A stretch of DNA of 64,000 nt, taken from positions 310,001 to 374,000 of the forward strand of contig JASCNX010000001.1 in assembly GCA_029968055.1 (NCBI GenBank), written 5' to 3'. This stretch comes from Xenophilus aerolatus (GTDB taxonomy: Bacteria > Pseudomonadota > Gammaproteobacteria > Burkholderiales > Burkholderiaceae_C). The first letter of the stretch is position 1, and the number at the start of each line of letters is the position of its first letter. Made by a program: the position numbers and the translations under genes. This document shows positions 1 to 64,000 of this stretch, in pieces. The notes under the pieces are model-generated. The model was not told the origin of the DNA and ran no database searches. It saw nothing but the letters and a program-made list of their open reading frames with translations.

Positions 1-227
1 ACGAGCCGACCGAGGGCATCCAGCCTTCGATCATCAAGGACATCGCGCGCGCCCTCAACGAGATCCGCCGGATGAAGGGCATCACGATCGTGGTGTCGGA
101 GCAGGTGCTCTCCTTCGCCATGGACGTGGCCGACCGCCTCTTCGTCATCGAGGGCGGCCGCCTCGTGCACGAGACCGCCCGCGACAAGACCGACGAGGCC
201 CGCATCAAGGCCTACCTCTCGGTCTGA
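1..227 (+). CDS. UrtE/LivF-type ABC transporter ATP-binding protein, C-terminal fragment
   Basis: The reading frame is open from the window edge (first full codon at 3) to TGA at 225-227, about 74 residues. It starts just inside the Walker B/D-loop region (EPTEGIQPSI), then has the H-loop-like switch segment and the C-terminal tail with EGGRLVHE. The EGIQPSI wording is typical of the branched-chain amino acid/urea ATPase group (LivF, UrtE). Because formamidase fmdA begins 46 bp downstream on the same strand, the transporter is probably a urea or short-chain-amide importer like the Fmd/Urt systems. That substrate is inferred from context only. The Walker A half lies outside the window. Confidence 0.85.
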   Translation, partial: EPTEGIQPSIIKDIARALNEIRRMKGITIVVSEQVLSFAMDVADRLFVIEGGRLVHETARDKTDEARIKAYLSV

Positions 228-273
228 GCGCCCCGCCTTTCCCTCCCGCCATTTCAACCAGGAGCCTTCCCAA

Positions 274-1503
274 ATGCCCGACACCCTGATCAAGGTCGAC
301 CTTTCGCAGCCTGCGCCCAGCAACGAGATGGTGCACAACCGCTGGCACCCGGACATCCCGATGGCCTGCTGGGTGAACCCGGGCGACGACTTCAAGCTGG
401 AGACCTACGACTGGACCGGCGGCTTCATCAAGAACAACGACAGCGCCGACGACGTGCGCGACATCGACCTGACGACGGTGCATTACCTGAGCGGCCCGGT
501 GGGCGTGAAGGGTGCCCAGCCCGGCGACCTGCTGGTGGTCGACCTGCTGGACATCGGTGCCAAGGACGACAGCCTCTGGGGCTTCAACGGCTTCTTCAGC
601 AAGAAGAACGGCGGCGGCTTCCTGACGGAGCATTTCCCGCTGGCGCAGAAGTCCATCTGGGACTTCCACGGCATGTTCACCACCTCGCGCCACGTGCCGG
701 GCGTGAAGTACGCGGGCCTGATCCACCCGGGCCTGATCGGCTGCCTGCCCGACCCCAAGATGCTGGAGGTGTGGAACACGCGCGAGCAGGCGCTGATCGA
801 TTCCGACCCGGCCACCAGCGGCCTGGCCAACCCGCCCTTCGCCGGCACCGCGCACATGGGCAAGCTCACCGGCGAGGCCAAGGCCAAGGCAGCGGCCACC
901 GGCGCGCGCACCGTGCCCCCGCGCGAGCACGGCGGCAACTGCGACATCAAGGACCTCTCGCGCGGCTCGAAGATCTTCTTCCCGGTCTACGTCGAGGGCG
1001 CCGGCCTGTCGGTGGGCGACCTGCACTTCAGCCAGGGCGATGGCGAGATCACCTTCTGCGGCGCCATCGAGATGGCCGGCTGGGTGCACATGAAGGTGTC
1101 GATCATCAAGGGCGGCATGGCCAAGTACGGCATCAAGAACCCGATCTTCAAGCCCAGCCCGATCAAGCCCGTCTACGACGACTACGTGATCTTCGAGGGC
1201 ATCAGCGTCGACGAGAGCGGCAAGCAGTACTACCTCGACGTGAACGTCGCCTACCGCCAGGCCTGCCTCAACGCCATCGAGTACCTGAAGAAGTTCGGCT
1301 ACTCGGGCGCGCAGGCCTACTCGATCCTCGGCACGGCGCCCGTGCAGGGCCACATCAGCGGCGTGGTCGACGTGCCCAACGCCTGCGCCACGCTGTGGCT
1401 GCCGACGCAGATCTTCGACTTCGACATCAACCCGAGCGCCGCCGGGCCGACGAAGTTCCTGGACGGCAGCATCGACATGCCGCTCTCTCAGGATCTGCTC
1501 TGA
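274..1503 (+). CDS. fmdA: Formamidase (acetamidase/formamidase family)
   Basis: This 409-residue protein matches the usual length of FmdA-type formamidases, which hydrolyse formamide (and other short amides) to the acid and ammonia in the cytoplasm. Family hallmarks visible are the N-terminal HNRWHPDIP segment, the PGDLLVVD motif near residue 82, the HGGNCDIKDL motif near residue 219 and the FSQGDGEITFCGAIEM segment near residue 251. An AGGAG Shine-Dalgarno at 260-264 supports the ATG at 274. It follows a transporter ATPase gene and is followed after 1 bp by an FmdB-like gene, the layout described for Methylophilus fmd operons. Ammonia assimilation from imported amides is the likely role. Confidence 0.93.
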   Translation: MPDTLIKVDLSQPAPSNEMVHNRWHPDIPMACWVNPGDDFKLETYDWTGGFIKNNDSADDVRDIDLTTVHYLSGPVGVKGAQPGDLLVVDLLDIGAKDDSLWGFNGFFSKKNGGGFLTEHFPLAQKSIWDFHGMFTTSRHVPGVKYAGLIHPGLIGCLPDPKMLEVWNTREQALIDSDPATSGLANPPFAGTAHMGKLTGEAKAKAAATGARTVPPREHGGNCDIKDLSRGSKIFFPVYVEGAGLSVGDLHFSQGDGEITFCGAIEMAGWVHMKVSIIKGGMAKYGIKNPIFKPSPIKPVYDDYVIFEGISVDESGKQYYLDVNVAYRQACLNAIEYLKKFGYSGAQAYSILGTAPVQGHISGVVDVPNACATLWLPTQIFDFDINPSAAGPTKFLDGSIDMPLSQDLL

Positions 1504-1504
1504 C

Positions 1505-1846
1505 ATGCCGGCCTACGAGTACGAATGCGCCGGCTGCGGGGGCTTCGATGCCTTCCGCAGCATGAGCCAGCGCAACGAGCCCGCGGCCTGCCCGGTGTGC
1601 GCCACGCCCTCGCCGCGGGTGCTGGCGAGCGCGCCCCGGCTGGCGCTGCTCGACGGCGGCACGCGGCGCGCGATGGACGTCAACGAACGCGCGCGGCACG
1701 AGCCGAAGAGCTCGCGCGACTACCAGCGGCTGCGCCACCCGGCCGGCTGCGGCTGCTGCAGCCCGGGCCGCAGCAAGGCGACGGTGACCGCGCCCAACGG
1801 CGCCAAGGCTTTCCCTTCGAAGCGGCCCTGGATGATCAGTCACTGA
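1505..1846 (+). CDS. fmdB: FmdB-type zinc-ribbon protein
   Basis: This 113-residue protein begins MPAYEYECAGCG and has two CxxC knuckles (residues about 9-12 and 29-32), the putative-regulatory FmdB/CxxC_CxxC_SSSS zinc ribbon. A further cysteine cluster (GCGCC) lies near residue 79. In Methylophilus, FmdB is described as a putative regulator of the fmd amidase system; its biochemical role is not known. It is almost certainly cotranscribed with fmdA, starting 2 nt after that stop. Its last 11 bp overlap the 3' end of the convergent monooxygenase gene. Confidence 0.85.
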   Translation: MPAYEYECAGCGGFDAFRSMSQRNEPAACPVCATPSPRVLASAPRLALLDGGTRRAMDVNERARHEPKSSRDYQRLRHPAGCGCCSPGRSKATVTAPNGAKAFPSKRPWMISH

Positions 1847-3518
1847 GGGCCGGCACGCGGGCCTCGGCCCGCCCGCACAGCCGCGCGACCAGGGCGCCGG
1901 CGTCCGCCGGCAGCCGGTCGCCACGCCAGGCCACGTGCTGGTCGGCGCGGCACAGCACCAGCGCATGGCGGTAGCCGGCCTCGGCAGGCAGTTCGTCGGC
2001 CGGGGCGTCGATCAGCGCCAGCGGCATGCCGGCAGCCTGTGCGGCGGCCTGCAGCGGCGCGATGTCGACCGACCGGTCGCGCCGCAGCAGCGTGTAGCCG
2101 GGGCCGAAGGCGTCGTAGAGCGAACGCCCGTCGGCCAGCCACACATGCGGCGCCCGGCAGCCAGGCACCGTCGACGACGTGAAGCCGCCCATGCTGTACG
2201 GAGGAGGCGCTTCGCCGTCGGCGGCGATGATCGGCGAGGCATCGTAGAAGTAGCCGAAGTTCAGGCCGGCGCAGCAGAACTGCTGCACGTTGAGCTCGTA
2301 GGCCTCGCGGCCCACGGCCTCGCGCAGGGCCTCGCCCTCGGGCCCCGGCGCTTCCAGGTCGGGGGGCACCGCGCCGCGCGCCCGGATCATCTTCTGCGCA
2401 TGCTCCATCGCGAACTGCGACACCTGCTCCGTGATGGGCTGGCGCTCGGCCTGGTAGGCATCGAGGATCGCCTCGTCGGCCCAGCCCTGCAGGCAGGCGC
2501 CGAGCAGCCAGCCGAGGTTGACGGCGTCGGCGATGCCGGCGTTCATGCCGTAGCCGGCATAGGGCACCCACAGGTGCGCCGCGTCGCCCGCGATGAACAC
2601 GCGGCCGGCGCGGAAGCGGTCGGCCACCAGTCGCCGGCCCACCCAGTCCTCCTTGCTGATGACCTCGTAGGGGAAGTCGGCCTCCACGCCCAGGATCTCG
2701 CGGATCGACGCGTCGCGGTCGACCGAGTCGAACTCCGGCTCGTGCGGGTTGAGGTGGTTGTGCACCAGCCAGTGGTCGCCGCCGTCGATGGTGAACACGG
2801 TGCCGCAGCGCCGCGGATTGACGGCGTAGCAGCACCAGGCGTCGTTGCCCTGGGTCCGCTCGCGCAGCCCCGGGGCGCGGATGTAGGTGGACTGCACGCG
2901 CTGGATCACCGGCGTGCCGGCCAGCTGCGCGCCCATGGCCTTGCGCACCATCGAGCTGCCGCCGTCGCAGCCGACCAGGTAGCGCGCGCGCAGGGTGCGG
3001 GTGCTGCCGTCGTCCAGGTCGAGCGCGGTCGCGGTCACGCCGCCGGCGTCCTGCGCGAAGCCCGTCACCTGCGTGCGGCTGAGCAGCGTCACGCCCGGCC
3101 GGCTCGCGGCATGTTCCAGCAGGATCGGCTCCAGGTAGATCTGGTTGATGCGGTGGGGCGGCTCGGGCGTCGGCCACCAGGTGTCGGGGCCGCCGGTGGC
3201 GGTGTAGCGCTCGCGCCGGCTCGGGATCGGGATGCGCGTGAGTTCCTGCCCGGTGAAGGTGGTGCGGAAGACGACGTCGTTGGGGTGGTCCGCGGGCAGT
3301 CCGGCCGCGCGTACCTGGGCGGCGACGCCGAGGCGGCGGAACTGCTCCATCGTGCGGGCCGCCACGTGGTTGCACTTGACGTTGGGCGGCTCGCCCCGGC
3401 GGCGGGTCTCGGCCAGGGTGACGCGCACCCCGCGCGAGGCGAGGTCCATCGCGAGGGTGAGGCCGACCGGGCCGGCGCCGACGATCAGGACGTCGGTGGT
3501 GATTGTCTCGAGGCTCAT
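1836..3518 (-). CDS. FAD-dependent aromatic monooxygenase (class A, PheA/MhpA-like)
   Basis: This 560-residue flavoprotein hydroxylase has the N-terminal Rossmann motif GAGPVGLTLA (residues about 12-21), the DG motif in YLVGCDGGSSMVRKAMG, and the second FAD motif GRVFIAGDAAH. The C-terminal thioredoxin-like domain ends with the ADQHVAWRG block typical of phenol-hydroxylase-type enzymes. Such enzymes use NAD(P)H and O2 to hydroxylate phenolic rings; the substrate cannot be told from sequence. The ATG at 3518 lies 26 bp after the Bug-protein gene, so the two are probably cotranscribed. A longer in-frame extension up to 4610 runs through the Bug gene and is rejected as a shadow. Confidence 0.88.
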   Translation of the reverse strand: MSLETITTDVLIVGAGPVGLTLAMDLASRGVRVTLAETRRRGEPPNVKCNHVAARTMEQFRRLGVAAQVRAAGLPADHPNDVVFRTTFTGQELTRIPIPSRRERYTATGGPDTWWPTPEPPHRINQIYLEPILLEHAASRPGVTLLSRTQVTGFAQDAGGVTATALDLDDGSTRTLRARYLVGCDGGSSMVRKAMGAQLAGTPVIQRVQSTYIRAPGLRERTQGNDAWCCYAVNPRRCGTVFTIDGGDHWLVHNHLNPHEPEFDSVDRDASIREILGVEADFPYEVISKEDWVGRRLVADRFRAGRVFIAGDAAHLWVPYAGYGMNAGIADAVNLGWLLGACLQGWADEAILDAYQAERQPITEQVSQFAMEHAQKMIRARGAVPPDLEAPGPEGEALREAVGREAYELNVQQFCCAGLNFGYFYDASPIIAADGEAPPPYSMGGFTSSTVPGCRAPHVWLADGRSLYDAFGPGYTLLRRDRSVDIAPLQAAAQAAGMPLALIDAPADELPAEAGYRHALVLCRADQHVAWRGDRLPADAGALVARLCGRAEARVPALSD

Positions 3519-3544
3519 GGGCTGCGGATGTCGAGGAGAGGGGT

Positions 3545-4564
3545 TCAGTCGAGCCTGATGCCGGCGCGCTGGATGACCTGGGCCCACTTGGTGCTTTCGC
3601 TGCCGATGTAGCGCGCGAAGGCGGCCGGGCTTTGCGGCGCCGGCTCGACGCCCAGGTTGCGCATGGCGGCGCGCGTCGCCTCGTCGCCCAGGCCGGCGTT
3701 GATCTCGGCATTCAGCCGGGTGACGATGGCATCGGGCGTGCCCGCCGGCGCGACGATGCCGAACCAGCCGGTGGAGTCGTAGCCGGGCACGCCGGCCTCG
3801 GACAGGCTGGGCACGTCCGGCAGCATGGGCAGGCGGTTCGGACTCGTGACGGCATAGGCGATCAGCTTGCCGGCGCGGATCTGCTGCAGCGCCGAGGGCA
3901 GGTCGACGATGCCCAGCGGCACCTGGCCGCCCAGCACGTCGAGCGCGGCGGGGCCGGAGCCGCGGTAGGCCACTTCGACCAGCTGCACGCCGGCCATCTG
4001 CGAGAACAGGGCCGCCGACAGGTGCATGGCCGTGCCGTTGCCGCCGTGCGCCACCGCCAGCTTGCGCGGCTCGGCCCTGGCCTGCTCGATCAGTGCCTTG
4101 AGCGTGCGGGGCTGCAGCGACGGGTGCCCGATCAGCACGAAGGGGATCGCCGCGACCATCGCCACCGGCTTGAGGTCGCGCGCCGGGTCGAAGGGCATCT
4201 GGGCATAGAGGCTCGCGTTGGCCGACAGCGCGCCGGCTGCACCCAGCCCCAGGGTGTAGCCGTCGGGCGCAGCGCGGGCTACCAGCGTGAGCCCGACGTT
4301 GCCGCCCGCACCCGGACGGTTGTCCACCACCACCGGCTGGCCGAGGTGCTCGTTCAACCGGGGCACCAGCATCCGGAACACGGCGTCCGAGCTGCCGCCG
4401 GGCGGAAAGGTGACCACCACGCGGATCGGCTTGTTGGGGTAGTCGGCCTGGGCCTGCGAATGCAGCGGTGCGGCCAGCGCGATCGCGCCTGCGGCCAGGG
4501 TGCCCAGCGCGCGGCGGCGGGCCAGGCAGGGCCGCGCGCTGGCGCGGCCTGAAGAAGGATGCAT
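3545..4564 (-). CDS. TctC/Bug-family tripartite tricarboxylate-type solute-binding protein
   Basis: This 339-residue periplasmic protein has an N-terminal arginine-rich stretch and hydrophobic signal (ALGTLAAGAIALAAPLHSQAQA) followed by YPNKPIRVVVTFPPGGSSD, the Bug-family signature. Burkholderiales carry many such proteins, and most have unknown ligands. The ATG at 4564 is preferred over the upstream one at 4594 because CCGGAG lies 6-8 nt before it. It sits upstream of the FAD monooxygenase and divergent from a LysR gene, so it probably captures an aromatic or carboxylate substrate of that pathway. No membrane TctA/TctB partners are nearby, which is common for orphan Bug proteins. Confidence 0.92.
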   Translation of the reverse strand: MHPSSGRASARPCLARRRALGTLAAGAIALAAPLHSQAQADYPNKPIRVVVTFPPGGSSDAVFRMLVPRLNEHLGQPVVVDNRPGAGGNVGLTLVARAAPDGYTLGLGAAGALSANASLYAQMPFDPARDLKPVAMVAAIPFVLIGHPSLQPRTLKALIEQARAEPRKLAVAHGGNGTAMHLSAALFSQMAGVQLVEVAYRGSGPAALDVLGGQVPLGIVDLPSALQQIRAGKLIAYAVTSPNRLPMLPDVPSLSEAGVPGYDSTGWFGIVAPAGTPDAIVTRLNAEINAGLGDEATRAAMRNLGVEPAPQSPAAFARYIGSESTKWAQVIQRAGIRLD

Positions 4565-4655
4565 GCGTGTCTCCGGTTTCGGTGTTTTCCACATTGAAAC
4601 CGCGAAGCATTCATTCGTAAATCAATAAATTCGAAACCATTCTGAAGATGAGCTG

Positions 4656-5567
4656 ATGAATACGACCTTTGCGCCGACGATCCGGCAACTGCGTGCCTTC
4701 GTGCAGGTGCACCGCCTCGGCAAGCTCGGCGCCGCGGCCGAGCAGCTGTTCGTCACGCAATCGGCCGTGAGCATGCTGATCCGGCAGTTGGAGGAGGGCC
4801 TGGACGCGCGCCTCTTCGACCGCACCACGCGTTCGCTCCAGCCCACGGCGGCCGCCTCCGAGATGCTGCCGGTGGCCGAACGCATCCTGCGCGACGTCGA
4901 CGCGTTGTCCACCGGCTTTCGCGAGCTGGCCCAGCTGGAGCGCGGGCGCGTGAGCGTCGCCATCACGCCCACGCTGGCTTCGTTCCTGCTGCCCGAGGCC
5001 ATCCGCGCGTTTGCACGCAGCCATCCGCAGGTGCGGGTGCTGGTGGACGACTGCGCGCCCGACCAGTTCGTCTCGCGCGTCATCGGCGAGCACGTGGATT
5101 TCGGCATCGGCACGCCCGAGCGGCCGGGCGCCGAGGTCGACACGCAGATGCTGCTGCGCGATCACCTGGCGCTGGTGTGTCCGCGCACCCATCCGCTGGC
5201 CGCACGGCGTTCGGTGCGCTGGCGCGCCCTGGCCGGCGAGCCGCTCACCACCGTGCGGCCGGGCTATGGCATCCGACCGCAGATCGAGGCGGCGGCGGCG
5301 CGCGCAGGGGTCACGCTGGACGTGGTGCACGAGGTGTCGTTCCTGTCCACGGCGCTGTGGATGACGGCCAGCGGCATGGGCGCCGCGATCATGCCCTCGG
5401 CCTTCGCGCGGGCAGCGGGCGATGCCTCGCTGGCGATCCTGCCTCTGGTCGCGCCGCGTGTGTCGCGCGACGTGTCGGTCGTCACGCGCCGCGGGCGGTC
5501 CCTGTCGGCGGCGAGCCAGAGCTTCATCCGCACCCTGCGCACGACGCTGGTCGCACACAAGGTCTGA
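4656..5567 (+). CDS. LysR-family transcriptional regulator
   Basis: This 303-residue protein has an N-terminal winged HTH ([20 protein letters not shown]..., residues about 8-67, with the [22 protein letters not shown] recognition region in pieces) and a LysR substrate-binding domain of normal length. It is divergent from the Bug/monooxygenase pair across a 91-bp AT-rich gap and most likely controls those genes in response to their aromatic substrate. It could also affect amiE, whose start lies 104 bp after its stop. The effector is unknown. Confidence 0.92.
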
Positions 5568-5595
5568 GCGGCTGCGCGCGACAGGCGCCGGTCCC

Positions 5596-5611
5596 TACGT
5601 CAATCAACGTA
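5596..5611. promoter_or_regulatory. Inverted repeat upstream of amiE
   Basis: TACGT, six bases, ACGTA form a perfect 5-bp inverted repeat in the 104-bp gap between the LysR gene and amiE, ending about 60 bp before the amiE start. It could be an operator or upstream activator site for amidase expression. No protein can be assigned, and 5-bp arms may occur by chance. Confidence 0.3.
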
Positions 5612-5671
5612 TGGGCCGGCCACGTGGCGGTTTCCAGAATGCCGGCATCGACATTCCCCCGGAGCGCAGCC

Positions 5672-6715
5672 ATGATCCACGGCGACATTTCAAGCAGCAA
5701 GGACACCGTCGGCGTCGCCGTCGTCAACTACAAGATGCCGCGCCTGCACACGCGCGCCGAGGTGCTGGCCAACGCGAAGCAGATCGCCGACATGGTGGTC
5801 GGCATGAAGTCCGGCCTGCCGGGGCTGGACCTGGTGATCTTTCCCGAGTACAGCACGCACGGGATCATGTACGACAGCGCCGAGATGTACGAGAACGCGG
5901 CCAGCGTGCCGGGCTTCGAGACGGAGATCTTCGCGCAGGCCTGCCGCAAGGCCAAGGTGTGGGGCGTGTTCTCGCTCACCGGCGAGCGCCACGAGGAGCA
6001 CCCGAACAAGGCGCCGTACAACACCCTGATCCTCATGAACGACCAGGGCGAGATCGTCCAGAAGTACCGCAAGATCATGCCCTGGGTGCCGATCGAGGGC
6101 TGGTATCCGGGCAACTGCACCTACGTGAGCGAGGGCCCCAAGGGCCTGAAAATCAGCCTCATCATCTGCGATGACGGCAACTACCCCGAGATCTGGCGCG
6201 ACTGCGCGATGAAGGGCGCCGAGCTGATCGTGCGCTGCCAGGGCTACATGTACCCGGCCAAGGAACAGCAGATCCTCATCAGCAAGGCCATGGCCTTCGC
6301 CAACAACGTGTACGTGGCGGTGGCCAATGCGAGCGGCTTCGACGGCGTGTACTCGTACTTCGGCCACTCGGCGCTGATCGGCTTCGACGGCCGCACGCTG
6401 GGCGAATGCGGCGAGGAGGAAATGGGCGTGCAGTACGCCGCCCTGTCCAAGAGCCTGATCCGCGACTTCCGCAAGAACGGGCAGAGCGAGAACCACCTCT
6501 TCAAGCTGCTGCACCGCGGCTACACCGGCGTCATCAATTCGCGCGAAGGCGACAAGGGCGTGGCCGACTGTCCCTATTCCTTCTATGGCAAGTGGGTGTC
6601 CGACCCGGAGGGCACGCGGGAGATGGTCGAGTCCTTCACGCGCAGCACCGTGGGCACGGCCGAGGCGCCGATCGAGGGCATCCCGAACGAAGAGACGGCC
6701 AACCTGCACCGCTGA
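5672..6715 (+). CDS. amiE: Aliphatic amidase
   Basis: This 347-residue nitrilase-superfamily enzyme hydrolyses short aliphatic amides to acid plus ammonia. The protein aligns along its length with Pseudomonas AmiE, beginning MIHGDISSS and containing [14 protein letters not shown]. The catalytic triad is in place: Glu59 (VIFPEY), Lys134 (KYRK) and Cys166 (IICDDGN). Trp138 is kept, but the next residue is Val139, where the Pseudomonas enzyme, as I recall it, has Cys. The ATG at 5672 is chosen because the protein starts exactly where the family does; upstream in-frame sequence belongs to the LysR gene. A MoxR-like ATPase gene follows after 25 bp. Confidence 0.96.
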
Positions 6716-6740
6716 CCCGCACCGCTGACAGAGCGCCGGC

Positions 6741-7544
6741 ATGGACGCCCACGACCCGTTGCATGCCTGGCGCATCGCGCAGGAGCCGTTCTACCGGGCC
6801 GTGGGCGACGAATGCGCCCGCTTCGAGGCCGCGTGGTCGCGGCGCCTGCCACTGCTGCTGAAGGGCCCGACCGGCTGCGGCAAGACCCGTTTCGTCGAGC
6901 ACATGGCCTGGCGGCTGGGCCGGCCCCTGGTCACCGTGGCCTGCCACGAGGACACCGGCGCCGGCGACCTGGTGGGCCGCTGGCTGCTCGACGCCGACGG
7001 CACGCGCTGGCAGGACGGGCCGCTGGCCCTGGCCGCCCGGCACGGTGCCATCTGCTACCTCGACGAACTGGCCGAGGCGCGACCGGAGACGGCCGTCGCC
7101 ATCCACCCGCTCACCGACACCCGGCGCATGCTGCCGCTGGAGCGGCGGGGCGAGCTGCTGCGGGCGCATCCGGACTTCATGCTGGTGGTGTCCTTCAACC
7201 CCGGCCACGGCAGCCGCCTGCTGCGCAGTGCGACGCGCCAGCGCTTCTGCGGCCTCGCCTTCGACCACCCGCAGGCCGAGGACGAGGCGCAGATCCTCAT
7301 GCACGAGGTGGGCATCGACGTCGAGCTGGCCAGCGCCCTGGTCGCATTGGGGCGGCGCTCGCGCCGGCTGGCGGGGCAGGGGCTGGAGGAGGGCGCGTCG
7401 ACACGCATGCTGGTGCGCGCGGCGGAACTGGTGCGCGCCGGCATGGCGCCGCGCGAGGCCTGCCGCATGGCGCTGGTGGCGCCGCTGACCGACGACGCCA
7501 CGCTGTCCGAGGCGCTGGCCGCGGCCATCGATGCCTCCTTCTGA
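6741..7544 (+). CDS. MoxR-type AAA+ ATPase of the NorQ/NirQ/CbbQ family
   Basis: This 267-residue AAA+ ATPase has Walker A GPTGCGKT (residues 42-49), Walker B ICYLDE (about 104-109) and the NorQ/CbbQ-type segment HPDFMLVVSFNPGH. Known relatives form hexamers that, with a VWA partner, remodel or activate a client enzyme (NO reductase for NorQ, Rubisco for CbbQ). Here the only enzyme gene upstream on the same strand is amiE, 25 bp away, and the VWA gene overlaps downstream, so the client may be an amidase. That is inference. Neither nor nor cbb structural genes are present in the window. Confidence 0.92.
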   Translation: MDAHDPLHAWRIAQEPFYRAVGDECARFEAAWSRRLPLLLKGPTGCGKTRFVEHMAWRLGRPLVTVACHEDTGAGDLVGRWLLDADGTRWQDGPLALAARHGAICYLDELAEARPETAVAIHPLTDTRRMLPLERRGELLRAHPDFMLVVSFNPGHGSRLLRSATRQRFCGLAFDHPQAEDEAQILMHEVGIDVELASALVALGRRSRRLAGQGLEEGASTRMLVRAAELVRAGMAPREACRMALVAPLTDDATLSEALAAAIDASF

Positions 7545-9129
7545 CGTGCTGGCTGCCGCGCCGGGCCACGCGGTCCTGGCGCCTTACCTGCGGCTGCTGT
7601 GGAACATCGCGCCACCGATCCATGCGCCGGTGCTCGGTATGGATGCCGATGCGGCGCCCTTCCTGAGCGAACAGGGGCTGCACCTGCCGCCGCCGCCGCC
7701 CGGGCTCGAGGGCGCCGACGCCGCCGCGTGGCAGCGCGCCGCCGCGGCGCATGCGGCCGCGCATCTGGTGTTCTCGCGGCGCCTGTTCGGGCGCGCCGGC
7801 GTGGCGCCCGTCACACAGGCGCTGGTCGACGTGCTGGAGGATGCGCGCGTCGAGGCCCTGGCGCGGCGCGCGCTGCCGGGGCTGCGTGGGCTGTGGATGC
7901 GCTGGCACACCGCATCGCCTGCCGACGGCCAGGGCTTCGCGGCCCTGCTGGCGCGGCTGGCGCGCGCGCTGGCCGACCCCGGCTACGACGACCCGCACCC
8001 CTGGGTGCGCAAGGGGCGGTCGCTCTTCTTCCTCGATTCGGCGGGCGAGGTCGTCTCGCCGGCGCAGGGGCTGGCGCTGCGGCGCATGGCCTCCGCGCTC
8101 GGGCACGACCTCGGGCAGATGCGCATGGCCTTCGACCCGCGCACGCACCGCATCGTGCCCTCGTACCGCGACGACAACCGCTGGCTGTGGCTGGCGCCGG
8201 AGCAGGAGCAGGCGGCGCGGCCCCCCGGAGCGTCGCCATCGGCCCGGGACGAACGTGCGCCGGATGCCGGGCTCGTGCCGCCCGAGCGCGTGTACCCCGA
8301 GTGGGATGCGCGCATCGGCCGGCTCCGGGCGTCGTGGTGCGAGGTGCGCGAGCGCCGGCCGCCGCCGGCCGCTGCGCGTGCGCCTGCGGCACAGCCCGCG
8401 GGGCTGCAGGCAGCCCTGGTCGCCATGCTGCGCCGCCTGGCCCGCGCGCCGTCGCGCCGGGCGGGTCTGCGAGCGATGGACGGCGAGGGCTTCGACCTCG
8501 ACGCGGCCATCGATGCCGCGGCTGCGCGTCGGCATCGGCTGCCCTTCGATCCCCGCGTGCACCGTCGCCCGGCCACGGCGCCCGGTGGCGGTGCCGCCTT
8601 CCTGCTGATCGACACCTCGGCCTCGAGCGAGGCCAGCCTGCCGCTGGCCCTGGCCGCCGCCGAGGCGTTGGCGCAAGCGCTCGGCGACGCGGGCTGGTGC
8701 GTGACGGTGCAGGGCTTCGAGTCGGAGGGCCGCCGTGCCGTGACGCTGTGGCGGGTGCTCGATGCCGGCGAGCGTTGGGACGATCACGCGCGGGGCCGCC
8801 TGCACGCGCTGCGCGCGGCGCACTCCACGCGGCTGGGCGCGGCCTTGCGCCATGCCATCGACCTGCTGGCGCAGTGTCCGGCGTCACGGCGCATGCTGTG
8901 GCTGCTGGGGGATGCCGATGCGCACGACATCGACATCCACGAGCCCGGCTACCTTGCCGCCGACGCGCGCCACGCGGTGCAGGCGGCGCAGCAGCAGGGC
9001 ATCGGCATGCGTGCGCTGGTCTGTGCCGACGACGATGGCAGCGCCGCGGCGCGCATCTTCGGCCCCGGCGGCTGGGCACGGGTGCGCAGCCTGGAGGAGC
9101 TTCCGCACGTGCTGGGCGGGGGTGCCTGA
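7531..9129 (+). CDS. NorD/CbbO-type von Willebrand factor A domain protein
   Basis: This 532-residue protein has a long N-terminal region and a C-terminal VWA domain with a MIDAS motif DTSAS at about residues 361-365. Near the C-terminus the block HDIDIHEPGYLAADAR matches the NorD/CbbO signature. VWA partners of MoxR ATPases act as adaptors that bind the client protein through the metal site. Its start overlaps the ATPase gene by 14 bp, so the two are translationally coupled. It is the last gene of the apparent amiE operon. The middle (about residues 225-320) is rich in Ala/Pro/Arg and probably a flexible linker. Confidence 0.9.
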   Translation: MPPSDVLAAAPGHAVLAPYLRLLWNIAPPIHAPVLGMDADAAPFLSEQGLHLPPPPPGLEGADAAAWQRAAAAHAAAHLVFSRRLFGRAGVAPVTQALVDVLEDARVEALARRALPGLRGLWMRWHTASPADGQGFAALLARLARALADPGYDDPHPWVRKGRSLFFLDSAGEVVSPAQGLALRRMASALGHDLGQMRMAFDPRTHRIVPSYRDDNRWLWLAPEQEQAARPPGASPSARDERAPDAGLVPPERVYPEWDARIGRLRASWCEVRERRPPPAAARAPAAQPAGLQAALVAMLRRLARAPSRRAGLRAMDGEGFDLDAAIDAAAARRHRLPFDPRVHRRPATAPGGGAAFLLIDTSASSEASLPLALAAAEALAQALGDAGWCVTVQGFESEGRRAVTLWRVLDAGERWDDHARGRLHALRAAHSTRLGAALRHAIDLLAQCPASRRMLWLLGDADAHDIDIHEPGYLAADARHAVQAAQQQGIGMRALVCADDDGSAAARIFGPGGWARVRSLEELPHVLGGGA

Positions 9130-9162
9130 GGCGCTGCTTCCATCGAGAACACGGGCACCATG

Positions 9163-9188
9163 AAAAAAGCCGTCCCGAAGGACGGCTT
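9163..9188 (-). terminator. Intrinsic terminator of icd
   Basis: On the minus strand GCCGTCC, loop TTCG, GGACGGC is followed by six T residues. The 7-bp GC-rich stem with a UUCG tetraloop is a strong Rho-independent terminator, 33 bp after the isocitrate dehydrogenase stop. Flanking A/T pairs make it partly usable for the convergent VWA gene too. Confidence 0.9.
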
Positions 9189-9220
9189 GGTGTTCGCGCG
9201 CGACGCGCGGCGGACGGGAC

Positions 9221-11458
<2,238 letters not shown>

Positions 11459-11725
11459 GGCGCTGGATGTCCTTGGGAAGATGGTGAACGGAACGGGCCG
11501 GCGGGCATTGTCGCGCCGAATGCGGCGCGGGCCGGCGCGCGGGGCCGGCGGCGGCAACCGTGAAGTATGCCGCGCTGCTGTCGCGGCCGTGTCCGTCCGA
11601 CCGGTCGTCGCAGGGCCGCGGTCGGATTTCGGAGCCCGGCCGAACCGCGGCATTCGCTCGGCCGGCGCAAGGCGCTATGAAAAACATAGCGCGGGCGACC
11701 GCCGGACGGGGCGGCGCCCCTGCCG
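11459..11725. other. Gene-free gap upstream of icd
   Basis: This 267-bp gap separates the end of the biotin carboxylase gene from the icd start. Apart from the palindrome at 11672-11692, nothing resembling a gene or clear terminator was found. The icd promoter must lie here, but no convincing -35/-10 pair was picked out in this GC-rich sequence. Confidence 0.6.
11672..11692. repeat. 21-bp perfect palindromic element
   Basis: GCGCTATG, AAAAA, CATAGCGC form two perfect 8-bp arms around an A5 spacer. It lies 33 bp before the biotin carboxylase stop side and about 214 bp upstream of icd (both minus strand). No T-run follows on either strand, so it is not a typical intrinsic terminator. Elements of the GCTAT-A/T-rich-ATAGC type are, to my recollection, frequent between genes in Comamonadaceae; that is not verified here. 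Confidence 0.6.
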
Positions 11726-13453
11726 TCAGCCGATGCGCGCGATCACGCTGCCCGACGCCGCGTGCTGTCCGGCCTCGGCCTGGCGCGTGAGGCGCCCGCT
11801 GCGGTGCGCCGGCACCTGCATCTCCATCTTCATGGCCTCCATGACCGCGATGGTCTCGCCCTCGGCCACCTCGGCGCCGTCGTCCACCTTCCAGGCCTGC
11901 AGCGTGCCGGCGATCGGTGCCGTAACGGCCGCGGGGTCGGCGGCCGGCGCGTCCTGCGCCGGCGCGGCAGCGCCCGGTGCGCCGGCGGCCAGGCCGCGCA
12001 ACAGCACCGCCGGCAGGCCCAGCGCGACGCGCCGGCCGTCGATCTCGATGGCCGTGCGCTGCAGCGGCTCGGCAGCCGCCGGCTCGGCCCGCATGGCGGC
12101 GGCCAGCGGCTCGGCGAAGTCGGTCTCGATCCAGCGGGTGTGGACCCTGAAGGCGTCGGCACCGACGAAGTCCGGCTGCTGGAGCACGGCGCGGTGGAAG
12201 GGCAGCACCGTGGGCAGGCCCTCGATGCGGAACTCCGCCAGCGCGCGCCGCGCCCGGGCCAGCGCCTGTTCGCGGGTGGCGCCGGTCACGATCAGCTTGG
12301 CCATGAGCGAGTCGAAGCTGCCCGGTACCACGGCACCCGCGTACACGCCGCTGTCCACGCGCACGCCGGGGCCGGCCGGGGGCTCGAACAGGTCGACCGG
12401 CCCGGGCGCGGGCAGGAAGCCGCGGCCCACGTCCTCGGCATTGATGCGGAACTCGATCGCATGGCCGCGCGGCACCGGCGTTTCGCGCAGCGTGAGCGGC
12501 AGGCCGTCGGCCACGCGCAACTGCTCGATCACGAGGTCGAGCCCGCAGGTTTCCTCGGTCACCGGGTGCTCGACCTGCAGCCGCGTGTTCACTTCCAGGA
12601 ACGAGATCGCGCCCGAGGCGCTGAGCAGGAACTCGACCGTGCCGGCGCCGACGTAGCCGGCCTCGGCGCAGATGTCGCGCGCGGCGGTGTGGATGCGCGC
12701 GCGCTGGTCGTCGCCGAGGAACGCGGCCGGGGCCTCCTCCACCAGCTTCTGGTTGCGCCGCTGCAGCGAGCAGTCGCGCGTGCCCAGCACCAGCACCTGG
12801 CCGTGCGTGTCGGCGATCACCTGCGCCTCGATGTGGCGCGGCTTGTCGAGGAACTGCTCGACGAAGCATTCGCCGCGGCCGAAGGCGGTGACTGCCTCGC
12901 GCACCGCCGATTCGTAGAGTTCGGCCACCTCGTCCATCCGCCATGCGATCTTCATGCCGCGCCCGCCGCCGCCGAAGGCCGCCTTGATGATGATGGGCAG
13001 GCCATGCTGCCGCGCGAAGGCCTCGACCTCGGCGGCGTTCTTCACCGGGTCGGCGGTGCCCTCGACCAACGGCGCGCCCACCTTCAGTGCGATGCGCCGC
13101 GCCTCGACCTTGTCGCCCAGTCGCGCGATGGCCGAAGGCGGCGGGCCGATCCAGGTGAGGCCGGCGTCGATCACGGCCTGGGCGAAGCCGGCGTTCTCGG
13201 ACAGGAAGCCGTAGCCGGGGTGCACCGCATCGGCGCCGCTGCGGCGGGCCACATCGAGCAGCTTGTCGATGGCCAGGTAGGTATCGGCGGGGCGGTGGCC
13301 CTGCAGCCCCCAGGCCTCGTCGGCCACGCGTGCGTGCAGGGCATCGATGTCGGGGTCGGCATACACGGCCACCGACTGCACGCCGTAGTCGGCGCAGGCA
13401 CGGGCGATGCGCACGGCGATCTCGCCGCGGTTGGCGATCAGGACTTTCTTCAT
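11726..13453 (-). CDS. Biotin carboxylase fused to biotin carboxyl carrier domain (urea-carboxylase/AccC-like)
   Basis: This 575-residue protein starts [20 protein letters not shown] and has a complete biotin carboxylase ATP-grasp module (residues about 1-450). A C-terminal biotinyl domain carries the biotin attachment motif EAMKM (Lys near residue 541). It therefore carboxylates its own biotin using ATP and bicarbonate. It is the last gene of the operon, 7 bp after pxpBC. Urea carboxylase joins the same parts (BC, AHS1, AHS2, BCCP) in one chain, so here they seem to be split over two genes. No carboxyltransferase of the acyl-CoA type is adjacent, making an acyl-CoA carboxylase less likely. 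Confidence 0.9.
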
Positions 13454-13460
13454 GATGTGT

Positions 13461-15122
13461 TCAGCGTGAGAGATCGATGGGCTCGAAGCCCGCCACGACC
13501 TGGAAGCGGATGCGGGCGCCGACGGGGATCTGCCCCGCCAGGTCCAGATGCCACGGCGCGATGCAGCCGATGACGGGGTAGCCGCCGGTGAGCGGGTGGT
13601 CGGCCAGGAAGAGCACCGGCTGGCCGTTGGCCGGCACCTGGATCGCGCCCAGGGCCGTGCCTTCGCTGGGCAGTTCGCGCGTGACGGCCCGGACGAGGGG
13701 TTCGGCGCCCTGCACGCGCAGGCCGACGCGGTTGGACTGTGGCGTCACGGTCCATTCCTGCGCGCCGAGCAGCGCCACTGCCTCGGGCGTGAACCAGTCG
13801 GTGCGCGGGCCGAGCAGGACGTCGAGCGCGACGAGATCGCCGGGCCGCGGCAACTCGGCCGGCGGCGCATCGGGTTCGCCCACGGCGCACAGGCCCCGGG
13901 CCGCGCGCACGGGCAGCACGTCGCCCGCGGCCAGCGGCGCGGGGCCGACCTGGGCCAGCGTGTCGAAAGCGAGGCTGCCCATGACCGGTGCACGGTCGAT
14001 GCCGCCGCGCAGCGCGATGTAGCTGCGTACGCCGGCCTCGGGCTCGCCGATGTGCAGGCGGTCGCCATCGCCCAGCGCCACGGGCGCGTGGCGGGGCACG
14101 GGCCAGCTGCGCCCGTCGGGGGCGGTGAGCGTCAGCGCGCCGGCGGCGCCGGTCACCGCCACCACCGTGTCGCCCAGGCTCTGCAGTTCGAAGCCGCCCT
14201 GGGCCACCTCGATGCAGGCGCAGTCGGCGGAGTTGCCCACCAGCCGATTGGCGGCGCGCAGCGCGCTGCGGACCATGGCGCCGGACATCGACACGCCCTG
14301 GCCGGCCTGGCCGGGGCGGCCCATGTCCTGCAGCAGGCCCTGCAGGCCGGGCCTGCGGACCGCCAGGGCCGGACCATGGACCTGCGGCGTGGCGGCTTCG
14401 GCAGCAGGCGCTGCGGTGGCCGGGGCGAGGGCGGGGCGCGCGCCGGCGTCGACGAAGCGCACGCGCTGGCCGGGCTGCAGCAGGGCGGGCGGGTCCCGGT
14501 CGAGGTCCCACATGGCCACGGGCGTCTGGCCCAGGATCTGCCAGCCGCCGGGGCTGGCCTTGGGATAGACGCCGCTGAAGCCGCCGGCCACCGCCACCGC
14601 GCCGGGCGGGATGCGCGTGCGCGGCGAGGTGCGGCGCGGCACCCGGTGCAGCCCTTCGTCGCCGCCCGTCAGGTAGGCGAAGCCGGGCGCGAAGCCGGAG
14701 AAGGCCACAAACCAGTCGGTGCCGGTGTGGCGGCGCACCACCTCCTGCGTCGTGATCTGCAGCAGCTCGGCGACTTCGGCGAGGTCCTCGCCGTCGTAGT
14801 ACACCGGCAGCTCCACGCGCGCGCCGGCCTCGGACTGGCGCAGGGCGAGCGGGCGCGTGGCCAGCTCGGCGGCCAGGGCTGCGCGGTCGGTGCGCAACGG
14901 GTCGAAATCGATCAGCAGGGTGCGCGCGCCGGGCACGATCTCGACCACGCCCGGGATCGAGCGCTCCTGCAGCGAGGCCAGCAGGCCCAGCGTCTGGGGC
15001 AGGTCCTCGAGTTCGACCAGCACGGTGGACCGGCCGGCGGGCAGCACGCGCATGGTGGCGCCGGCGCGCGCCGGCGCGACTTCGGTGGGCGCCGCCTGCG
15101 GGGCCGCGGGGCGGGCGCTCAT
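13461..15122 (-). CDS. pxpBC: 5-oxoprolinase subunits B and C fused (AHS1-AHS2, KipI-KipA)
   Basis: This 553-residue fusion has an N-terminal AHS1/KipI domain (about 25-235, with [21 protein letters not shown]) and a C-terminal AHS2/KipA domain (about 250-545, with [16 protein letters not shown] and [15 protein letters not shown]). A linker rich in Ala and Pro joins them near residues 240-255. PxpB and PxpC with PxpA form the ATP-dependent bacterial 5-oxoprolinase. The ATG at 15122 overlaps the upstream stop in an ATGA, supporting this start over longer frames. The same two domains occur in urea carboxylase, so a related cyclic or linear amide is possible. Confidence 0.92.
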
Positions 15123-15934
15123 ACGTGGTACGTGCTGTCGGGCACGTCGGTGATGAACATGTAGCCCGGCGCGTGGGTCACGGCGAAGGGCACGCCCGAG
15201 GCCATCACCGCGGCCTGCGGCGTGACGCCGCAGGCCCAGAACACCGGCACCTCGCCGGGCTCGATGCGCACCGGGTCGCCGAAGTCGGGCCGGCCCAGGT
15301 CGGCGATGCCCAGCGCCTGCGGGTCGCCCACGTGCACCGGCGCGCCGTGCACCGACGGAAAGCGCGCCGAGATGGCGACCGCGTCGGCCACGCGGTGGGC
15401 GGGGATCGGCCGCATCGACACCACCAGCTCGCCGTGCAGGCGGCCCGCCGGCCGGCAGGCGCGCGCGGTGCGATACATGGGCACGTTGCAGCCTTGCGTG
15501 ATGTGGCGCACCTCGATGCCGGCCTCCTGCAGCGGCGTCTCGAAGGTGAAGCTGCAGCCGATGAGGAAAGTGACCAGGTCGGGATGCTCGGCCCACAGCG
15601 CGGTGGCGTCGGCCACTTCCTCGGCCAGCCGGCCGTCGCGCCAGACGCGGTAGCGCGGGATGTCGGTGCGCACGTCCGCGCCCTCGGCCAGCACGGTGCG
15701 GTGCTGGCCGGCCTCGATCACGTCGAGCACCGGGCAGGGCTTGGGGTTGCGCTGTGCATAGAGCAGGAAGTCCCAGGCCCAGTCGCGCGGCAGCGCGATC
15801 ATGTTGGCCTGCGTCATGCCCGGTGCCACGCCGGCGGTGGGTTCGGCGCGGCCGGCGCGGTAGGCCTCGCGCGCGGCGCGGGCGGCCTGGACCGCGTGCG
15901 TGCGCGCCGCGGCGGTGGAAAGCGGGAAGCTCAT
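15119..15934 (-). CDS. Putative hydro-lyase, D-glutamate cyclase family (DUF1445/YcsI), copy 1
   Basis: This 271-residue cytoplasmic protein contains the family block [15 protein letters not shown] and the conserved [11 protein letters not shown] and [11 protein letters not shown] segments. The family includes B. subtilis YcsI, linked to kipI/kipA, and the DUF1445 part of mammalian D-glutamate cyclase, which interconverts D-glutamate and 5-oxo-D-proline. GAGGA precedes the ATG at 15934. It lies between pxpA and pxpBC and overlaps the latter by 4 bp. A paralogue sits two genes upstream; the two share motifs but differ clearly along the sequence. Confidence 0.9.
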
Positions 15935-15983
15935 GGAACGGATTCCTCGGAAAACGGATTCGGGCCGGCGCGCACCCGCAGGT

Positions 15984-16739
15984 TCAGGCGAAGGCACGCA
16001 GCCCGACGCCGGCGTCGTGCAGCACGCGCCGCAGTTCGGCCGCCATCGCAACGGCGCCGGCGCTGTCGCCGTGCACGCAGATCGACTCGGCCTCGACCCG
16101 CGTGAGGCTGCCGTCGATGGCCTCGACCACGCCCTCGCGCACCAGGCGCAGCATGCGCGCGGCCACCTGCGCCGGGTCGTGCAGCACCGCGCCGGGTTGG
16201 CCGCGCGGCACCAGCGTGCCCTGGGCCGTGTAGGCGCGGTCGGCAAAGGCTTCGGACACCACGCGCAGGCCCGCCTCGCGGGCCCAGCCGACCAGCGGCG
16301 AGCCGGCCAGCGCGACCAGCGCCAGCTCGGGGTCGGCGGCGCGGATGGCGGCGATCACGTCGCGCGCCTGCCGCGCATCGTGCGCGATGGTGTTGTAGAG
16401 CGCACCGTGCGGCTTGACGTAGCGCACGCGTGCACCGGTGGTGGCGGCCAGGCCGCGCAGGGCGCCGATCTGGTAGATCACGCCGGCCACGAGGTCGGCG
16501 CTGGCGATGTCCATCGCGCGCCGCCCGAAGCCGACCAGGTCGGGGTAGGCCACGTGCGCGCCGACGGCCACGCCGCGCGCGGCCGCCGCCTTCAGCGTGG
16601 CGAGGATGCCGGCCGGGTCGCCCGCGTGGAAGCCGCAGGCCACGTTGGCGCTGGTCACGATGTCGAGCATGGCGTCGTCGTCGCCCATGCGCCAGGCGCC
16701 CAGGCTTTCGCCGAGGTCGCTGTTGAGGTCGATGTTCAT
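15984..16739 (-). CDS. pxpA: 5-oxoprolinase subunit A (LamB/YcsF family)
   Basis: This 251-residue protein has the full PxpA/YcsF pattern: [49 protein letters not shown] and ESICVHGD. Family members have a polysaccharide-deacetylase-like barrel and, with PxpB/PxpC, cleave 5-oxoproline to glutamate using ATP. Length is typical. It sits between the two DUF1445 hydro-lyase genes, 13 bp after the upstream one and 49 bp before the next, inside the long minus-strand operon. Confidence 0.95.
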
Positions 16740-16752
16740 GGCAGGTGCGCGG

Positions 16753-17547
16753 TCAGAAGGCCGCGAGTTCGCTGTTGCGCACGTCGGCCACGAGCATGTA
16801 GCCCGGCTTGTGCGTGATGGCCAGCGGCGGCCGCGCCACGCGGATGGCCTGCTGCGGCGTCACGCCGCAGGCCCAGAAGACGGGGATCTCGCCCTCGCGC
16901 ACTTCGGACGGCGTGCCGTAGTCGGGCCGCGCGAGGTCGGCGACGCCGATGGCGGCCGGGTCGCCGAAGTGCACCGGCGCGCCGTGCACCGCCGGAAAGC
17001 GCGAGGTGACCTGGATGGCGCGGATGGCCTGCGCCGGCGTCATCGGCCGCATGCTGACCACCATGGTGCCGCCGAAGCGGCCGGCGCGGCCGTTGGGCAG
17101 GCGGGTGTCGTACATGGGCACCGGGTGGTCGTGCTCGATGTGGCGCACCGGCACGCGGGCATCGAGCAGCGCCGCCTCGAAGGACAGCGAGCAGCCCAGC
17201 ACGAAGCCGACCAGGTCGTCCTGCCAGAGCGTGCGCAGGTCGGCCACTTCCTCCACCAGTTCGCCGTCGCGGAAGACGCAGTAGGCGGGCACGTCGTGCC
17301 GCAGGTCGATGTCGGCCCCGAGTTCGGGCACGCGCGGGTCGCCCGGCTCGGTCATGCCGATGACGGGGCAGGCCTTGGGGTTCAGGCGGCAGAAGCGCAG
17401 GAACTCGTCGGCATAGGCGCGCGGCAGGATGGCCAGGTTGCCCTGGGCGTAGCCGGGCGCTTGGCCGGCCGTGTGGCCGCGGAATTCCTTGCGGCGGATG
17501 GCCCGGCGCAGGTCGCCGGGCTCTTGCCAGATGTGGGGAAGCGACAT
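16753..17547 (-). CDS. Putative hydro-lyase, D-glutamate cyclase family (DUF1445/YcsI), copy 2
   Basis: This 264-residue paralogue of the copy at 15119-15934 has [29 protein letters not shown] and [10 protein letters not shown] in corresponding places. The ATG at 17547 is preferred because GAGGA lies 6 bp before it; a GTG at 17559 is also in frame. It follows livF by 8 bp and precedes pxpA by 13 bp. Two diverged copies in one operon suggest two related substrates, for instance the D and L series of glutamate/5-oxoproline. That is a guess from context. Confidence 0.9.
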
Positions 17548-17555
17548 GGCCGTCC

Positions 17556-18252
<697 letters not shown>

Positions 18253-18263
<11 letters not shown>

Positions 18264-19026
18264 GGTGGCGGTCTCCGAGGTAGGCGGCCACGACGGCCGG
18301 ATCGCGCACCACGTCGCGCGGCGCGCCCTGGCTGAGCACGCGCCCGAGGTTGAGCACGATGGCCCGGTCGACCAGGGGCATGACGATCTCCATCACGTGC
18401 TCGACCATGATGACGGTGATGCCGCGGTCGCGGATGCGGCGGATGAGCTCGACGCCCTTGCGGGCCTCGCTGGGCGTGAGGCCGGTCATCACCTCGTCCA
18501 GCAGCAGCAAGCGCGGCTCGGTGGCCAGCGCGCGCGCCACTTCGAGCCGGCGCTTCTCGGGCGGCGTGAGGTCGCCGGCCGGGGCCGCGGCGCGGCCGAT
18601 GATGCCGGTGAACTCCAGCACCTCGAGCGCGGCCTCGCGGGCGGCGGCGGCGCGGGCGTGGCGCGTGAAGCTGCCCACCATCACGTTGTCCAGCACGCTC
18701 ATGCTGTCGAAGGAGCGCGGCACCTGGTAGGTGCGGGCGATGCCCAGGGCACAGCGTGCCGGCGCGTCCAGCCGCGTGACGTCGCGGCCCTCGAACACGA
18801 CCCGGCCCTGCACCGGCGCACGCGCGCCGGCGATGATGCCGAACAGCGTGGACTTGCCCGCGCCGTTGGGGCCGATGAGGCCCAGGATCTGGCCGCGGGG
18901 CACGTCGAAGGTGACCTCGGCGTTGGCCACCAGGCCTCCGAAGCGCTGCCAGATGTCGGTCAGCTGAAGAATGGGCGCCTCGGTGGCCGGCGCAACCGCC
19001 TGCCGGGCGTCGTTGGCGGCGTTCAT
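18253..19026 (-). CDS. livG: LivG-type ABC transporter ATPase
   Basis: This 257-residue ATPase has Walker A GPNGAGKS (about 52-59), Walker B LLLLDEVMTG and H-loop IMVEHVMEI. The signature region reads LTPPEKRRLEVARA instead of the common LSYGxQRRLEIARA, so the canonical LSGGQ-like motif is weak; pairing with LivF's normal LSGGE would leave one degenerate composite site. The ATG at 19026 overlaps the livM stop (ATGA). It has a short N-terminal extension of about 18 residues before the ABC domain. Confidence 0.92.
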
Positions 19027-20057
19027 GCGGCACCTGCCTTGCGGCGCAGGCCGCCGAACAGGCCGATCAGGCCTTCGGGCTTGAGCACCGCCACACCCAT
19101 GACGAGCGCGCCGTAGACGATCAGGTCGGTGCCGGTGCCCGAGCCGCCCATGTAGCTGCGGATGGCCTCGGTCAGCGGGATCAGGATCACCGCGCCGAGG
19201 AGCGGCCCCCACAGGGTGCCGATGCCGCCCAGCACGACGGGCAGGACCATCAGCAGCGAGAAGCGGAAGTGCATGACGCTGTCGGGGTCGATGTAGGCCA
19301 CGAAGGCCGCATAGAAGCCGCCCGCGATCGCCGTCAGGCTGGCCGACAGGGCGGCGGCCGCCATCTTGGAGCGGAACACCGTCACGCCCAGGCTCTCGCT
19401 GGCTTCGGGGTTGTCCTTGACGGCGCGCCACCAGTAGCCCCAGCGCGAGCCCTCGACCCAGAAGGTGATCAGCCAGGTGAGCGCGAACAGGCCCAGCACG
19501 AAGTAGAAGTACGGCGCCTTGTCGCGCGCGAACTGCAGCGTGGCCCAGCTGTCAGGGCCCAGCGGCCACTGGATGCCCATGGCGGCGCCCACGTAGTCCC
19601 AGTTGTGCACCAGCAGCAGCCCGATCTCGGCGATCACCAGCGTGGCGATGGCGAAGTAGTGGCCCTTCAGGCGAAAGCACAGCCAGCCCAGCAGCAGTGC
19701 CAGCACCGCGGCGAGCACCGCGCCGGCCACCATGCCGAACCAGGGCAGCACGCCGAAGTTCACGAACAGCACGCTGGTGGTGTAGGCCCCGGCACCGAAG
19801 TACAGCGCGTGGCCCAACGAGATCTGGCCGCAGTAGCCGCCCAGGATGTTCCAGGCCTGCGCCAGCGCGGCGTACATGAGGGTGAGGATCAGGATGTTGC
19901 GCAGGTAGGCGTCGCCCACCAGCAGCGGCACGGCGGCCAGCAGCGCCAGCACGACGGCACCCGTCAGCAGCTGACGGCGCCGCTGCGCGGCATGGGCCTG
20001 CAGCGCACCCGAGGCCGGCGCATCGCCGGCCGGAACAGCAATCGCTGCGTCGGTCAT
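19023..20057 (-). CDS. livM: LivM-type ABC transporter permease
   Basis: This 344-residue inner-membrane permease has a hydrophilic N-terminus of about 30 residues and then multiple membrane segments (from LLTGAVVLALLAAVPLL on). The GQISLGHALYFGAGAY motif of LivM proteins lies near residue 80. It pairs with LivH. The start ATG at 20057 shares one base with the livH stop (TGATG). It belongs to the importer of the pxp operon. Confidence 0.94.
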   Translation of the reverse strand: MTDAAIAVPAGDAPASGALQAHAAQRRRQLLTGAVVLALLAAVPLLVGDAYLRNILILTLMYAALAQAWNILGGYCGQISLGHALYFGAGAYTTSVLFVNFGVLPWFGMVAGAVLAAVLALLLGWLCFRLKGHYFAIATLVIAEIGLLLVHNWDYVGAAMGIQWPLGPDSWATLQFARDKAPYFYFVLGLFALTWLITFWVEGSRWGYWWRAVKDNPEASESLGVTVFRSKMAAAALSASLTAIAGGFYAAFVAYIDPDSVMHFRFSLLMVLPVVLGGIGTLWGPLLGAVILIPLTEAIRSYMGGSGTGTDLIVYGALVMGVAVLKPEGLIGLFGGLRRKAGAA

Positions 20058-20935
20058 CAGAGTCTCCCGAAAAGGCCGCTGGGTCGCAGCAGCACCACCA
20101 GCAGGTACAGGGCATACACGCCCACGGTCTTGAGCGATGCGGGCAGCACCAGGGTGGTCATGGCCTCGATCAGGCCCACCACCACGCCGCCCACCAGCGC
20201 GCCGAACACGCTGCCGAAGCCGCCCAGGGCGACCACGACATAGGCGATGCCGCTGAAGGCGCCGCCCACCTGCGGATGGATGTAATAGAAGTTGGCCAGC
20301 ATGGCGCCCGCCACGCCCACCATCGCCAGGCCCAGGCCCCAGCCGAGGGCGAAGACGCGGTTGCGGTCGATGCCCACCAGCGCCACGGCGCCCTGGTCCT
20401 CGCGCGTGGCTTCCAGCGCGCGGCCGAAATCGGTGCGCGACATCAGCAGGTACAGCCCGCCGAAGGCCAGCAGCGAAACCACCGCGCCGGCGATCTGCGG
20501 CTGCGGCAGGAAGACGCCGCCGATCTCCACCGTCTTGTTGGCCAGCCAGCTGTTGCTGATCTGGCGGTAGTCGGGCGTGAAGAAGTACTGGGCCAGGCCC
20601 TGCATCAGGGTGCCGAGGCCGAAGGTGGAGAAGATCTGCACCATGCCCACGTTGGCCTTGGCCCGCATGGCATGGCGCACGATCAGCAGGTACACCAGCA
20701 CGCCGGCCATGAACAGCACCGCGCCCACCAGCGGCATGCCGATGAGCGGGTCCAGGTGCAGGCCCACGGCCAGGCCGAAGGTGAGGTACATGCCCATCAT
20801 CAGGAACTCGCCGTGGGCGAAGTTCACGACGTCCATCAGCCCGAAGATGAGCGACAGGCCGACGGCGATGAGCGCATACATGAGCCCCATCAGCACGCCG
20901 CTGGCGAGCACCTGCGCGATTGCTTGCGCGTTCAT
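20057..20935 (-). CDS. livH: LivH-type ABC transporter permease
   Basis: This 292-residue permease has the LivH pattern: ALIAVGLSLIFGLMDVVNFAHGEFLMMG in the first third and GALVGGVVVGLIEA near the end, with about eight membrane segments. The ATG at 20935 begins where the family does; the open frame continues upstream through the binding-protein gene but in the wrong register. The gap to the solute-binding protein gene is 14 bp. Confidence 0.94.
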   Translation of the reverse strand: MNAQAIAQVLASGVLMGLMYALIAVGLSLIFGLMDVVNFAHGEFLMMGMYLTFGLAVGLHLDPLIGMPLVGAVLFMAGVLVYLLIVRHAMRAKANVGMVQIFSTFGLGTLMQGLAQYFFTPDYRQISNSWLANKTVEIGGVFLPQPQIAGAVVSLLAFGGLYLLMSRTDFGRALEATREDQGAVALVGIDRNRVFALGWGLGLAMVGVAGAMLANFYYIHPQVGGAFSGIAYVVVALGGFGSVFGALVGGVVVGLIEAMTTLVLPASLKTVGVYALYLLVVLLRPSGLFGRL

Positions 20936-20949
20936 GGCGTCGTCCCGGC

Positions 20950-22197
20950 TCAGCCGTTCATCGGCCACACGGGCTGGGCCATGGCCACCGCCGTGGGGAA
21001 GACGGTGACGAAGCCCGTGCCCTTGAACTGCTGCAGCACGGGGCTGGCAAAGGTGTTCTGGCCGCTGGCATCGAACTTGACGCGCGCCCAGGGCATGATG
21101 GTCTTCTCGCCCGGGATGTCGGTCGCTGCGAGTGCCGCACGCAGCTTCTCGCCGTCGGTGGAGCCGGCGCGCTGCAGTGCGTCGGCCAGCACGATGGCGG
21201 CCATGAACTGGCGCGAGCTGGCATCGTTGAGGTCGCGGCCCGCGCGGGCCTTGAAGGCCGCGTCGACGAAGGCGATGGAGGGGCGCTTGCCGGCGGTGTC
21301 CAGCGCGAAGCTGGCGCGGGTGATCATGCCCTGCAGCTTGTCGCCCACCACGTCGAGCGCGGCCTTCTCGACGAAGCCGGCGGCCTGCGCAACGACGTTG
21401 CGCGGCTTGTAGCCCAACTGCGTGCAGGTGTTCATCAGCAGGATGACGTCGGTGGTGTAGCACGAGGGCAGCAGCACGTCGGCATTGGCGGACTTGAGCT
21501 GCTGCACCTCGGCCGACAGCGAAGGCGAGTTGGCGCGGAACTTGACGTCCGCCGCCACCTTGTAGCCGCGCTCGGCGGCCAGCTTGCGCTGCACGGTGGA
21601 CGAGTCGGTACCGAAGATGGTGTCTTCGAAGAACAGGGCCACGGTCTCGACCTTCTTGCCCTGCTTCTTCTGCAGGTCCATGAAGTCGAACATCGCCTCG
21701 GAGAACATCTCGTCGTGCGCGGCCGGGCGGAAGAAGGTCTTGAGGTTGCGGCGGTGCAGGCTGGGCGAGGAGGAGTCCGCGCACACGAAGGGCACGCCGT
21801 AGCGCTCGCAGGTGGTGCCGACGGTGGCGGCCACCGAGGAGTGGAAGCAGCCGATGATGGCCACGGCCTTCTCCTGCGTGATAAGGCGCTCGGCCTCGGC
21901 GCGGCCCTTCTGCGGGTCGGCCTGGTGGTCGGCATAGACGACGCGCAGCTTGCGGTTGCCCAGGCTGGCGATGCCGGCAGCGGCGGCACCCGGCAGATCG
22001 ACCTGCGTGGGGGTGTTGATGATCTGCAGCGCCGTGTCGATGGCGTGGCGCGCATCCACGCCCACCTGGGCGTTGGGCCCGCTCATGGGGTAGATGGCCC
22101 CCACCACGATGTCGTCATCGGCGGCCCAGCTGGGCGACGCGGCCATCGCCAGCGCGCTCAGGCTGGCCATCTGCATCAGGATTTCTCTGCGGTTCAT
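20950..22197 (-). CDS. LivK-type solute-binding protein, first gene of the transport/pxp operon
   Basis: This 415-residue periplasmic type I binding protein has a signal MNRREILMQMASLSALAMAA with cleavage likely after PSWA, then DIVVGAIYPMSGPNAQVG. GAGGAG before the ATG at 22197 supports this start over an upstream one at 22290. It is longer than E. coli LivK and resembles the amide/urea/aromatic-binding branch. It heads the ten-gene operon and is divergent from a GntR gene across a palindromic operator, so its ligand is probably also the regulator's signal. Confidence 0.92.
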   Translation of the reverse strand: MNRREILMQMASLSALAMAASPSWAADDDIVVGAIYPMSGPNAQVGVDARHAIDTALQIINTPTQVDLPGAAAAGIASLGNRKLRVVYADHQADPQKGRAEAERLITQEKAVAIIGCFHSSVAATVGTTCERYGVPFVCADSSSPSLHRRNLKTFFRPAAHDEMFSEAMFDFMDLQKKQGKKVETVALFFEDTIFGTDSSTVQRKLAAERGYKVAADVKFRANSPSLSAEVQQLKSANADVLLPSCYTTDVILLMNTCTQLGYKPRNVVAQAAGFVEKAALDVVGDKLQGMITRASFALDTAGKRPSIAFVDAAFKARAGRDLNDASSRQFMAAIVLADALQRAGSTDGEKLRAALAATDIPGEKTIMPWARVKFDASGQNTFASPVLQQFKGTGFVTVFPTAVAMAQPVWPMNG

Positions 22198-22305
22198 CAG
22201 CAACTCCTCAAAAGTGGATCGGTATCGGGGTGACGGCGCCGCGTCGGCGGCGACAGGTCGGACGTTTTGGTCATGCAAAACGCATGCCATGAATCAACAA
22301 AAAAA

Positions 22306-22345
22306 GTTGTTCAGATCAACAAAGAACAATGAATTGTTGAACAAC
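22306..22345. promoter_or_regulatory. FadR-type GntR operator region
   Basis: GTTGTTCA at 22306-22313 and its exact reverse complement TGAACAAC at 22338-22345 bracket the region. Inside, TTGTTGAACAA at 22334-22344 fits the FadR-subfamily consensus TnGTnnnACnA exactly, and TTGTT, six bases, AACAA at 22307-22322 is a second candidate half-site pair. The site lies between the divergent binding-protein and GntR genes, in the only AT-rich part of the gap, so it should control the ten-gene operon and probably the regulator itself. Confidence 0.65.
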
Positions 22346-22456
22346 ATTGGCGCATGAACGCTTGGGGTTTGCCCTGCACCGGTGCGCATTCGGGTCGCCG
22401 TGGTGCATCGGACCCGCGGCAGGCAATCTGCTACAAACCGGCGACACGGACCCTCC

Positions 22457-23146
22457 ATGACTGCTGCCCCTGCCGACCTGCCCGCCCCGCCGCTGAGTGA
22501 ACGCGTGGCCGAACAACTGCGCCAGAAGATCACCGCGGGCGAATTCCAGCCCGGCCAGCGGCTGTCGGAACAGGCGCTGAGCGATCACCTGGGCATCTCG
22601 CGCAATACGCTGCGCGAGGTGTTCCGCGTGCTGACCAAGGACGGCCTGCTGCGCCACGAACCCAACCGGGGCGTGTTCGTGTCGGTGCCGAGCATCGCGG
22701 CCATCATCGACATCTACCGGGTGCGGCGTCTGATCGAGTGCCAGGCCCTGGCCCAGGCCTACCCGCGGCACCCGGCCAAGAAGCGCATGCGCGAAGCGGT
22801 CGACGCGGCGTTGCGCGCGCGGGAGGCCGGCGACTGGCTGGGCGTGGGCACGGCCAACATGGCCTTCCACATGGGCATCGTGCAGTTGGCGGACAGCGAG
22901 AGGCTGAACCTGCTGTTCGAGCAGGTGCTGGCCGAACTGCGTCTGGCCTTCGGGCTGCTGCGCGACCCGGAGTTTCTGCACGCGCCCTACGTGGACATGA
23001 ACCGGAGCATCCTGGAACTGGCCGAGTCCGGCGACTTTGCCCGGGCGTCCTCGGCGCTGAACGACTACCTGGTGCATTCGGAGCGCATCGTGCTGGCCGT
23101 GTATGCACGGCAACTGGGCGACGGAACCCTGGGCGCCGGCAAATAG
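22457..23146 (+). CDS. GntR-family (FadR subfamily) transcriptional regulator
   Basis: This 229-residue regulator has an N-terminal winged HTH (residues about 12-78: LSERVAEQLRQKI, GQRLSEQALSDHLGISRNTLREVF) and an all-helical FCD ligand domain. The ATG at 22457 is preferred over an in-frame upstream ATG at 22382, because the domain starts a few residues after it. It is divergent from the livK-to-biotin-carboxylase operon and a perfect FadR-type palindrome lies between them, so it most likely represses that operon until its ligand appears. Confidence 0.92.
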   Translation: MTAAPADLPAPPLSERVAEQLRQKITAGEFQPGQRLSEQALSDHLGISRNTLREVFRVLTKDGLLRHEPNRGVFVSVPSIAAIIDIYRVRRLIECQALAQAYPRHPAKKRMREAVDAALRAREAGDWLGVGTANMAFHMGIVQLADSERLNLLFEQVLAELRLAFGLLRDPEFLHAPYVDMNRSILELAESGDFARASSALNDYLVHSERIVLAVYARQLGDGTLGAGK

Positions 23147-23589
23147 CCTGAAGAGCCTTTTGGGTTTCGCCGCGCGTATTGCGGTGGCCATGCAGAAGCG
23201 GCGCTTCATGGGAATTGATTCGAAGATTGACGTGGATCAGGGACGGTTTCAATTACGCATGATCCGTGCCAATTCATCGCGTGGTCTAATTTGAAGATCG
23301 TGCACCAGAACATGCCCGATCTGCGTCGCCGACAGCCTGCGATGGGTGCGGATGCACCAGTTGGAAGTCGAAATAGATCCGGCGTGGCGCACTAAAAAGA
23401 TATCGAAGAATCCGAAATTTCTTGTTTGATATCAGGTACTTACGCGCACGCAAAAGCGGCGGACCAATGGCTCGCTCGCGAATTGCCGAAGGCTTTCGGC
23501 TGAAATGAATATCGTTGAAATAAAAACACCCGCCCGAATGGCAGGTGCTTTTATTTCCGCAGTCCTTCGGACTGCCGGGGCGTCAGAGC
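23147..23589. other. Gene-free stretch with lower GC
   Basis: About 440 bp between the GntR gene and the convergent VOC gene hold no credible coding frame. The sequence is clearly less GC-rich than its neighbours (for example around 23200-23520). The only structures seen are the terminator at 23522-23556 and a second hairpin GCAGTCC, TTC, GGACTGC at 23559-23575. It could be remnant DNA; no repeat borders or mobile-element traces were found. Confidence 0.6.
23522..23556 (-). terminator. Intrinsic terminator of the VOC gene
   Basis: On the minus strand GCACCTGCC, ATTC, GGGCGGGTG is followed by TTTTTATTT. One G-T wobble is present in the stem. It begins about 30 bp after the VOC stop. The + strand side ends in CTTTTATTT, so the hairpin could work in both directions for the convergent GntR transcript. 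Confidence 0.85.
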
Positions 23590-24033
23590 TTATTTCGCGA
23601 AGAGTCGCGCGATGTCCTTGAAGGCCTTGATTTCCATTGCGTTGCCTGCCGGGTCCATAAAAAACATGGTGGCCTGTTCGCCGACTTCGCCCTTGAACCG
23701 GACATACGGTTCGATCACGAATTCGACGCCTGCGCCACGCAGCCGGTCGGCCATGTCCTGCCACTGGGCCATGGGCAGAACGATGCCGAAGTGCCGCACC
23801 GGAACGCCGTGGCCGTCCACCGCATTGCGCTGGGCGGCACCGCACTCGCCGGGTGCCAGATGCGCCACGATCTGGTGGCCGTAGAAGTTGAAGTCCACCC
23901 ACTCGTCGGAACTGCGGCCCTCGGGGCAGCCCAGCAGATCGCCATAGAAGCTGCGGGCCTTGGCCAGGTCATCCACCGGGAAGGCCAGGTGGAAGGGAGA
24001 CATCAGGGTGGGATTGGCGGTCACGTCGATCAT
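23590..24033 (-). CDS. VOC superfamily (glyoxalase/dioxygenase-like) protein
   Basis: This 147-residue protein has two beta-alpha-beta-beta-beta modules of the vicinal-oxygen-chelate fold: [23 protein letters not shown] at the start and VRHFGIVL in the second half, ending with [14 protein letters not shown]. Candidate metal ligands are His near residue 15, His near 81 and Glu in NAMEIK. The family ranges from glyoxalases to antibiotic-binding proteins, so no reaction is assigned. It is divergent from a LysR gene and has its own terminator. Confidence 0.88.
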
Positions 24034-24090
24034 GGGGGTACCTGGGTTGCGGATCGAGATGAAGTCTAGAAAGCTGCTTGGAAAAATAAA

Positions 24091-24128
24091 ATCAATATAT
24101 TTTTGGAGTAATGATCATTAAAATTGAT
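24091..24128. promoter_or_regulatory. Palindromic sites between VOC and LysR genes
   Basis: TAATGATCATTA at 24109-24120 is a perfect 12-bp palindrome, nested inside ATCAAT (24091-24096) and ATTGAT (24123-24128), which are also reverse complements. The AT-rich block directly precedes the LysR start at 24134, so it is a good candidate for LysR autoregulation and control of the divergent VOC gene. Confidence 0.5.
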
Positions 24129-24133
24129 AGATC

Positions 24134-25021
24134 ATGATCCGCGAACTCAAGACCTTCATTGCCGTTTCGGAGGAGGGCACCTTCGCCGGGGCCGGTCACC
24201 GGATCGGACTGACCCAGGCCGCCGTGAGCGCGCAGATGCAGCGGCTGGAAGAGCAACTGGGCCATGCCCTGTTCGATCGGGTCGGCCGCAATGCACGGCT
24301 GAATGCGCAAGGCCTGGATGCGCTGATCCAGGCGCGCGAGGTGGTGCGCCTCTTCGAGGAAATGGCCGCACAGCGCCGCAGCCGCCCACTGGGCGGCCGG
24401 GTGGTGCTGGGCGCCATCGCCTCCGCGCAGGCCATCGTGCTGCCCGGGGTGCTGGCGCGTTTCCGCGTGCGGCACCCGGGCGTGCATGTGCGCGTGGTGC
24501 CGGGGGTGTCCTTCCAACTGCTCCACCAGGTGGACGCCGGCGAGCTGGATGCGGCCATCATGATCCGGCCCGTGTTCGACCTGCAGGCCGACCTGCACTG
24601 GACGACGTTGTCCCATGAGCCTTTCCGGCTGGTGGTGCCGGCCAGCCTGCCCGCGCCGCGCGACTGGGGCGCGCTGCTGGGCACGCAACCCTTCATCCGC
24701 TATGACCGCACCTCCTTCGGCGGGCGGCTGGTGGAGCGCTTCCTGCGCGAGTCGCGCATCGCCGTGCAGGACTGCGTGGAGATCGACGATCTCGACGCCA
24801 TGGTGCGCATGGTGGCCTGCGGCATGGGCGTGGCACTGGTGCCGCAGGCCTTCGGGCGCGAGGGATGGCCTGACGGCGTGGTCGCGCTGCCGCTGGGCGA
24901 GCAGGCCTTCTTCCGCGATATCGGCCTGGTGGCGCGCAGCACCCGCACCACGAGCCCGGCGGCGCTGGACCTGGTGCGCCTGATCGAACAGGCGTACACC
25001 GGAGCGCAGGATGGCGCATGA
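24134..25021 (+). CDS. LysR-family transcriptional regulator
   Basis: This 295-residue LysR protein has an N-terminal HTH (MIRELKTFIAVSEEGTFAGA, with LTQAAVSAQMQRLEEQLG) and a standard effector domain. It is divergent from the VOC gene with 100 bp between the starts, and palindromic sequences lie just before its own ATG. It probably regulates the VOC gene. The effector is unknown. Confidence 0.92.
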   Translation: MIRELKTFIAVSEEGTFAGAGHRIGLTQAAVSAQMQRLEEQLGHALFDRVGRNARLNAQGLDALIQAREVVRLFEEMAAQRRSRPLGGRVVLGAIASAQAIVLPGVLARFRVRHPGVHVRVVPGVSFQLLHQVDAGELDAAIMIRPVFDLQADLHWTTLSHEPFRLVVPASLPAPRDWGALLGTQPFIRYDRTSFGGRLVERFLRESRIAVQDCVEIDDLDAMVRMVACGMGVALVPQAFGREGWPDGVVALPLGEQAFFRDIGLVARSTRTTSPAALDLVRLIEQAYTGAQDGA

Positions 25022-25075
25022 CGCCCGGCGACGCGGTGACGCGGCAGCGCCGCGACAGGCGATCGCACGCCTGAA

Positions 25076-25122
25076 AACGCCATCGGCCGCCAGTCCCGCC
25101 GGGCGGGCGCTGGCGGCCGATG
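25076..25122 (-). terminator. Long hairpin terminator between LysR and aldolase genes
   Basis: CATCGGCCGCCAG at 25081-25093 and CTGGCGGCCGATG at 25110-25122 are a perfect 13-bp inverted repeat, and the 16-nt loop can fold further (CCCGCC with GGCGGG). On the minus strand the stem is followed by GCGTTTTC, a short T-run, about 25 bp after the aldolase stop. It may also block read-through from the convergent LysR gene. Confidence 0.75.
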
Positions 25123-25147
25123 CGTATGGCCGGACGCTCGGTCGAGC

Positions 25148-25912
25148 TCAGTCCTTGTAGCCGGGGTTCTCGCGGTCCAGCTTGCGCAACAGGGCCGGCC
25201 AGGCGATGTTCGCGCCCTGGCCGCTGGTCACGGTCTTCATGACCTGCGCCATGCCGTCGAGGATGCGCGGGTCGACCTGCACCAGCTCGCCGCCGGCCTG
25301 GGCATCGACCTGGATGCGGCAGGTGTTCTCGAAGGTGTACATGTTGAGGAAGGCGTCGGCCACCGTCTTGCCCACGGTGAGCAGGCCATGGTTGCGCAGC
25401 ATCAGGAAGTTCTTGCTGCCCAGGTCGCGCTGCAGGCGCGGCTTCTCGTCGTCGCGCAGCGCCACGCCCTCGTAGTCGTGGTAGGCGAGCGAGGACAGCA
25501 CGAAGGTGCTCTGCTGGCTGATCGGCAGCACGCCGCACTTCTGCGCGCTCACGCCCACGCCGGCCCGGCTGTGGGTGTGCAGCACGCACTGCACGTCGTC
25601 CCGCGCGGCGTGGATGCAGCTGTGGATGACGAAGCCCGCGGGGTTGACCGGGTAGGGCGAGTCGATCAGCTTGTTGCACTGCATGTCGACCTTGACCAGG
25701 CTCGACGCCGTGATCTCGTCGAACATCAACCCGTAGGGATTGATGAGGAAGTGGTGTTCCGGCCCGGGGATGCGCGCCGTGATGTGCGTGAAGACGAGAT
25801 CGCTCCAGCCGTACAGGGCGACGAGGCGGTAGCAGGCGGCGAGGTCGACGCGCAGCTGCCATTCCTCGGCCGAGACGAGCTTCTGGATTTCGGAGGCGGT
25901 GGTGGCGTTCAT
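25148..25912 (-). CDS. Class II aldolase/adducin-family protein
   Basis: This 254-residue protein has the class II aldolase fold: GWSDLVFTHITARIPG, NPYGLMFDEITASSLVKVD, a zinc-binding CVLHTHSRAGVGVS (the HTH pair near residue 113) and MLRNHGLLTVGKT near 173. Members include fuculose-phosphate aldolase, ribulose-phosphate epimerase and decarboxylase-like enzymes. This branch with no phosphate-binding hallmark is usually uncharacterised. It lies downstream of an HD-domain gene on the same strand, separated by a large inverted repeat. Confidence 0.9.
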   Translation of the reverse strand: MNATTASEIQKLVSAEEWQLRVDLAACYRLVALYGWSDLVFTHITARIPGPEHHFLINPYGLMFDEITASSLVKVDMQCNKLIDSPYPVNPAGFVIHSCIHAARDDVQCVLHTHSRAGVGVSAQKCGVLPISQQSTFVLSSLAYHDYEGVALRDDEKPRLQRDLGSKNFLMLRNHGLLTVGKTVADAFLNMYTFENTCRIQVDAQAGGELVQVDPRILDGMAQVMKTVTSGQGANIAWPALLRKLDRENPGYKD

Positions 25913-25943
25913 GGGTGGGTCTCCTTGTGAGGGTGTGGAACGC

Positions 25944-26057
25944 GGACTTCCGGACGCAGAGGTCGCAAAGGTTTTGCAGAGGTCGCAAAAGGGAACATAG
26001 GGCTTTCTCCTTCTGCGTCCTCTGCGTGATCTTTGCGGCCTCTGCGTCCGGAAGTCC
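25944..26057. repeat. Large inverted repeat (27-nt arms) between HD and aldolase genes
   Basis: The left arm 25944-25970 begins GGACTTCCGGACGCAGAGG and ends CGCAAAG; the right arm 26031-26057 is its reverse complement with one mismatch. A second partial copy of the GCAGAGGTCGCAAA unit lies at 25976-25990, and related TCTGCGTCCTCTGCGT lies at 26012-26027. The whole 114-bp block can fold into one long hairpin. CGCAGAGG/CGCAAAG-type units recall dispersed intergenic repeats of proteobacteria. No coding frame here is credible. Confidence 0.8.
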
Positions 26058-26069
26058 GACTTCGAAATT

Positions 26070-26660
26070 TCAGGCCGCTGCCGGCTCCTGCAGCGCGGCC
26101 TTGTAGATGCTCTGCTTCGGCTGGGCCATCAGCCGGCGCAGCATGGGCTCGAATTCGCTCATGGGCAAGGTCTCGGCGCGCGGGTCGAAGGCCGGGTTGT
26201 CGTAGAGCTCGCAGAACTCGGCCGTGCGTTCGTAGTGCGGGTGGGCCTTGAACTGCTCGCGCATGTCGCGGTCCAGCCCGATGTGGTGGAAGAAGTAGTG
26301 GCCCTGGAAGATGCCGTGGTTCTGCACCATCCAGTGGTTGGCCTCGCTCACGAAGGGTTTGAGGATGGCCGCGGCGATGTCCGGGTGGTTGAAGCTGCCC
26401 AGCGTGTCGCCGATGTCGTGCAGCAGGGCGCACGCCACGTACTCCTCGTCGCGGCCGTCGCGCAGTGCGCGCGTCGCGGTTTGCAGCGAGTGGGTGTAGC
26501 GGTCGACCGGGAAGCCGCCGTAGTCGCCCTCGAGGATCTTCAGGTGCGCCATCACGCGGTCGGGCAGGCCGCGGGTGAAGTGCATGAACTCGCCGCCGAT
26601 GGCCTGCCAATCCTCGCGCGTGCTGTCCTGCATGCGCACGAAATTCGCCCTTGCGTTCAT
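26070..26660 (-). CDS. HD-domain protein, possibly a diiron oxygenase-like (PhnZ-type) member
   Basis: This 196-residue protein has metal ligands in the order H (YTHSLQTATRA, about residue 57), HD (ALLHDIGD, about 80-81), H (FNHPD), H (VQNHGIFQGHYFFHHIG) and a distal D (YDNPAFD). HD proteins are often phosphohydrolases, but this spacing with HGxFQGxYFxHH resembles the mixed-valence diiron oxygenase branch (PhnZ and relatives). The assignment is therefore open. CCGGAG precedes the ATG at 26660. It is divergent from a Crp/Fnr gene and upstream of the class II aldolase gene. Confidence 0.85.
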   Translation of the reverse strand: MNARANFVRMQDSTREDWQAIGGEFMHFTRGLPDRVMAHLKILEGDYGGFPVDRYTHSLQTATRALRDGRDEEYVACALLHDIGDTLGSFNHPDIAAAILKPFVSEANHWMVQNHGIFQGHYFFHHIGLDRDMREQFKAHPHYERTAEFCELYDNPAFDPRAETLPMSEFEPMLRRLMAQPKQSIYKAALQEPAAA

Positions 26661-26717
26661 CGTTGTCTCCGGTGTCGTGGGAATCGGCCCACTGTAGGCC
26701 GCTCGGGGGTGGCAAAC

Positions 26718-26733
26718 TGTCCGGAATCGGACA
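26718..26733. promoter_or_regulatory. Crp/Fnr-type palindromic operator
   Basis: TGTCCG, GAAT, CGGACA is a perfect 6-bp inverted repeat with a 4-bp spacer, the geometry of Fnr/Crp sites. It lies in the 123-bp gap between the divergent HD-protein and Crp/Fnr genes, so it is probably bound by the adjacent regulator. Confidence 0.6.
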
Positions 26734-26783
26734 ATCCGGCGCCCGCGTTTACCCGGCCCGCCGCGCGCATTCGCCCTCGCTGC

Positions 26784-27494
26784 ATGGCCTCCGCCTCCTA
26801 CCTCCGGGCTGCCCAGCGCAGCGCCTTCCTCGCCAACCCGTGGTTCGCGTCGCTCACGCGCGCGCAGCGCGACGCGCTGCTCGGCGCGGCCGAGGTGCTG
26901 CACCTGCGCCGCGGCGAAATGCTGTTCCGCCAGGGCGACCCGGTGGGTGCAGCCGGCAGCGGCTTCTACGGCCTGGCAGCGGGCTTGCTGAAGGCGTCCA
27001 CGCTGCGCGGCGATGGGCGCGAGGCGATCCTGGCCGTGCTGGAGCCCGGCAACTGGTTCGGCGAGATCACGCTCATCGACGGCGAGCCGCGCACCCACGA
27101 TGCGACGGCCTTGTCGGCGGTGGACGTGCTGGTGGTGCCGCCGGCCGCCTTCATCCAGTTGATGCGCGATGCGGCCTTCGCCAATGCGATGGCGCGCCTC
27201 CTTGCGGGGCGTGTGCGCGTGCTCTACGGCCTGGCCGAGGACAACACCCTGCGCGACCTGCGCGCACGCGTTGCGCGCCGGTTGCTGACGCTCGCGCGGG
27301 GCGACGCCACCCAATCGCCGCGCGCGCGGCCGCGCGTGACGCTGCCGCAGGAGGCGTTGGCCATGATGCTCGGCGTCACGCGGCAGACCCTGTCGCTGCA
27401 ACTGAACGCGCTGGCCGGCGAGGGCGTGATCCGCCTGGGCTACCGGCGCGTGGACATCCTCGATGCCGAAGCGCTGGCGCAGCGCGCGCGCTAG
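26784..27494 (+). CDS. Crp/Fnr-family transcriptional regulator
   Basis: This 236-residue protein has an N-terminal cyclic-nucleotide-binding-like barrel (EMLFRQGDP, GNWFGEITLIDGEPRTHDATA) and a C-terminal winged HTH (LPQEALAMMLGVTRQTLSLQLNAL, about 187-210). There is no N-terminal cysteine cluster, so it is not an iron-sulfur FNR. The ATG at 26784 fits the start of the domain. It is divergent from the HD-domain/aldolase operon and likely regulates it through the palindrome at 26718-26733. Whether it binds cAMP cannot be decided. Confidence 0.9.
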   Translation: MASASYLRAAQRSAFLANPWFASLTRAQRDALLGAAEVLHLRRGEMLFRQGDPVGAAGSGFYGLAAGLLKASTLRGDGREAILAVLEPGNWFGEITLIDGEPRTHDATALSAVDVLVVPPAAFIQLMRDAAFANAMARLLAGRVRVLYGLAEDNTLRDLRARVARRLLTLARGDATQSPRARPRVTLPQEALAMMLGVTRQTLSLQLNALAGEGVIRLGYRRVDILDAEALAQRAR

Positions 27495-27516
27495 CGACGG
27501 CCGCTGCGGTGCCCGC

Positions 27517-28641
27517 TCAGCGGATCACGCGCCCGTCGGCCGTGATCGACACCAGGTCGATGGCCGAGGTGGCTTCGCGCACGCCGGCGCGCAGGTTCAG
27601 GCGGAAGCCGCCCACGTCGTAGGTCGTCATGCCCGCCAGCGTGCGCGCCAGCGTCGGCCCGCGGCCGCCGCGGCGCGCCGCCTCGCAGATGGCCTTGGCG
27701 GCGATGAAGCCCTCCAGGCCCTCGTAGCCGGGGCTGAGGTCGGACTGCTCGATCGCGGCCAGGTATTCGCGCACGATCGGCGTGGCCCGGCTGCGCGGCG
27801 AAGGTACGACCTGCGACACCACGACGCCGCCGATGTCCTTGTCCAGCGCGATGTACAGGGGGTCGATGCCCACTGCCGAAAAGTTGAGGAAGGCGCCTGC
27901 GTAGCCGGTCTTGCGCATCCTCTGGATGAAGGCGGCCGTGCTCTGGAACAGCGCCGCCTGGATCACCGCCTGCGGCTGGGCTGCCTGCACGGTGGCCACG
28001 GCCGCATCGACCTGCTTCGACTGGCTGGGCATGAAGGCCGTCGCCACCGGCGCCGGCAGCTTGAGCTCCTTCATCGCACGATCGACGGCCTCCACGCCGG
28101 CACGGCCCATGGCGTCGTCCTCGCCCACCACGGCGATGCGCGTAAGCCCGAGCGTGGCGCAGTGCTGCACCATCTTGAACGCCTCGTCGGCCATGCTCGG
28201 GCGAACCAGGAAGACGTTTGGATGCGCCGCATCGCGCAGCGAGTCGGGGGCCGCGAAGGGCGCGAAGAGCACGGCGCCCTGGGCCTTGGCGACCGTGGCG
28301 GCAGCGAGCGCGCTGGCGGTGCCCACGAAACCGAACAGGGCGTCCGCCCCCTCGGCCAGCAACTGGCGCGCATTGGCGCCGGCCTTCTCGGCGACATAGC
28401 CGTCGTCAAGCTGGCGCAGTTCCACGCGCACCGGCGCGTCGGGCCGCTGGTTGAAGCCGTCCACGTACAGTTTGGCGCCGGCCGCGAAGGGCAGGCCGAT
28501 CTCGCTGACCGCGCCGGTCAGCGGTGCCGACTGGCCAAGAATGACCACCGGCCGGCCGCTGGCGGGCGGAGCCGCCCAGGCGGCAGGGGAGACGGCCGCG
28601 GCAGCGGCGCATTGGATCAACGCGCGTCGACTTAACTTCAT
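27517..28641 (-). CDS. Orphan ABC-type (LivK-like) solute-binding protein
   Basis: This 374-residue periplasmic type I binding protein has a signal starting MKLSRRALIQCAAAAAVSPAAWA, which contains a twin arginine but not a full Tat motif. Mature sequence VILGQSAPLTGAVSEIGLPFAAGAKLYVDG is typical of amino acid/amide-binding members. No permease or ATPase gene is near, so it may serve a distant transporter or act as a sensor input. It is convergent with the Crp/Fnr gene and divergent from a TonB_C lipoprotein gene. Confidence 0.9.
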   Translation of the reverse strand: MKLSRRALIQCAAAAAVSPAAWAAPPASGRPVVILGQSAPLTGAVSEIGLPFAAGAKLYVDGFNQRPDAPVRVELRQLDDGYVAEKAGANARQLLAEGADALFGFVGTASALAAATVAKAQGAVLFAPFAAPDSLRDAAHPNVFLVRPSMADEAFKMVQHCATLGLTRIAVVGEDDAMGRAGVEAVDRAMKELKLPAPVATAFMPSQSKQVDAAVATVQAAQPQAVIQAALFQSTAAFIQRMRKTGYAGAFLNFSAVGIDPLYIALDKDIGGVVVSQVVPSPRSRATPIVREYLAAIEQSDLSPGYEGLEGFIAAKAICEAARRGGRGPTLARTLAGMTTYDVGGFRLNLRAGVREATSAIDLVSITADGRVIR

Positions 28642-28731
28642 GGCGGAATGACAGTTAGTAACAATTCATTCATATTAGCAACATTTGTACCGCGGCGGTA
28701 TGAATGCCCCGCATCGCGGGATGCATGTTCC

Positions 28732-29253
28732 GTGTCGCGGGGCCTGCTGCTGGCCGCCCTGGTCGCGCTGGCGGGCTGCCTTCCCGAGCGACGGTGGGAG
28801 GACATCCAGGCGCGACCCTCGGTGGACTCGGCGAGCGGGGGTGGGAGGGGCGCTGTGGCGGTGATCGAGCCGCCGTCACCGACGTCCGGGATCGAGGCCG
28901 AACCGCTGCCTGGGCCCATCAATGGCCCGCCCGTGGCATCGCTATCGCGCGCAGCCCGCACACGGCCCGCGCTGGGTGTGGTCGCCGAAGCACCGCGGCC
29001 GATCGCGCAGCTGGCGCCGCGCTACCCGGCGGCATTGCGAGGGAGTGGCGTCGAGGGCCGGGTGGTGGCGACCTTCGTCGTCGACGCCGAGGGCCGGGCG
29101 CGGGATGTGGAAGCGCAGGCCTCGCATGCGGCCTTCGCACAGGCGGTGCGCGAGGTGCTGCCGCGCTGGCGCTTCCGGCCGGCGCGCGATGCGGCCGGCC
29201 AGGCGGTGGCTGCGTCGGTGCGCCAGGTCTTCCGCTTCCGGATGGAGGACTGA
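28732..29253 (+). CDS. Lipoprotein with TonB C-terminal domain
   Basis: With GTG at 28732 the product is 173 residues and starts SRGLLLAALVALAGC, a clean lipoprotein signal with lipobox LAGC. A variable linker follows, then a TonB_C/TonB-family domain (PRYPAALRGSGVEGRVVATFVVDAEGRARDVEA, ending PRWRFRPARDA). A longer frame begins at an ATG at 28648, but that leaves only 6 bp to the divergent start and hides the signal inside the protein. The domain usually contacts outer-membrane receptors or partners. Here it would be lipid-anchored instead of membrane-spanning; its role is unknown. Confidence 0.75.
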   Translation: MSRGLLLAALVALAGCLPERRWEDIQARPSVDSASGGGRGAVAVIEPPSPTSGIEAEPLPGPINGPPVASLSRAARTRPALGVVAEAPRPIAQLAPRYPAALRGSGVEGRVVATFVVDAEGRARDVEAQASHAAFAQAVREVLPRWRFRPARDAAGQAVAASVRQVFRFRMED

Positions 29254-29281
29254 CGGCCGGACGGGATCCCCGGCCTGGGGT

Positions 29282-30040
29282 TCAGAGCCGGCGGAACACC
29301 ACGTCCCAGACGCCGTGGCCCAGCTTGATGCCGCGGTTCTCGAACTTGGTCAGCGGCCGGTAGTCGGGCTTGGCGGCCCAGCCCTCGGGACTCAGGGCGG
29401 CGTCGGCGGTGTTGGCCAGCAGCGGCTCGGCGCCCAGCACCTCGCGCATCTGCTCGGCGTACGGTTGCCAGTCGGTCGCGCAGTGCAGGTAGCCGCCGGG
29501 CTGCAGGTGCTCGGCGAGCTGGCGCACGAAAGGCGGCTGGATGAGGCGCCGCTTGTTGTGGCGCTTCTTGTGCCACGGGTCGGGAAAGAAAATGTGGATG
29601 CCGGCCAGCGAGCCGGGCGCCAGCATGTGCTCCAGCACGTCCACCGCATCGTGCGCGCAGATGCGGATGTTGGTGATCTGCTGCTCGCCGATGCGCTTGA
29701 GCAGCGCGCCGACGCCGGGCTCGTGCACCTCGCAGCACAGGAAGTTGTCGTCGGGCCGCACGCGGGCAATGTGGGCCGTGGCCTCGCCCATGCCGAAGCC
29801 GATCTCCAGGATGGTGGGCGCATGCCGGCCGAAGGCGGCGTCGAGGTCCAGTCGCTCCTCGCGGTAGGGCAGCAGGAATTCGGGCCCCCAGGTCTCGAAG
29901 GCCTTCGCCTGGCCCCCCGTGGTGCGGCCGGCGCGGCGCACGAAGCTTTTCAGGCGCCGGTGCGGTAAGCCTTCCGGCGTGGCGGCGTCGTCGTTGTCGG
30001 AGCCGTCGGGCGTTGGGGGCGAGGCAGGGGTGTCGATCAC
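29282..30040 (-). CDS. trmB: tRNA (guanine-N7-)-methyltransferase
   Basis: This 252-residue SAM-dependent enzyme makes m7G46 in tRNAs. Visible are the SAM motif [14 protein letters not shown], the acidic [10 protein letters not shown] segment, [16 protein letters not shown] (substrate-binding loop) and the C-terminal TKFENRG. The GTG at 30040 overlaps the gluQ stop as GTGA; a longer GTG-start frame to 30079 would overlap gluQ by more. TACAAT lies 8 bp before this GTG, so an internal promoter is possible. It is last in a COG3380-gluQ-trmB operon. Confidence 0.95.
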
Positions 30041-30990
30041 GGGCGCGGATTGTAGAGAGCGGCCCAGGGGCCGATCCACGAGCTCAGCGCCTCACCAGGC
30101 GTGGCCGCAACCGAAGGCGGCAGCCCGAGCGCGGACGCTGCTGCCTGCAGCGCGGCCAGGGCCTCGCCAGGCGTTCCGGTAGCCAGCGCGGTCGCACCGT
30201 TCTGCTTCGAGAGCTTCTGCCCGTCGGCGCCCATCACCAGCGGCGTGTGCAGGTAGCGCGGCGTGGGCAGGTCCAGCGCCTGCTGCAGCAGGATCTGGCG
30301 CGGCGTGTTGTCGGCCAGGTCTTCGCCGCGAACGACGTCCGTGATGCGCTGGGCCGCATCGTCCACCACCACCGCCAGCTGGTAGGCCCAGGGGCCATCG
30401 GCACGGCGCAGGACGAAGTCGCCGACCTCGCTGGCCACCGATTGCCGCTGCGGGCCCAGCCGGCGGTCCGTCCAGCGCACTTCGTCGCCTCGCGTCGTGG
30501 TGGCAGCCTGTGCGGGCGGGGCGGGCGCCACGGCCAGGTTCTGCTCGAATTTCCAGGTGGCGAAGCGCCACGCCCGCGCGGGCTTGCCGTGCAGTCCGCC
30601 TCGGCAGGTGCCGGGGTAGACGCGCTCGCCATGGCGCTCATGGGCCACGCCCTGTGCGCTGAGCGCGGCGTCGATCTCGCGACGCGTGCAGCCGCAGGGG
30701 TAGGCCAGACCGGCGGCCACGAGGCGTTGCAGCGCGGCGTCGTAGCGCGCGCTGCGGCGGCTTTGCCACACGGGCGCTTCGTCGGCTATCAGACCGCAGG
30801 CGGCGAGCTGCCCGAGGATGTGCTCGCCCAGGCCGGGCAGGCAGCGCTCGGTGTCGGCGTCCTCGATGCGCACCAGCCAGCGGCCGCCGGCAGCACGCGC
30901 ATCGAGCCAGCTGGCCAGCGCAGCCACCAGCGAGCCCGCATGCAGCGGCCCGGTCGGCGATGGGGCGAAGCGGCCGATATAGCCCTGCAC
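30037..30990 (-). CDS. gluQ: Glutamyl-Q tRNA(Asp) synthetase
   Basis: This 317-residue truncated GluRS paralogue attaches glutamate to queuosine in tRNA(Asp). It has the [16 protein letters not shown] start with the HIGH-like PLHAG, the zinc-binding CGCTRREID region with a distant YPGTC, and a KMSKS-like QKLSKQNGA motif. It lacks the anticodon-binding part of GluRS, as expected. No ATG precedes GRFAPSP; the GTG at 30990 is the only good start, 26 bp after the COG3380 stop. It is coupled to trmB by a GTGA overlap. Confidence 0.94.
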
Positions 30991-31016
30991 GGCAGCAGCA
31001 ATCGGCGGCTCGCGCT

Positions 31017-32084
31017 TCAGGCGAGGTCGAGCGCGAGCGAAAGGCCCGAGACGAACGCGTCCTCGACCCGGTGCCCGATGCACCAGTCGCCGGCCACGCC
31101 GAGGCCGGTGGCGGCGTCCCACAGGTGCGTCTTGCCGAGCGGCGTCTGCGTCTTGGCTTCGGTCCACAGGCGGGCCTCGGCGAAGGAGGGCGTGGCGAGG
31201 ATGCCGGTGATCTCGGCGAAGGCGCGCTGCAGCTTGGCCTCGACGCGCGGCGCGTCGTCGCGCAGGTGTTCCTGCGACCACGCGGGGCTGGCCTGCACGG
31301 TCCAGCGCTCGACCTGCGTGCGGCCCGGCTTGGACGACTCGCGGGCCAGCCAGGCCACGCGGTGGTGGGTGGAGAGCGCCGCGTTCCACTGCGGGCCGAG
31401 CGACCACAGCGCCGGCTGGTTGGCCTGCGGGTAGGCCAGGTTCAGCGACCAGCACGGTGCGATGGTCACACCGTCGAGCGCCTCGACCAGCGCCGGCGCC
31501 GCGCCGCGCAGCAGCACCCGCGCTGCGCCGGGGGTGACGGCCAGCAGCACCGCGTCGAAGCCGGGCTGCACCGACTGCGCGCCTTCGGCTTCGGCGGTGC
31601 GCAGTTGCCAGCCGCGCTCGGTCAGCGGGTCGCGTTCGATCGCGGTCACGCCGCAGCCTGTGCGCACGCGCGTGCCCAGCGGCGCGGCCCAGTGCGTGGC
31701 GAGGGCGTCCATGCGCGGCGCCGCGACCCAGTGCGATTCACGGCGGGGCAGCGCCGCTTCGGCCACGCGGCCGTGGGCGTCGAGCACGCGCACGGCGTTG
31801 GCGCTCCAGCGCTTGCAGGGCGCGCCGGTGGCGTCCAGCGCCTCCTGGAAGCGCGCGTCGCGCACGGTGAAGTACTGCGCGCCGGTGTCGAAGCTGCCGA
31901 AGGGCGTGTCCTCGCTGGCCATGCGGCCGCCGACCTGGGCCGCGCGCTCGAAGACCGTGACCTCGTGCCCGGCCTGCACCAGGGTGCGTGCGGCCGTCAG
32001 TCCGGCCAGTCCGGCGCCGACGATGGCGATGCGGCGCGGGGCCGGGGCGGGGCGGCGGGAGGAGCGAGGGCGGCGAGTTGTCAT
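31017..32084 (-). CDS. NAD/FAD-dependent oxidoreductase (COG3380, renalase-like)
   Basis: This 355-residue flavoprotein begins with a basic, Pro-rich stretch and then the Rossmann FAD motif [18 protein letters not shown] (about residues 18-35). Next come [14 protein letters not shown] and [12 protein letters not shown], hallmarks of the COG3380 group. The C-terminus has [21 protein letters not shown], the second FAD block. The physiological substrate is unknown. It is the first gene of a probable operon with gluQ and trmB. Confidence 0.88.
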
Positions 32085-32157
32085 GGTTGTTGTGCAGGAG
32101 GCGGGGACAGGGATGGATGCCGGCCGACTCTACCGCTTCCCGCGCCGGCCCCGCCGA

Positions 32158-33147
32158 TCAGCGTCCGCGGTGCCGGTGCAGCAGTGCCTCGCGCGTGCCC
32201 TCGTGGTCGAAGCGCTGCAGCCACCACTGCAGTGCCAGCCCCGGGCTGCCCGCCGCGCGCACCCGCCAGGCGCAGTGCAGGGCGCCGGCCGGCGGCACGC
32301 GTTCGGTGGCGCGCACGACGAGGTGGCCGGCCTCCACATAGGGCCGCGCCATCGGCTCGGGCAGGAAGCCGCCGCCCAGCCCGTGCAGCTGCGCGTGCAG
32401 CTTGGCCTGCATGGTCGGCACGGTGAGGATGTCCTGCCCGCCCACCAGGTTGACGTTCATGCTCTGGCCCTGACGCGCCGAGTCGGCCGCCGCCACGCCC
32501 CGGTGGGTGCGGATGGTGGCGTCGCTCAGCGGCTCGGCGGCACGGGCCAGCGGGTGGTGCGGCGCGACGGCATAGACGAAGCGGATCTCGCCCAGCGGCC
32601 GGCTGCGGATGCCGGTGGCGGTGAAGGACAGGCTGGCGGCGTCGAGCACGGTGCCGATGGCCAGGTCGGCCTCGCCGCGGGTCAGCGCCTCGATGGTGCC
32701 CAGCAGCGTTTCGTCGCGCAGCTTCAGCCGCGTGGGCGGCTCTTCGGCGTAGAAGGCGCCCACCAGGTCGAACAGCGGATCGCGCGCGATCACGCTGTCG
32801 ATGGCGATGGTGAACTGCGGCTCCCAGCCGGTGGCCACGCGGCGCACGCGGTTGGCCACCGCATCGATCTCGCCCAGCAGCCGGCCGGCTTCGCGCAGCA
32901 GCTCGGCCCCGGCCTGCGTGAGGCGCGCCTGGCGCGCGCTGCGGTCGAAGAGCAGGACGTCGAGCGCGTCCTCGATCTGGCGCACGCGGTAGCTCAGCGC
33001 GCTGGGCACGAGGTCGAGTGCGCGCGCGGCGCCGGCGAAGCTGCCGGCCTGCACGATGGTCTGCAGCATGGCGAGTGCATCGGGGGTGAGCACGTCGCGC
33101 GGGCTGGGTGGCGGGGGCGCGCCGGCGGCGCGGGGCGGATTCGGCAT
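32158..33147 (-). CDS. LysR-family transcriptional regulator
   Basis: This 329-residue regulator has its HTH near residues 20-80 (LTPDALAMLQTIVQAGSFAGAARAL, with VPSALSYRVRQIEDAL). The N-terminal 20 residues are Pro/Ala-rich. The ATG at 33147 is chosen although a TTG at 33165 is in frame: GAAAAT stands 6 bp before the ATG and no Shine-Dalgarno serves either start. It is divergent from the pirin-DoxX-flavodoxin-pirin cluster, the arrangement known for regulators of pirin/quinone-reductase genes responding to electrophiles. Confidence 0.88.
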   Translation of the reverse strand: MPNPPRAAGAPPPPSPRDVLTPDALAMLQTIVQAGSFAGAARALDLVPSALSYRVRQIEDALDVLLFDRSARQARLTQAGAELLREAGRLLGEIDAVANRVRRVATGWEPQFTIAIDSVIARDPLFDLVGAFYAEEPPTRLKLRDETLLGTIEALTRGEADLAIGTVLDAASLSFTATGIRSRPLGEIRFVYAVAPHHPLARAAEPLSDATIRTHRGVAAADSARQGQSMNVNLVGGQDILTVPTMQAKLHAQLHGLGGGFLPEPMARPYVEAGHLVVRATERVPPAGALHCAWRVRAAGSPGLALQWWLQRFDHEGTREALLHRHRGR

Positions 33148-33170
33148 CGGTGGATTTTCATTCAAAAGAA

Positions 33171-33187
33171 TTGAACGATGTCTTCAA
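33171..33187. promoter_or_regulatory. LysR-type T-N11-A box
   Basis: TTGAA, CGATGTC, TTCAA is a 17-bp site with 5-bp arms that fits the T-N11-A LysR consensus. It lies just upstream of the LysR start and 120 bp before the pirin gene, suiting autorepression plus activation of the divergent cluster. Confidence 0.6.
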
Positions 33188-33306
33188 TGCAGTGCGCTTT
33201 CATGCCGCGGCCGGCGGCCTAAAGTTCATTCCATCGCGGCGCATCCGGCGCTGCTCACGAGAGGGGCGAGGCCAGGCCCGCCCCGATGCAAGCAAGGAGT
33301 TCAACG

Positions 33307-34008
33307 ATGTTGCAAGTCCGCAAATCCCAGGAGCGGGGCTACGCCGATCACGGCTGGCTCAAGTCCTTCCACAGCTTTTCCTTCGCCGGCTACTACGACC
33401 CGAACTTCATGGGCTGGGGCAACCTGCGTGTGATCAACGAGGACCGCGTGGCGGGCGGGGCCGGCTTCGGCACCCACGGCCACAAGGACATGGAAATCAT
33501 CAGCTACGTGCTCGACGGCGAGCTGGCGCACAAGGACAGCATGGGCAACGTGGAGTCGATCCCGCCCGGCGAGGTGCAGCGCATGAGCGCCGGCCGCGGC
33601 GTGATGCACAGCGAGTTCAACCACAAGAAGGACTCGACCACGCACTTCCTGCAGATCTGGATCGAACCGAACCAGCGGGGCATCACGCCCGGCTACGAAC
33701 AGAAGAAGTTCGGTGCGGCCGACAAGCGCGGCAAGCTGCGCCTGGTGGCCTCGCCCGACGGTGCCGACGGTTCGGTGACGGTGCATGCCGATGCGAAACT
33801 CTATGCCGGCCTGCTCGACGGGGCCGAATCGGCCGAGCTGGCGCTGGACCCGAAGCGCAAGAGCTATGTGCACCTGGTGCGCGGCGAGCTGGAGGTCAAC
33901 GGCCAGAAGCTCAGCGGCGGCGACGCAGCGATGATCGCCGACGAGCGTACCCTGCACCTGGCCGGCGGCAAGGACGCCGAGGTGCTGGTCTTCGACCTGG
34001 CTGCCTGA
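33307..34008 (+). CDS. Pirin family protein (YhhW-like)
   Basis: This 233-residue bicupin has the pirin metal ligands in THGHKDMEI (His pair about residues 57-59) and in RGVMHSEFNH (His and Glu near 100-102). Some bacterial pirins are quercetin dioxygenases and others bind regulatory or metabolic partners. AAGGAG lies 8 bp before the ATG at 33307. It is first in a + strand cluster with a DoxX gene, a flavodoxin-type oxidoreductase gene and a second pirin gene, facing a LysR gene. Confidence 0.93.
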   Translation: MLQVRKSQERGYADHGWLKSFHSFSFAGYYDPNFMGWGNLRVINEDRVAGGAGFGTHGHKDMEIISYVLDGELAHKDSMGNVESIPPGEVQRMSAGRGVMHSEFNHKKDSTTHFLQIWIEPNQRGITPGYEQKKFGAADKRGKLRLVASPDGADGSVTVHADAKLYAGLLDGAESAELALDPKRKSYVHLVRGELEVNGQKLSGGDAAMIADERTLHLAGGKDAEVLVFDLAA

Positions 34009-34107
34009 GTTCCGCCGGGCCGGTGCCGCCGAAACGCGGTGCCGGCCCTTTTCCGTGTTCGACTGTTCTTTTTCTTCCTCGTTTTTCTTTTTCAACAGGA
34101 GTCTTCC

Positions 34108-34530
34108 ATGGCCATCACCAACACCTCGTCCACCACCCCCACGCAAGACGGCGCGGCCCTCATCGGACGCGTCCTCATCGCGCTGCTCTTCGTTCCCGCG
34201 GGATGGAACAAGCTGATGGGCTTCGCCGGCACGGCGGGCTACTTCACCAAGATCGGCGTGCCGCTGCCGGAGGTCGCGGTGGTGGTGGCCATCGTGTGCG
34301 AACTGCTGGTGGCCCTGCTGTTCCTGGTGGGCTTCAAGACCCGGCTGATGGCGATCATCCTGGCCGTCTTCACGGTGGCGACCGCCTTCCTCGGCCACGC
34401 CTTCTGGAACGCGCCGCCTGAAATGCTGATGGCCCAGAAGATCAACTTCTTCAAGAACCTCGCGATCACCGGCGGCCTGCTTGCCTTCTTCGCCTTCGGC
34501 CCGGGCCGCTTCAGCATCGACAAGAAGTAA
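34108..34530 (+). CDS. DoxX family inner-membrane protein
   Basis: This 140-residue protein has four predicted membrane helices: ALIGRVLIALLFVPAGWNKL, VAVVVAIVCELLVALLFLVG, LMAIILAVFTVATAFLGHAF and LAITGGLLAFFAFGPG. The pattern GRxLIALLFxxAGxxKL is typical of DoxX. AGGAG stands upstream of the ATG at 34108, so the longer frame to 34039 is not used. DoxX proteins are linked to redox and electrophile stress. It is followed after 22 bp by a flavodoxin-type oxidoreductase gene. Confidence 0.93.
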   Translation: MAITNTSSTTPTQDGAALIGRVLIALLFVPAGWNKLMGFAGTAGYFTKIGVPLPEVAVVVAIVCELLVALLFLVGFKTRLMAIILAVFTVATAFLGHAFWNAPPEMLMAQKINFFKNLAITGGLLAFFAFGPGRFSIDKK

Positions 34531-34552
34531 TCCGAACCCGAGGACACGCAAC

Positions 34553-35104
34553 GTGAGCGACATCGTCATCGTCTACCACTCCGGCTACGGCCACACCCAG
34601 CGCGTGGCGCAGGCCGTCGCGCAGGGCGCCCAGGCCGACGTGCTGGCCATCGACGCCGACGGCAACCTGCCCGAGGGCGGCTGGGAGCTGCTGGCCGGCG
34701 CCAAGACCATCGTGTTCGGTTCGCCCACCTACATGGGCGGTGCGAGCTGGCAGTTCAAGAAGTTCGCAGATGCGTCGTCGAAGGTCTGGTACGCCCAGGG
34801 CTGGAAGGACAAGCTCTTTGCCGGCTTCACCAACAGCGCGACCATGAACGGCGACAAGTTCTCGACGCTGACCTATCTGTGGCAGCTTGCCATGCAGCAC
34901 AGCGGCCTGTGGCTCAGCCTGGGCATCAAGCCGAGCAACGACAAGGCGGCGACGCGGCATGCGCCGAACTACGTGGGCGGCTATGGCGGTCTGCTGACGA
35001 CCTCGCCGTCGGACGCAAGCGCGGCCGAGGTGCCCCAGGGCGACCTCGACACCGCGCAGGCCTTCGGCGCACGCATCGCCGAAGTCACGGCCGCGCGCGG
35101 CTGA
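34553..35104 (+). CDS. Flavodoxin-fold NAD(P)H-dependent oxidoreductase (WrbA-like)
   Basis: This 183-residue protein begins IVIVYHSGYGHTQRVAQAVA, the FMN phosphate-binding loop of flavodoxin-like quinone reductases, and has IVFGSPTYMGGASWQFKKF and FTNSATMNGDKFSTL further on. It is close to the WrbA/FMN reductase group, which carries out two-electron quinone reduction. The start is GTG at 34553, with GAGG upstream. It fits the quinone/electrophile defence theme of the cluster. Confidence 0.9.
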   Translation: MSDIVIVYHSGYGHTQRVAQAVAQGAQADVLAIDADGNLPEGGWELLAGAKTIVFGSPTYMGGASWQFKKFADASSKVWYAQGWKDKLFAGFTNSATMNGDKFSTLTYLWQLAMQHSGLWLSLGIKPSNDKAATRHAPNYVGGYGGLLTTSPSDASAAEVPQGDLDTAQAFGARIAEVTAARG

Positions 35105-35165
35105 GCCATCAGGCGGCAAAGGCGGGATACTGCCGCCTCGTCCCCACGACCACGAAGGAGCCCGC

Positions 35166-36083
35166 ATGAGCGACACCCTGCTGCTGAAGCCGCACGACAA
35201 GGACCTGGGGGGCGGCTTCCATGTGCGCCGCCTGCTGCCGGCGGCGCAGAAGCGGGCCGTCGGGCCCTTCGTGTTCTTCGACCACTTCGGCCCGGCGACC
35301 GAGAAGCCCGGCGACCAGCATGACGTGCGGCCGCACCCGCACATCGGGCTGGCGACGGTGACCTACCTGTTCGAGGGCGCGATGATGCACCGCGACAGCC
35401 TGGGCACCGTGCAGGAGATCCGACCCGGTGCCGTCAACTGGATGACCGCCGGCCGAGGCATCGTCCATTCGGAGCGCAAGCCCGAGCCGCTCAAGACCAA
35501 GACCTACGTCAACCACGGCCTGCAGCTGTGGTGCGCGCTGCCGCAGGCGCACGAGGAGGACGAGCCCAGCTTCTCGCACACCGCTGCGGCCGACGTTCCC
35601 GCGCTGACGGTGCAGGGCGTGCCGGTGCGCGTGCTGGTGGGCGAGGCCTTCGGGGCCCGCTCGCCGGTGCCGACCGTCATGCAGACGCTGTATCTGGACA
35701 TCGAACTGCCCGCTGGCGGCCGCTTCGAGTTGCCCGCGCTGGCGCCGGAGCTGGCGATCTACGCGGTCGACGGCGATGTGCAGCTCGACGGCGAAGCCGT
35801 GCCGGCGCACACCATGGCGGCGCTGCCCGCGGGCCGCGCGGTGGTGCTCACGGCCGCGCAGGCGGTGCGCCTCGTCGTGGTCGGCGGCGAGCCGCTCGAC
35901 GGGCCGCGCTACATCACCTGGAACTTCGTCTCGAGCCGTCGCGAGCGCATCCTGCAGGCCGGCGAGGACTGGGCCGCGCAGCGCATGGGCCACGTCCCCG
36001 GCGAGAGCGAATTCATTCCGCTGCCGGGGCATCCCTTCCAGGTGCAGTCGCCGACGCCGGACACCGGCAGCACGCCGGCCTGA
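35166..36083 (+). CDS. Pirin family protein (second, longer)
   Basis: This 305-residue pirin has metal-ligand motifs PHPHIGLATVTYL (about 58-70) and RGIVHSERKP (about 98-107). The C-terminal cupin ends with TWNFVSSRRERILQAGEDW, typical of the larger pirin group. AAGGAG lies just before the ATG at 35166. It differs clearly from the pirin at 33307 in length and motif wording. It ends the LysR-linked cluster and is convergent with trhO. Confidence 0.92.
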   Translation: MSDTLLLKPHDKDLGGGFHVRRLLPAAQKRAVGPFVFFDHFGPATEKPGDQHDVRPHPHIGLATVTYLFEGAMMHRDSLGTVQEIRPGAVNWMTAGRGIVHSERKPEPLKTKTYVNHGLQLWCALPQAHEEDEPSFSHTAAADVPALTVQGVPVRVLVGEAFGARSPVPTVMQTLYLDIELPAGGRFELPALAPELAIYAVDGDVQLDGEAVPAHTMAALPAGRAVVLTAAQAVRLVVVGGEPLDGPRYITWNFVSSRRERILQAGEDWAAQRMGHVPGESEFIPLPGHPFQVQSPTPDTGSTPA

Positions 36084-36151
36084 CACGGCGACGGCGCGCG
36101 CCCACGCGGCCGGGCGCGACCCGACACGCCGCCCCCACGGGCGCATGCAAC

Positions 36152-36937
36152 TCACCGCTTGATGGCGATGTCCGGGTCTTCGCTGCGCCGCGCGCTGGCA
36201 TGCTGCGAGCGGGCGCTCAGGTCCGGCGCCAGCGCCTCCCGGCCGTCGAACACGAAGCAGTCGCCGCGGTAGTGCGCGCCGCCCACTTCCTCGAAATACT
36301 TGAGGATGCCGCCATCGAGCTGCAACACGTTCGGCAACCCCGCCTCGTGCATGTAGATCGCGGCCTTCTCGCAGCGGATGCCGCCGGTGCAGAAGCTCAC
36401 CACCGTCTTGCCTTCGAGCTCGGCGCGGTGGTCCATCACCGCTTGCGGAAATTCCGTGAATCGGGTGATGCGCCAGTCGATCGCGTTCTCGAAGGTGCCG
36501 TAGTCGACTTCGAAGGCGTTGCGCGTGTCCAGCAGCACCACCGGCTGGCCGGCATCGTCGTGGCCCTGGTCGAGCCAGCGCTTGAGCGTGCGCGCGTCCA
36601 CGCCGGGCGCGCGGCCGGCGGCCGGCTGGATCGCCGGGTGGTCCATGCGGATGATCTCGCGCTTGAGCTTGACCAGCAGGCGCCGGAAGGGCTGCTGCGC
36701 CGACCAGCTCTCCTTGGCCTCGAGCGGCGCGAAACGCGGGTCGGCCCGCAATTCGGCGAGGAAACCGCGCACGTCGTCGGCGACGCCCGCCAGGAACAGG
36801 TTGATGCCCTCCTCGGCAAGCAGCACGGTGCCCATCAACCGGCGTGCGCGCGCCGATTCGAGCAGCCGTGGCCGCAGCGTCTCGCGGTCGTGAAGCGGGA
36901 CGAAGAGGTAGGCGGAGATGTTAAGGATGTCGGACAC
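36152..36937 (-). CDS. trhO: tRNA uridine-34 hydroxylase, rhodanese family
   Basis: This 261-residue protein has an N-terminal TrhO/UPF0176 domain ([22 protein letters not shown]) and a rhodanese domain with the active-site loop [12 protein letters not shown] (Cys near residue 177). TrhO forms ho5U34 in tRNA. The GTG at 36937 starts where the family does. Six bases upstream of it is TACAAT and there is no Shine-Dalgarno, so the mRNA may be leaderless. The frame extends upstream to 37048 in low-complexity sequence that is not used. Confidence 0.94.
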
Positions 36938-36943
36938 CCGGCG

Positions 36944-36963
36944 ATTGTAAAAACCGGCCGGCC
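36944..36963 (-). promoter_or_regulatory. trhO promoter, shared motif with dnaE
   Basis: Read on the minus strand the 20 bp are GGCCGGCCGG, TTTT, TACAAT. The TACAAT -10-like hexamer ends 6 bp before the GTG start, which puts the expected transcription start at or next to the start codon. The identical 20 bp stand before dnaE at 38177-38196. Confidence 0.65.
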
Positions 36964-36983
36964 GCGTACCTGGCGGGCGGACG

Positions 36984-37916
36984 TCAGCGGCGGCGGCGCG
37001 TGCGCGCGGCCAGGTCCTCGAGGGCCGGGGCGAGTGCAGGAAAGGCAAAGCCGTAACCGGCCAGGGTGGCGACGGCGGGCACCACGTGGCGGCCGGCCAG
37101 CAGCAGGTCGCCCATCTCGCCCAGGGCCAGGCGCAGGGCCGGCGCCGGCATGCGCAGGTGCACGCCGCGGCCGTACGAGGCCGCCATGGCGTGCACGAAC
37201 TCGGCCTGCGAGGGCACGTGCGGTGCCACGACGTTCACCGGGCCCGCCATGTCTTCGCGCGCGAGCGCCAGGCGCGTGAGCGCGACGACGTCGTCCACGT
37301 GCACCCAGGGCGCGGGGTGGCGGCCATCTCCCAGCACCGCGCCCAGTCCCAGGCGGGCCGCCAGCGCCTGGGGCGGGTAGGCGCCGCCATCGTGGCCGAG
37401 CACCACGCCCAGGCGCAGGCACACCACCCGCACGCCCAGGGCCTCGGCCTGCCGGGCGTCGCGCTCGATCGCCATGCACAGTTCGGACTGGAACTGCCCG
37501 GGACGAGGGGGCTCGCTCTCGTCGCAGGGGGCGTCGGCGGCGTTGTCCACGCGGCCATACCACCCGATGGCCGAAGCGACCACGAGCACGGCGGGTGGCC
37601 GGTCCAGGCGACGCATCAGGGCCAGCAACTGGGCCGCGGGTTCGGCACGGCTGCGCAGCAGCGTCTCGCGCCGGGCGCGGGTCCACGGCGGGCCCAGCAC
37701 GCGCGCACCCGCGAGCTGGACGCAGGCGTCGATGCGGCTGTCCGACGCGAGGTCGGCCAGGCGTGTCACGCATTGCACCTGCTGCCCGAGCCGGCGTCGG
37801 GCCCGGGTCGCGTCGCGGGTGGCCGCGATCACCTGGTGGCCGTCGGCCAGCAGCGCGGCGACCAGGTGGCCGCCGACGAAGCCGGTGGCGCCGGTGACGA
37901 GGACGGTGCGGCTCAT
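36984..37916 (-). CDS. TIGR01777 family epimerase (YfcH/SulA-like SDR)
   Basis: This 310-residue extended short-chain dehydrogenase has the NAD(P) motif [12 protein letters not shown] at residues about 7-18, the YfcH-type SAIGWYG segment and the family block [16 protein letters not shown]. The C-terminal DUF1731-like part has [26 protein letters not shown]. The substrate is unknown. The ATG at 37916 overlaps the DUF2256 stop as ATGA, so these two genes are translated together. Confidence 0.92.
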
Positions 37917-38098
37917 GCCCCGTCCGCCGGCCCGGACCGCGCTTCGGAGCGACGGCGCCGGCACGCGTCTGAACAGTAGCGGACCTCGTCCCAATGGCGG
38001 GCCCAGGCCTTGCGCCAGCTCATCGGACGGCCGCAGACGGCGCACGGCTTGCTCGGCAGGGCCGACTTGTTGCCCTTGAAGGAACGTGGATCCGGCAT
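37913..38098 (-). CDS. DUF2256 zinc-ribbon-like small protein
   Basis: This 61-residue protein has the DUF2256 pattern: KPCAVCGRPMSWRKAWARHW followed by VRYCSDACR, giving two CxxC/CxxxC metal-binding pairs. Its function is unknown; DUF2256 genes are often near photolyase or epimerase genes. It is translationally coupled to the epimerase gene and divergent from dnaE, with 104 bp between starts. Confidence 0.9.
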   Translation of the reverse strand: MPDPRSFKGNKSALPSKPCAVCGRPMSWRKAWARHWDEVRYCSDACRRRRSEARSGPADGA

Positions 38099-38176
38099 GT
38101 GGGAAGGGGAGTTCGGGCGAAAACTCGATCTTAGGCAGGTGCGGCCTGCGGCATGCCGGCCGGAAACCCGACCGAA

Positions 38177-38196
38177 GGCCGGCCGGTTTTTACAAT
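38177..38196 (+). promoter_or_regulatory. dnaE promoter, shared motif with trhO
   Basis: GGCCGGCCGG, TTTT, TACAAT ends 6 bp before the dnaE ATG at 38203. The A of the ATG is 7 bp after the -10 hexamer, the normal distance to a transcription start, and no Shine-Dalgarno is present. The 20 bp are identical to those before trhO. Confidence 0.65.
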
Positions 38197-38202
38197 GCGG
38201 CC

Positions 38203-41200
38203 ATGTTTGTCCACCTGCGCCTGCACACCGAGTTCTCCGTCGTCGACGGCACCACCCGCATCGACGAGGTCGTCAAGGCCGCGGCCCAAGACGGCCAGCC
38301 GGCGCTGGCCATCACCGACCTGAACAACCTTTTCGGCGGCGTCAAGTTCTACAAGCAGGCGCGCGGCAAGGGCGTGAAGCCCGTGATGGGCTGCGAAGTG
38401 ATGATCGAAGGGCTGGACGCCGACGCCGCGCCCAGCCGCATCGTGCTGCTGGTGCAGAGCTTCGAGGGTTACCTCAATCTGTGCGAAATCCTCGCGCGCG
38501 CCTGGACGCAGAACGTGGGCCGCGGCCAGACGCAGGCCATCGCGAAGTGGGACTGGCTGCAGGAACTCAACGGCGGGCTGATCTGCCTGGCCGGCGCGCA
38601 GGCGGGTCCGCTGGGGGCGCCGCTGATGGCCGGCAACGCCGAGCGCGCGCGCGAGATCGCGCTGCAGCTGGCGGGCCTGTTCACGCACCGCTTCTACATC
38701 GAGCTGCAGCGTGCCGGCCGTGCCGACGACGAGCCGCACGTGGTGGCGGCGGTGCAACTGGCCGCACGGCTGAACCTGCCGGTGGTGGCGACGCACCCGG
38801 TGCAGTTCCTGCAGCCCGACGAGTTCGAGGCGCACGAGGCGCGCGTGTGCATCTCCGAAGGCGAGATCCTGGGCAACCAGCGCCGCGTGCGCAAGTTCAC
38901 GCGCGAGCAGTACTTCAAGTCGGCGGCCGAGATGGAGCAGCTCTTTGCCGATGTGCCCAGCGCCATCGCCAACACGGTCGAGATCGCCAAGCGCTGCAAC
39001 CTCACGCTGGTGCTGGGCAAGCCGCAACTGCCCAACTTCCCGACGCCGCTGGAAGACGGCGTGCCGATGCCGATCGAGAAGTACTTCCGCGTGCTCTCGT
39101 TCGAGGGGCTGGAGGAGCGGCTCGCGCACCTGTACCCCGACCCGGCCAAGCGCGATGCGCAGCGTCCGCGCTACGTCGAGCGGCTGGAGTTCGAGATCGG
39201 CACCATCCTGAAGATGGGTTTCCCCGGCTACTTCCTGATCGTGGGCGACTTCATCAACTGGGCCAAGAACAACGGCTGCCCGGTCGGCCCCGGCCGCGGC
39301 TCGGGTGCAGGCTCGCTGGTGGCCTATGCGCTGAAGATCACCGACCTCGACCCGCTCGAATACAACCTGCTCTTCGAGCGCTTCCTGAACCCGGAGCGCG
39401 TGTCGATGCCCGACTTCGACATCGACTTCTGCCAGGGCAACCGCGACCGCGTCATCGACTACGTGAAGGACAAGTACGGCCGCAACGCTGTGAGCCAGAT
39501 CGCCACCTTCGGCACCATGGCCGCGCGCGCCGCGATTCGCGACGTGGGGCGCGTGATGGACATGAGCTACGGCTTTTGCGACGGCATCAGCAAGCTGATC
39601 CCGAACAAGCCGGGCAAGCCGGTCACGCTGCAGTACCCGCCCGCGAACCTCTCCGAGGAGGACAAGGAGAAGTACGCCATCGCTGCCGAGCCGCAACTGG
39701 CCGAGCGCATCGAGCGCGAGGAAGAGGTCAAGTCGCTGGTCGAGATGGCGCAGAAGCTCGAGGGCATGACGCGCAACATCGGCATGCACGCCGGCGGCGT
39801 GCTGATCGCACCGGGCAAGCTGACCGATTTCTGCCCGCTCTACCAGCAGCCGGGCAGCGACTCGGCCGTGAGCCAGTACGACAAGGACGACGTGGAGGCC
39901 ATCGGCCTCGTCAAGTTCGACTTTCTGGGCCTGGCGACGCTCACGATCCTGGAGATCGCGCGCGAGTTCATCGTCAAGCGGCACAAGGGGCAGGAAGGCT
40001 TCGTCTACGAGAACATCCCGCTGGACGACCGGGCCACCTACAAGCTCTTCTCCGACGGCAAGACCGAGGCCGTGTTCCAGTTCGAATCGCGCGGCATGCA
40101 GGGCATGCTCAAGGACGCGCGGCCGACGCGGCTGGAAGACCTGATCGCGCTGAACGCGCTGTACCGGCCGGGCCCGATGGACCTGATCCCCAGCTTCGTG
40201 GCGCGCAAGCACGGGCGCGAAGACGTGGAGTACCCGCACCCGGCGGTGGCCGAGATGCTCAGCGAGACCTACGGGATCATGGTCTACCAGGAGCAGGTGA
40301 TGCAGACCGCGCAGATCCTGGGCGGCTACAGCCTGGGCGGCGCCGACCTGCTGCGCCGCGCGATGGGCAAGAAGAAGGCCGAGGAAATGGCCGAGCACCG
40401 CGAGAAGTTCCGCGCCGGTGCCCTGGCCACGCACGGCATCCCGCAGCAGAAGGCCGACGAGATCTTCGACCTGATGGAGAAGTTCGCGGGCTACGGCTTC
40501 AACAAGTCGCACGCGGCCGCCTACTCGCTGCTGGCCTACCACACGGGCTGGCTGAAGGTGCACTACACGGCCGAGTTCTACTGCGCCAACATGACGGTGG
40601 AAATGGACAACACCGACAAGCTGAAGGTGCTGTTCGAGGACGCGACCAAGAACTTCGGCATGAGCTTCGAGCCGCCGGACGTGAACCGCGGCTTCTACCG
40701 TTTCGAGCCGGTGAGCGACAAGGTGATCCGCTATGGTCTGGGCGCCGTCAAGGGCACGGGCCAGCTCGCGATCGAGGCCATCGTCAAGGCACGCGAGGAG
40801 GGCGGGCCCTTCAAGAGCCTGTACGACTTCTGCGCCCGCGTCGACCGCCAGCGCATCAACAAGCGCACCGTGGAGGCGCTGATCAAGGCCGGCGCCTTCG
40901 ACGCGCTGCAGCCCAACCGCGCGGCGCTGGCCGCTTCGCTGGACCGCGCCTTCGAGTACGCCGCCGCGCAGGAGGCCCATGCCAACCAGGGTGGCCTGTT
41001 CGACATGGGCGACGACGTGCACGGCTCGAGCAAGCAGGAGCCCGACCTGGTCGAGACCACGCCCTGGGGTGTGAAGGAGCGCCTCACGCTCGAGAAGACT
41101 GCGATCGGCTTTTACCTCTCGGGTCACTTGTTCGACGAGGTGGCGCGCGAGGTGCGCCAGTTCGCGCGGCGGCAGATCGATGAACTGCTCGACAGCCGCG

Positions 41201-41721
41201 AGACGCAGGTGATTGCCGGCATCGTGAGCGGTCTGCGCGTCATCAACGGCAACCGCGGGCGGCTGGCCATCTTCGTGCTCGACGACAAGACCGACACCAT
41301 CGAGGCCGTGGCCGACGAGGCGGTGTTCGATGCCGCGCGCAATCAGCTCAAGGAGGACGAACTGGTCATCGTCAGCGGCCGGCTGCAACCGGGCCGGGGC
41401 GGCTTCGAGGCGCGCTTCAACGTGCAGCAGGTGTGGGACCTGGCGGCGGCGCGTTGCCGCTTCGGCAAGTTCCTGCGCGTGGCGGTCAACGGCAAGCTGC
41501 CGGACATCGCGCGCATCGTGCGCGACTTCCCGCCGCGCAAGGAGACGACCGAGCATGGCGAGGTGCAGCAGGGGCTCGGCGTGCGCCTGGCCATGGCGCG
41601 TTCGGGTGCCCAGGTCGAGCTGCAGCTGGGCGAGGCGGCACGCTTCTTCCCGGTCGACGCGGCGCTGGCCAGCTGGATGGCGCAGGCCGAGGCGGGCAGG
41701 GCCGCGATCGTGTACGAATAG
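38203..41721 (+). CDS. dnaE: DNA polymerase III alpha subunit
   Basis: This 1172-residue replicative polymerase has the normal length of DnaE1. The N-terminal PHP domain starts FVHLRLHTEFSVVDGT. The palm motif PDFDIDFCQGNR (Asp residues about 404-408) carries catalytic aspartates, and GPGRGSGAGSLVAYAL precedes it. Further motifs are YRPGPMDLIPSF, GIMVYQEQVMQ and GYGFNKSHAAAYSLLAY. The C-terminal third holds the helix-hairpin-helix and OB-fold region (IVSGLRVINGNRGRLAIFVL). The ATG at 38203 is the family start, apparently on a leaderless mRNA. Confidence 0.98.
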   Translation: MFVHLRLHTEFSVVDGTTRIDEVVKAAAQDGQPALAITDLNNLFGGVKFYKQARGKGVKPVMGCEVMIEGLDADAAPSRIVLLVQSFEGYLNLCEILARAWTQNVGRGQTQAIAKWDWLQELNGGLICLAGAQAGPLGAPLMAGNAERAREIALQLAGLFTHRFYIELQRAGRADDEPHVVAAVQLAARLNLPVVATHPVQFLQPDEFEAHEARVCISEGEILGNQRRVRKFTREQYFKSAAEMEQLFADVPSAIANTVEIAKRCNLTLVLGKPQLPNFPTPLEDGVPMPIEKYFRVLSFEGLEERLAHLYPDPAKRDAQRPRYVERLEFEIGTILKMGFPGYFLIVGDFINWAKNNGCPVGPGRGSGAGSLVAYALKITDLDPLEYNLLFERFLNPERVSMPDFDIDFCQGNRDRVIDYVKDKYGRNAVSQIATFGTMAARAAIRDVGRVMDMSYGFCDGISKLIPNKPGKPVTLQYPPANLSEEDKEKYAIAAEPQLAERIEREEEVKSLVEMAQKLEGMTRNIGMHAGGVLIAPGKLTDFCPLYQQPGSDSAVSQYDKDDVEAIGLVKFDFLGLATLTILEIAREFIVKRHKGQEGFVYENIPLDDRATYKLFSDGKTEAVFQFESRGMQGMLKDARPTRLEDLIALNALYRPGPMDLIPSFVARKHGREDVEYPHPAVAEMLSETYGIMVYQEQVMQTAQILGGYSLGGADLLRRAMGKKKAEEMAEHREKFRAGALATHGIPQQKADEIFDLMEKFAGYGFNKSHAAAYSLLAYHTGWLKVHYTAEFYCANMTVEMDNTDKLKVLFEDATKNFGMSFEPPDVNRGFYRFEPVSDKVIRYGLGAVKGTGQLAIEAIVKAREEGGPFKSLYDFCARVDRQRINKRTVEALIKAGAFDALQPNRAALAASLDRAFEYAAAQEAHANQGGLFDMGDDVHGSSKQEPDLVETTPWGVKERLTLEKTAIGFYLSGHLFDEVAREVRQFARRQIDELLDSRETQVIAGIVSGLRVINGNRGRLAIFVLDDKTDTIEAVADEAVFDAARNQLKEDELVIVSGRLQPGRGGFEARFNVQQVWDLAAARCRFGKFLRVAVNGKLPDIARIVRDFPPRKETTEHGEVQQGLGVRLAMARSGAQVELQLGEAARFFPVDAALASWMAQAEAGRAAIVYE

Positions 41722-41734
41722 AGCCAGGCACCAA

Positions 41735-41763
41735 TTGTCGAAGTAATAAAAAGTAGTTACATT
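41735..41763 (+). promoter_or_regulatory. Sigma-70-like promoter of the JmjC-like gene
   Basis: TTGTCG at 41735-41740 and TACATT at 41758-41763 are separated by 17 bp in an AT-rich island after dnaE. The gene starts at 41815 with GGAG upstream, so the 5' leader would be about 45 nt. The region also contains GTAA and GTTAC arms around an A/T spacer (41743-41760). Confidence 0.6.
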
Positions 41764-41814
41764 TCTGTCTTCACCGCGCATCGGCGCGGCGCTGCGAGAT
41801 GGAGAACCACACAC

Positions 41815-43669
<1,855 letters not shown>

Positions 43670-43784
43670 AGCGCCGCAGTGGAGATCGTCACGTTGCGAC
43701 GGATTCGGCCGCATCGCGCGGCCAGCGGGCGCTACGGGCCAACGGCGCCCTGGCGTTCACGCCCTGGGCGAGCACGCCGGCGCC

Positions 43785-44825
43785 TCAGGACTTCGGCCGC
43801 AGCGAAATCTCGGGGAAGGGCGAGGGCACGCGGCCGTCGGTGTCGCGGGGCATCACTTCCGTGCGCTGGATGGCGCGGATGGCCGCGTCGTCCCACGCCG
43901 GGTTGCCGCTGGACTTGACGATGCGCGGCGTGCCGACGATGGTGCCGTCGGGCGAGGTCTCGATCTTCACGATGACTTCCGGGTTGCCCGGTACCGAAGT
44001 CGGGTCGAACACGACGTTGCGCTTGATCAGCGCGGCCACCCGGCCGAAGTAGCCGGCCGAGACGCCGCCGCTGCCATTGCCGCGGCCCGAACGCGGTCCG
44101 CTGTTCTGGTCGGCCGTGCCGCCGGCGGAGCCGGCGGCCTGCCCCATCATGCGGGCGATGTTGGCCTGGCGCTCCTTCTCGGCCGCCGCGGCCGCGGCCT
44201 TCTGCTGGGCCGCCTTCTGTTGCGCGGCCTTCTCCTGGGCGGCCTTGTCCTGCGCCGCCTTCTCGGCCGCCTCGCGCTTGCGCTGCTCAGCCAGCTTCTG
44301 CTGCTGGTCCTGCTTGCGCTGCGCTTCGAGCTGCTCCTTGCGCTCCTCTTCGCGCTCGCGGGCCTCGCGTTCCTTCTTCTCCTGCGCGGCCTTCTCGGCC
44401 TGCTGGCGCTTGAGTTCCTGCTGGCGCTGCTGCTGCTGCTCCCGTTCGCGCTGTTGCTGCTGCTCACGCAGGCGGCGTTCGCGCTCCAGGGCGATGTCCG
44501 GGTCCTTCGGCGGCGGGGGCGCGGGCGGTGGCCTCACCGCCTCGGGCGGCGGTGGCGGCGGGGGTGGCGGCGGTGGGGGCGCGGGCTGGGGCGCCGGCGC
44601 AGGGGGCGGCGGCGGTGCCACGGCCGTGCGCTGCGCCGCCTGCTGGGTCGTGGACGACCAGATCTCGGCCTCGATCGCGTCGTCGTCGCCCTCGCGCTTC
44701 CAGCGCACGCCCCAGGTCAGGGCAGCGATGAGCAGCGCGTGCGCGATCAGCGCCAGCACCAGGGCGCGCATCGTGCCGCGCTGGGGCGGCGGGGCGAATT
44801 CGGGGCGGTCGGCGACGAGCGACAT
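43785..44825 (-). CDS. tolA: TolA, energy-transducing periplasmic protein of the Tol-Pal system
   Basis: This 346-residue protein has one N-terminal membrane helix (LVLALIAHALLIAALTWGV, with the SHLS-like histidine), a proline tract near residues 70-110, a long Glu/Lys/Gln/Ala coiled-coil helix (about 115-240) and a TonB_C-like domain III (AGYFGRVAALIKRNVVF to the end). It links TolQR to TolB/Pal and drives outer-membrane constriction at division. It follows tolR by 21 bp. Nothing resembling tolB or pal follows; pip is convergent. Confidence 0.95.
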   Translation of the reverse strand: MSLVADRPEFAPPPQRGTMRALVLALIAHALLIAALTWGVRWKREGDDDAIEAEIWSSTTQQAAQRTAVAPPPPPAPAPQPAPPPPPPPPPPPPEAVRPPPAPPPPKDPDIALERERRLREQQQQREREQQQQRQQELKRQQAEKAAQEKKEREAREREEERKEQLEAQRKQDQQQKLAEQRKREAAEKAAQDKAAQEKAAQQKAAQQKAAAAAAEKERQANIARMMGQAAGSAGGTADQNSGPRSGRGNGSGGVSAGYFGRVAALIKRNVVFDPTSVPGNPEVIVKIETSPDGTIVGTPRIVKSSGNPAWDDAAIRAIQRTEVMPRDTDGRVPSPFPEISLRPKS

Positions 44826-44846
44826 GCGTGCGTGCGGCTCCCGGGC

Positions 44847-45287
44847 TCAGCGGCGTGCGCCGGTGGTCTGCACCGACAGGCCCACGCGCTCGATGCCGGC
44901 GCGCTTGAGCTGGTTCATGGCGGCGACGACGGTTTCGTATTTCACCGACTTGTCGGCACTGATGACGACCGGCCGCTGGTCGTCGCCACCCTGCGCGGCC
45001 TTCACGGCCTGGCCGATCTGGTTCATCGGGATCTGCTGCGCGGGCATGGCGCCGGTCGAGTCCTTCTTGAACTCGATCACGTCGTCGTTCTTGACCACGA
45101 TCTCCAGCGGCTTGTCGGGCTGCTTGTTGGCGCGGTCGACGCTGGGCAGGTTGATCACGCTCGGCGTGATGAGCGGCGCCGTCACCATGAAGATGATCAG
45201 CAGCACCAGCATCACATCGATGAACGGGACCATGTTGATCTCGTTGATCGTGCGGCGACCGCGGCCGCGGGATGAAACGGCGGGCAT
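44847..45287 (-). CDS. tolR: TolR, ExbD-family stator protein
   Basis: This 146-residue inner-membrane protein has a single transmembrane helix VPFIDVMLVLLIIFMVTAPL (residues about 20-40) with the proton-path Asp near residue 24, and the periplasmic domain ends with MNQLKRAGIERVGLSVQ. It forms the proton-driven motor with TolQ that energises TolA. It lies 18 bp after tolQ. Confidence 0.96.
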   Translation of the reverse strand: MPAVSSRGRGRRTINEINMVPFIDVMLVLLIIFMVTAPLITPSVINLPSVDRANKQPDKPLEIVVKNDDVIEFKKDSTGAMPAQQIPMNQIGQAVKAAQGGDDQRPVVISADKSVKYETVVAAMNQLKRAGIERVGLSVQTTGARR

Positions 45288-45305
45288 GGGCGGAGTCTCC
45301 GGGGC

Positions 45306-46022
45306 TCAGTGGCCCGAGGCCGCGCTGCTCTGCGTCGCATGGGCGCTGGCGGCCGACAGGTTGCGCTGCAGGATGTTGGAGAACTCCTCGATGAAGGTCT
45401 CCAGGGCGATGGCGATCTTGTCGATCTCGCGGGCGAAGCGGTTGTAGCCCACGACGGCCGGGATGGCGGCGAACAGGCCGATGGCGGTGGCCACCAGCGC
45501 CTCGGCGATGCCGGGTGCGACGGTCGAGAGCGTCACCTGCGCCAGTGCGGCCAGGCCCGTGAAGGCATGCATGATCCCCCACACCGTGCCGAAGAGGCCC
45601 ACGTACGGCGACACGGAGCCGACCGTGGCCAGGAAGGAGAGGTTGGACTCGGCGGCGTCCATCTCGCGCTGGAAGCTCGCTCGCATGGCGCGGCGCGCGC
45701 CGTCGAGCAGGGTGCCGGCATCGCTGATGTGGCGTTCGCGCAGCTTCTGGTACTCGCGCATGCCGGAGGCGAAGATGCGTTCCATCGGACCGGCGAACTT
45801 GGCGTTCTGCGCGGCGGACGAGAAGAGTTCGTTCAGGCTGGTGCCGGACCAGAACTCGCGCTCGAAGTCCTCGTTCAGCGCGCGCATGCGCTTGAGCGCG
45901 AAGAACTTGCGGATGATCGCGGCCCAGCTGGCCACCGAGATCACGACCAGCAGCAGCACGACGAGCTGCACCGCGAGGCTGGCATGCAGGAGGAGGGTGG
46001 TGATCGACAGGTCTTGATTCAT
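45306..46022 (-). CDS. tolQ: TolQ, MotA/ExbB-family proton channel
   Basis: This 238-residue protein has three membrane segments (about 15-37, 135-160 and 172-195). The conserved loop reads LATVGSVSPYVGLFGTVWGIMHAFTGLA with AEALVATAIGLFAAIPAVVGYN after it. The length is that of TolQ. It is the first gene of tolQRA and follows ybgC by 43 bp. Confidence 0.96.
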   Translation of the reverse strand: MNQDLSITTLLLHASLAVQLVVLLLVVISVASWAAIIRKFFALKRMRALNEDFEREFWSGTSLNELFSSAAQNAKFAGPMERIFASGMREYQKLRERHISDAGTLLDGARRAMRASFQREMDAAESNLSFLATVGSVSPYVGLFGTVWGIMHAFTGLAALAQVTLSTVAPGIAEALVATAIGLFAAIPAVVGYNRFAREIDKIAIALETFIEEFSNILQRNLSAASAHATQSSAASGH

Positions 46023-46065
46023 GGCATGAAAGGGTCGGACGCGAAGCGGGCCGGCAAGGTGGCGC

Positions 46066-46539
46066 TCAGGACAGCAGGCTCACACGGGCCGGGCGCTGCG
46101 CATCCCTGGGAGACATGGAGCCGAGAAAACGTTCGAGGGTTCCCGCCAGTTCGGCGGGCATGCGTGCGGGCCGCATGCGGCCCGCATCCACCCAGCCGAT
46201 GCGGATGGATCCCTCGCAAAGGACGGTATTGTGCTCTGTTTTTGATAGCACGCGCTGGCCGATGATCATCGAGGCCGGGCCGACCTGCTGCAGCGTGGCC
46301 GTGACCAGCAGTTCGTCGTCGAGCCGCGCGGGGCGATGGTACTTGAGCTGGGTTTCGCTCACGACGAACATGCCGCCGCTGCGCTCGCGCAGCGTGCGCT
46401 GCTCGATGCCCATGGCGCGCAGCCATTCGGTGCGGGCGCGCTCCATGAACTTCAGGTAGTTGGCGTAGAAGACGATGCCTCCGGCGTCGGTGTCTTCCCA
46501 GTACACGCGCAGCGGCAGCGCGAAGGTGTCGGCGCTCAT
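46066..46539 (-). CDS. ybgC: YbgC-type acyl-CoA thioesterase
   Basis: This 157-residue hotdog-fold thioesterase has the YbgC signature RVYWEDTDAGGIVFYANYLKFMERARTEW, cited here in parts, with the catalytic Asp near residue 17. It acts on short acyl-CoAs and is the usual first gene of tol-pal operons. Its ATG at 46539 overlaps the aminotransferase stop (ATGA), so it belongs to the same transcript. The frame upstream of this ATG is the aminotransferase in another register. Confidence 0.95.
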   Translation of the reverse strand: MSADTFALPLRVYWEDTDAGGIVFYANYLKFMERARTEWLRAMGIEQRTLRERSGGMFVVSETQLKYHRPARLDDELLVTATLQQVGPASMIIGQRVLSKTEHNTVLCEGSIRIGWVDAGRMRPARMPAELAGTLERFLGSMSPRDAQRPARVSLLS

Positions 46540-47729
46540 CCCGCCAAGGCCTTCAGGCGCGCCGCGGCCTCTTGCAGGTGGGCCATCGAGCTGGCGGTGG
46601 AGAAGCGCACGAAGCGCCGCGTCTCGGCCGTGCCGAAGTCGCGCCCCGGCGTGATCGCGACGTGGGCGCGCTTCATGAGTTCGAAGGCGAAATCCCAACT
46701 CGTGTCCGTGCCCGCGATGCCCAGGCGCTCGGCGAGCGCGCTGCAGTCGGCCCAGGCATAGAAGGCGCCATCGGGCATGACGGGCACCTCCAGCCCGGCC
46801 GCCTGCAACTGCGGGATGAACCAGTCGCGGCGCGCCTTGAACTCGGCACGGCGGCGTTCGTACTCGGCGATGCTTTCGGGTTCGAAGCAGGCGAGGGCGG
46901 CGTACTGCGAGACGGTGCTCGGGCAGATGAACAGGTTCTGCGCCAGACGCTCCAGCACCGGCACCAGCGCCTCCGGCACGACCAGCCAGCCGAGGCGCCA
47001 GCCTGTCATGTTGAAGTACTTGCTGAAGCTGTTGATGCTGATGATCTGGTCGTCGAGGGCCAGCGCGCTCTGGCCGAACGCATCGTCGTGGGACAGCCCC
47101 AGGTAGATCTCGTCGATCAGGGTGATGCCGCCGCGGTGGCGCACGACCTCGTGGATGCGGCGCAGTTCGTCGGGTGCGATCGAGGTGCCGGTGGGGTTCG
47201 AGGGCGAGGCCAGCAGCACGCCGCGCGTCTTCTCGGTCCACGCCGATTCCACCTTGTCGGCGCTGAGCTGGTAGCGCTCGGCGGCCGTGGTGGGCACCAG
47301 CACGGCGGTGCCTTCGGCGGCGCTCACGAAGTGGCGGTTGCAGGGGTAACTCGGGTCCGGCATCAGGATCTCGTCGCCGGCCTCGATCAAGGCCAGGCAG
47401 GCCAGCTGCAGCGCGGCCGAAGCCCCGGCCGTGACCACGATGCGGCGCGCCGGCACCGAGAGGCCGAAGCGCTGGGCGTACCAGGCGCTGATGCGTTCGC
47501 GCAGGGCCTCCAGGCCGGTCGCCTGCGTGTACTGGGTGGCGCCGGCGCGCACGGCGCGGGCGGCCGCTTCCTGCACCAGCGGCGGCGCGGTGAAGTCCGG
47601 CTCGCCGATGTTCAAGAAGATCATCGGCCGCTCGGTGTGGGCCACCTCGCGCGCCAGCACGCCGGCGGCCTTGGCGACCTCCATCACGTAGAAGGGCTCG
47701 ATGCGCTGGGCGCGGGACGCGATCCGCAT
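46536..47729 (-). CDS. PLP-dependent class I/II aminotransferase
   Basis: This 397-residue fold-type I aminotransferase has the PLP-lysine motif NSFSKYFNMTGWRLGWLV (Lys near residue 233), NIGEPDFTAPP near the start, SPSNPTGT and the C-terminal RRFVRFSTA arginine. It resembles the AspC/AlaT-like group that processes aspartate or aromatic amino acids; the exact donor is not clear. The ATG at 47729 begins where relatives do. It lies 14 bp after nusB and overlaps ybgC. Confidence 0.92.
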   Translation of the reverse strand: MRIASRAQRIEPFYVMEVAKAAGVLAREVAHTERPMIFLNIGEPDFTAPPLVQEAAARAVRAGATQYTQATGLEALRERISAWYAQRFGLSVPARRIVVTAGASAALQLACLALIEAGDEILMPDPSYPCNRHFVSAAEGTAVLVPTTAAERYQLSADKVESAWTEKTRGVLLASPSNPTGTSIAPDELRRIHEVVRHRGGITLIDEIYLGLSHDDAFGQSALALDDQIISINSFSKYFNMTGWRLGWLVVPEALVPVLERLAQNLFICPSTVSQYAALACFEPESIAEYERRRAEFKARRDWFIPQLQAAGLEVPVMPDGAFYAWADCSALAERLGIAGTDTSWDFAFELMKRAHVAITPGRDFGTAETRRFVRFSTASSMAHLQEAAARLKALAG

Positions 47730-47743
47730 GGTGCGTGCCGCCT

Positions 47744-48244
47744 TCAGCCGCGCAGCTTGCCGGCGGCGCGGTCGGCGTCGACCTCGGGGGCGCGCAGCTG
47801 GGGCGCCAGGCCGTTGAGCACGCCGTTCACGTACTTGTGGCCGTCGGTGCCGCCGAACTCCTTGGCCAGCTCGACGCACTCGTTGATGACCACGCGCCAG
47901 GGCACGTCGGCGCAGTGGCGGAACTCGTAGACACCGATCCACATCACCGCATGCTCGATGGGCGAGATCTCCTCGAGCTTGCGGTCGAGCAGCGGCGCGA
48001 TGAGGCCATCGAGTTCCGCCGACTCGCGGATCGACCCGTGCAGCAGCGCGTCGTAATGGGCCGAGTCGGCCTTGTGGAAGCCCGACAGGTCGCGCGTGAA
48101 GGCGTCGATGGACTCGGGCTCATTGCGGCCGACGAGGTGCTGGTACAGCGCCTGGACGGCGAACTCGCGCGCCCGCGTGCGGGCGGAGCGGGACGAGGCC
48201 TTGCGCGGCGCGCCGGCGCGCGGGGGCGGCGTGGTCTCGCTCAT
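47744..48244 (-). CDS. nusB: Transcription antitermination protein NusB
   Basis: This 166-residue protein has a basic N-terminal tail and then the NusB all-helical domain: [63 protein letters not shown], given in parts. It binds boxA RNA with NusE in rRNA antitermination. Its ATG overlaps the ribH stop (ATGA), a common ribH-nusB coupling. Confidence 0.97.
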
Positions 48245-48714
48245 GCCGCGGCCGCCATGTTCTTGACCAGCAGCGCCATCTCGACGGCGACCTGGGCGGC
48301 GTCGCGGCCCTTGTCGGTCTGGCGCGCCACGGCCTGCTGCAGGTTCTCGGTGGTCAGGATGGCGTTGGCGATCGGCAGGTGATGGTCGAGTCCGATGCGG
48401 GTCACGCCGGCGCCGGATTCGTTGGCCACGAGTTCGAAATGGTAGGTCTCGCCACGGATGATGCAGCCCAGCGCGACGAGCGCGTCGTAGCCGCCGCGCC
48501 GGGCCATCGCCTGCAGCGCCAGCGGCACTTCGAGCGCACCCGGCACCAGATGGTGGTCGATGCGCTCGGCCTTCACGCCGAGCCGGGCCAGTTCGGCCAC
48601 GCAGGCCGAGGCCAGCGCGTTCGTGATGTCTTCGTTGAAACGGGCCTGCACGATGCCGATCCGCAGGCTGCTGCCGTCGAGCGGGCCGGCCGCTCCCTTG
48701 TTGGCGTTGAACAT
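48241..48714 (-). CDS. ribH: 6,7-dimethyl-8-ribityllumazine synthase
   Basis: This 157-residue enzyme condenses the pyrimidine and butanone-phosphate intermediates into lumazine. Visible motifs are [13 protein letters not shown] at the start, [35 protein letters not shown] and the catalytic His in that block. Length is typical of the icosahedral/pentameric family. It follows ribBX by 10 bp and overlaps nusB. Confidence 0.97.
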
Positions 48715-48724
48715 TTTCTTGGGT

Positions 48725-49888
48725 CTATTCTTTGGTGATGTAGCCGGCGATCTCCAGGCCGTAGCCCGCCGCCATGCTGGGCATGCGACGCGGTGTGCCC
48801 ATGAGTTGCATCTTCTGCACGCCGCACTCGCGCAGCACCTGGGCGCCGACGCCGTAGCTTCGCAGGTCCATGCGGCCGCGTTCGGGGGCCTGCGCCGGCC
48901 GCGCGGTGCCCTCGAACTGGGCGAGCAGTTCGGCGGCGCTCTCGCCGCAGTTGAGCAGCACGGCCACGCCCTTGCCCTCGGCCGCGATGTGGGCCAGGCT
49001 GGCATCCAGGCTCCAGGAGTGCATGGGGCGCTCGAGTTCAAGCGCGTCGAGCACCGAGAGCGGCTCGTGCACGCGCACCGGGATCACCTCGTCCGCGCCC
49101 CACTGGCCGCGCACCAGCGCGAGATGCACGCCGTGGCTGGGCTTGTCCTCGAAGGCATGGAGGGTGAACCAGCCGTGCGTGGTGCGGATCTCGCGGCTGC
49201 CGACGCGCTCCACCAGCGTTTCGGTTCGGCTGCGGTATTCGATGAGCGCGGCGATGGTGCCGATCTTCAGCCCGTGCTCGGCTGCGAACAGCTGCAGGTC
49301 GGGCAGGCGGGCCATGGTCCCGTCCTCGTTCATCACTTCGCAGATGACCGAGGCGGGCGAGCAGCCGGCCATGGCGGCGAGGTCGCAGCCGGCTTCGGTG
49401 TGGCCGGCGCGCATGAGCACGCCGCCATCGACCGCCTGCAGGGGGAAGATGTGGCCGGGCTGCACCAGGTCGGCCGCGACGGCATCCGGCGCGACGGCGG
49501 CCTGCACGGTGCGCGCACGGTCGGCGGCGGAGATGCCGGTGGTCACGCCTTCGGCCGCCTCGATGGACACGGTGAAGGCGGTCGAGTGCTTGGCCCCGTT
49601 GCGCGTCACCATGGGCGGCAGGTTCAGGCGCTCGCACATCTCGCGCGAGAGCGTCAGGCAGATCAGCCCGCGGGCGTGGCGGGCCATGAAGTTGATGGCC
49701 TGCGGCGTGACGTGGTCGGCGGCGAGGACGATGTCGCCCTCGTTCTCGCGGTCTTCCTCGTCGACCAGGATGACCATGCGGCCGGCCCGCATGTCGGCCA
49801 CGATCTCCTCGATGGAGGAGATGGGCGCGGCTTCGATCGGGGCCTTGCGGCCGGCGGCGGGGTTCAGGGAGGTGACGGAGGCGTTCAT
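48725..49888 (-). CDS. ribBX: 3,4-dihydroxy-2-butanone-4-phosphate synthase with degenerate GTP cyclohydrolase II domain (RibBX)
   Basis: This 387-residue protein has an intact N-terminal RibB half: [32 protein letters not shown] and [13 protein letters not shown]. The C-terminal half has the RibA fold outline but lacks its zinc site: where RibA carries C-x10-C-x-C after HVALV-G, this protein has [17 protein letters not shown]. Such proteins have been named RibBX, with only RibB activity expected, so a separate ribA should exist elsewhere. The ATG at 49888 overlaps the ribE stop. Confidence 0.93.
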
Positions 49889-50532
49889 GGCTGCGAACCG
49901 TTGGTGGGCAGGGCGCCGGCCTGGAGCATGCGCTCCACGTAGCGGGCGACCGTGTCGATTTCGAGGTTGACGTGGCTGCCGGCGCGCAATTGCCCCAGGC
50001 CGGTGTGTTCGACGGTGTGGGGGATGAGGTTGATGCTGATCTCGGTGCCCTCGGCCGCGTCCTTGACGCTGTTGACCGTGAGGCTCACGCCGTTGACGGT
50101 GATGGAGCCCTTGTAGGCCAGGAAGCGGGCAAGGGCCGGCGGGGCCACGATTCGCAGTTCCCAGCTTTCGCCCTGCGGCGCGAAGTGGCTGACGGTACCG
50201 ATGCCGTCGACGTGGCCCGAGACGATGTGCCCGCCGAGCCGGTCGTGGGCGCGCAGCGCCTTCTCGAGATTGACGGCGGTGCCGGCATCGGCCAGGCCGG
50301 CGGTCTTGTCCAGCGATTCGGCCGAGATGTCGATGGTGAACTGGCCGGCCGCGGGATCGAAACTGGTGACCGTCATGCACGCGCCGTTCAGCGCGATGCT
50401 GTCACCGAGCCCCACGTCGTCCAGGTAGCCCGGCGGTGCCGAGATGGCCAGGCGCTTGCCGTGGGCGGAGGAGGAGCCGAGGTCGTGGACGGCGGCGATG
50501 CGCCCCACGCCGGTGATGATGCCGGTGAACAT
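49885..50532 (-). CDS. ribE: Riboflavin synthase, alpha subunit
   Basis: This 215-residue enzyme dismutates two lumazines to riboflavin. It starts with the invariant [12 protein letters not shown] and has the internal duplication of the lumazine-binding fold ([14 protein letters not shown] in the first half, [14 protein letters not shown] in the second, with [11 protein letters not shown] between). GAAAAT stands 8 bp before the ATG and no Shine-Dalgarno is seen, so a promoter may sit in the 46-bp gap after ribD. Confidence 0.96.
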
Positions 50533-50578
50533 AACCCGGCATTTTCGCAGAGAAGCGGGAAAGCGCTTCGGGCAAACC

Positions 50579-51682
50579 CTAGAAGGCGTCCCGGCCCGTC
50601 ACACGGGCGACGATGCGCAGGTCGTCGCCCAGGCGGTCCGCCGACCGGAATTCGAGCGGGAGCGCGTCCGAGAGCGAGCTCAGCGGCCCGCCCGCGAAGG
50701 CGTGGGTGGCGATGCCCATACCGTCGCCGAGCAGCTTCGGGGCGAGGTACAGCAGCAGTTCGTCGAGCAGGCCCTCGCGCATCAGGGAGCCGTTGAGCTT
50801 GTGCCCGGCCTCGACGTGCAGCTCGTTCACCTCGCGGCGTGCCAGGTCGGCCATCAGGGCGGGCAGGTCGACCTTGCCTTGCGCGTTCGGCAGGTAGGTG
50901 ACCGTCGCGCCGCGCGCCTCCAGCGCCGCGGCCTTGGCGTCGTTTCGGGTGGCGGCGTAGATCCAGACGGCGCGAGGCGCCATGAAGAGTTGGGCCGCCG
51001 GCGGCGTCTGCAACTGACTGTCGACCACCACGAGCTGGGGTTGGCGGGCCGTTTCCGCATGCCGGACGTCCAGGCGGGGGTCGTCGTCGAGCACCGTGCC
51101 GACGCCGGTCAGGATGGCGCTCGCGCGGGCACGCCAGGCGTGGCCGTCGGCACGCGCGGCCTCGCCGGTGATCCACTGGCTGACGCCGTTGGGCAAGGCG
51201 GTCTTGCCGTCCAGCGAAGCCGCGGCCTTGAGCCGCACCCAGGGGGTCTTGCGCACCATGCGGCTGAAAAAGCCGATGTTCAGTTCACGCGACTGCATGG
51301 CGCCCGGGCCCACCTCCACCTCGACGCCCGCAGCCCGCAGCCGCTCGAAGCCCTGGCCGGCGACGAGCGGATTGGGGTCGGCGATCGAGGCGACGACCTT
51401 GCGGATGCTGGCTGCGACGAGCGCGTCGCAGCAGGGCCCGGTGCGGCCGTGGTGCGAGCAGGGCTCGAGGGTGACGTAGGCGATCGCGCCCGCGGTGGCA
51501 TGGCCGCGCGCCGCGGCGTCGCGCAACGCCATGATTTCGGCGTGCGGGCCGCCCCGCTGCTGGGTGTGGCCCTGGCCGAGGATGCGGCCCTCGGCATCGG
51601 CAATCACGCAGCCCACACGGGGGTTGGGGTCGGAAAGCGGGGTGGCTTGCCGCGCATGGGTCAATGCTAGGTCGATCAACAA
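50579..51682 (-). CDS. ribD: Bifunctional pyrimidine deaminase/reductase
   Basis: This 367-residue protein has an N-terminal zinc deaminase domain (PNPRVGCVIAD, GGPHAEIMAL with the catalytic HAE, and the PCSHHGRTGPCCDAL cysteines) and a C-terminal NADPH reductase domain (PWVRLKAAASLDGKTALPNG, ITGEAARADGHAWRARASAIL). It carries out steps two and three of riboflavin synthesis. No ATG or GTG is in frame before the deaminase domain; the start must be TTG at 51682 or the adjacent TTG at 51679, without a clear Shine-Dalgarno. The N-terminal helix is short for the family. Confidence 0.93.
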   Translation of the reverse strand: MLIDLALTHARQATPLSDPNPRVGCVIADAEGRILGQGHTQQRGGPHAEIMALRDAAARGHATAGAIAYVTLEPCSHHGRTGPCCDALVAASIRKVVASIADPNPLVAGQGFERLRAAGVEVEVGPGAMQSRELNIGFFSRMVRKTPWVRLKAAASLDGKTALPNGVSQWITGEAARADGHAWRARASAILTGVGTVLDDDPRLDVRHAETARQPQLVVVDSQLQTPPAAQLFMAPRAVWIYAATRNDAKAAALEARGATVTYLPNAQGKVDLPALMADLARREVNELHVEAGHKLNGSLMREGLLDELLLYLAPKLLGDGMGIATHAFAGGPLSSLSDALPLEFRSADRLGDDLRIVARVTGRDAF

Positions 51683-51718
51683 GGCTGCGGCTCGGCGCGA
51701 GGAGAAGCCATCATTAGA

Positions 51719-52177
51719 TCATCGCGTCCAGCACTCTGCCTTGAGATCGTCCGACGAGCCCGGGGCGCCGGCGCCGCGCTCGCCCGTGTGGCTGAGGGTC
51801 AAGGCGCCGCACTTGTCGGCAGCCTGGGAACCCCGGGGTGTGGCCGAGAGAAGGAAGGCCGAGCCGGCGGCGTCGGTGTTGCCCAGGCTGATGTCGTAGG
51901 TGGCCGAAGGCACGGTCCTCAGCTCGGCGGGGAAGTTGCCGACGCTCGCCGTGGGCAGGTAGCTGCCTGTCGACGTGGCCACGCGTTCCAGCCATTGCGC
52001 CGCCTGGAGCAGGGCCGCACGCGCCTCGGCGCGGTTGCCGCGGCGAACGTAGTCCTGGTAGCCCGGCACGGCGATGGCCGTGAGGATGGCGACCACGGCG
52101 ACGACGATCATCGCCTCGATGAGTGTGAAGCCCGCGACGGCATGGGCTGCCCGAGCGCACGGGGACGGTGTCGTCAT
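51719..52177 (-). CDS. pilE: Type IV pilin-like protein (PilE-type minor pilin)
   Basis: This 152-residue prepilin has the type III signal peptide with cleavage at G/FTLIEAM (Gly near residue 16, Glu+5), followed by a hydrophobic helix VVAVVAILTAIAVPGYQDYV. A C-terminal cysteine pair (about residues 128 and 150) could close a D-loop. It is the last gene of the fimT-pilVWX-pilY1-pilE operon and overlaps the pilY1 stop as ATGA. It is likely a minor pilin and not the major subunit, judging by its place in the operon. Confidence 0.92.
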   Translation of the reverse strand: MTTPSPCARAAHAVAGFTLIEAMIVVAVVAILTAIAVPGYQDYVRRGNRAEARAALLQAAQWLERVATSTGSYLPTASVGNFPAELRTVPSATYDISLGNTDAAGSAFLLSATPRGSQAADKCGALTLSHTGERGAGAPGSSDDLKAECWTR

Positions 52178-55100
52178 TGCACCTGCCTCCAGGACGGTCG
52201 CAAGAAGAGTTTGCCCAGCAGACGTCGGGCGGGCGGCTTGGGCGTGCCGGGCGCGGCATAGGGCTGCTCCCTGGCGTCGTCCCTCAGCCGCAGGTCCAGG
52301 CCCGTCAGGACCCGGGAGCCGTTGGCGGTTCCGCCCGCTCCGGCGTCGTAGGCATAGATCTGCGAGTTGGGCGCGTTGCCGTTGATCGCATTGAGGGTGG
52401 TCAGGTAGGCCTGGCCGCCGGCGGTCGATGCCTCGCAGGTCTCGACGTTCGGGTCGGTACCGATGGCCGGGATGGTGCTGCGGATGTCGACCAGATCGCC
52501 ATCGAACCAGCGGAGGTTGTCGGTCACGCGTTCGCGCGACACCGGCAGGTCGAGGTACCAGCCTCGCCGGGGCGTGCCGTCACCGTTCTCGATAGGGTTG
52601 GACGACACGCCGTAGACGGCCGACGCCGTGTCGGTCGTTCTTCCCACGGCAGCGGTGCCGATGGTCTGCCGAACCAGCGATGCGCGGCCGTCCGACACCG
52701 CTGCGCCGGCGCCCGTTGCCAGCGACACCGCGCCCAGCGTGGGGCCCTCCTTCACGGCAATCGCCGTGTTGTCGTGGATGCCGTAGACGGTCTGGGTCTG
52801 GGTCGACGCCCGGTCGGCATCGCTCAGCGTGCGCCCTGTTCCGAAAACGACCATGAGGCCACCCTTCGGATGCGCGACGTAGACCGGCGCGGACGTGATG
52901 GGTTGGCGCGCTGGCGTTTCGGCCGCGTCCATTGCCGCATAGAGGGGGCTGCCCGAGAGCGCGACCTTCCAGTTGCCGGCCGTGGCCGAACTGAGGTCGA
53001 ACTTCCAGAGGTTGCCGCGCAAGTCGCCGGCATAGGCGACGTCCGGCACGTTGTCGCCGTTGAGGTCGACGAGCCTGGGCGCCGACAGGCCGTTGCCGTT
53101 GTTGCCGGCGTTGTCCGCCGCGATCTTGAGCAGTTCCCTGGCGCCATCGAGGTACTGGATCAGGAGCATGGCCTTTTCGGAGCTGCTGTTGTAGCCGTTG
53201 CCCATCACCAGCGCCCAGCGCCCGTCGTTCATGCGTGTGATCTGCCGGGAGATGCCGGGGTCGGAGCGCTCCGTGACCGGCTCGCTCATGATGTGGCCGA
53301 CGTCGGCGTCCACTGCGCCCGTCTTGTCCATCCACACGATGGCCGATGCATTGGCCACCGAAAACTGCGCCGGGTCGGTCACGTCCAGCACGAAGTAGCC
53401 TTTTCCACCAGCGCCCAGGCTGCCGGCCAAGGCGGTCTTCCAGGCCGAGCCGTTCCACCAGTCACCGGACAAGGGCGAGCCGTCGACGTAGTAGCGATGG
53501 ACGTAGGCCGGCTGCGTCAGCTCCGGCAACGCGGCATGCAGGCCTTCCGGAATGTAGGCCAGCCTCTCGACGCCGCTTGCGGCATCGAAGGCGTGGAGCA
53601 TGCCGTCGTTGCCGCCGACGTACAGCATGGGTGGCCGCGCACTGCGGGAGGATCGGAACGCCGCGTAGTCGTTGTGGGTGTAGCCGCTGGCCGGCTGTCC
53701 GTCGAGGTACCAGAGCCTCGAGTTCACGATGTCGCCCTGGCGCGAGCCGCGGTTGCGGAACGGCCCCGGCGTTGCCGCGGACTGTTCCCTGCGGCGGTCG
53801 CCTCTCACATAGGCCATGCGATCCTGCGCGGTGGCGTCGGCAGTCGTGCTGGTGTCGAGGATGCCGCCGACCGTCCTCAACGCCGTCTTCTGCGCTGCGG
53901 AGAGGCTCGACCACACCCAGGGGATTGCGCTGGACACGGGAGCGCCGCCTGCGGTCGGCTCGGTCTTGTGCGAGAGCACGAGTCGATGCTCGGGCCAGGC
54001 GGCATCCTGCTCGTCCATCAGGTCGGCCGTGGTCTTCGACCGGGTGGTGGGGGGTGTGCCGTCCGTGATGGCGCCCCACTTCCATTGGGAGGCCTGGGTG
54101 CCGACAGCCGCCATGCCTGGCTGGAGTTCGTCCCGACGCACATGGCCGCTCCAGTCCTTGGCCCGGAAACCGGCGCTGAAGGCTGCGGAGCCTTGCCGGG
54201 TCGAGCGGGAACTGCCCGCCAGCGATGTCGTCGGCGTGGCCGGGTCCTGCAGGATGTCGTCGATGATGTCCTTGAAGGCATTCACCAGATCCTGCGAGGT
54301 CCGCGCCGGGATGAACTTTCCCCGGCTGTTGATCGCCATGTGCCACAACTCGGTCTTGCGGCTCTGGTTGTAAACGCCGCCGATGAAGGGACTCGGCCCC
54401 ACCGGGTCGGGCCAGCCCTGGGTGCCGGTCACGAGCGCCGGAAAGGAGCCCGCGTAGGTGTCGCCGCCCCACGCCGGGTAGCTGCCGTAGTCCGTCCCCG
54501 TGGTCGGCCAGGCTGCCGCATCGCGGAAGCCGATGGTGTAGGTCGTCATGTGCTGCCAGGTGGCCGGGTCGTTCCTGGGATTCCAGTACTCGGGAAGACT
54601 GACCGAGGTGCTTCCGCTCGTGAACGTTTCCGCACCGCTGTGGCGGATGCGGGGCGACACCTTCTTCGCCAGCCCGGTCAGGTCGGTGGCCCAGTAGTAG
54701 AAGGCCAGGTCGGCCATCGTGCTGAGCGTTCCGCCATTGACGAGGGCGCCTCCCCAGGCGTCCCGGAAGATGCGGGTGGAGGGGCTGGATGTGTCGTAGA
54801 CCGTGCCGTCCGGCAGCGTCAGGACCGCGCCGTCTGCGTTGCCGCCACCGCGCGTGACGGCGTCGCCCACCACGCCATGGTTCCAGCCCCCATCGGTCAT
54901 CAGCAGGCTGTACGACTTCCTGCAACTCAGCACGGGTTGCAGTGTCGAGCCGGGAATGCTGGCCCAGGGTCCGAGGACATCCTTGACCGAGCTCAGGCGG
55001 TAGTGGTCCGCCGCTGCGATGTAGGCCTGGTGGGTCGGCGTGTTGCCGCTGGCATGCAGGCCGACGGGGAAGGTCCCTTCGTTGCGGTTCACCCAATCGA

Positions 55101-55467
55101 GAAAATTGGATCGGTGGGTGCTGTCCAGCACCCTGACGCCGTTCAGTCCATTGCAGCCGCCCGTGCTGCTGGGAATGGTCGTGCAGCGGTTCATTGCATT
55201 CCAGCCCAGGCGGATGGCGCCGTCGGGCAGGTTGGAAGCGGTGAATGCCGCGTTCAATGCCGCCTTCAGCGTGGCCATGGAATCGCCGGCCATGCTTCCC
55301 GAGTCGTCGAGCGTCACGATCACATTCGGTGCCGGCGGCTTGGCGACCGTGCCGGCTGGTGCCGTGCTGAGCGCGACAGGCGCGGCCGCGGCGTGCACTG
55401 CCAGTGACCACACCGCCGCCTGTGCCACCACCGACCGCGAGGCGCGCCAGCGTCGCAGGAAATTCAT
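52174..55467 (-). CDS. pilY1: PilY1-like type IV pilus tip/assembly protein
   Basis: This 1097-residue secreted protein has a signal peptide (ends near VHAAAA) and an N-terminal VWA-like domain with the MIDAS motif VTLDDSGSM near residue 42. The C-terminal PilY1 beta-propeller carries a calcium-site-like DLNGDNVPDVAYAGD. PilY1 acts in pilus biogenesis, adhesion and mechanosensing. The ATG at 55467 follows a GAGGG sequence; an upstream in-frame start at 55485 is less well placed. It lies 49 bp after pilX and overlaps pilE. Confidence 0.94.
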   Translation of the reverse strand: MNFLRRWRASRSVVAQAAVWSLAVHAAAAPVALSTAPAGTVAKPPAPNVIVTLDDSGSMAGDSMATLKAALNAAFTASNLPDGAIRLGWNAMNRCTTIPSSTGGCNGLNGVRVLDSTHRSNFLDWVNRNEGTFPVGLHASGNTPTHQAYIAAADHYRLSSVKDVLGPWASIPGSTLQPVLSCRKSYSLLMTDGGWNHGVVGDAVTRGGGNADGAVLTLPDGTVYDTSSPSTRIFRDAWGGALVNGGTLSTMADLAFYYWATDLTGLAKKVSPRIRHSGAETFTSGSTSVSLPEYWNPRNDPATWQHMTTYTIGFRDAAAWPTTGTDYGSYPAWGGDTYAGSFPALVTGTQGWPDPVGPSPFIGGVYNQSRKTELWHMAINSRGKFIPARTSQDLVNAFKDIIDDILQDPATPTTSLAGSSRSTRQGSAAFSAGFRAKDWSGHVRRDELQPGMAAVGTQASQWKWGAITDGTPPTTRSKTTADLMDEQDAAWPEHRLVLSHKTEPTAGGAPVSSAIPWVWSSLSAAQKTALRTVGGILDTSTTADATAQDRMAYVRGDRRREQSAATPGPFRNRGSRQGDIVNSRLWYLDGQPASGYTHNDYAAFRSSRSARPPMLYVGGNDGMLHAFDAASGVERLAYIPEGLHAALPELTQPAYVHRYYVDGSPLSGDWWNGSAWKTALAGSLGAGGKGYFVLDVTDPAQFSVANASAIVWMDKTGAVDADVGHIMSEPVTERSDPGISRQITRMNDGRWALVMGNGYNSSSEKAMLLIQYLDGARELLKIAADNAGNNGNGLSAPRLVDLNGDNVPDVAYAGDLRGNLWKFDLSSATAGNWKVALSGSPLYAAMDAAETPARQPITSAPVYVAHPKGGLMVVFGTGRTLSDADRASTQTQTVYGIHDNTAIAVKEGPTLGAVSLATGAGAAVSDGRASLVRQTIGTAAVGRTTDTASAVYGVSSNPIENGDGTPRRGWYLDLPVSRERVTDNLRWFDGDLVDIRSTIPAIGTDPNVETCEASTAGGQAYLTTLNAINGNAPNSQIYAYDAGAGGTANGSRVLTGLDLRLRDDAREQPYAAPGTPKPPARRLLGKLFLRPSWRQVQ

Positions 55468-55516
55468 GTCTCGTGCCCTCCCCAAGTAGCTGATTCATTC
55501 TTTGCGGCGCGCTTGC

Positions 55517-56260
55517 CTAGGAGCTGGTGCGGCGCCAGACCACGGTCGACTGGAGCACGGCCTGTGTTCCCGACTTCAGGCCCGATGCGACCGCCGTGAT
55601 GCGATAGACGCAGGGGCTGGTGGCATCCGGCGCGAAACTGCGGGCGGCTCCGCCGTTGCGCAGCGCGGCCGATAGGTCGTACGGCAGCAGTTCCACCCAG
55701 TACCAGGCCTTGTCTGCGGACCTGACGAGCAAGGGATTGCCCACCGTGCCGGCTTTCGCGCCGGTGTAGTCGCCATAGCGCGCCGCCTGGGTCTTCATGA
55801 GGGCGAGCTGGGCCTTGTCCATCCAGAATTCCGTGGTGGGCACCGACGCCGAGGCGGCATCCCTGGACAGCGTCGTGATGGGCGCGCAGATGCCGGCAAC
55901 GCAGGGCGGCGAACTCCCGCCGAGCACGGCTTGCAGGTCGTGCACTTCGGATTCGCTCTCGGGATAGAAGCTCTTGCGGGTCGCCTTGTCGAACTGGCCC
56001 CACGCGCGGCAGTTGGCCGTGGCATCGGCCGTGCAGGGCGTGCCGTCCGCGCGGATGCCCTGGATGTCCATTTCCGCATCGCGCAGCAGGGCATGGGCGG
56101 CTTCCAGCGCCCGCTGGTAGTCGCTGTCGTTGCCGACCACCACTTCATTGAGCAAGGCCGAACGGGAGGCCCACAGGACGAGCAGGGTGGTGAGGAGGAC
56201 GAGCACAAGGACGACAAACACGGCGACGCCGCGCTGGCGCGAGAACGTTTGGCCCCGCAT
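55517..56260 (-). CDS. pilX: PilX-type minor pilus assembly protein
   Basis: This 247-residue protein has a short basic N-terminus (RQRGVAVFVVLVLVLLTTLLVLWASRSA in parts) and the PilX pattern NEVVVGNDSDYQRALEAAHALLRDAEMDI, with a glutamate-containing helix. The prepilin site RG/VAVF lacks the usual Glu+5, as in many PilX/GspK-like proteins. Cysteines near 75-125 may form disulfides. The ATG at 56260 shares one base with the pilW stop. Confidence 0.9.
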   Translation of the reverse strand: MRGQTFSRQRGVAVFVVLVLVLLTTLLVLWASRSALLNEVVVGNDSDYQRALEAAHALLRDAEMDIQGIRADGTPCTADATANCRAWGQFDKATRKSFYPESESEVHDLQAVLGGSSPPCVAGICAPITTLSRDAASASVPTTEFWMDKAQLALMKTQAARYGDYTGAKAGTVGNPLLVRSADKAWYWVELLPYDLSAALRNGGAARSFAPDATSPCVYRITAVASGLKSGTQAVLQSTVVWRRTSS

Positions 56261-57045
56261 CACTCGAGCGGCCCCGCGACCCGCAGGTCGAACACGTTGC
56301 GATAGACCAGATGCACGAAGCCGTTGCGAAGCCGGGGGACGCCCTGGCAGTCCGGGTAGCTGCTGCCCGCGTCGGGCATCTTCTCCGTGCCTTGCATGTC
56401 CAGGCAGATCTCGACGGCCTTGACGGAGGCCCAGAGCTGTGCGGCCTCGACCTGTTTCGCGTTCAGGATCTGGCTGTCGGCGCCGTTCAGGACGCGGTAG
56501 TTGACCTGGAAGCCCGCGACGTTCTGGATCAAGGACTGGACCGTGGATGGCGTGGGCGCGCACCGGAGTTCACCTTTCTCGAGCCAGAAGGTGGCTTCGA
56601 TCTTGTCCGTGGTGGGCCTGTTGCCGATGCAGTCGCGGTTCTGGGTGTTGGGCAGCAGCGGGGCGACCGTGGTCGACGTCGACAACCTGGCGCCCTGGAC
56701 ATCGTCGCCGCCGTGCACCGCCGCGAAGGTGACACCGTAACCCGTGTAGGTGCTCGCAAATGAAAACAGCTGTGTCGCGGCATCCATCGTGGGGTCGATG
56801 GCACCGGCCTGGCGCAGCTGCAGGCCGATCACCCGCAGCGCATACGACGCCTGTTGCTGGAGTTGGCTGATGTCGCCGACCGAGGCCGAAGCGCCGCGAG
56901 CCACCACGAGCGTGCCGACGGCAGCCAGGATGACCAGAAGACCCAGCGTCATGCCGGCCAGCAACTCGATCAGCGTGACGCCGCGCGACGCCTGTCGCAC
57001 CGGGCGCGCCCGGCGATGGCATGCGCCGGGTTCAGGGCTGCACAT
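56260..57045 (-). CDS. pilW: PilW-type minor pilin
   Basis: This 261-residue prepilin-like protein has the N-methylation site SRG/VTLIELLAGMTLGLLVILAAVG at residues about 20-43, with Val at +1 instead of the more common Phe. The rest matches PilW: QLQQQASYALRVIGLQLRQAG after the helix and a C-terminal HLVYRNVFDLR. The ATG at 57045 overlaps pilV by 14 bp. It primes pilus assembly with PilV, PilX and FimT. Confidence 0.9.
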   Translation of the reverse strand: MCSPEPGACHRRARPVRQASRGVTLIELLAGMTLGLLVILAAVGTLVVARGASASVGDISQLQQQASYALRVIGLQLRQAGAIDPTMDAATQLFSFASTYTGYGVTFAAVHGGDDVQGARLSTSTTVAPLLPNTQNRDCIGNRPTTDKIEATFWLEKGELRCAPTPSTVQSLIQNVAGFQVNYRVLNGADSQILNAKQVEAAQLWASVKAVEICLDMQGTEKMPDAGSSYPDCQGVPRLRNGFVHLVYRNVFDLRVAGPLE

Positions 57046-57613
57046 AGACCAGGTGGCAGATCTTTCCGGCATTGCACTTGACCGCGGCCGGCGAGTTGGC
57101 CGGCACGAACGCGTATGCGTAGTCGGCGGCATGGGCGTTCGCGTCGGATTTTTCGTTGGCGCGCCAGCCGACCATCACGCCGAGCTGGCGCTTGTTGGCC
57201 AGCGCCTCGTCGATGGCCTCGAAGATCCTGGCTTCACCTGAAGGAAGCACCTGGGCGACGGTGAGCTTCCACTGCCGCAGGTCCCACCGCGCGAGCTCGC
57301 CGGGTGCGCACGCGGAGCTCCTGCAGTCGCCCGTGGCCGGCAGGTCCGTCCAGTCCGACACATAGGCCGTGAGCTGGGAGTAGCCCCCGGGGTTGGTCTT
57401 GATCCGCTCGGTAAGGTCTTCGACAAGGCGAACGGCTTGCGCGCGGCGGACACCGGTCTGCGTGTCGGCCAACGTGCGCAACTGGGCGCCGAGCATGCCC
57501 AGCACGCCGACCGCCAGGATCACGAGGGCCACCAGAGACTCCAGCAGCGTCATGCCCTGCTGGTCTCGAAAGGAGCCGGCGCGAGTGCGCGCGGATTGCC
57601 GCCGGAGACTCAT
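57032..57613 (-). CDS. pilV: PilV-type minor pilin
   Basis: This 193-residue protein has the prepilin signal QQG/MTLLESLVALVILAVGVLGMLGAQ (Glu+5 present, residues about 19-42), the classic PilV/GspI start with the GVLGMLGAQ stretch. A CRSSACAP segment and a C-terminal CNAGKICHLV give cysteine pairs. The ATG at 57613 overlaps the fimT stop as ATGA. Confidence 0.92.
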   Translation of the reverse strand: MSLRRQSARTRAGSFRDQQGMTLLESLVALVILAVGVLGMLGAQLRTLADTQTGVRRAQAVRLVEDLTERIKTNPGGYSQLTAYVSDWTDLPATGDCRSSACAPGELARWDLRQWKLTVAQVLPSGEARIFEAIDEALANKRQLGVMVGWRANEKSDANAHAADYAYAFVPANSPAAVKCNAGKICHLVYVQP

Positions 57614-58176
57614 GAACACGCCTCGCTGGATTGACGGATCCGGCCCCCACCGCTCACGCAGATGTAGGTGGCGGTGTCGCCGGGCGGGTCGGTGGCCCTC
57701 AGCGTGACGCCGAACGCCCCCAAATTGTTCGCCTCGCCCCAGCGGTTGAAGCTCAGGGATGCTTTCTGCACGCTGAGAGTGACGTTGACGCCCTTGGGCA
57801 CGGGGGAGGTCTGGAGAAGCGTGTCTCCTGCATTGCGTGCGCCGTCGCCATTGGCATCGACGAACAGCTCCCAGCCACAACTCCAGTCCGGGTTGCCCGC
57901 GCTCGTGGTGCAACCGGTGGCCGTGGATTTCCGGAGTGTGACGTTGCCGCCGCGCTTGATGCCCTCGACACGTGCGAGGTAGATGGTGGCAACCAAGTCT
58001 TCGACGGCCCGCCTGACGCGGTAGCGTCTGACCATGTCGGTGAACGACGGCAGCGCGAGCGCAGTCAAGACGGCCAGAATGGCCACCACGACCATCAATT
58101 CGATGGCCGTGAAGCCGCGTTGCGGCCCGTATTCCTCCCTGCGCTGCACCGCGATACGAGCGTATCGATGCAACAT
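57610..58176 (-). CDS. fimT: FimT/GspH-type pseudopilin
   Basis: This 188-residue prepilin has the cleavage site QRG/FTAIELMVVVAILAVLTALALPSF and the GspH/FimT body with VEGIKRGGNVTLRKS and CGWELFVDANGDG. FimT proteins have been linked to DNA binding in natural transformation. The ATG at 58176 is preferred to TTG/GTG codons at 58203/58200. It is the first gene of the pilus operon, downstream of the nrdR terminator. Confidence 0.9.
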   Translation of the reverse strand: MLHRYARIAVQRREEYGPQRGFTAIELMVVVAILAVLTALALPSFTDMVRRYRVRRAVEDLVATIYLARVEGIKRGGNVTLRKSTATGCTTSAGNPDWSCGWELFVDANGDGARNAGDTLLQTSPVPKGVNVTLSVQKASLSFNRWGEANNLGAFGVTLRATDPPGDTATYICVSGGGRIRQSSEACS

Positions 58177-58201
58177 GGCGGCGATGCTACGGCGCGCCAC
58201 C

Positions 58202-58220
58202 AAAAAAAGAAGCCGGCTTC
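58202..58220 (-). terminator. Probable intrinsic terminator of the glyA-nrdR transcript
   Basis: On the minus strand GAAGCCGGCTTC, a short palindrome, is followed by seven T residues. The real stem is only about 4 bp around a CCGG loop, so termination may be weak. It lies about 120 bp after the nrdR stop and just before fimT. Confidence 0.55.
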
Positions 58221-58338
58221 AGACAGGCGGCGTCGAATGCACGACGAATGGCGCGGTGCTCTGCCAAACGGGGCAGATCCCGCTACCTTGCGGCCCCGCG
58301 CCGGGTTCTGCCGCCACAGCCCTTTCACCCCAGCGCGC

Positions 58339-58782
58339 TCAGATGTCCTTCAAGAGCTGCCTGAACTCTTCGACATCCTCGAAGCTGCGGTACACCGATG
58401 CGAAGCGGACGTAAGCGACCTTGTCCAGCTTCTTCAACTCGCGCATCACCAGCTCCCCGAGCCTGTGCGAGGCGATTTCCCGGTCTGCGCTGGCGAGCAG
58501 CTTCTGTTCGATGCGAAGCAGGGCGTCGTCGATCTGTTCGATGCTCACGGGCCGCTTGCGCAAGGCCAGCATCATCGACGCACGTACCTTGCCGGCGTCG
58601 AAGTCGGCGCGGCTGCCGTCCTTCTTGACGACCACCGGGTAGTTGACATCCGGCCGCTCGTAGGTGGTGAAGCGCTTGTCGCAGGCGCCGCACTGGCGGC
58701 GGCGGCGCACGAAGTCGCCGTCTTCCGAGACGCGGGTCTCGACGACCTGCGTCTCGGGGTGGCCGCAGAAGGGGCACTTCAT
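58339..58782 (-). CDS. nrdR: Transcriptional repressor NrdR
   Basis: This 147-residue regulator represses ribonucleotide reductase genes in response to dATP/ATP. It has the N-terminal zinc ribbon [17 protein letters not shown] with a second CGACDKRF pair, and the ATP-cone domain [20 protein letters not shown]. The C-terminus [19 protein letters not shown] is typical. It follows glyA by 22 bp and is probably on the same riboswitch-controlled transcript. Confidence 0.97.
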
Positions 58783-58804
58783 ACCGCTGCGGCCACTCTC
58801 GTGC

Positions 58805-60049
58805 TCAACGGTAGACCGGGAAGCGGCTGGTCAAGGCGTGCACCTTGGCGCGCACCGACTCGATGTTGGCGGCGTCGCGCGGGTTGTCCAGCACGTCCGC
58901 GATCAGGTTCGCGGTGATGCGGGCCTCCTCGTCCTTGAAGCCGCGCGTGGTCATGGCCGGCGTCCCGACCCGCACGCCGCTGGTGACCATCGGCTTCTCG
59001 GGGTCCTTGGGGATCGCGTTCTTGTTGATGGTCATGTGGGCGCTGCCCAGCACGGCCTCGGCTTCCTTGCCGGTGATGCCCTTGGCGCGCAGGTCGACCA
59101 GCATCACGTGGCTCTGCGTGCCGCCGCTCACGATGCGCAGGCCGCGCTCGGTCAAGGTCCTGGCCACGATGTCCGCGTTCCTGACCACCTGTTGCTGGTA
59201 GCTCTTGAACTCTGGCGCCAGCGCTTCCTTGAAGGCCACGGCCTTGGCCGCGATCACGTGCATCAGCGGACCGCCCTGCAGGCCAGGGAAGATGGCGCTG
59301 TTGATCGCCTTTTCGTGCTGCGACTTCATCAGGATGATGCCGCCGCGCGGACCGCGCAGGCTCTTGTGCGTGGTGGACGTGACCACGTCCGCGTGCGGAA
59401 CCGGGTTGGGGTAGACACCCGCCGCGATGAGGCCGGCATAGTGGGCCATGTCGACCATGAAGATCGCGCCCACATCCTTCGCCACCTTGGCGAAACGCTC
59501 GAAATCGATGTGCAGGGAATACGCGGAGGCGCCAGCGATGATGAGCTTGGGGTGGTGCTCGTGTGCCTTGCGCTCCATCTCGTCGTAGTCGAGCACCTCG
59601 TTGGCGTCGAGGCCATAGCTCACCACGTTGAACCACTTGCCGCTCATGTTCAGCGGCATGCCGTGGGTTAGGTGGCCGCCTTCGGCCAGGCTCATGCCCA
59701 TGATGGTGTCGCCGGGCTTGAGGAAGGCCAGCATCACGGCTTCGTTGGCCGAGGCGCCGCAGTGGGCTTGCACGTTGGCGGCATCGGCGCCGAACAGTTG
59801 CTTGACGCGGTCGATGGCCAGCTGCTCGGCGATGTCGACGAACTCGCAGCCGCCGTAGTAGCGCTTGCCGGGATAGCCCTCGGCGTACTTGTTGGTGAGC
59901 TGGGAACCCTGCGCGGCCATGACGGCCGGCGAGGCGTAGTTCTCGCTGGCGATCAGCTCGATGTGGTGTTCCTGGCGGGCGTTTTCCTGCTGGATGGTGG
60001 CCCAGATCTCGGGGTCGGTCTGTTCGACCAGGATGTCGCGGTGGTACAT
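58805..60049 (-). CDS. glyA: Serine hydroxymethyltransferase
   Basis: This 414-residue PLP enzyme converts serine and tetrahydrofolate to glycine and methylene-THF. Motifs include [60 protein letters not shown] and the PLP-lysine block [14 protein letters not shown] (Lys near residue 229). GAAGGA precedes the ATG at 60049. Upstream lies a ZTP riboswitch, so expression rises when folate one-carbon units are short and ZTP/ZMP builds up. Confidence 0.98.
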
Positions 60050-60094
60050 GGCAGTCCTTCGATGAAGATGGTCCTTGCGGGTTCAAACCAGACA

Positions 60095-60222
60095 AGGGCT
60101 GCCCAGGCGAACGGCTGAACGCCTGCGGAGCAGGCGGTGCGCTTCCCAGTGGTCATTCCACGTCAGAGCAGGCGGCCGTCACCGTGGGTGAGGGCGCTGC
60201 GCCTATCGCCAGTCGCGCACGT
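60095..60222 (-). ncRNA. ZTP (pfl) riboswitch upstream of glyA
   Basis: On the minus strand the conserved aptamer parts occur in order: GCGCGACTGGCGAT (60218-60205), then CCACTGGGAAGCGC (60152-60139), then a linker hairpin CGCCTGC/GCAGGCG (60136-60119), then CGCCTGGGC (60109-60101). GTGCGC (60220-60215) pairs with GCGCAC (60142-60137) as P1. These match the pfl motif blocks of the form GACUGGCG, CCACnGGGnAGCG and CCGCCUGGGC. No terminator follows; the glyA Shine-Dalgarno lies in a small hairpin (CTTC, ATC, GAAG at 60067-60057), so control is probably translational. Confidence 0.88.
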
Positions 60223-60226
60223 CAGG

Positions 60227-60232
60227 AGTGTA
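60227..60232 (-). promoter_or_regulatory. -10 box of the glyA riboswitch transcript
   Basis: TACACT on the minus strand lies 6 bp before the first P1 base at 60220, the right place for a transcription start at the aptamer's 5' end. No good -35 was found at the usual distance (CCTGCG). Confidence 0.5.
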
Positions 60233-60239
60233 GCCGAGA

Positions 60240-60256
60240 GCCTGCATCCCGCAGGC
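60240..60256 (-). terminator. Hairpin after the lytic transglycosylase gene
   Basis: GCCTGC, GGGAT, GCAGGC forms a 6-bp stem 10 bp after the transglycosylase stop. It is not followed by a T-run (TCTCGGC), so it may be a weak or Rho-assisted terminator, or may overlap the glyA promoter. Confidence 0.35.
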
Positions 60257-60266
60257 CGCAGGCGCC

Positions 60267-61091
60267 TCAGGAGGCCGACAACAGGGCCACCTTCTGCTCG
60301 GCGCCTTCCGGCTTGGCAGGGGCCACCACGGGCAGGGGCTGCGGCCTCACATTGGGGGGCAGCGTCGGGACCGCGCGGCCGCCGGCCACCTGCTGCAGGC
60401 GCGCGTGCTCGGCGAGCACCTTGCCGGCATAGCCCCCGTCGTCCTCGAGATTCGCGGCGCCCACGTAGTAGCGCAGGCCGCCTTCGAGCGAGCCGGCGCG
60501 GGCGATGCATTCCTGCAGGACCTTCACGCCGACGCGCATGTTCGTGACCGGGTCGAAGGCGGTGAGGATGCCGCCGGCGCTTTCGTATTTGTCGCCGTGG
60601 ACGCGGGTCATGACCTGCATCAGGCCCTGGGCGCCGACGTGGCTCTGTGCGAACGGGTTGAAGCTCGATTCGACGGCCATGATGGCCAGGATGAGGGTCG
60701 GGTCGAGCTTGGTCTTGCCGCCGATCTCGTACGCCTCGGCCACCAGCACGCTCAGCGGTTCCACCGCGACGCGGTACTTCTTGCTGAGCCAGTAGGCCAC
60801 GGCGGCCTGCTGCTTCGGCAGTTCGGCCGGGCTCGCTGCCGTGGTCCGCTCGATCGCGTTGGGCTGGAGGTCGGTCGGCTCCGGCACGGGCTTGCGCGAC
60901 TCCACCCAGGCCACGAGCCGTTGCTCGCCGGCGTGCTGCAGGTCGGGGCGGGCGATCAGCGCGACGACGACGAACACCAGGGCCAGGCCGATGAGGGCGA
61001 AGCCGTTGTGCGTGATCTCGAAAAAGCCGTCGGCGATGTCGCCGGCCACAGTCCGCAGACTTCGGGCGCCGGCTTGCAGGGCCTGTCTCAT
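60267..61091 (-). CDS. Membrane-anchored lytic transglycosylase (SLT domain)
   Basis: This 274-residue protein has one N-terminal membrane segment (FALIGLALVFVVVALIA, about residues 31-47) and a periplasmic SLT domain. Its catalytic Glu is in MAVESSFNPFAQS and is followed by GAQGLMQVM. Other family blocks are FDPVTNMRVGVKVLQEC and GGLRYYVGA. It cleaves peptidoglycan glycan strands to anhydromuropeptides. The ATG at 61091 is preferred over the longer frame to 61292, because the helix then sits at the usual distance. A differently framed 367-residue reading of the same region is not used. Confidence 0.92.
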   Translation of the reverse strand: MRQALQAGARSLRTVAGDIADGFFEITHNGFALIGLALVFVVVALIARPDLQHAGEQRLVAWVESRKPVPEPTDLQPNAIERTTAASPAELPKQQAAVAYWLSKKYRVAVEPLSVLVAEAYEIGGKTKLDPTLILAIMAVESSFNPFAQSHVGAQGLMQVMTRVHGDKYESAGGILTAFDPVTNMRVGVKVLQECIARAGSLEGGLRYYVGAANLEDDGGYAGKVLAEHARLQQVAGGRAVPTLPPNVRPQPLPVVAPAKPEGAEQKVALLSAS

Positions 61092-61338
61092 TCTTCGCTC
61101 TTCCTTTCGGTGCGGTGTCGAGCGGGGACAGGCGCCGTGAGGTGGCGTCCGGCCTTGCATCGATACGTCGCTTGGATTGGTAGGAACCGGCGGGTGCTGC
61201 GGAGGTTTGCGCACTGTGCCGGTCTCGCCGGGGAGTCCGGCGGCGGTGGGGGCCCGAAAAGGACACAAGCGAAGTCCTGGGGCACCGCGCATTCTAAAAA
61301 CCGCTTAATACCTGGTCAATACTTAAGAATTCACTCTT
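61092..61338. other. Non-coding part of the gap upstream of the transglycosylase gene
   Basis: No gene is seen here. The right end (about 61290-61350) is sharply AT-rich, with TTAATA and TTAAGAATTCA, and probably carries promoters for the divergent transcripts on both sides. Confidence 0.55.
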
Positions 61339-61647
61339 TATGCTAATAGGGCATGTTCGAAGATCCCCATGGGCCGGCGCGGCGCGATAAAGAAATCGAC
61401 TTGCGCCGTCCTGTGCCAAGGCCTAATCTGGCGTTGCCTGTGCATTCAGGCGCTTGCCAAGGCCCAAGGATCGACGTGGCGTTTCCGCCCAACCGGTCTG
61501 CCAGCCGAGGCCCCCAACGGTGGCAATCTCTTGCCACCTGCAAGGGCGGAACCATTGACCTTCCGTCCGAGCAAAGAGATGGCAGCGGACTTGAGCCGGC
61601 CATCAAGCCCGGTGGCAAGACTTCACGGTCGAGCCGCCGGGCTTTTT
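61339..61647 (+). ncRNA. Candidate structured leader or small RNA
   Basis: An AT-rich promoter-like block (TATGCT at 61339-61344) is followed by about 300 bp with no recognisable protein and then a strong terminator. The RNA would fold: TTCCGCCC (61483-61490) pairs with GGGCGGAA (61544-61551), enclosing the perfect hairpin GGTGGCAA, TCTC, TTGCCACC (61519-61538). It does not match the 6S, tmRNA, RNase P, SRP or known riboswitch motifs I could recall. It is either an sRNA or an attenuator leader of the DUF748 gene. Confidence 0.45.
61605..61647 (+). terminator. Strong intrinsic terminator with no gene upstream
   Basis: AAGCCCGGTGGC (61605-61616) pairs with GCCGCCGGGCTT (61633-61644) in a 12-bp stem with one G-T wobble, followed by a TTTTT run that starts within the stem's last bases (61643-61647). 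It lies 44 bp before the DUF748 start, on the same strand. Confidence 0.85.
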
Positions 61648-61665
61648 CATTTGGGGGGAACAGCC

Positions 61666-61692
61666 ATGCACTTCGGGCACACTCAGCCGTGA
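61666..61692 (+). CDS. Tiny leader ORF (8 codons) coupled to the DUF748 gene
   Basis: After a G6AA Shine-Dalgarno-like sequence (61653-61660), ATG at 61666 opens MHFGHTQP and stops at TGA 61690-61692. The stop shares its A with the ATG of the large gene (TGATG). The large gene lacks its own Shine-Dalgarno, so reinitiation from this ORF may drive its translation. The same stop also ends an unsupported longer frame from 61369. Confidence 0.4.
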   Translation: MHFGHTQP

Positions 61693-64000
61693 TGAAGAAC
61701 GCTGCTTGGCTGACACAGAACAAATGGGGGCGGCGCGGGATCGTCGCGTTGGCGTCGATCCTGGCGTTGTGGGCGGTGCTCTGGCTGGCTGTCCCGCCCA
61801 TCGCCAAGAGCCAATTGCAGAAGATCGCCAGCGAAAAGCTCGGCCGCACGGTCACCGTCGGCAAGGTCGACTTCAAGCCCTGGAGCCTCGAGCTCACCAT
61901 CGACGAGTTGCGCATCGCGTCCGCGCAGGCGGGCGCACCGCCGCAGGTCGAAGTCCGCCGCCTGTATGCCGATGCCGAGTTGCAATCCGTGCTGCGACTG
62001 GCGCCGGTGATCGATGCCGTCAGCATCGAGGGGCCGACCGTGCGGCTTGCCCATTTGGCCGACGGCAGGTACGACATCGACGACATCCTGTCCCGTTTCG
62101 CGCCCAAGCCCGGCGATCCGCCACCGGGTGAGCCGCAGCGCTTCGCCATCTACAACATTGCCATCACCGGCGCCGCGGTCGATTTCGACGACCAGCCCGT
62201 CAAGCGCAAGCACGAATTGCGCGACCTCGAACTCAAGGTCCCGTTTATCAGCAACCTGGCGTCCAAGCGCGAGGTCAAGGTCGAGCCCAAGCTGGCGTTC
62301 GTGCTCAACGGCTCACGCTTCGACTCGTCCGCCTTCAGCACTCCCTTTGCCGACAACCGCAAGACCGACGCGCAACTGCGCTTCGCCGACCTGGACCTCG
62401 CGCCCTACCTGGGCTATGTCCCGAGCAGCCTGCCCGTGAAGGTGCTGGCCGGCACGCTGGGTGCCGACCTGAAGGTGGACTTCGAGCGCGCCAACGCGGC
62501 GGCGTTGAGCATCAGCGGCACCGTCGAGGCCCGCAACATCAAGGTGGCCGACGCGCAGGGCCGCGATCTGCTCGGCTTCGGTTCGCTCAAGATCGGCCTG
62601 GCCGACGTCCGCCCGCTGGACCGCAAGGTCCACCTGGGCAGCGTGGCGCTGGCCGACCCGCAATTGGCCGTGGCCCGCGACGCCGCCGGCAAGCTCAACC
62701 TGTTGGCCACCAACCCGGCCACCGGTGCGACGGAAAAGGTCGCGCCTCCCGCAGCAGCGGCGAGCGCTCCCGCCCAGAATGCGCCGCAACCTGCTGGCTG
62801 GGCAGTGCAGGTCGACAAGGTGGCGCTCCAGGGCGGCAGCGTGACCTGGCGCGACGAGACCACGCAGCCCGCCGCGGCCGTGCAGATCAAGGACATGCAG
62901 GTCGAGGCGAGCGACATCGTCTGGCCCATGGCGAAACCGGCGCGCTTCGGCGGCTCGCTCAACCTGGCGGGCGCGCCCTTCAAGTTCCAGGGCGAGGGGA
63001 CCGACCAGGCGGCGCAGGTCCGGACCGAGGTCGAGGCGCTGCCGCTCTCGCTGGCTGCTCCCTACCTGGCCAAGAGCCTCGAGCCCACGCTCGATGGCAG
63101 GCTGGGCGGCCAGGTCGATGTGGCCTGGGCGGCGCCCAACCTGCAGCTTCATGCCCGCAAGGTCTCGGTCGACAACCTGGCGCTGACGCAGGGCAAGACC
63201 GCCCTGGCGAGTGCCGGGCGCTTCGAGATTGCCGACGCGAAGGCCGACCTGACGGCCCACACGCTGGCGATCGCCAGCTTCACCGCGACCAACCCCAAGG
63301 TCCGCATCGAGCGCGATGGCGAAAAGCGCTGGATGTTCGAGCGCTGGATGCGCACGCCCGCGGGCGGCGGCGCCGCCCCCGTGGCCGCGCCCAAGGCGCC
63401 GGCCGCCGAGGCGGCGCCGGGCAGCGCCAAGCCCTGGCAACTCAGCATCGCCACGCTGGCCGTGGACAACGGCGCGGTCAGCTACGCCGACAAGGCCAAC
63501 GCCAGCACCCCGGTCGAGGTCGAGCTCACCGCGCTCAAGCTGAAGGTCAACAAGCTGGCGCCGGACACGGCGACGGTGTCGCCCGTCGAGCTGTCGGGCC
63601 GGCTCGGCGCGGGGCGCCGAGCCGATCCTGGCCGTTTCGACTTCAAGGGCCAGGTGGTGCTCAAGCCGCTGTCGGCCGAGGGGCGGCTGGAGACTTCGGC
63701 CATTCCCTCGCATGCCTTCAAGGCCTACTACGCCGACACGCTCAACGTCGACATCCGCCGCTCGTACACCAATTACCGCGGCACCGTGCGCTTCGCCCAG
63801 CTGCCGGCCGGCATCAGCCTCAAGCTGGCCGGCGACACGGCCATCGAGGACTTCCGCGCCAACAGCGCCACGCTCACGCAGAAGGGCAGCTTCGGCGACG
63901 GCAACCAGCAACTGCTGGGCTGGAAGGCGCTGAGCCTGCGCGGCCTGCAGGTCGACCTGTCGCCGGGCGCGCCGCTCAAGGTGGATGTGCGCGAGACCAC
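61692..64000 (+). CDS. AsmA-like/DUF748 family protein, N-terminal part
   Basis: The frame is open for 769 codons to the window edge. It has an N-terminal membrane anchor (GIVALASILALWAVLWLAVPPIA, about residues 15-37), then KLGRTVTVGKVDFKPWSLELTIDELRIA, the AsmA/DUF748 entry. Repeated beta-rich segments follow, with linkers rich in Ala and Pro near residues 350-370 and 555-580. Such proteins are long periplasmic barrels or bridges related to AsmA/TamB and thought to help lipid transport or outer-membrane homeostasis. The ATG at 61692 has no Shine-Dalgarno but overlaps a tiny upstream ORF. Confidence 0.88.
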   Translation, partial: MKNAAWLTQNKWGRRGIVALASILALWAVLWLAVPPIAKSQLQKIASEKLGRTVTVGKVDFKPWSLELTIDELRIASAQAGAPPQVEVRRLYADAELQSVLRLAPVIDAVSIEGPTVRLAHLADGRYDIDDILSRFAPKPGDPPPGEPQRFAIYNIAITGAAVDFDDQPVKRKHELRDLELKVPFISNLASKREVKVEPKLAFVLNGSRFDSSAFSTPFADNRKTDAQLRFADLDLAPYLGYVPSSLPVKVLAGTLGADLKVDFERANAAALSISGTVEARNIKVADAQGRDLLGFGSLKIGLADVRPLDRKVHLGSVALADPQLAVARDAAGKLNLLATNPATGATEKVAPPAAAASAPAQNAPQPAGWAVQVDKVALQGGSVTWRDETTQPAAAVQIKDMQVEASDIVWPMAKPARFGGSLNLAGAPFKFQGEGTDQAAQVRTEVEALPLSLAAPYLAKSLEPTLDGRLGGQVDVAWAAPNLQLHARKVSVDNLALTQGKTALASAGRFEIADAKADLTAHTLAIASFTATNPKVRIERDGEKRWMFERWMRTPAGGGAAPVAAPKAPAAEAAPGSAKPWQLSIATLAVDNGAVSYADKANASTPVEVELTALKLKVNKLAPDTATVSPVELSGRLGAGRRADPGRFDFKGQVVLKPLSAEGRLETSAIPSHAFKAYYADTLNVDIRRSYTNYRGTVRFAQLPAGISLKLAGDTAIEDFRANSATLTQKGSFGDGNQQLLGWKALSLRGLQVDLSPGAPLKVDVRET

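What the first reader, a model, noticed from the sequence alone, without database searches (positions are those of the whole stretch)
11726..22197. Ten-gene operon joining a LIV-type importer, two D-glutamate-cyclase-like proteins, PxpABC and a biotin carboxylase
Ten minus-strand genes with gaps of at most 49 bp link uptake (SBP-H-M-G-F), DUF1445-PxpA-DUF1445, fused PxpBC and a BC-BCCP protein. The characterised 5-oxoprolinase PxpABC is not known to need biotin, whereas urea carboxylase uses the same AHS1/AHS2 domains with BC and BCCP. The operon may encode a biotin-dependent, carboxylation-driven amide-ring opening enzyme with its own importer, a split relative of urea carboxylase.
Basis: partly seen in the sequence, partly recalled or inferred. 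Interest (0 to 1): 0.72.

Follow-up and report, generated by a model that had tools for sequence, protein, structure and literature searches.

The report
Biotin-linked 5-oxoprolinase operon with importer
A bacterial operon pairs an importer with a 5-oxoproline-opening enzyme that appears to have its own biotin carboxylase, suggesting that these cells open a cyclic amino acid by briefly attaching carbon dioxide to it, an idea still to be tested.

Summary
The ten-gene operon is real and at the stated coordinates. It belongs to a branch of PxpABC in which a fused PxpBC is followed by a BC-BCCP protein: 79 of the best 80 named relatives (a capped list) have one, same strand and next in line; so do 7 of 7 fused copies in a genome survey, this one included. 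The same genome also has a stand-alone pxpBCA-pcp set without a carboxylase nearby. Of its six biotin carboxylases, this is the one with no classical carboxyltransferase partner. PxpBC and BC-BCCP are kin of Mycobacterium smegmatis MSMEG_0435/0436 and of AccA3, proteins that PDB entry 9YX5 (November 2025) places in one complex; each forms a well-supported clade with its counterpart. A pyroglutamyl-peptidase gene sits in 13 of the 80 operons, pointing to 5-oxoproline. Best reading: BC-BCCP carboxylates biotin, PxpBC passes the carboxyl group to the lactam, PxpA opens the ring. The physical partnership is well supported; substrate and chemistry are inferred. It is not a split urea carboxylase by descent: urea carboxylases form a separate clade, and carboxylase genes joined Pxp-type genes several times. 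New variant of a known kind.

The parts
20950..22197 (-). Periplasmic substrate-binding protein, LIV type (415 aa)
   Evidence: Pfam PF13458; nearest solved chain 8wch, Probable Leu/Ile/Val-binding protein
20057..20935 (-). LivH-type permease
   Evidence: PF02653
19023..20057 (-). LivM-type permease
   Evidence: PF02653
18253..19026 (-). LivG-type ATPase
   Evidence: PF00005, PF12399
17556..18263 (-). LivF-type ATPase
   Evidence: PF00005, PF12399
16753..17547 (-). D-glutamate-cyclase-like protein a (putative hydro-lyase)
   Evidence: PF07286, NF003969 over cut-off
15984..16739 (-). PxpA (LamB/YcsF)
   Evidence: PF03746; NF003814 365 bits vs cut-off 226; residues conserved in all groups present
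15119..15934 (-). D-glutamate-cyclase-like protein b, 51% identical to a
   Evidence: PF07286; identity
13461..15122 (-). Fused PxpB-PxpC (carboxyltransferase-type domains); the start of relatives corresponds to M24
   Evidence: PF02682 + PF02626; alignment A1; model pLDDT 85.4 matches 3opf, 3mml, 5dud, 9yx5, 3va7
11726..13453 (-). Biotin carboxylase-BCCP (575 aa), AccA3 type
   Evidence: Pfam; best PDB match AccA3, E 1.6e-221; catalytic residues intact; EAMKM biotinylation motif in the translation (motif recalled)
22382..23146 (+). Divergent GntR-family regulator
   Evidence: a GntR gene within 9 kb in 69 of 80 relatives
22198..22381 (.). Divergent control region with palindrome TTGTTGAACAA at 22334-22344
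   Evidence: the 11-mer pattern occurs once in the window

Best explanation
The operon takes up 5-oxoproline (pyroglutamate) or a close lactam and opens it to glutamate by a biotin-dependent route. Proposed steps: (1) the BC domain uses ATP and bicarbonate to carboxylate the biotin on the BCCP domain; (2) PxpBC acts as the carboxyltransferase and moves the carboxyl group to the lactam, most likely its nitrogen, as urea carboxylase does with urea (recalled); (3) PxpA hydrolyses the activated ring and the N-carboxy group leaves as CO2/bicarbonate, giving glutamate. The net reaction equals that of ATP-dependent 5-oxoprolinase, with bicarbonate acting catalytically. The D-glutamate-cyclase-like proteins may handle the D-form. 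Shown: gene content, near-invariant linkage, intact BC residues, no unpaired classical carboxyltransferase, kinship of both proteins to partners in a solved complex. Inferred: substrate, carboxyl transfer, ring opening, importer ligand.
For: Survey of two genome draws: fused 7 of 7 with BC (window included), split 14 of 84 (Fisher p 1.4e-5, but rows share ancestry). Own genome: 6 BC genes, 5 assigned to classical CT sets, this one to none. Same genome has pxpBCA-pcp with no BC nearby. PDB 9yx5 holds AccA3 and MSMEG_0435/0436. CT clade with MSMEG_0435 100/99, BC clade with AccA3 SH-aLRT 100. Pcp, same strand, about 2.1-2.4 kb before the CT_A_B domain in 13 of 80, further off in L037, and in plasmid L028. 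BC residues intact in 35 of 35 rows.
Against: No biochemistry. One relative (L115) lacks the BC gene, and the other BCs found in its genome are only 45-49% identical. No residue pattern separates BC-linked from stand-alone PxpBC over all lineages: L033 and L035 are BC-linked yet look like the stand-alone type. Pcp is not special to this branch: 6 of 72 stand-alone places have it too. In the own genome Pcp sits with the stand-alone set, and none of four genomes whose only CT_A_B protein is of this type has Pcp. 9yx5 shows binding within an acyl-CoA carboxylase complex; I saw its title and chains only, not where biotin lies.
Confidence: 0.6

Rival explanations
1. Same biotin-dependent machinery, different substrate: D-5-oxoproline, hydantoin, another lactam or a ureido compound, with the stand-alone set serving L-5-oxoproline.
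For: The genome already has a pxpBCA-pcp set; two D-glutamate-cyclase-like genes in the operon; such a gene near 34 of 80 relatives against Pcp in 13 and near 6 of 72 stand-alone places; PxpA of this branch has its own residues next to conserved ones, such as V63 beside H62, where 97% of stand-alone and 93% of other BC-linked PxpA have P; no Pcp in four genomes that have this type alone.
Against: Pcp genes in 13 of 80 related operons and near the closest LIV-type relative L037; G090, G008, G156 and G164 have this type as their only CT_A_B protein, so it could stand in for the stand-alone enzyme.
Confidence: 0.27
2. PxpABC here works like the characterised enzyme (ATP phosphorylates the lactam in PxpBC) and BC-BCCP only tunes or assists it, or serves elsewhere.
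For: PxpB and PxpC of other bacteria are assumed to phosphorylate 5-oxoproline (PMC13274462, passages); the C. glutamicum pxpTABC cluster as described there has no BC; one relative lacks BC.
Against: 79 of 80 linkage, matching clades and the solved homologous complex.
Confidence: 0.15
3. BC-BCCP is an acyl-CoA carboxylase alpha subunit that happens to sit in the operon.
For: Its closest solved relative AccA3 serves acyl-CoA carboxylases in mycobacteria (PMC11001197, passages).
Against: The classical CT sets of the genome can each be assigned a BC of their own; no CT beta gene in the operon; linkage to PxpBC is near-universal in this branch.
Confidence: 0.04
4. A split urea or guanidine carboxylase.
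For: Same CT domains as urea carboxylase; a similar cluster in Pelagibacterales has been read in print as possible urea degradation (PMC10308929, passages).
Against: Urea carboxylases form a separate clade (100) joined to other Pxp-like proteins, not to this branch; PxpA is near 78 of 80. Allophanate hydrolase genes were not searched for.
Confidence: 0.04

Closest known systems
M. smegmatis MSMEG_0435-MSMEG_0436 bound to the AccA3-containing long-chain acyl-CoA carboxylase complex (PDB 9YX5)
   Same: With TTHA0988, the nearest solved kin of PxpBC; AccA3 is the nearest solved kin of BC-BCCP; each falls in one clade with the window protein
   Different: Split PxpB and PxpC, and an AccA3 shared with acyl-CoA carboxylases, against a fused PxpBC with a BC-BCCP in one operon here
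Prokaryotic 5-oxoprolinase PxpABC (E. coli, B. subtilis, C. glutamicum)
   Same: PxpA, PxpB and PxpC homologues; GntR-type regulator next to the genes, as in C. glutamicum
   Different: E. coli pxpBCA has no BC in the 10 kb looked at; PxpBC here is fused, below the PxpB/PxpC equivalog cut-offs and in another clade than E. coli
Urea carboxylase (K. lactis 3VA7, bacterial UCA)
   Same: BC, AHS1/AHS2-type CT and BCCP domains
   Different: One long chain and a separate clade
ATP-dependent caprolactamase CapAB
   Same: Lactam opening that needs ATP and bicarbonate (PMC8453981, passages)
   Different: Another protein family (hydantoinase/oxoprolinase and acetone carboxylase type); a biotin-carboxylase-like bicarbonate site was not detected

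Membership tests
PxpABC 5-oxoprolinase | PxpA family model over cut-off | tested here: met
   NF003814 365 vs 226 bits
PxpABC 5-oxoprolinase | PxpB and PxpC equivalog cut-offs | tested here: not met
   TIGR00370 134.3 vs 145.55; NF045499 165.7 vs 500
PxpABC 5-oxoprolinase | CT_A_B domain in the clade of E. coli PxpC | tested here: not met
   E. coli lies in a different supported clade
PxpABC 5-oxoprolinase | Pyroglutamyl-peptidase gene in the cluster | tested here: inconclusive
   13 of 80 relatives plus L037 and L028; in this genome it sits with the other set
PxpABC 5-oxoprolinase | ATP-dependent hydrolysis of 5-oxoproline | not testable with these tools
   needs assay
Biotin-dependent carboxylase | BC catalytic residues | tested here: met
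   Window identical to E. coli AccC at 21 of 23 positions checked (236 and 287 differ); all 35 rows of the branch keep the 21; positions recalled from the BC literature
Biotin-dependent carboxylase | Biotin attachment motif in a BCCP domain | tested here: met
   Biotin_lipoyl 49.1 bits, EAMKM in the sequence; biotinylation itself not tested
Biotin-dependent carboxylase | Dedicated carboxyltransferase partner | tested here: inconclusive
   PxpBC is the only candidate left by the inventory; activity unknown
Urea carboxylase | Single BC-CT-BCCP chain over TIGR02712 cut-off | tested here: not met
   482.6 and 147.4 vs 1303.85 bits for the two proteins
Acyl-CoA carboxylase alpha subunit | PF01039 beta subunit partner | tested here: not met
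   none in the operon; those elsewhere in the genome can be paired with other BCs
LIV branched-chain amino acid importer | Curated cut-offs of LivF, LivG, LivH, LivM and SBP models | tested here: not met
   All five below cut-off though best matched by these families or the related Urt models; ligand unknown
D-glutamate cyclase | PF07286 domain | tested here: met
   catalytic activity not testable

The most novel reading that the evidence does not exclude
A second class of 5-oxoprolinase that never phosphorylates its substrate: carboxybiotin N-carboxylates the lactam, making N-carboxy-5-oxoproline, and PxpA opens this activated ring, with bicarbonate recycled. Carboxylation would then be a general way to open unreactive amide rings, assembled several times by joining different biotin carboxylases to Pxp-type proteins.
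Probability: 0.45. Interest if true: 0.78.

Novelty: new variant of a known kind. Interest (0 to 1): 0.6.

Why it matters
CT_A_B domains occur in 48 of 120 and 55 of 160 genomes drawn here (urea carboxylases included), yet how PxpBC works is only assumed. If one branch runs on carboxybiotin, it would explain why a carboxyltransferase fold is used to open a lactam, give meaning to vague labels (urea amidolyase family protein, biotin-dependent carboxyltransferase family protein) seen in many records, and suggest a function for the binding of MSMEG_0435/0436 to a mycobacterial carboxylase complex.

Tried and rejected
Residue signature for biotin dependence: positions 182, 195, 204-205 and 510 looked promising on group majorities but fail row by row: E. 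coli and L022 have Q195, and BC-linked L035 and L033 carry the stand-alone pattern at most of them. Dropped.

Acyl-CoA carboxylase and urea carboxylase roles were considered and put low (see rivals). Pcp as a test of substrate: of six survey genomes with this type, one has Pcp, and of the four that have no other CT_A_B protein, none; this does not help the 5-oxoproline reading.

Literature: ten searches of the open library. None of the listings or passages I saw describes a biotin-linked PxpABC enzyme, but the gene company has been noticed: a Lactiplantibacillus pentosus genome paper reports extra BCCP and BC genes and pxpB/pxpC in that species and reads the BC/BCCP as an extra acetyl-CoA carboxylase copy (PMC12427679, passages), and a rhodopsin paper mentions biotin-dependent carboxyltransferase and carboxylase genes, read as possible urea degradation, with a PxpA-like gene (PMC10308929, passages). 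Passages also seen: PMC13274462, PMC8453981, PMC11001197, PMC4617892, PMC7642360, PMC10448178; PMC4347857 held none of the terms asked. All other listed papers were seen as listings only. Most subscription papers are not held. Niehaus et al. 2017 and the urea carboxylase structure paper are not held; what I say of them is recalled. No paper behind 9YX5 was found.

Rows left out: L041 from alignment A2, because its match holds a stop codon; G123 from the survey (domain cut by the contig end); of the urea carboxylase places only 13 were fetched. Of the 80 named relatives, 26 went into the large CT tree, 22 into the BC tree and 6 into. The split-with-BC count of 14 includes L125 (beside a urea carboxylase) and L153 (falls inside the fused clade). 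The large trees are quick ones without bootstrap; one search is the careful check of the CT tree, and the BC tree had no such check. Nine of the 92 fused places have under 4 kb on one side. One search pooled all loci in one file and was redone; only the 51% identity of the two cyclase-like proteins is taken from it.
Full report
OBSERVATION. From upstream: SBP, LivH, LivM, LivG, LivF, D-glutamate-cyclase-like a, PxpA, D-glutamate-cyclase-like b, fused PxpBC, BC-BCCP. Neighbouring genes overlap by up to 11 bp or are at most 49 bp apart. Domains were confirmed with Pfam and NCBIfam. A divergent GntR-family gene lies at 22382-23146, and a monomeric isocitrate dehydrogenase gene downstream at 9221-11653.

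TWO PXP SETS IN ONE GENOME. The window's genome (5.1 Mb, 11 contigs) holds two CT_C_D/CT_A_B places and two PxpA genes. The other set, on contig 3, is pxpB-pxpC-pxpA followed by a pyroglutamyl-peptidase gene, with no BC found in the 14 kb held. So the organism has a stand-alone set and this BC-linked set side by side.

THE CARBOXYLASE HAS NO OTHER OBVIOUS PARTNER. The genome has six Biotin_carb_C matches and six PF01039 matches. Four BCs sit beside, or in one frame with, a classical carboxyltransferase (C1:1226k with C1:1228k, C7, C9, C6). The fifth (C3, 473 aa, grouping with E. coli AccC) is assigned by inference to the two weaker PF01039 matches on C4 and C1, taken as AccA and AccD. The sixth, in this operon, is left with none.

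LINKAGE. In 79 of 80 a BC lies within 6 kb, same strand in 79 of 79, the BC domain match beginning a median 54 nt after the CT_A_B match. Within 9 kb: PxpA 78 of 80, GntR 69, D-Glu_cyclase 34, NRAMP-type transporter 32, DUF969/DUF979 20, Pcp 13, LivH+LivM 2. Hosts include Burkholderiales, Pseudomonas, Enterobacterales, Rhizobiales and three Actinomycetota. The exception, L115, is a MAG in whose genome the best other BCs are 45-49% identical. In genome draws (120 of the order; 160 of the phylum; overlapping) I fetched 91 of 92 non-urea-carboxylase places; one, cut by a contig end, was left. Fused PxpBC: 7 of 7 with BC; split: 14 of 84. A count on coordinates alone, order draw only, gave 15 urea carboxylases, 9 with separate BC within 8 kb (one of them beside a urea carboxylase) and 35 without, of 59 places. 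Fused PxpBC over everything held: 91 with BC, 1 without.

THE SOLVED RELATIVE. The nearest solved chains of PxpBC are TTHA0988 and M. smegmatis MSMEG_0435/0436 (E about 1e-59 to 1e-50), ahead of E. coli YbgJK (1e-37 to 1e-31) and urea carboxylase (1e-25). The nearest solved chain of BC-BCCP is AccA3 (740 bits), then 5mlk, a very similar acetyl-CoA carboxylase chain (729), then others at 459 and below. PDB 9yx5 contains both kinds of chain and is titled 'Structure of the long chain acyl-CoA carboxylase complex from Mycobacterium smegmatis with MSMEG_0435-MSMEG_0436 bound', released 2025-11-26. I saw chains and title only. MSMEG_0435 and 0436 are listed at 2.40 and 2.17 among genes raised under nitrogen depletion (PMC4617892, passages).

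TREES. CT_A_B tree, 140 rows, quick: fused clade plus MSMEG_0435, 40 rows, support 100; all 72 split BC-less rows, among them E. coli and the own stand-alone copy, lie outside it. Careful tree, 60 rows: the same clade 100/99; urea carboxylases with one set of split BC-linked rows 98/95; other BC-linked rows (L138/L033/L163, L157, L035) elsewhere; BC presence needs 6 changes. BC tree, 70 rows, quick: 35 BCs of the branch plus AccA3 form one clade at 100; the split types L138, L033, L163, L157 and, less surely, L035 group with E. coli AccC (89-99), and the urea-carboxylase-side split types form a third group (100). The two proteins thus share their history with the mycobacterial pair, and different BC types joined Pxp-like proteins separately. 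Repeated joining is good evidence for a functional link.

RESIDUES. Of 23 BC positions checked by E. coli AccC numbering (recalled), 21 are identical in the window and in all 35 rows of the branch. PxpA residues conserved at 90% or more in each of 91 fused-type, 14 other BC-linked and 65 stand-alone rows include D8, H38, H62, D67, H111, D167, H223 and D225; the fused type has its own S7, V63 and Y107 near these in sequence. No PxpBC signature for biotin use holds over all lineages.

SUBSTRATE. Pcp releases 5-oxoproline from peptides (recalled). In 13 of 80 relatives a Pcp gene lies on the same strand about 2.1-2.4 kb before the CT_A_B domain, that is, just before PxpA in the operon. It also lies near the orthologous LIV operon L037 (about 2 kb upstream of the SBP, beside GntR) and after the BC gene in plasmid L028. 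That favours 5-oxoproline. Against: 6 of 72 stand-alone places have Pcp too; in this genome Pcp is with the other set; four genomes with this type alone have none; and two D-glutamate-cyclase-like genes might mean the D-form.

HOW IT WORKS. Best reading: BC carboxylates biotin, PxpBC transfers the carboxyl group to the lactam, PxpA opens the ring, the carboxyl group leaves. PxpB and PxpC of other bacteria are assumed to phosphorylate 5-oxoproline, with PxpA opening it (PMC13274462, passages); reconstitution from three B. subtilis proteins is recalled from Niehaus et al. 2017 (not held). Caprolactamase, of another family, also needs bicarbonate, and a carboxy ester of the lactim was one mechanism considered there (PMC8453981, passages). 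The partnership of BC-BCCP with PxpBC I hold at about 0.85; the full proposal, substrate included, at 0.6.

NOVELTY. The gene company has been noticed in print but read as extra acetyl-CoA carboxylase or urea degradation (PMC12427679; PMC10308929; passages). Ten searches of the open library showed no enzyme study.

VERDICT. A genuine, widespread branch of Pxp enzymes, with no assay found in the papers searched, that has an AccA3-type carboxylase in its operon: a new variant of a known kind.

Noticed in passing
22334-22344: Palindrome TTGTTGAACAA between SBP and GntR genes, once in the window; ATTGTTCAACAA lies in the L036 stretch 6500-6774 upstream of DUF969. Possible operator of the GntR regulator.
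   Followed up: partly
23590-24033 and 24134-25021: Glyoxalase/VOC-like protein (weak FosA match, label recalled) and LysR regulator; both also lie side by side near the orthologous operon in L037, where Pcp stands between LysR and GntR.
   Followed up: partly
60094-60226: ZMP/ZTP riboswitch on the minus strand (Rfam RF01750).
   Followed up: no
L030 (Klebsiella plasmid), 4944-6347 and 8168-14338: A BC-linked pxp operon on a Klebsiella plasmid; a second, shortened BC-BCCP copy sits beside an IS1 transposase gene. Other listed Klebsiella plasmids have the same PxpBC match, context not looked at.
   Followed up: no
L116-L119, L139, L140, L142, L145: A separate clade of split, BC-linked Pxp-like proteins on the urea carboxylase side of the tree, with a PxpA-like gene and ABC transporter genes nearby; function unknown.
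   Followed up: partly
L115: Fused PxpBC with PxpA and a D-Glu_cyclase gene but no BC-BCCP nearby: a natural test of whether this PxpBC can work with another carboxylase.
   Followed up: partly
L029:10729-11013: The D-Glu_cyclase-like gene of Paracoccus aminovorans is reduced to two end pieces, so the protein seems dispensable in some operons.
   Followed up: no
L138, L139, L145, L147: LivH/LivM-type genes near other Pxp clusters, so LIV-type importers may have joined Pxp genes more than once.
   Followed up: no
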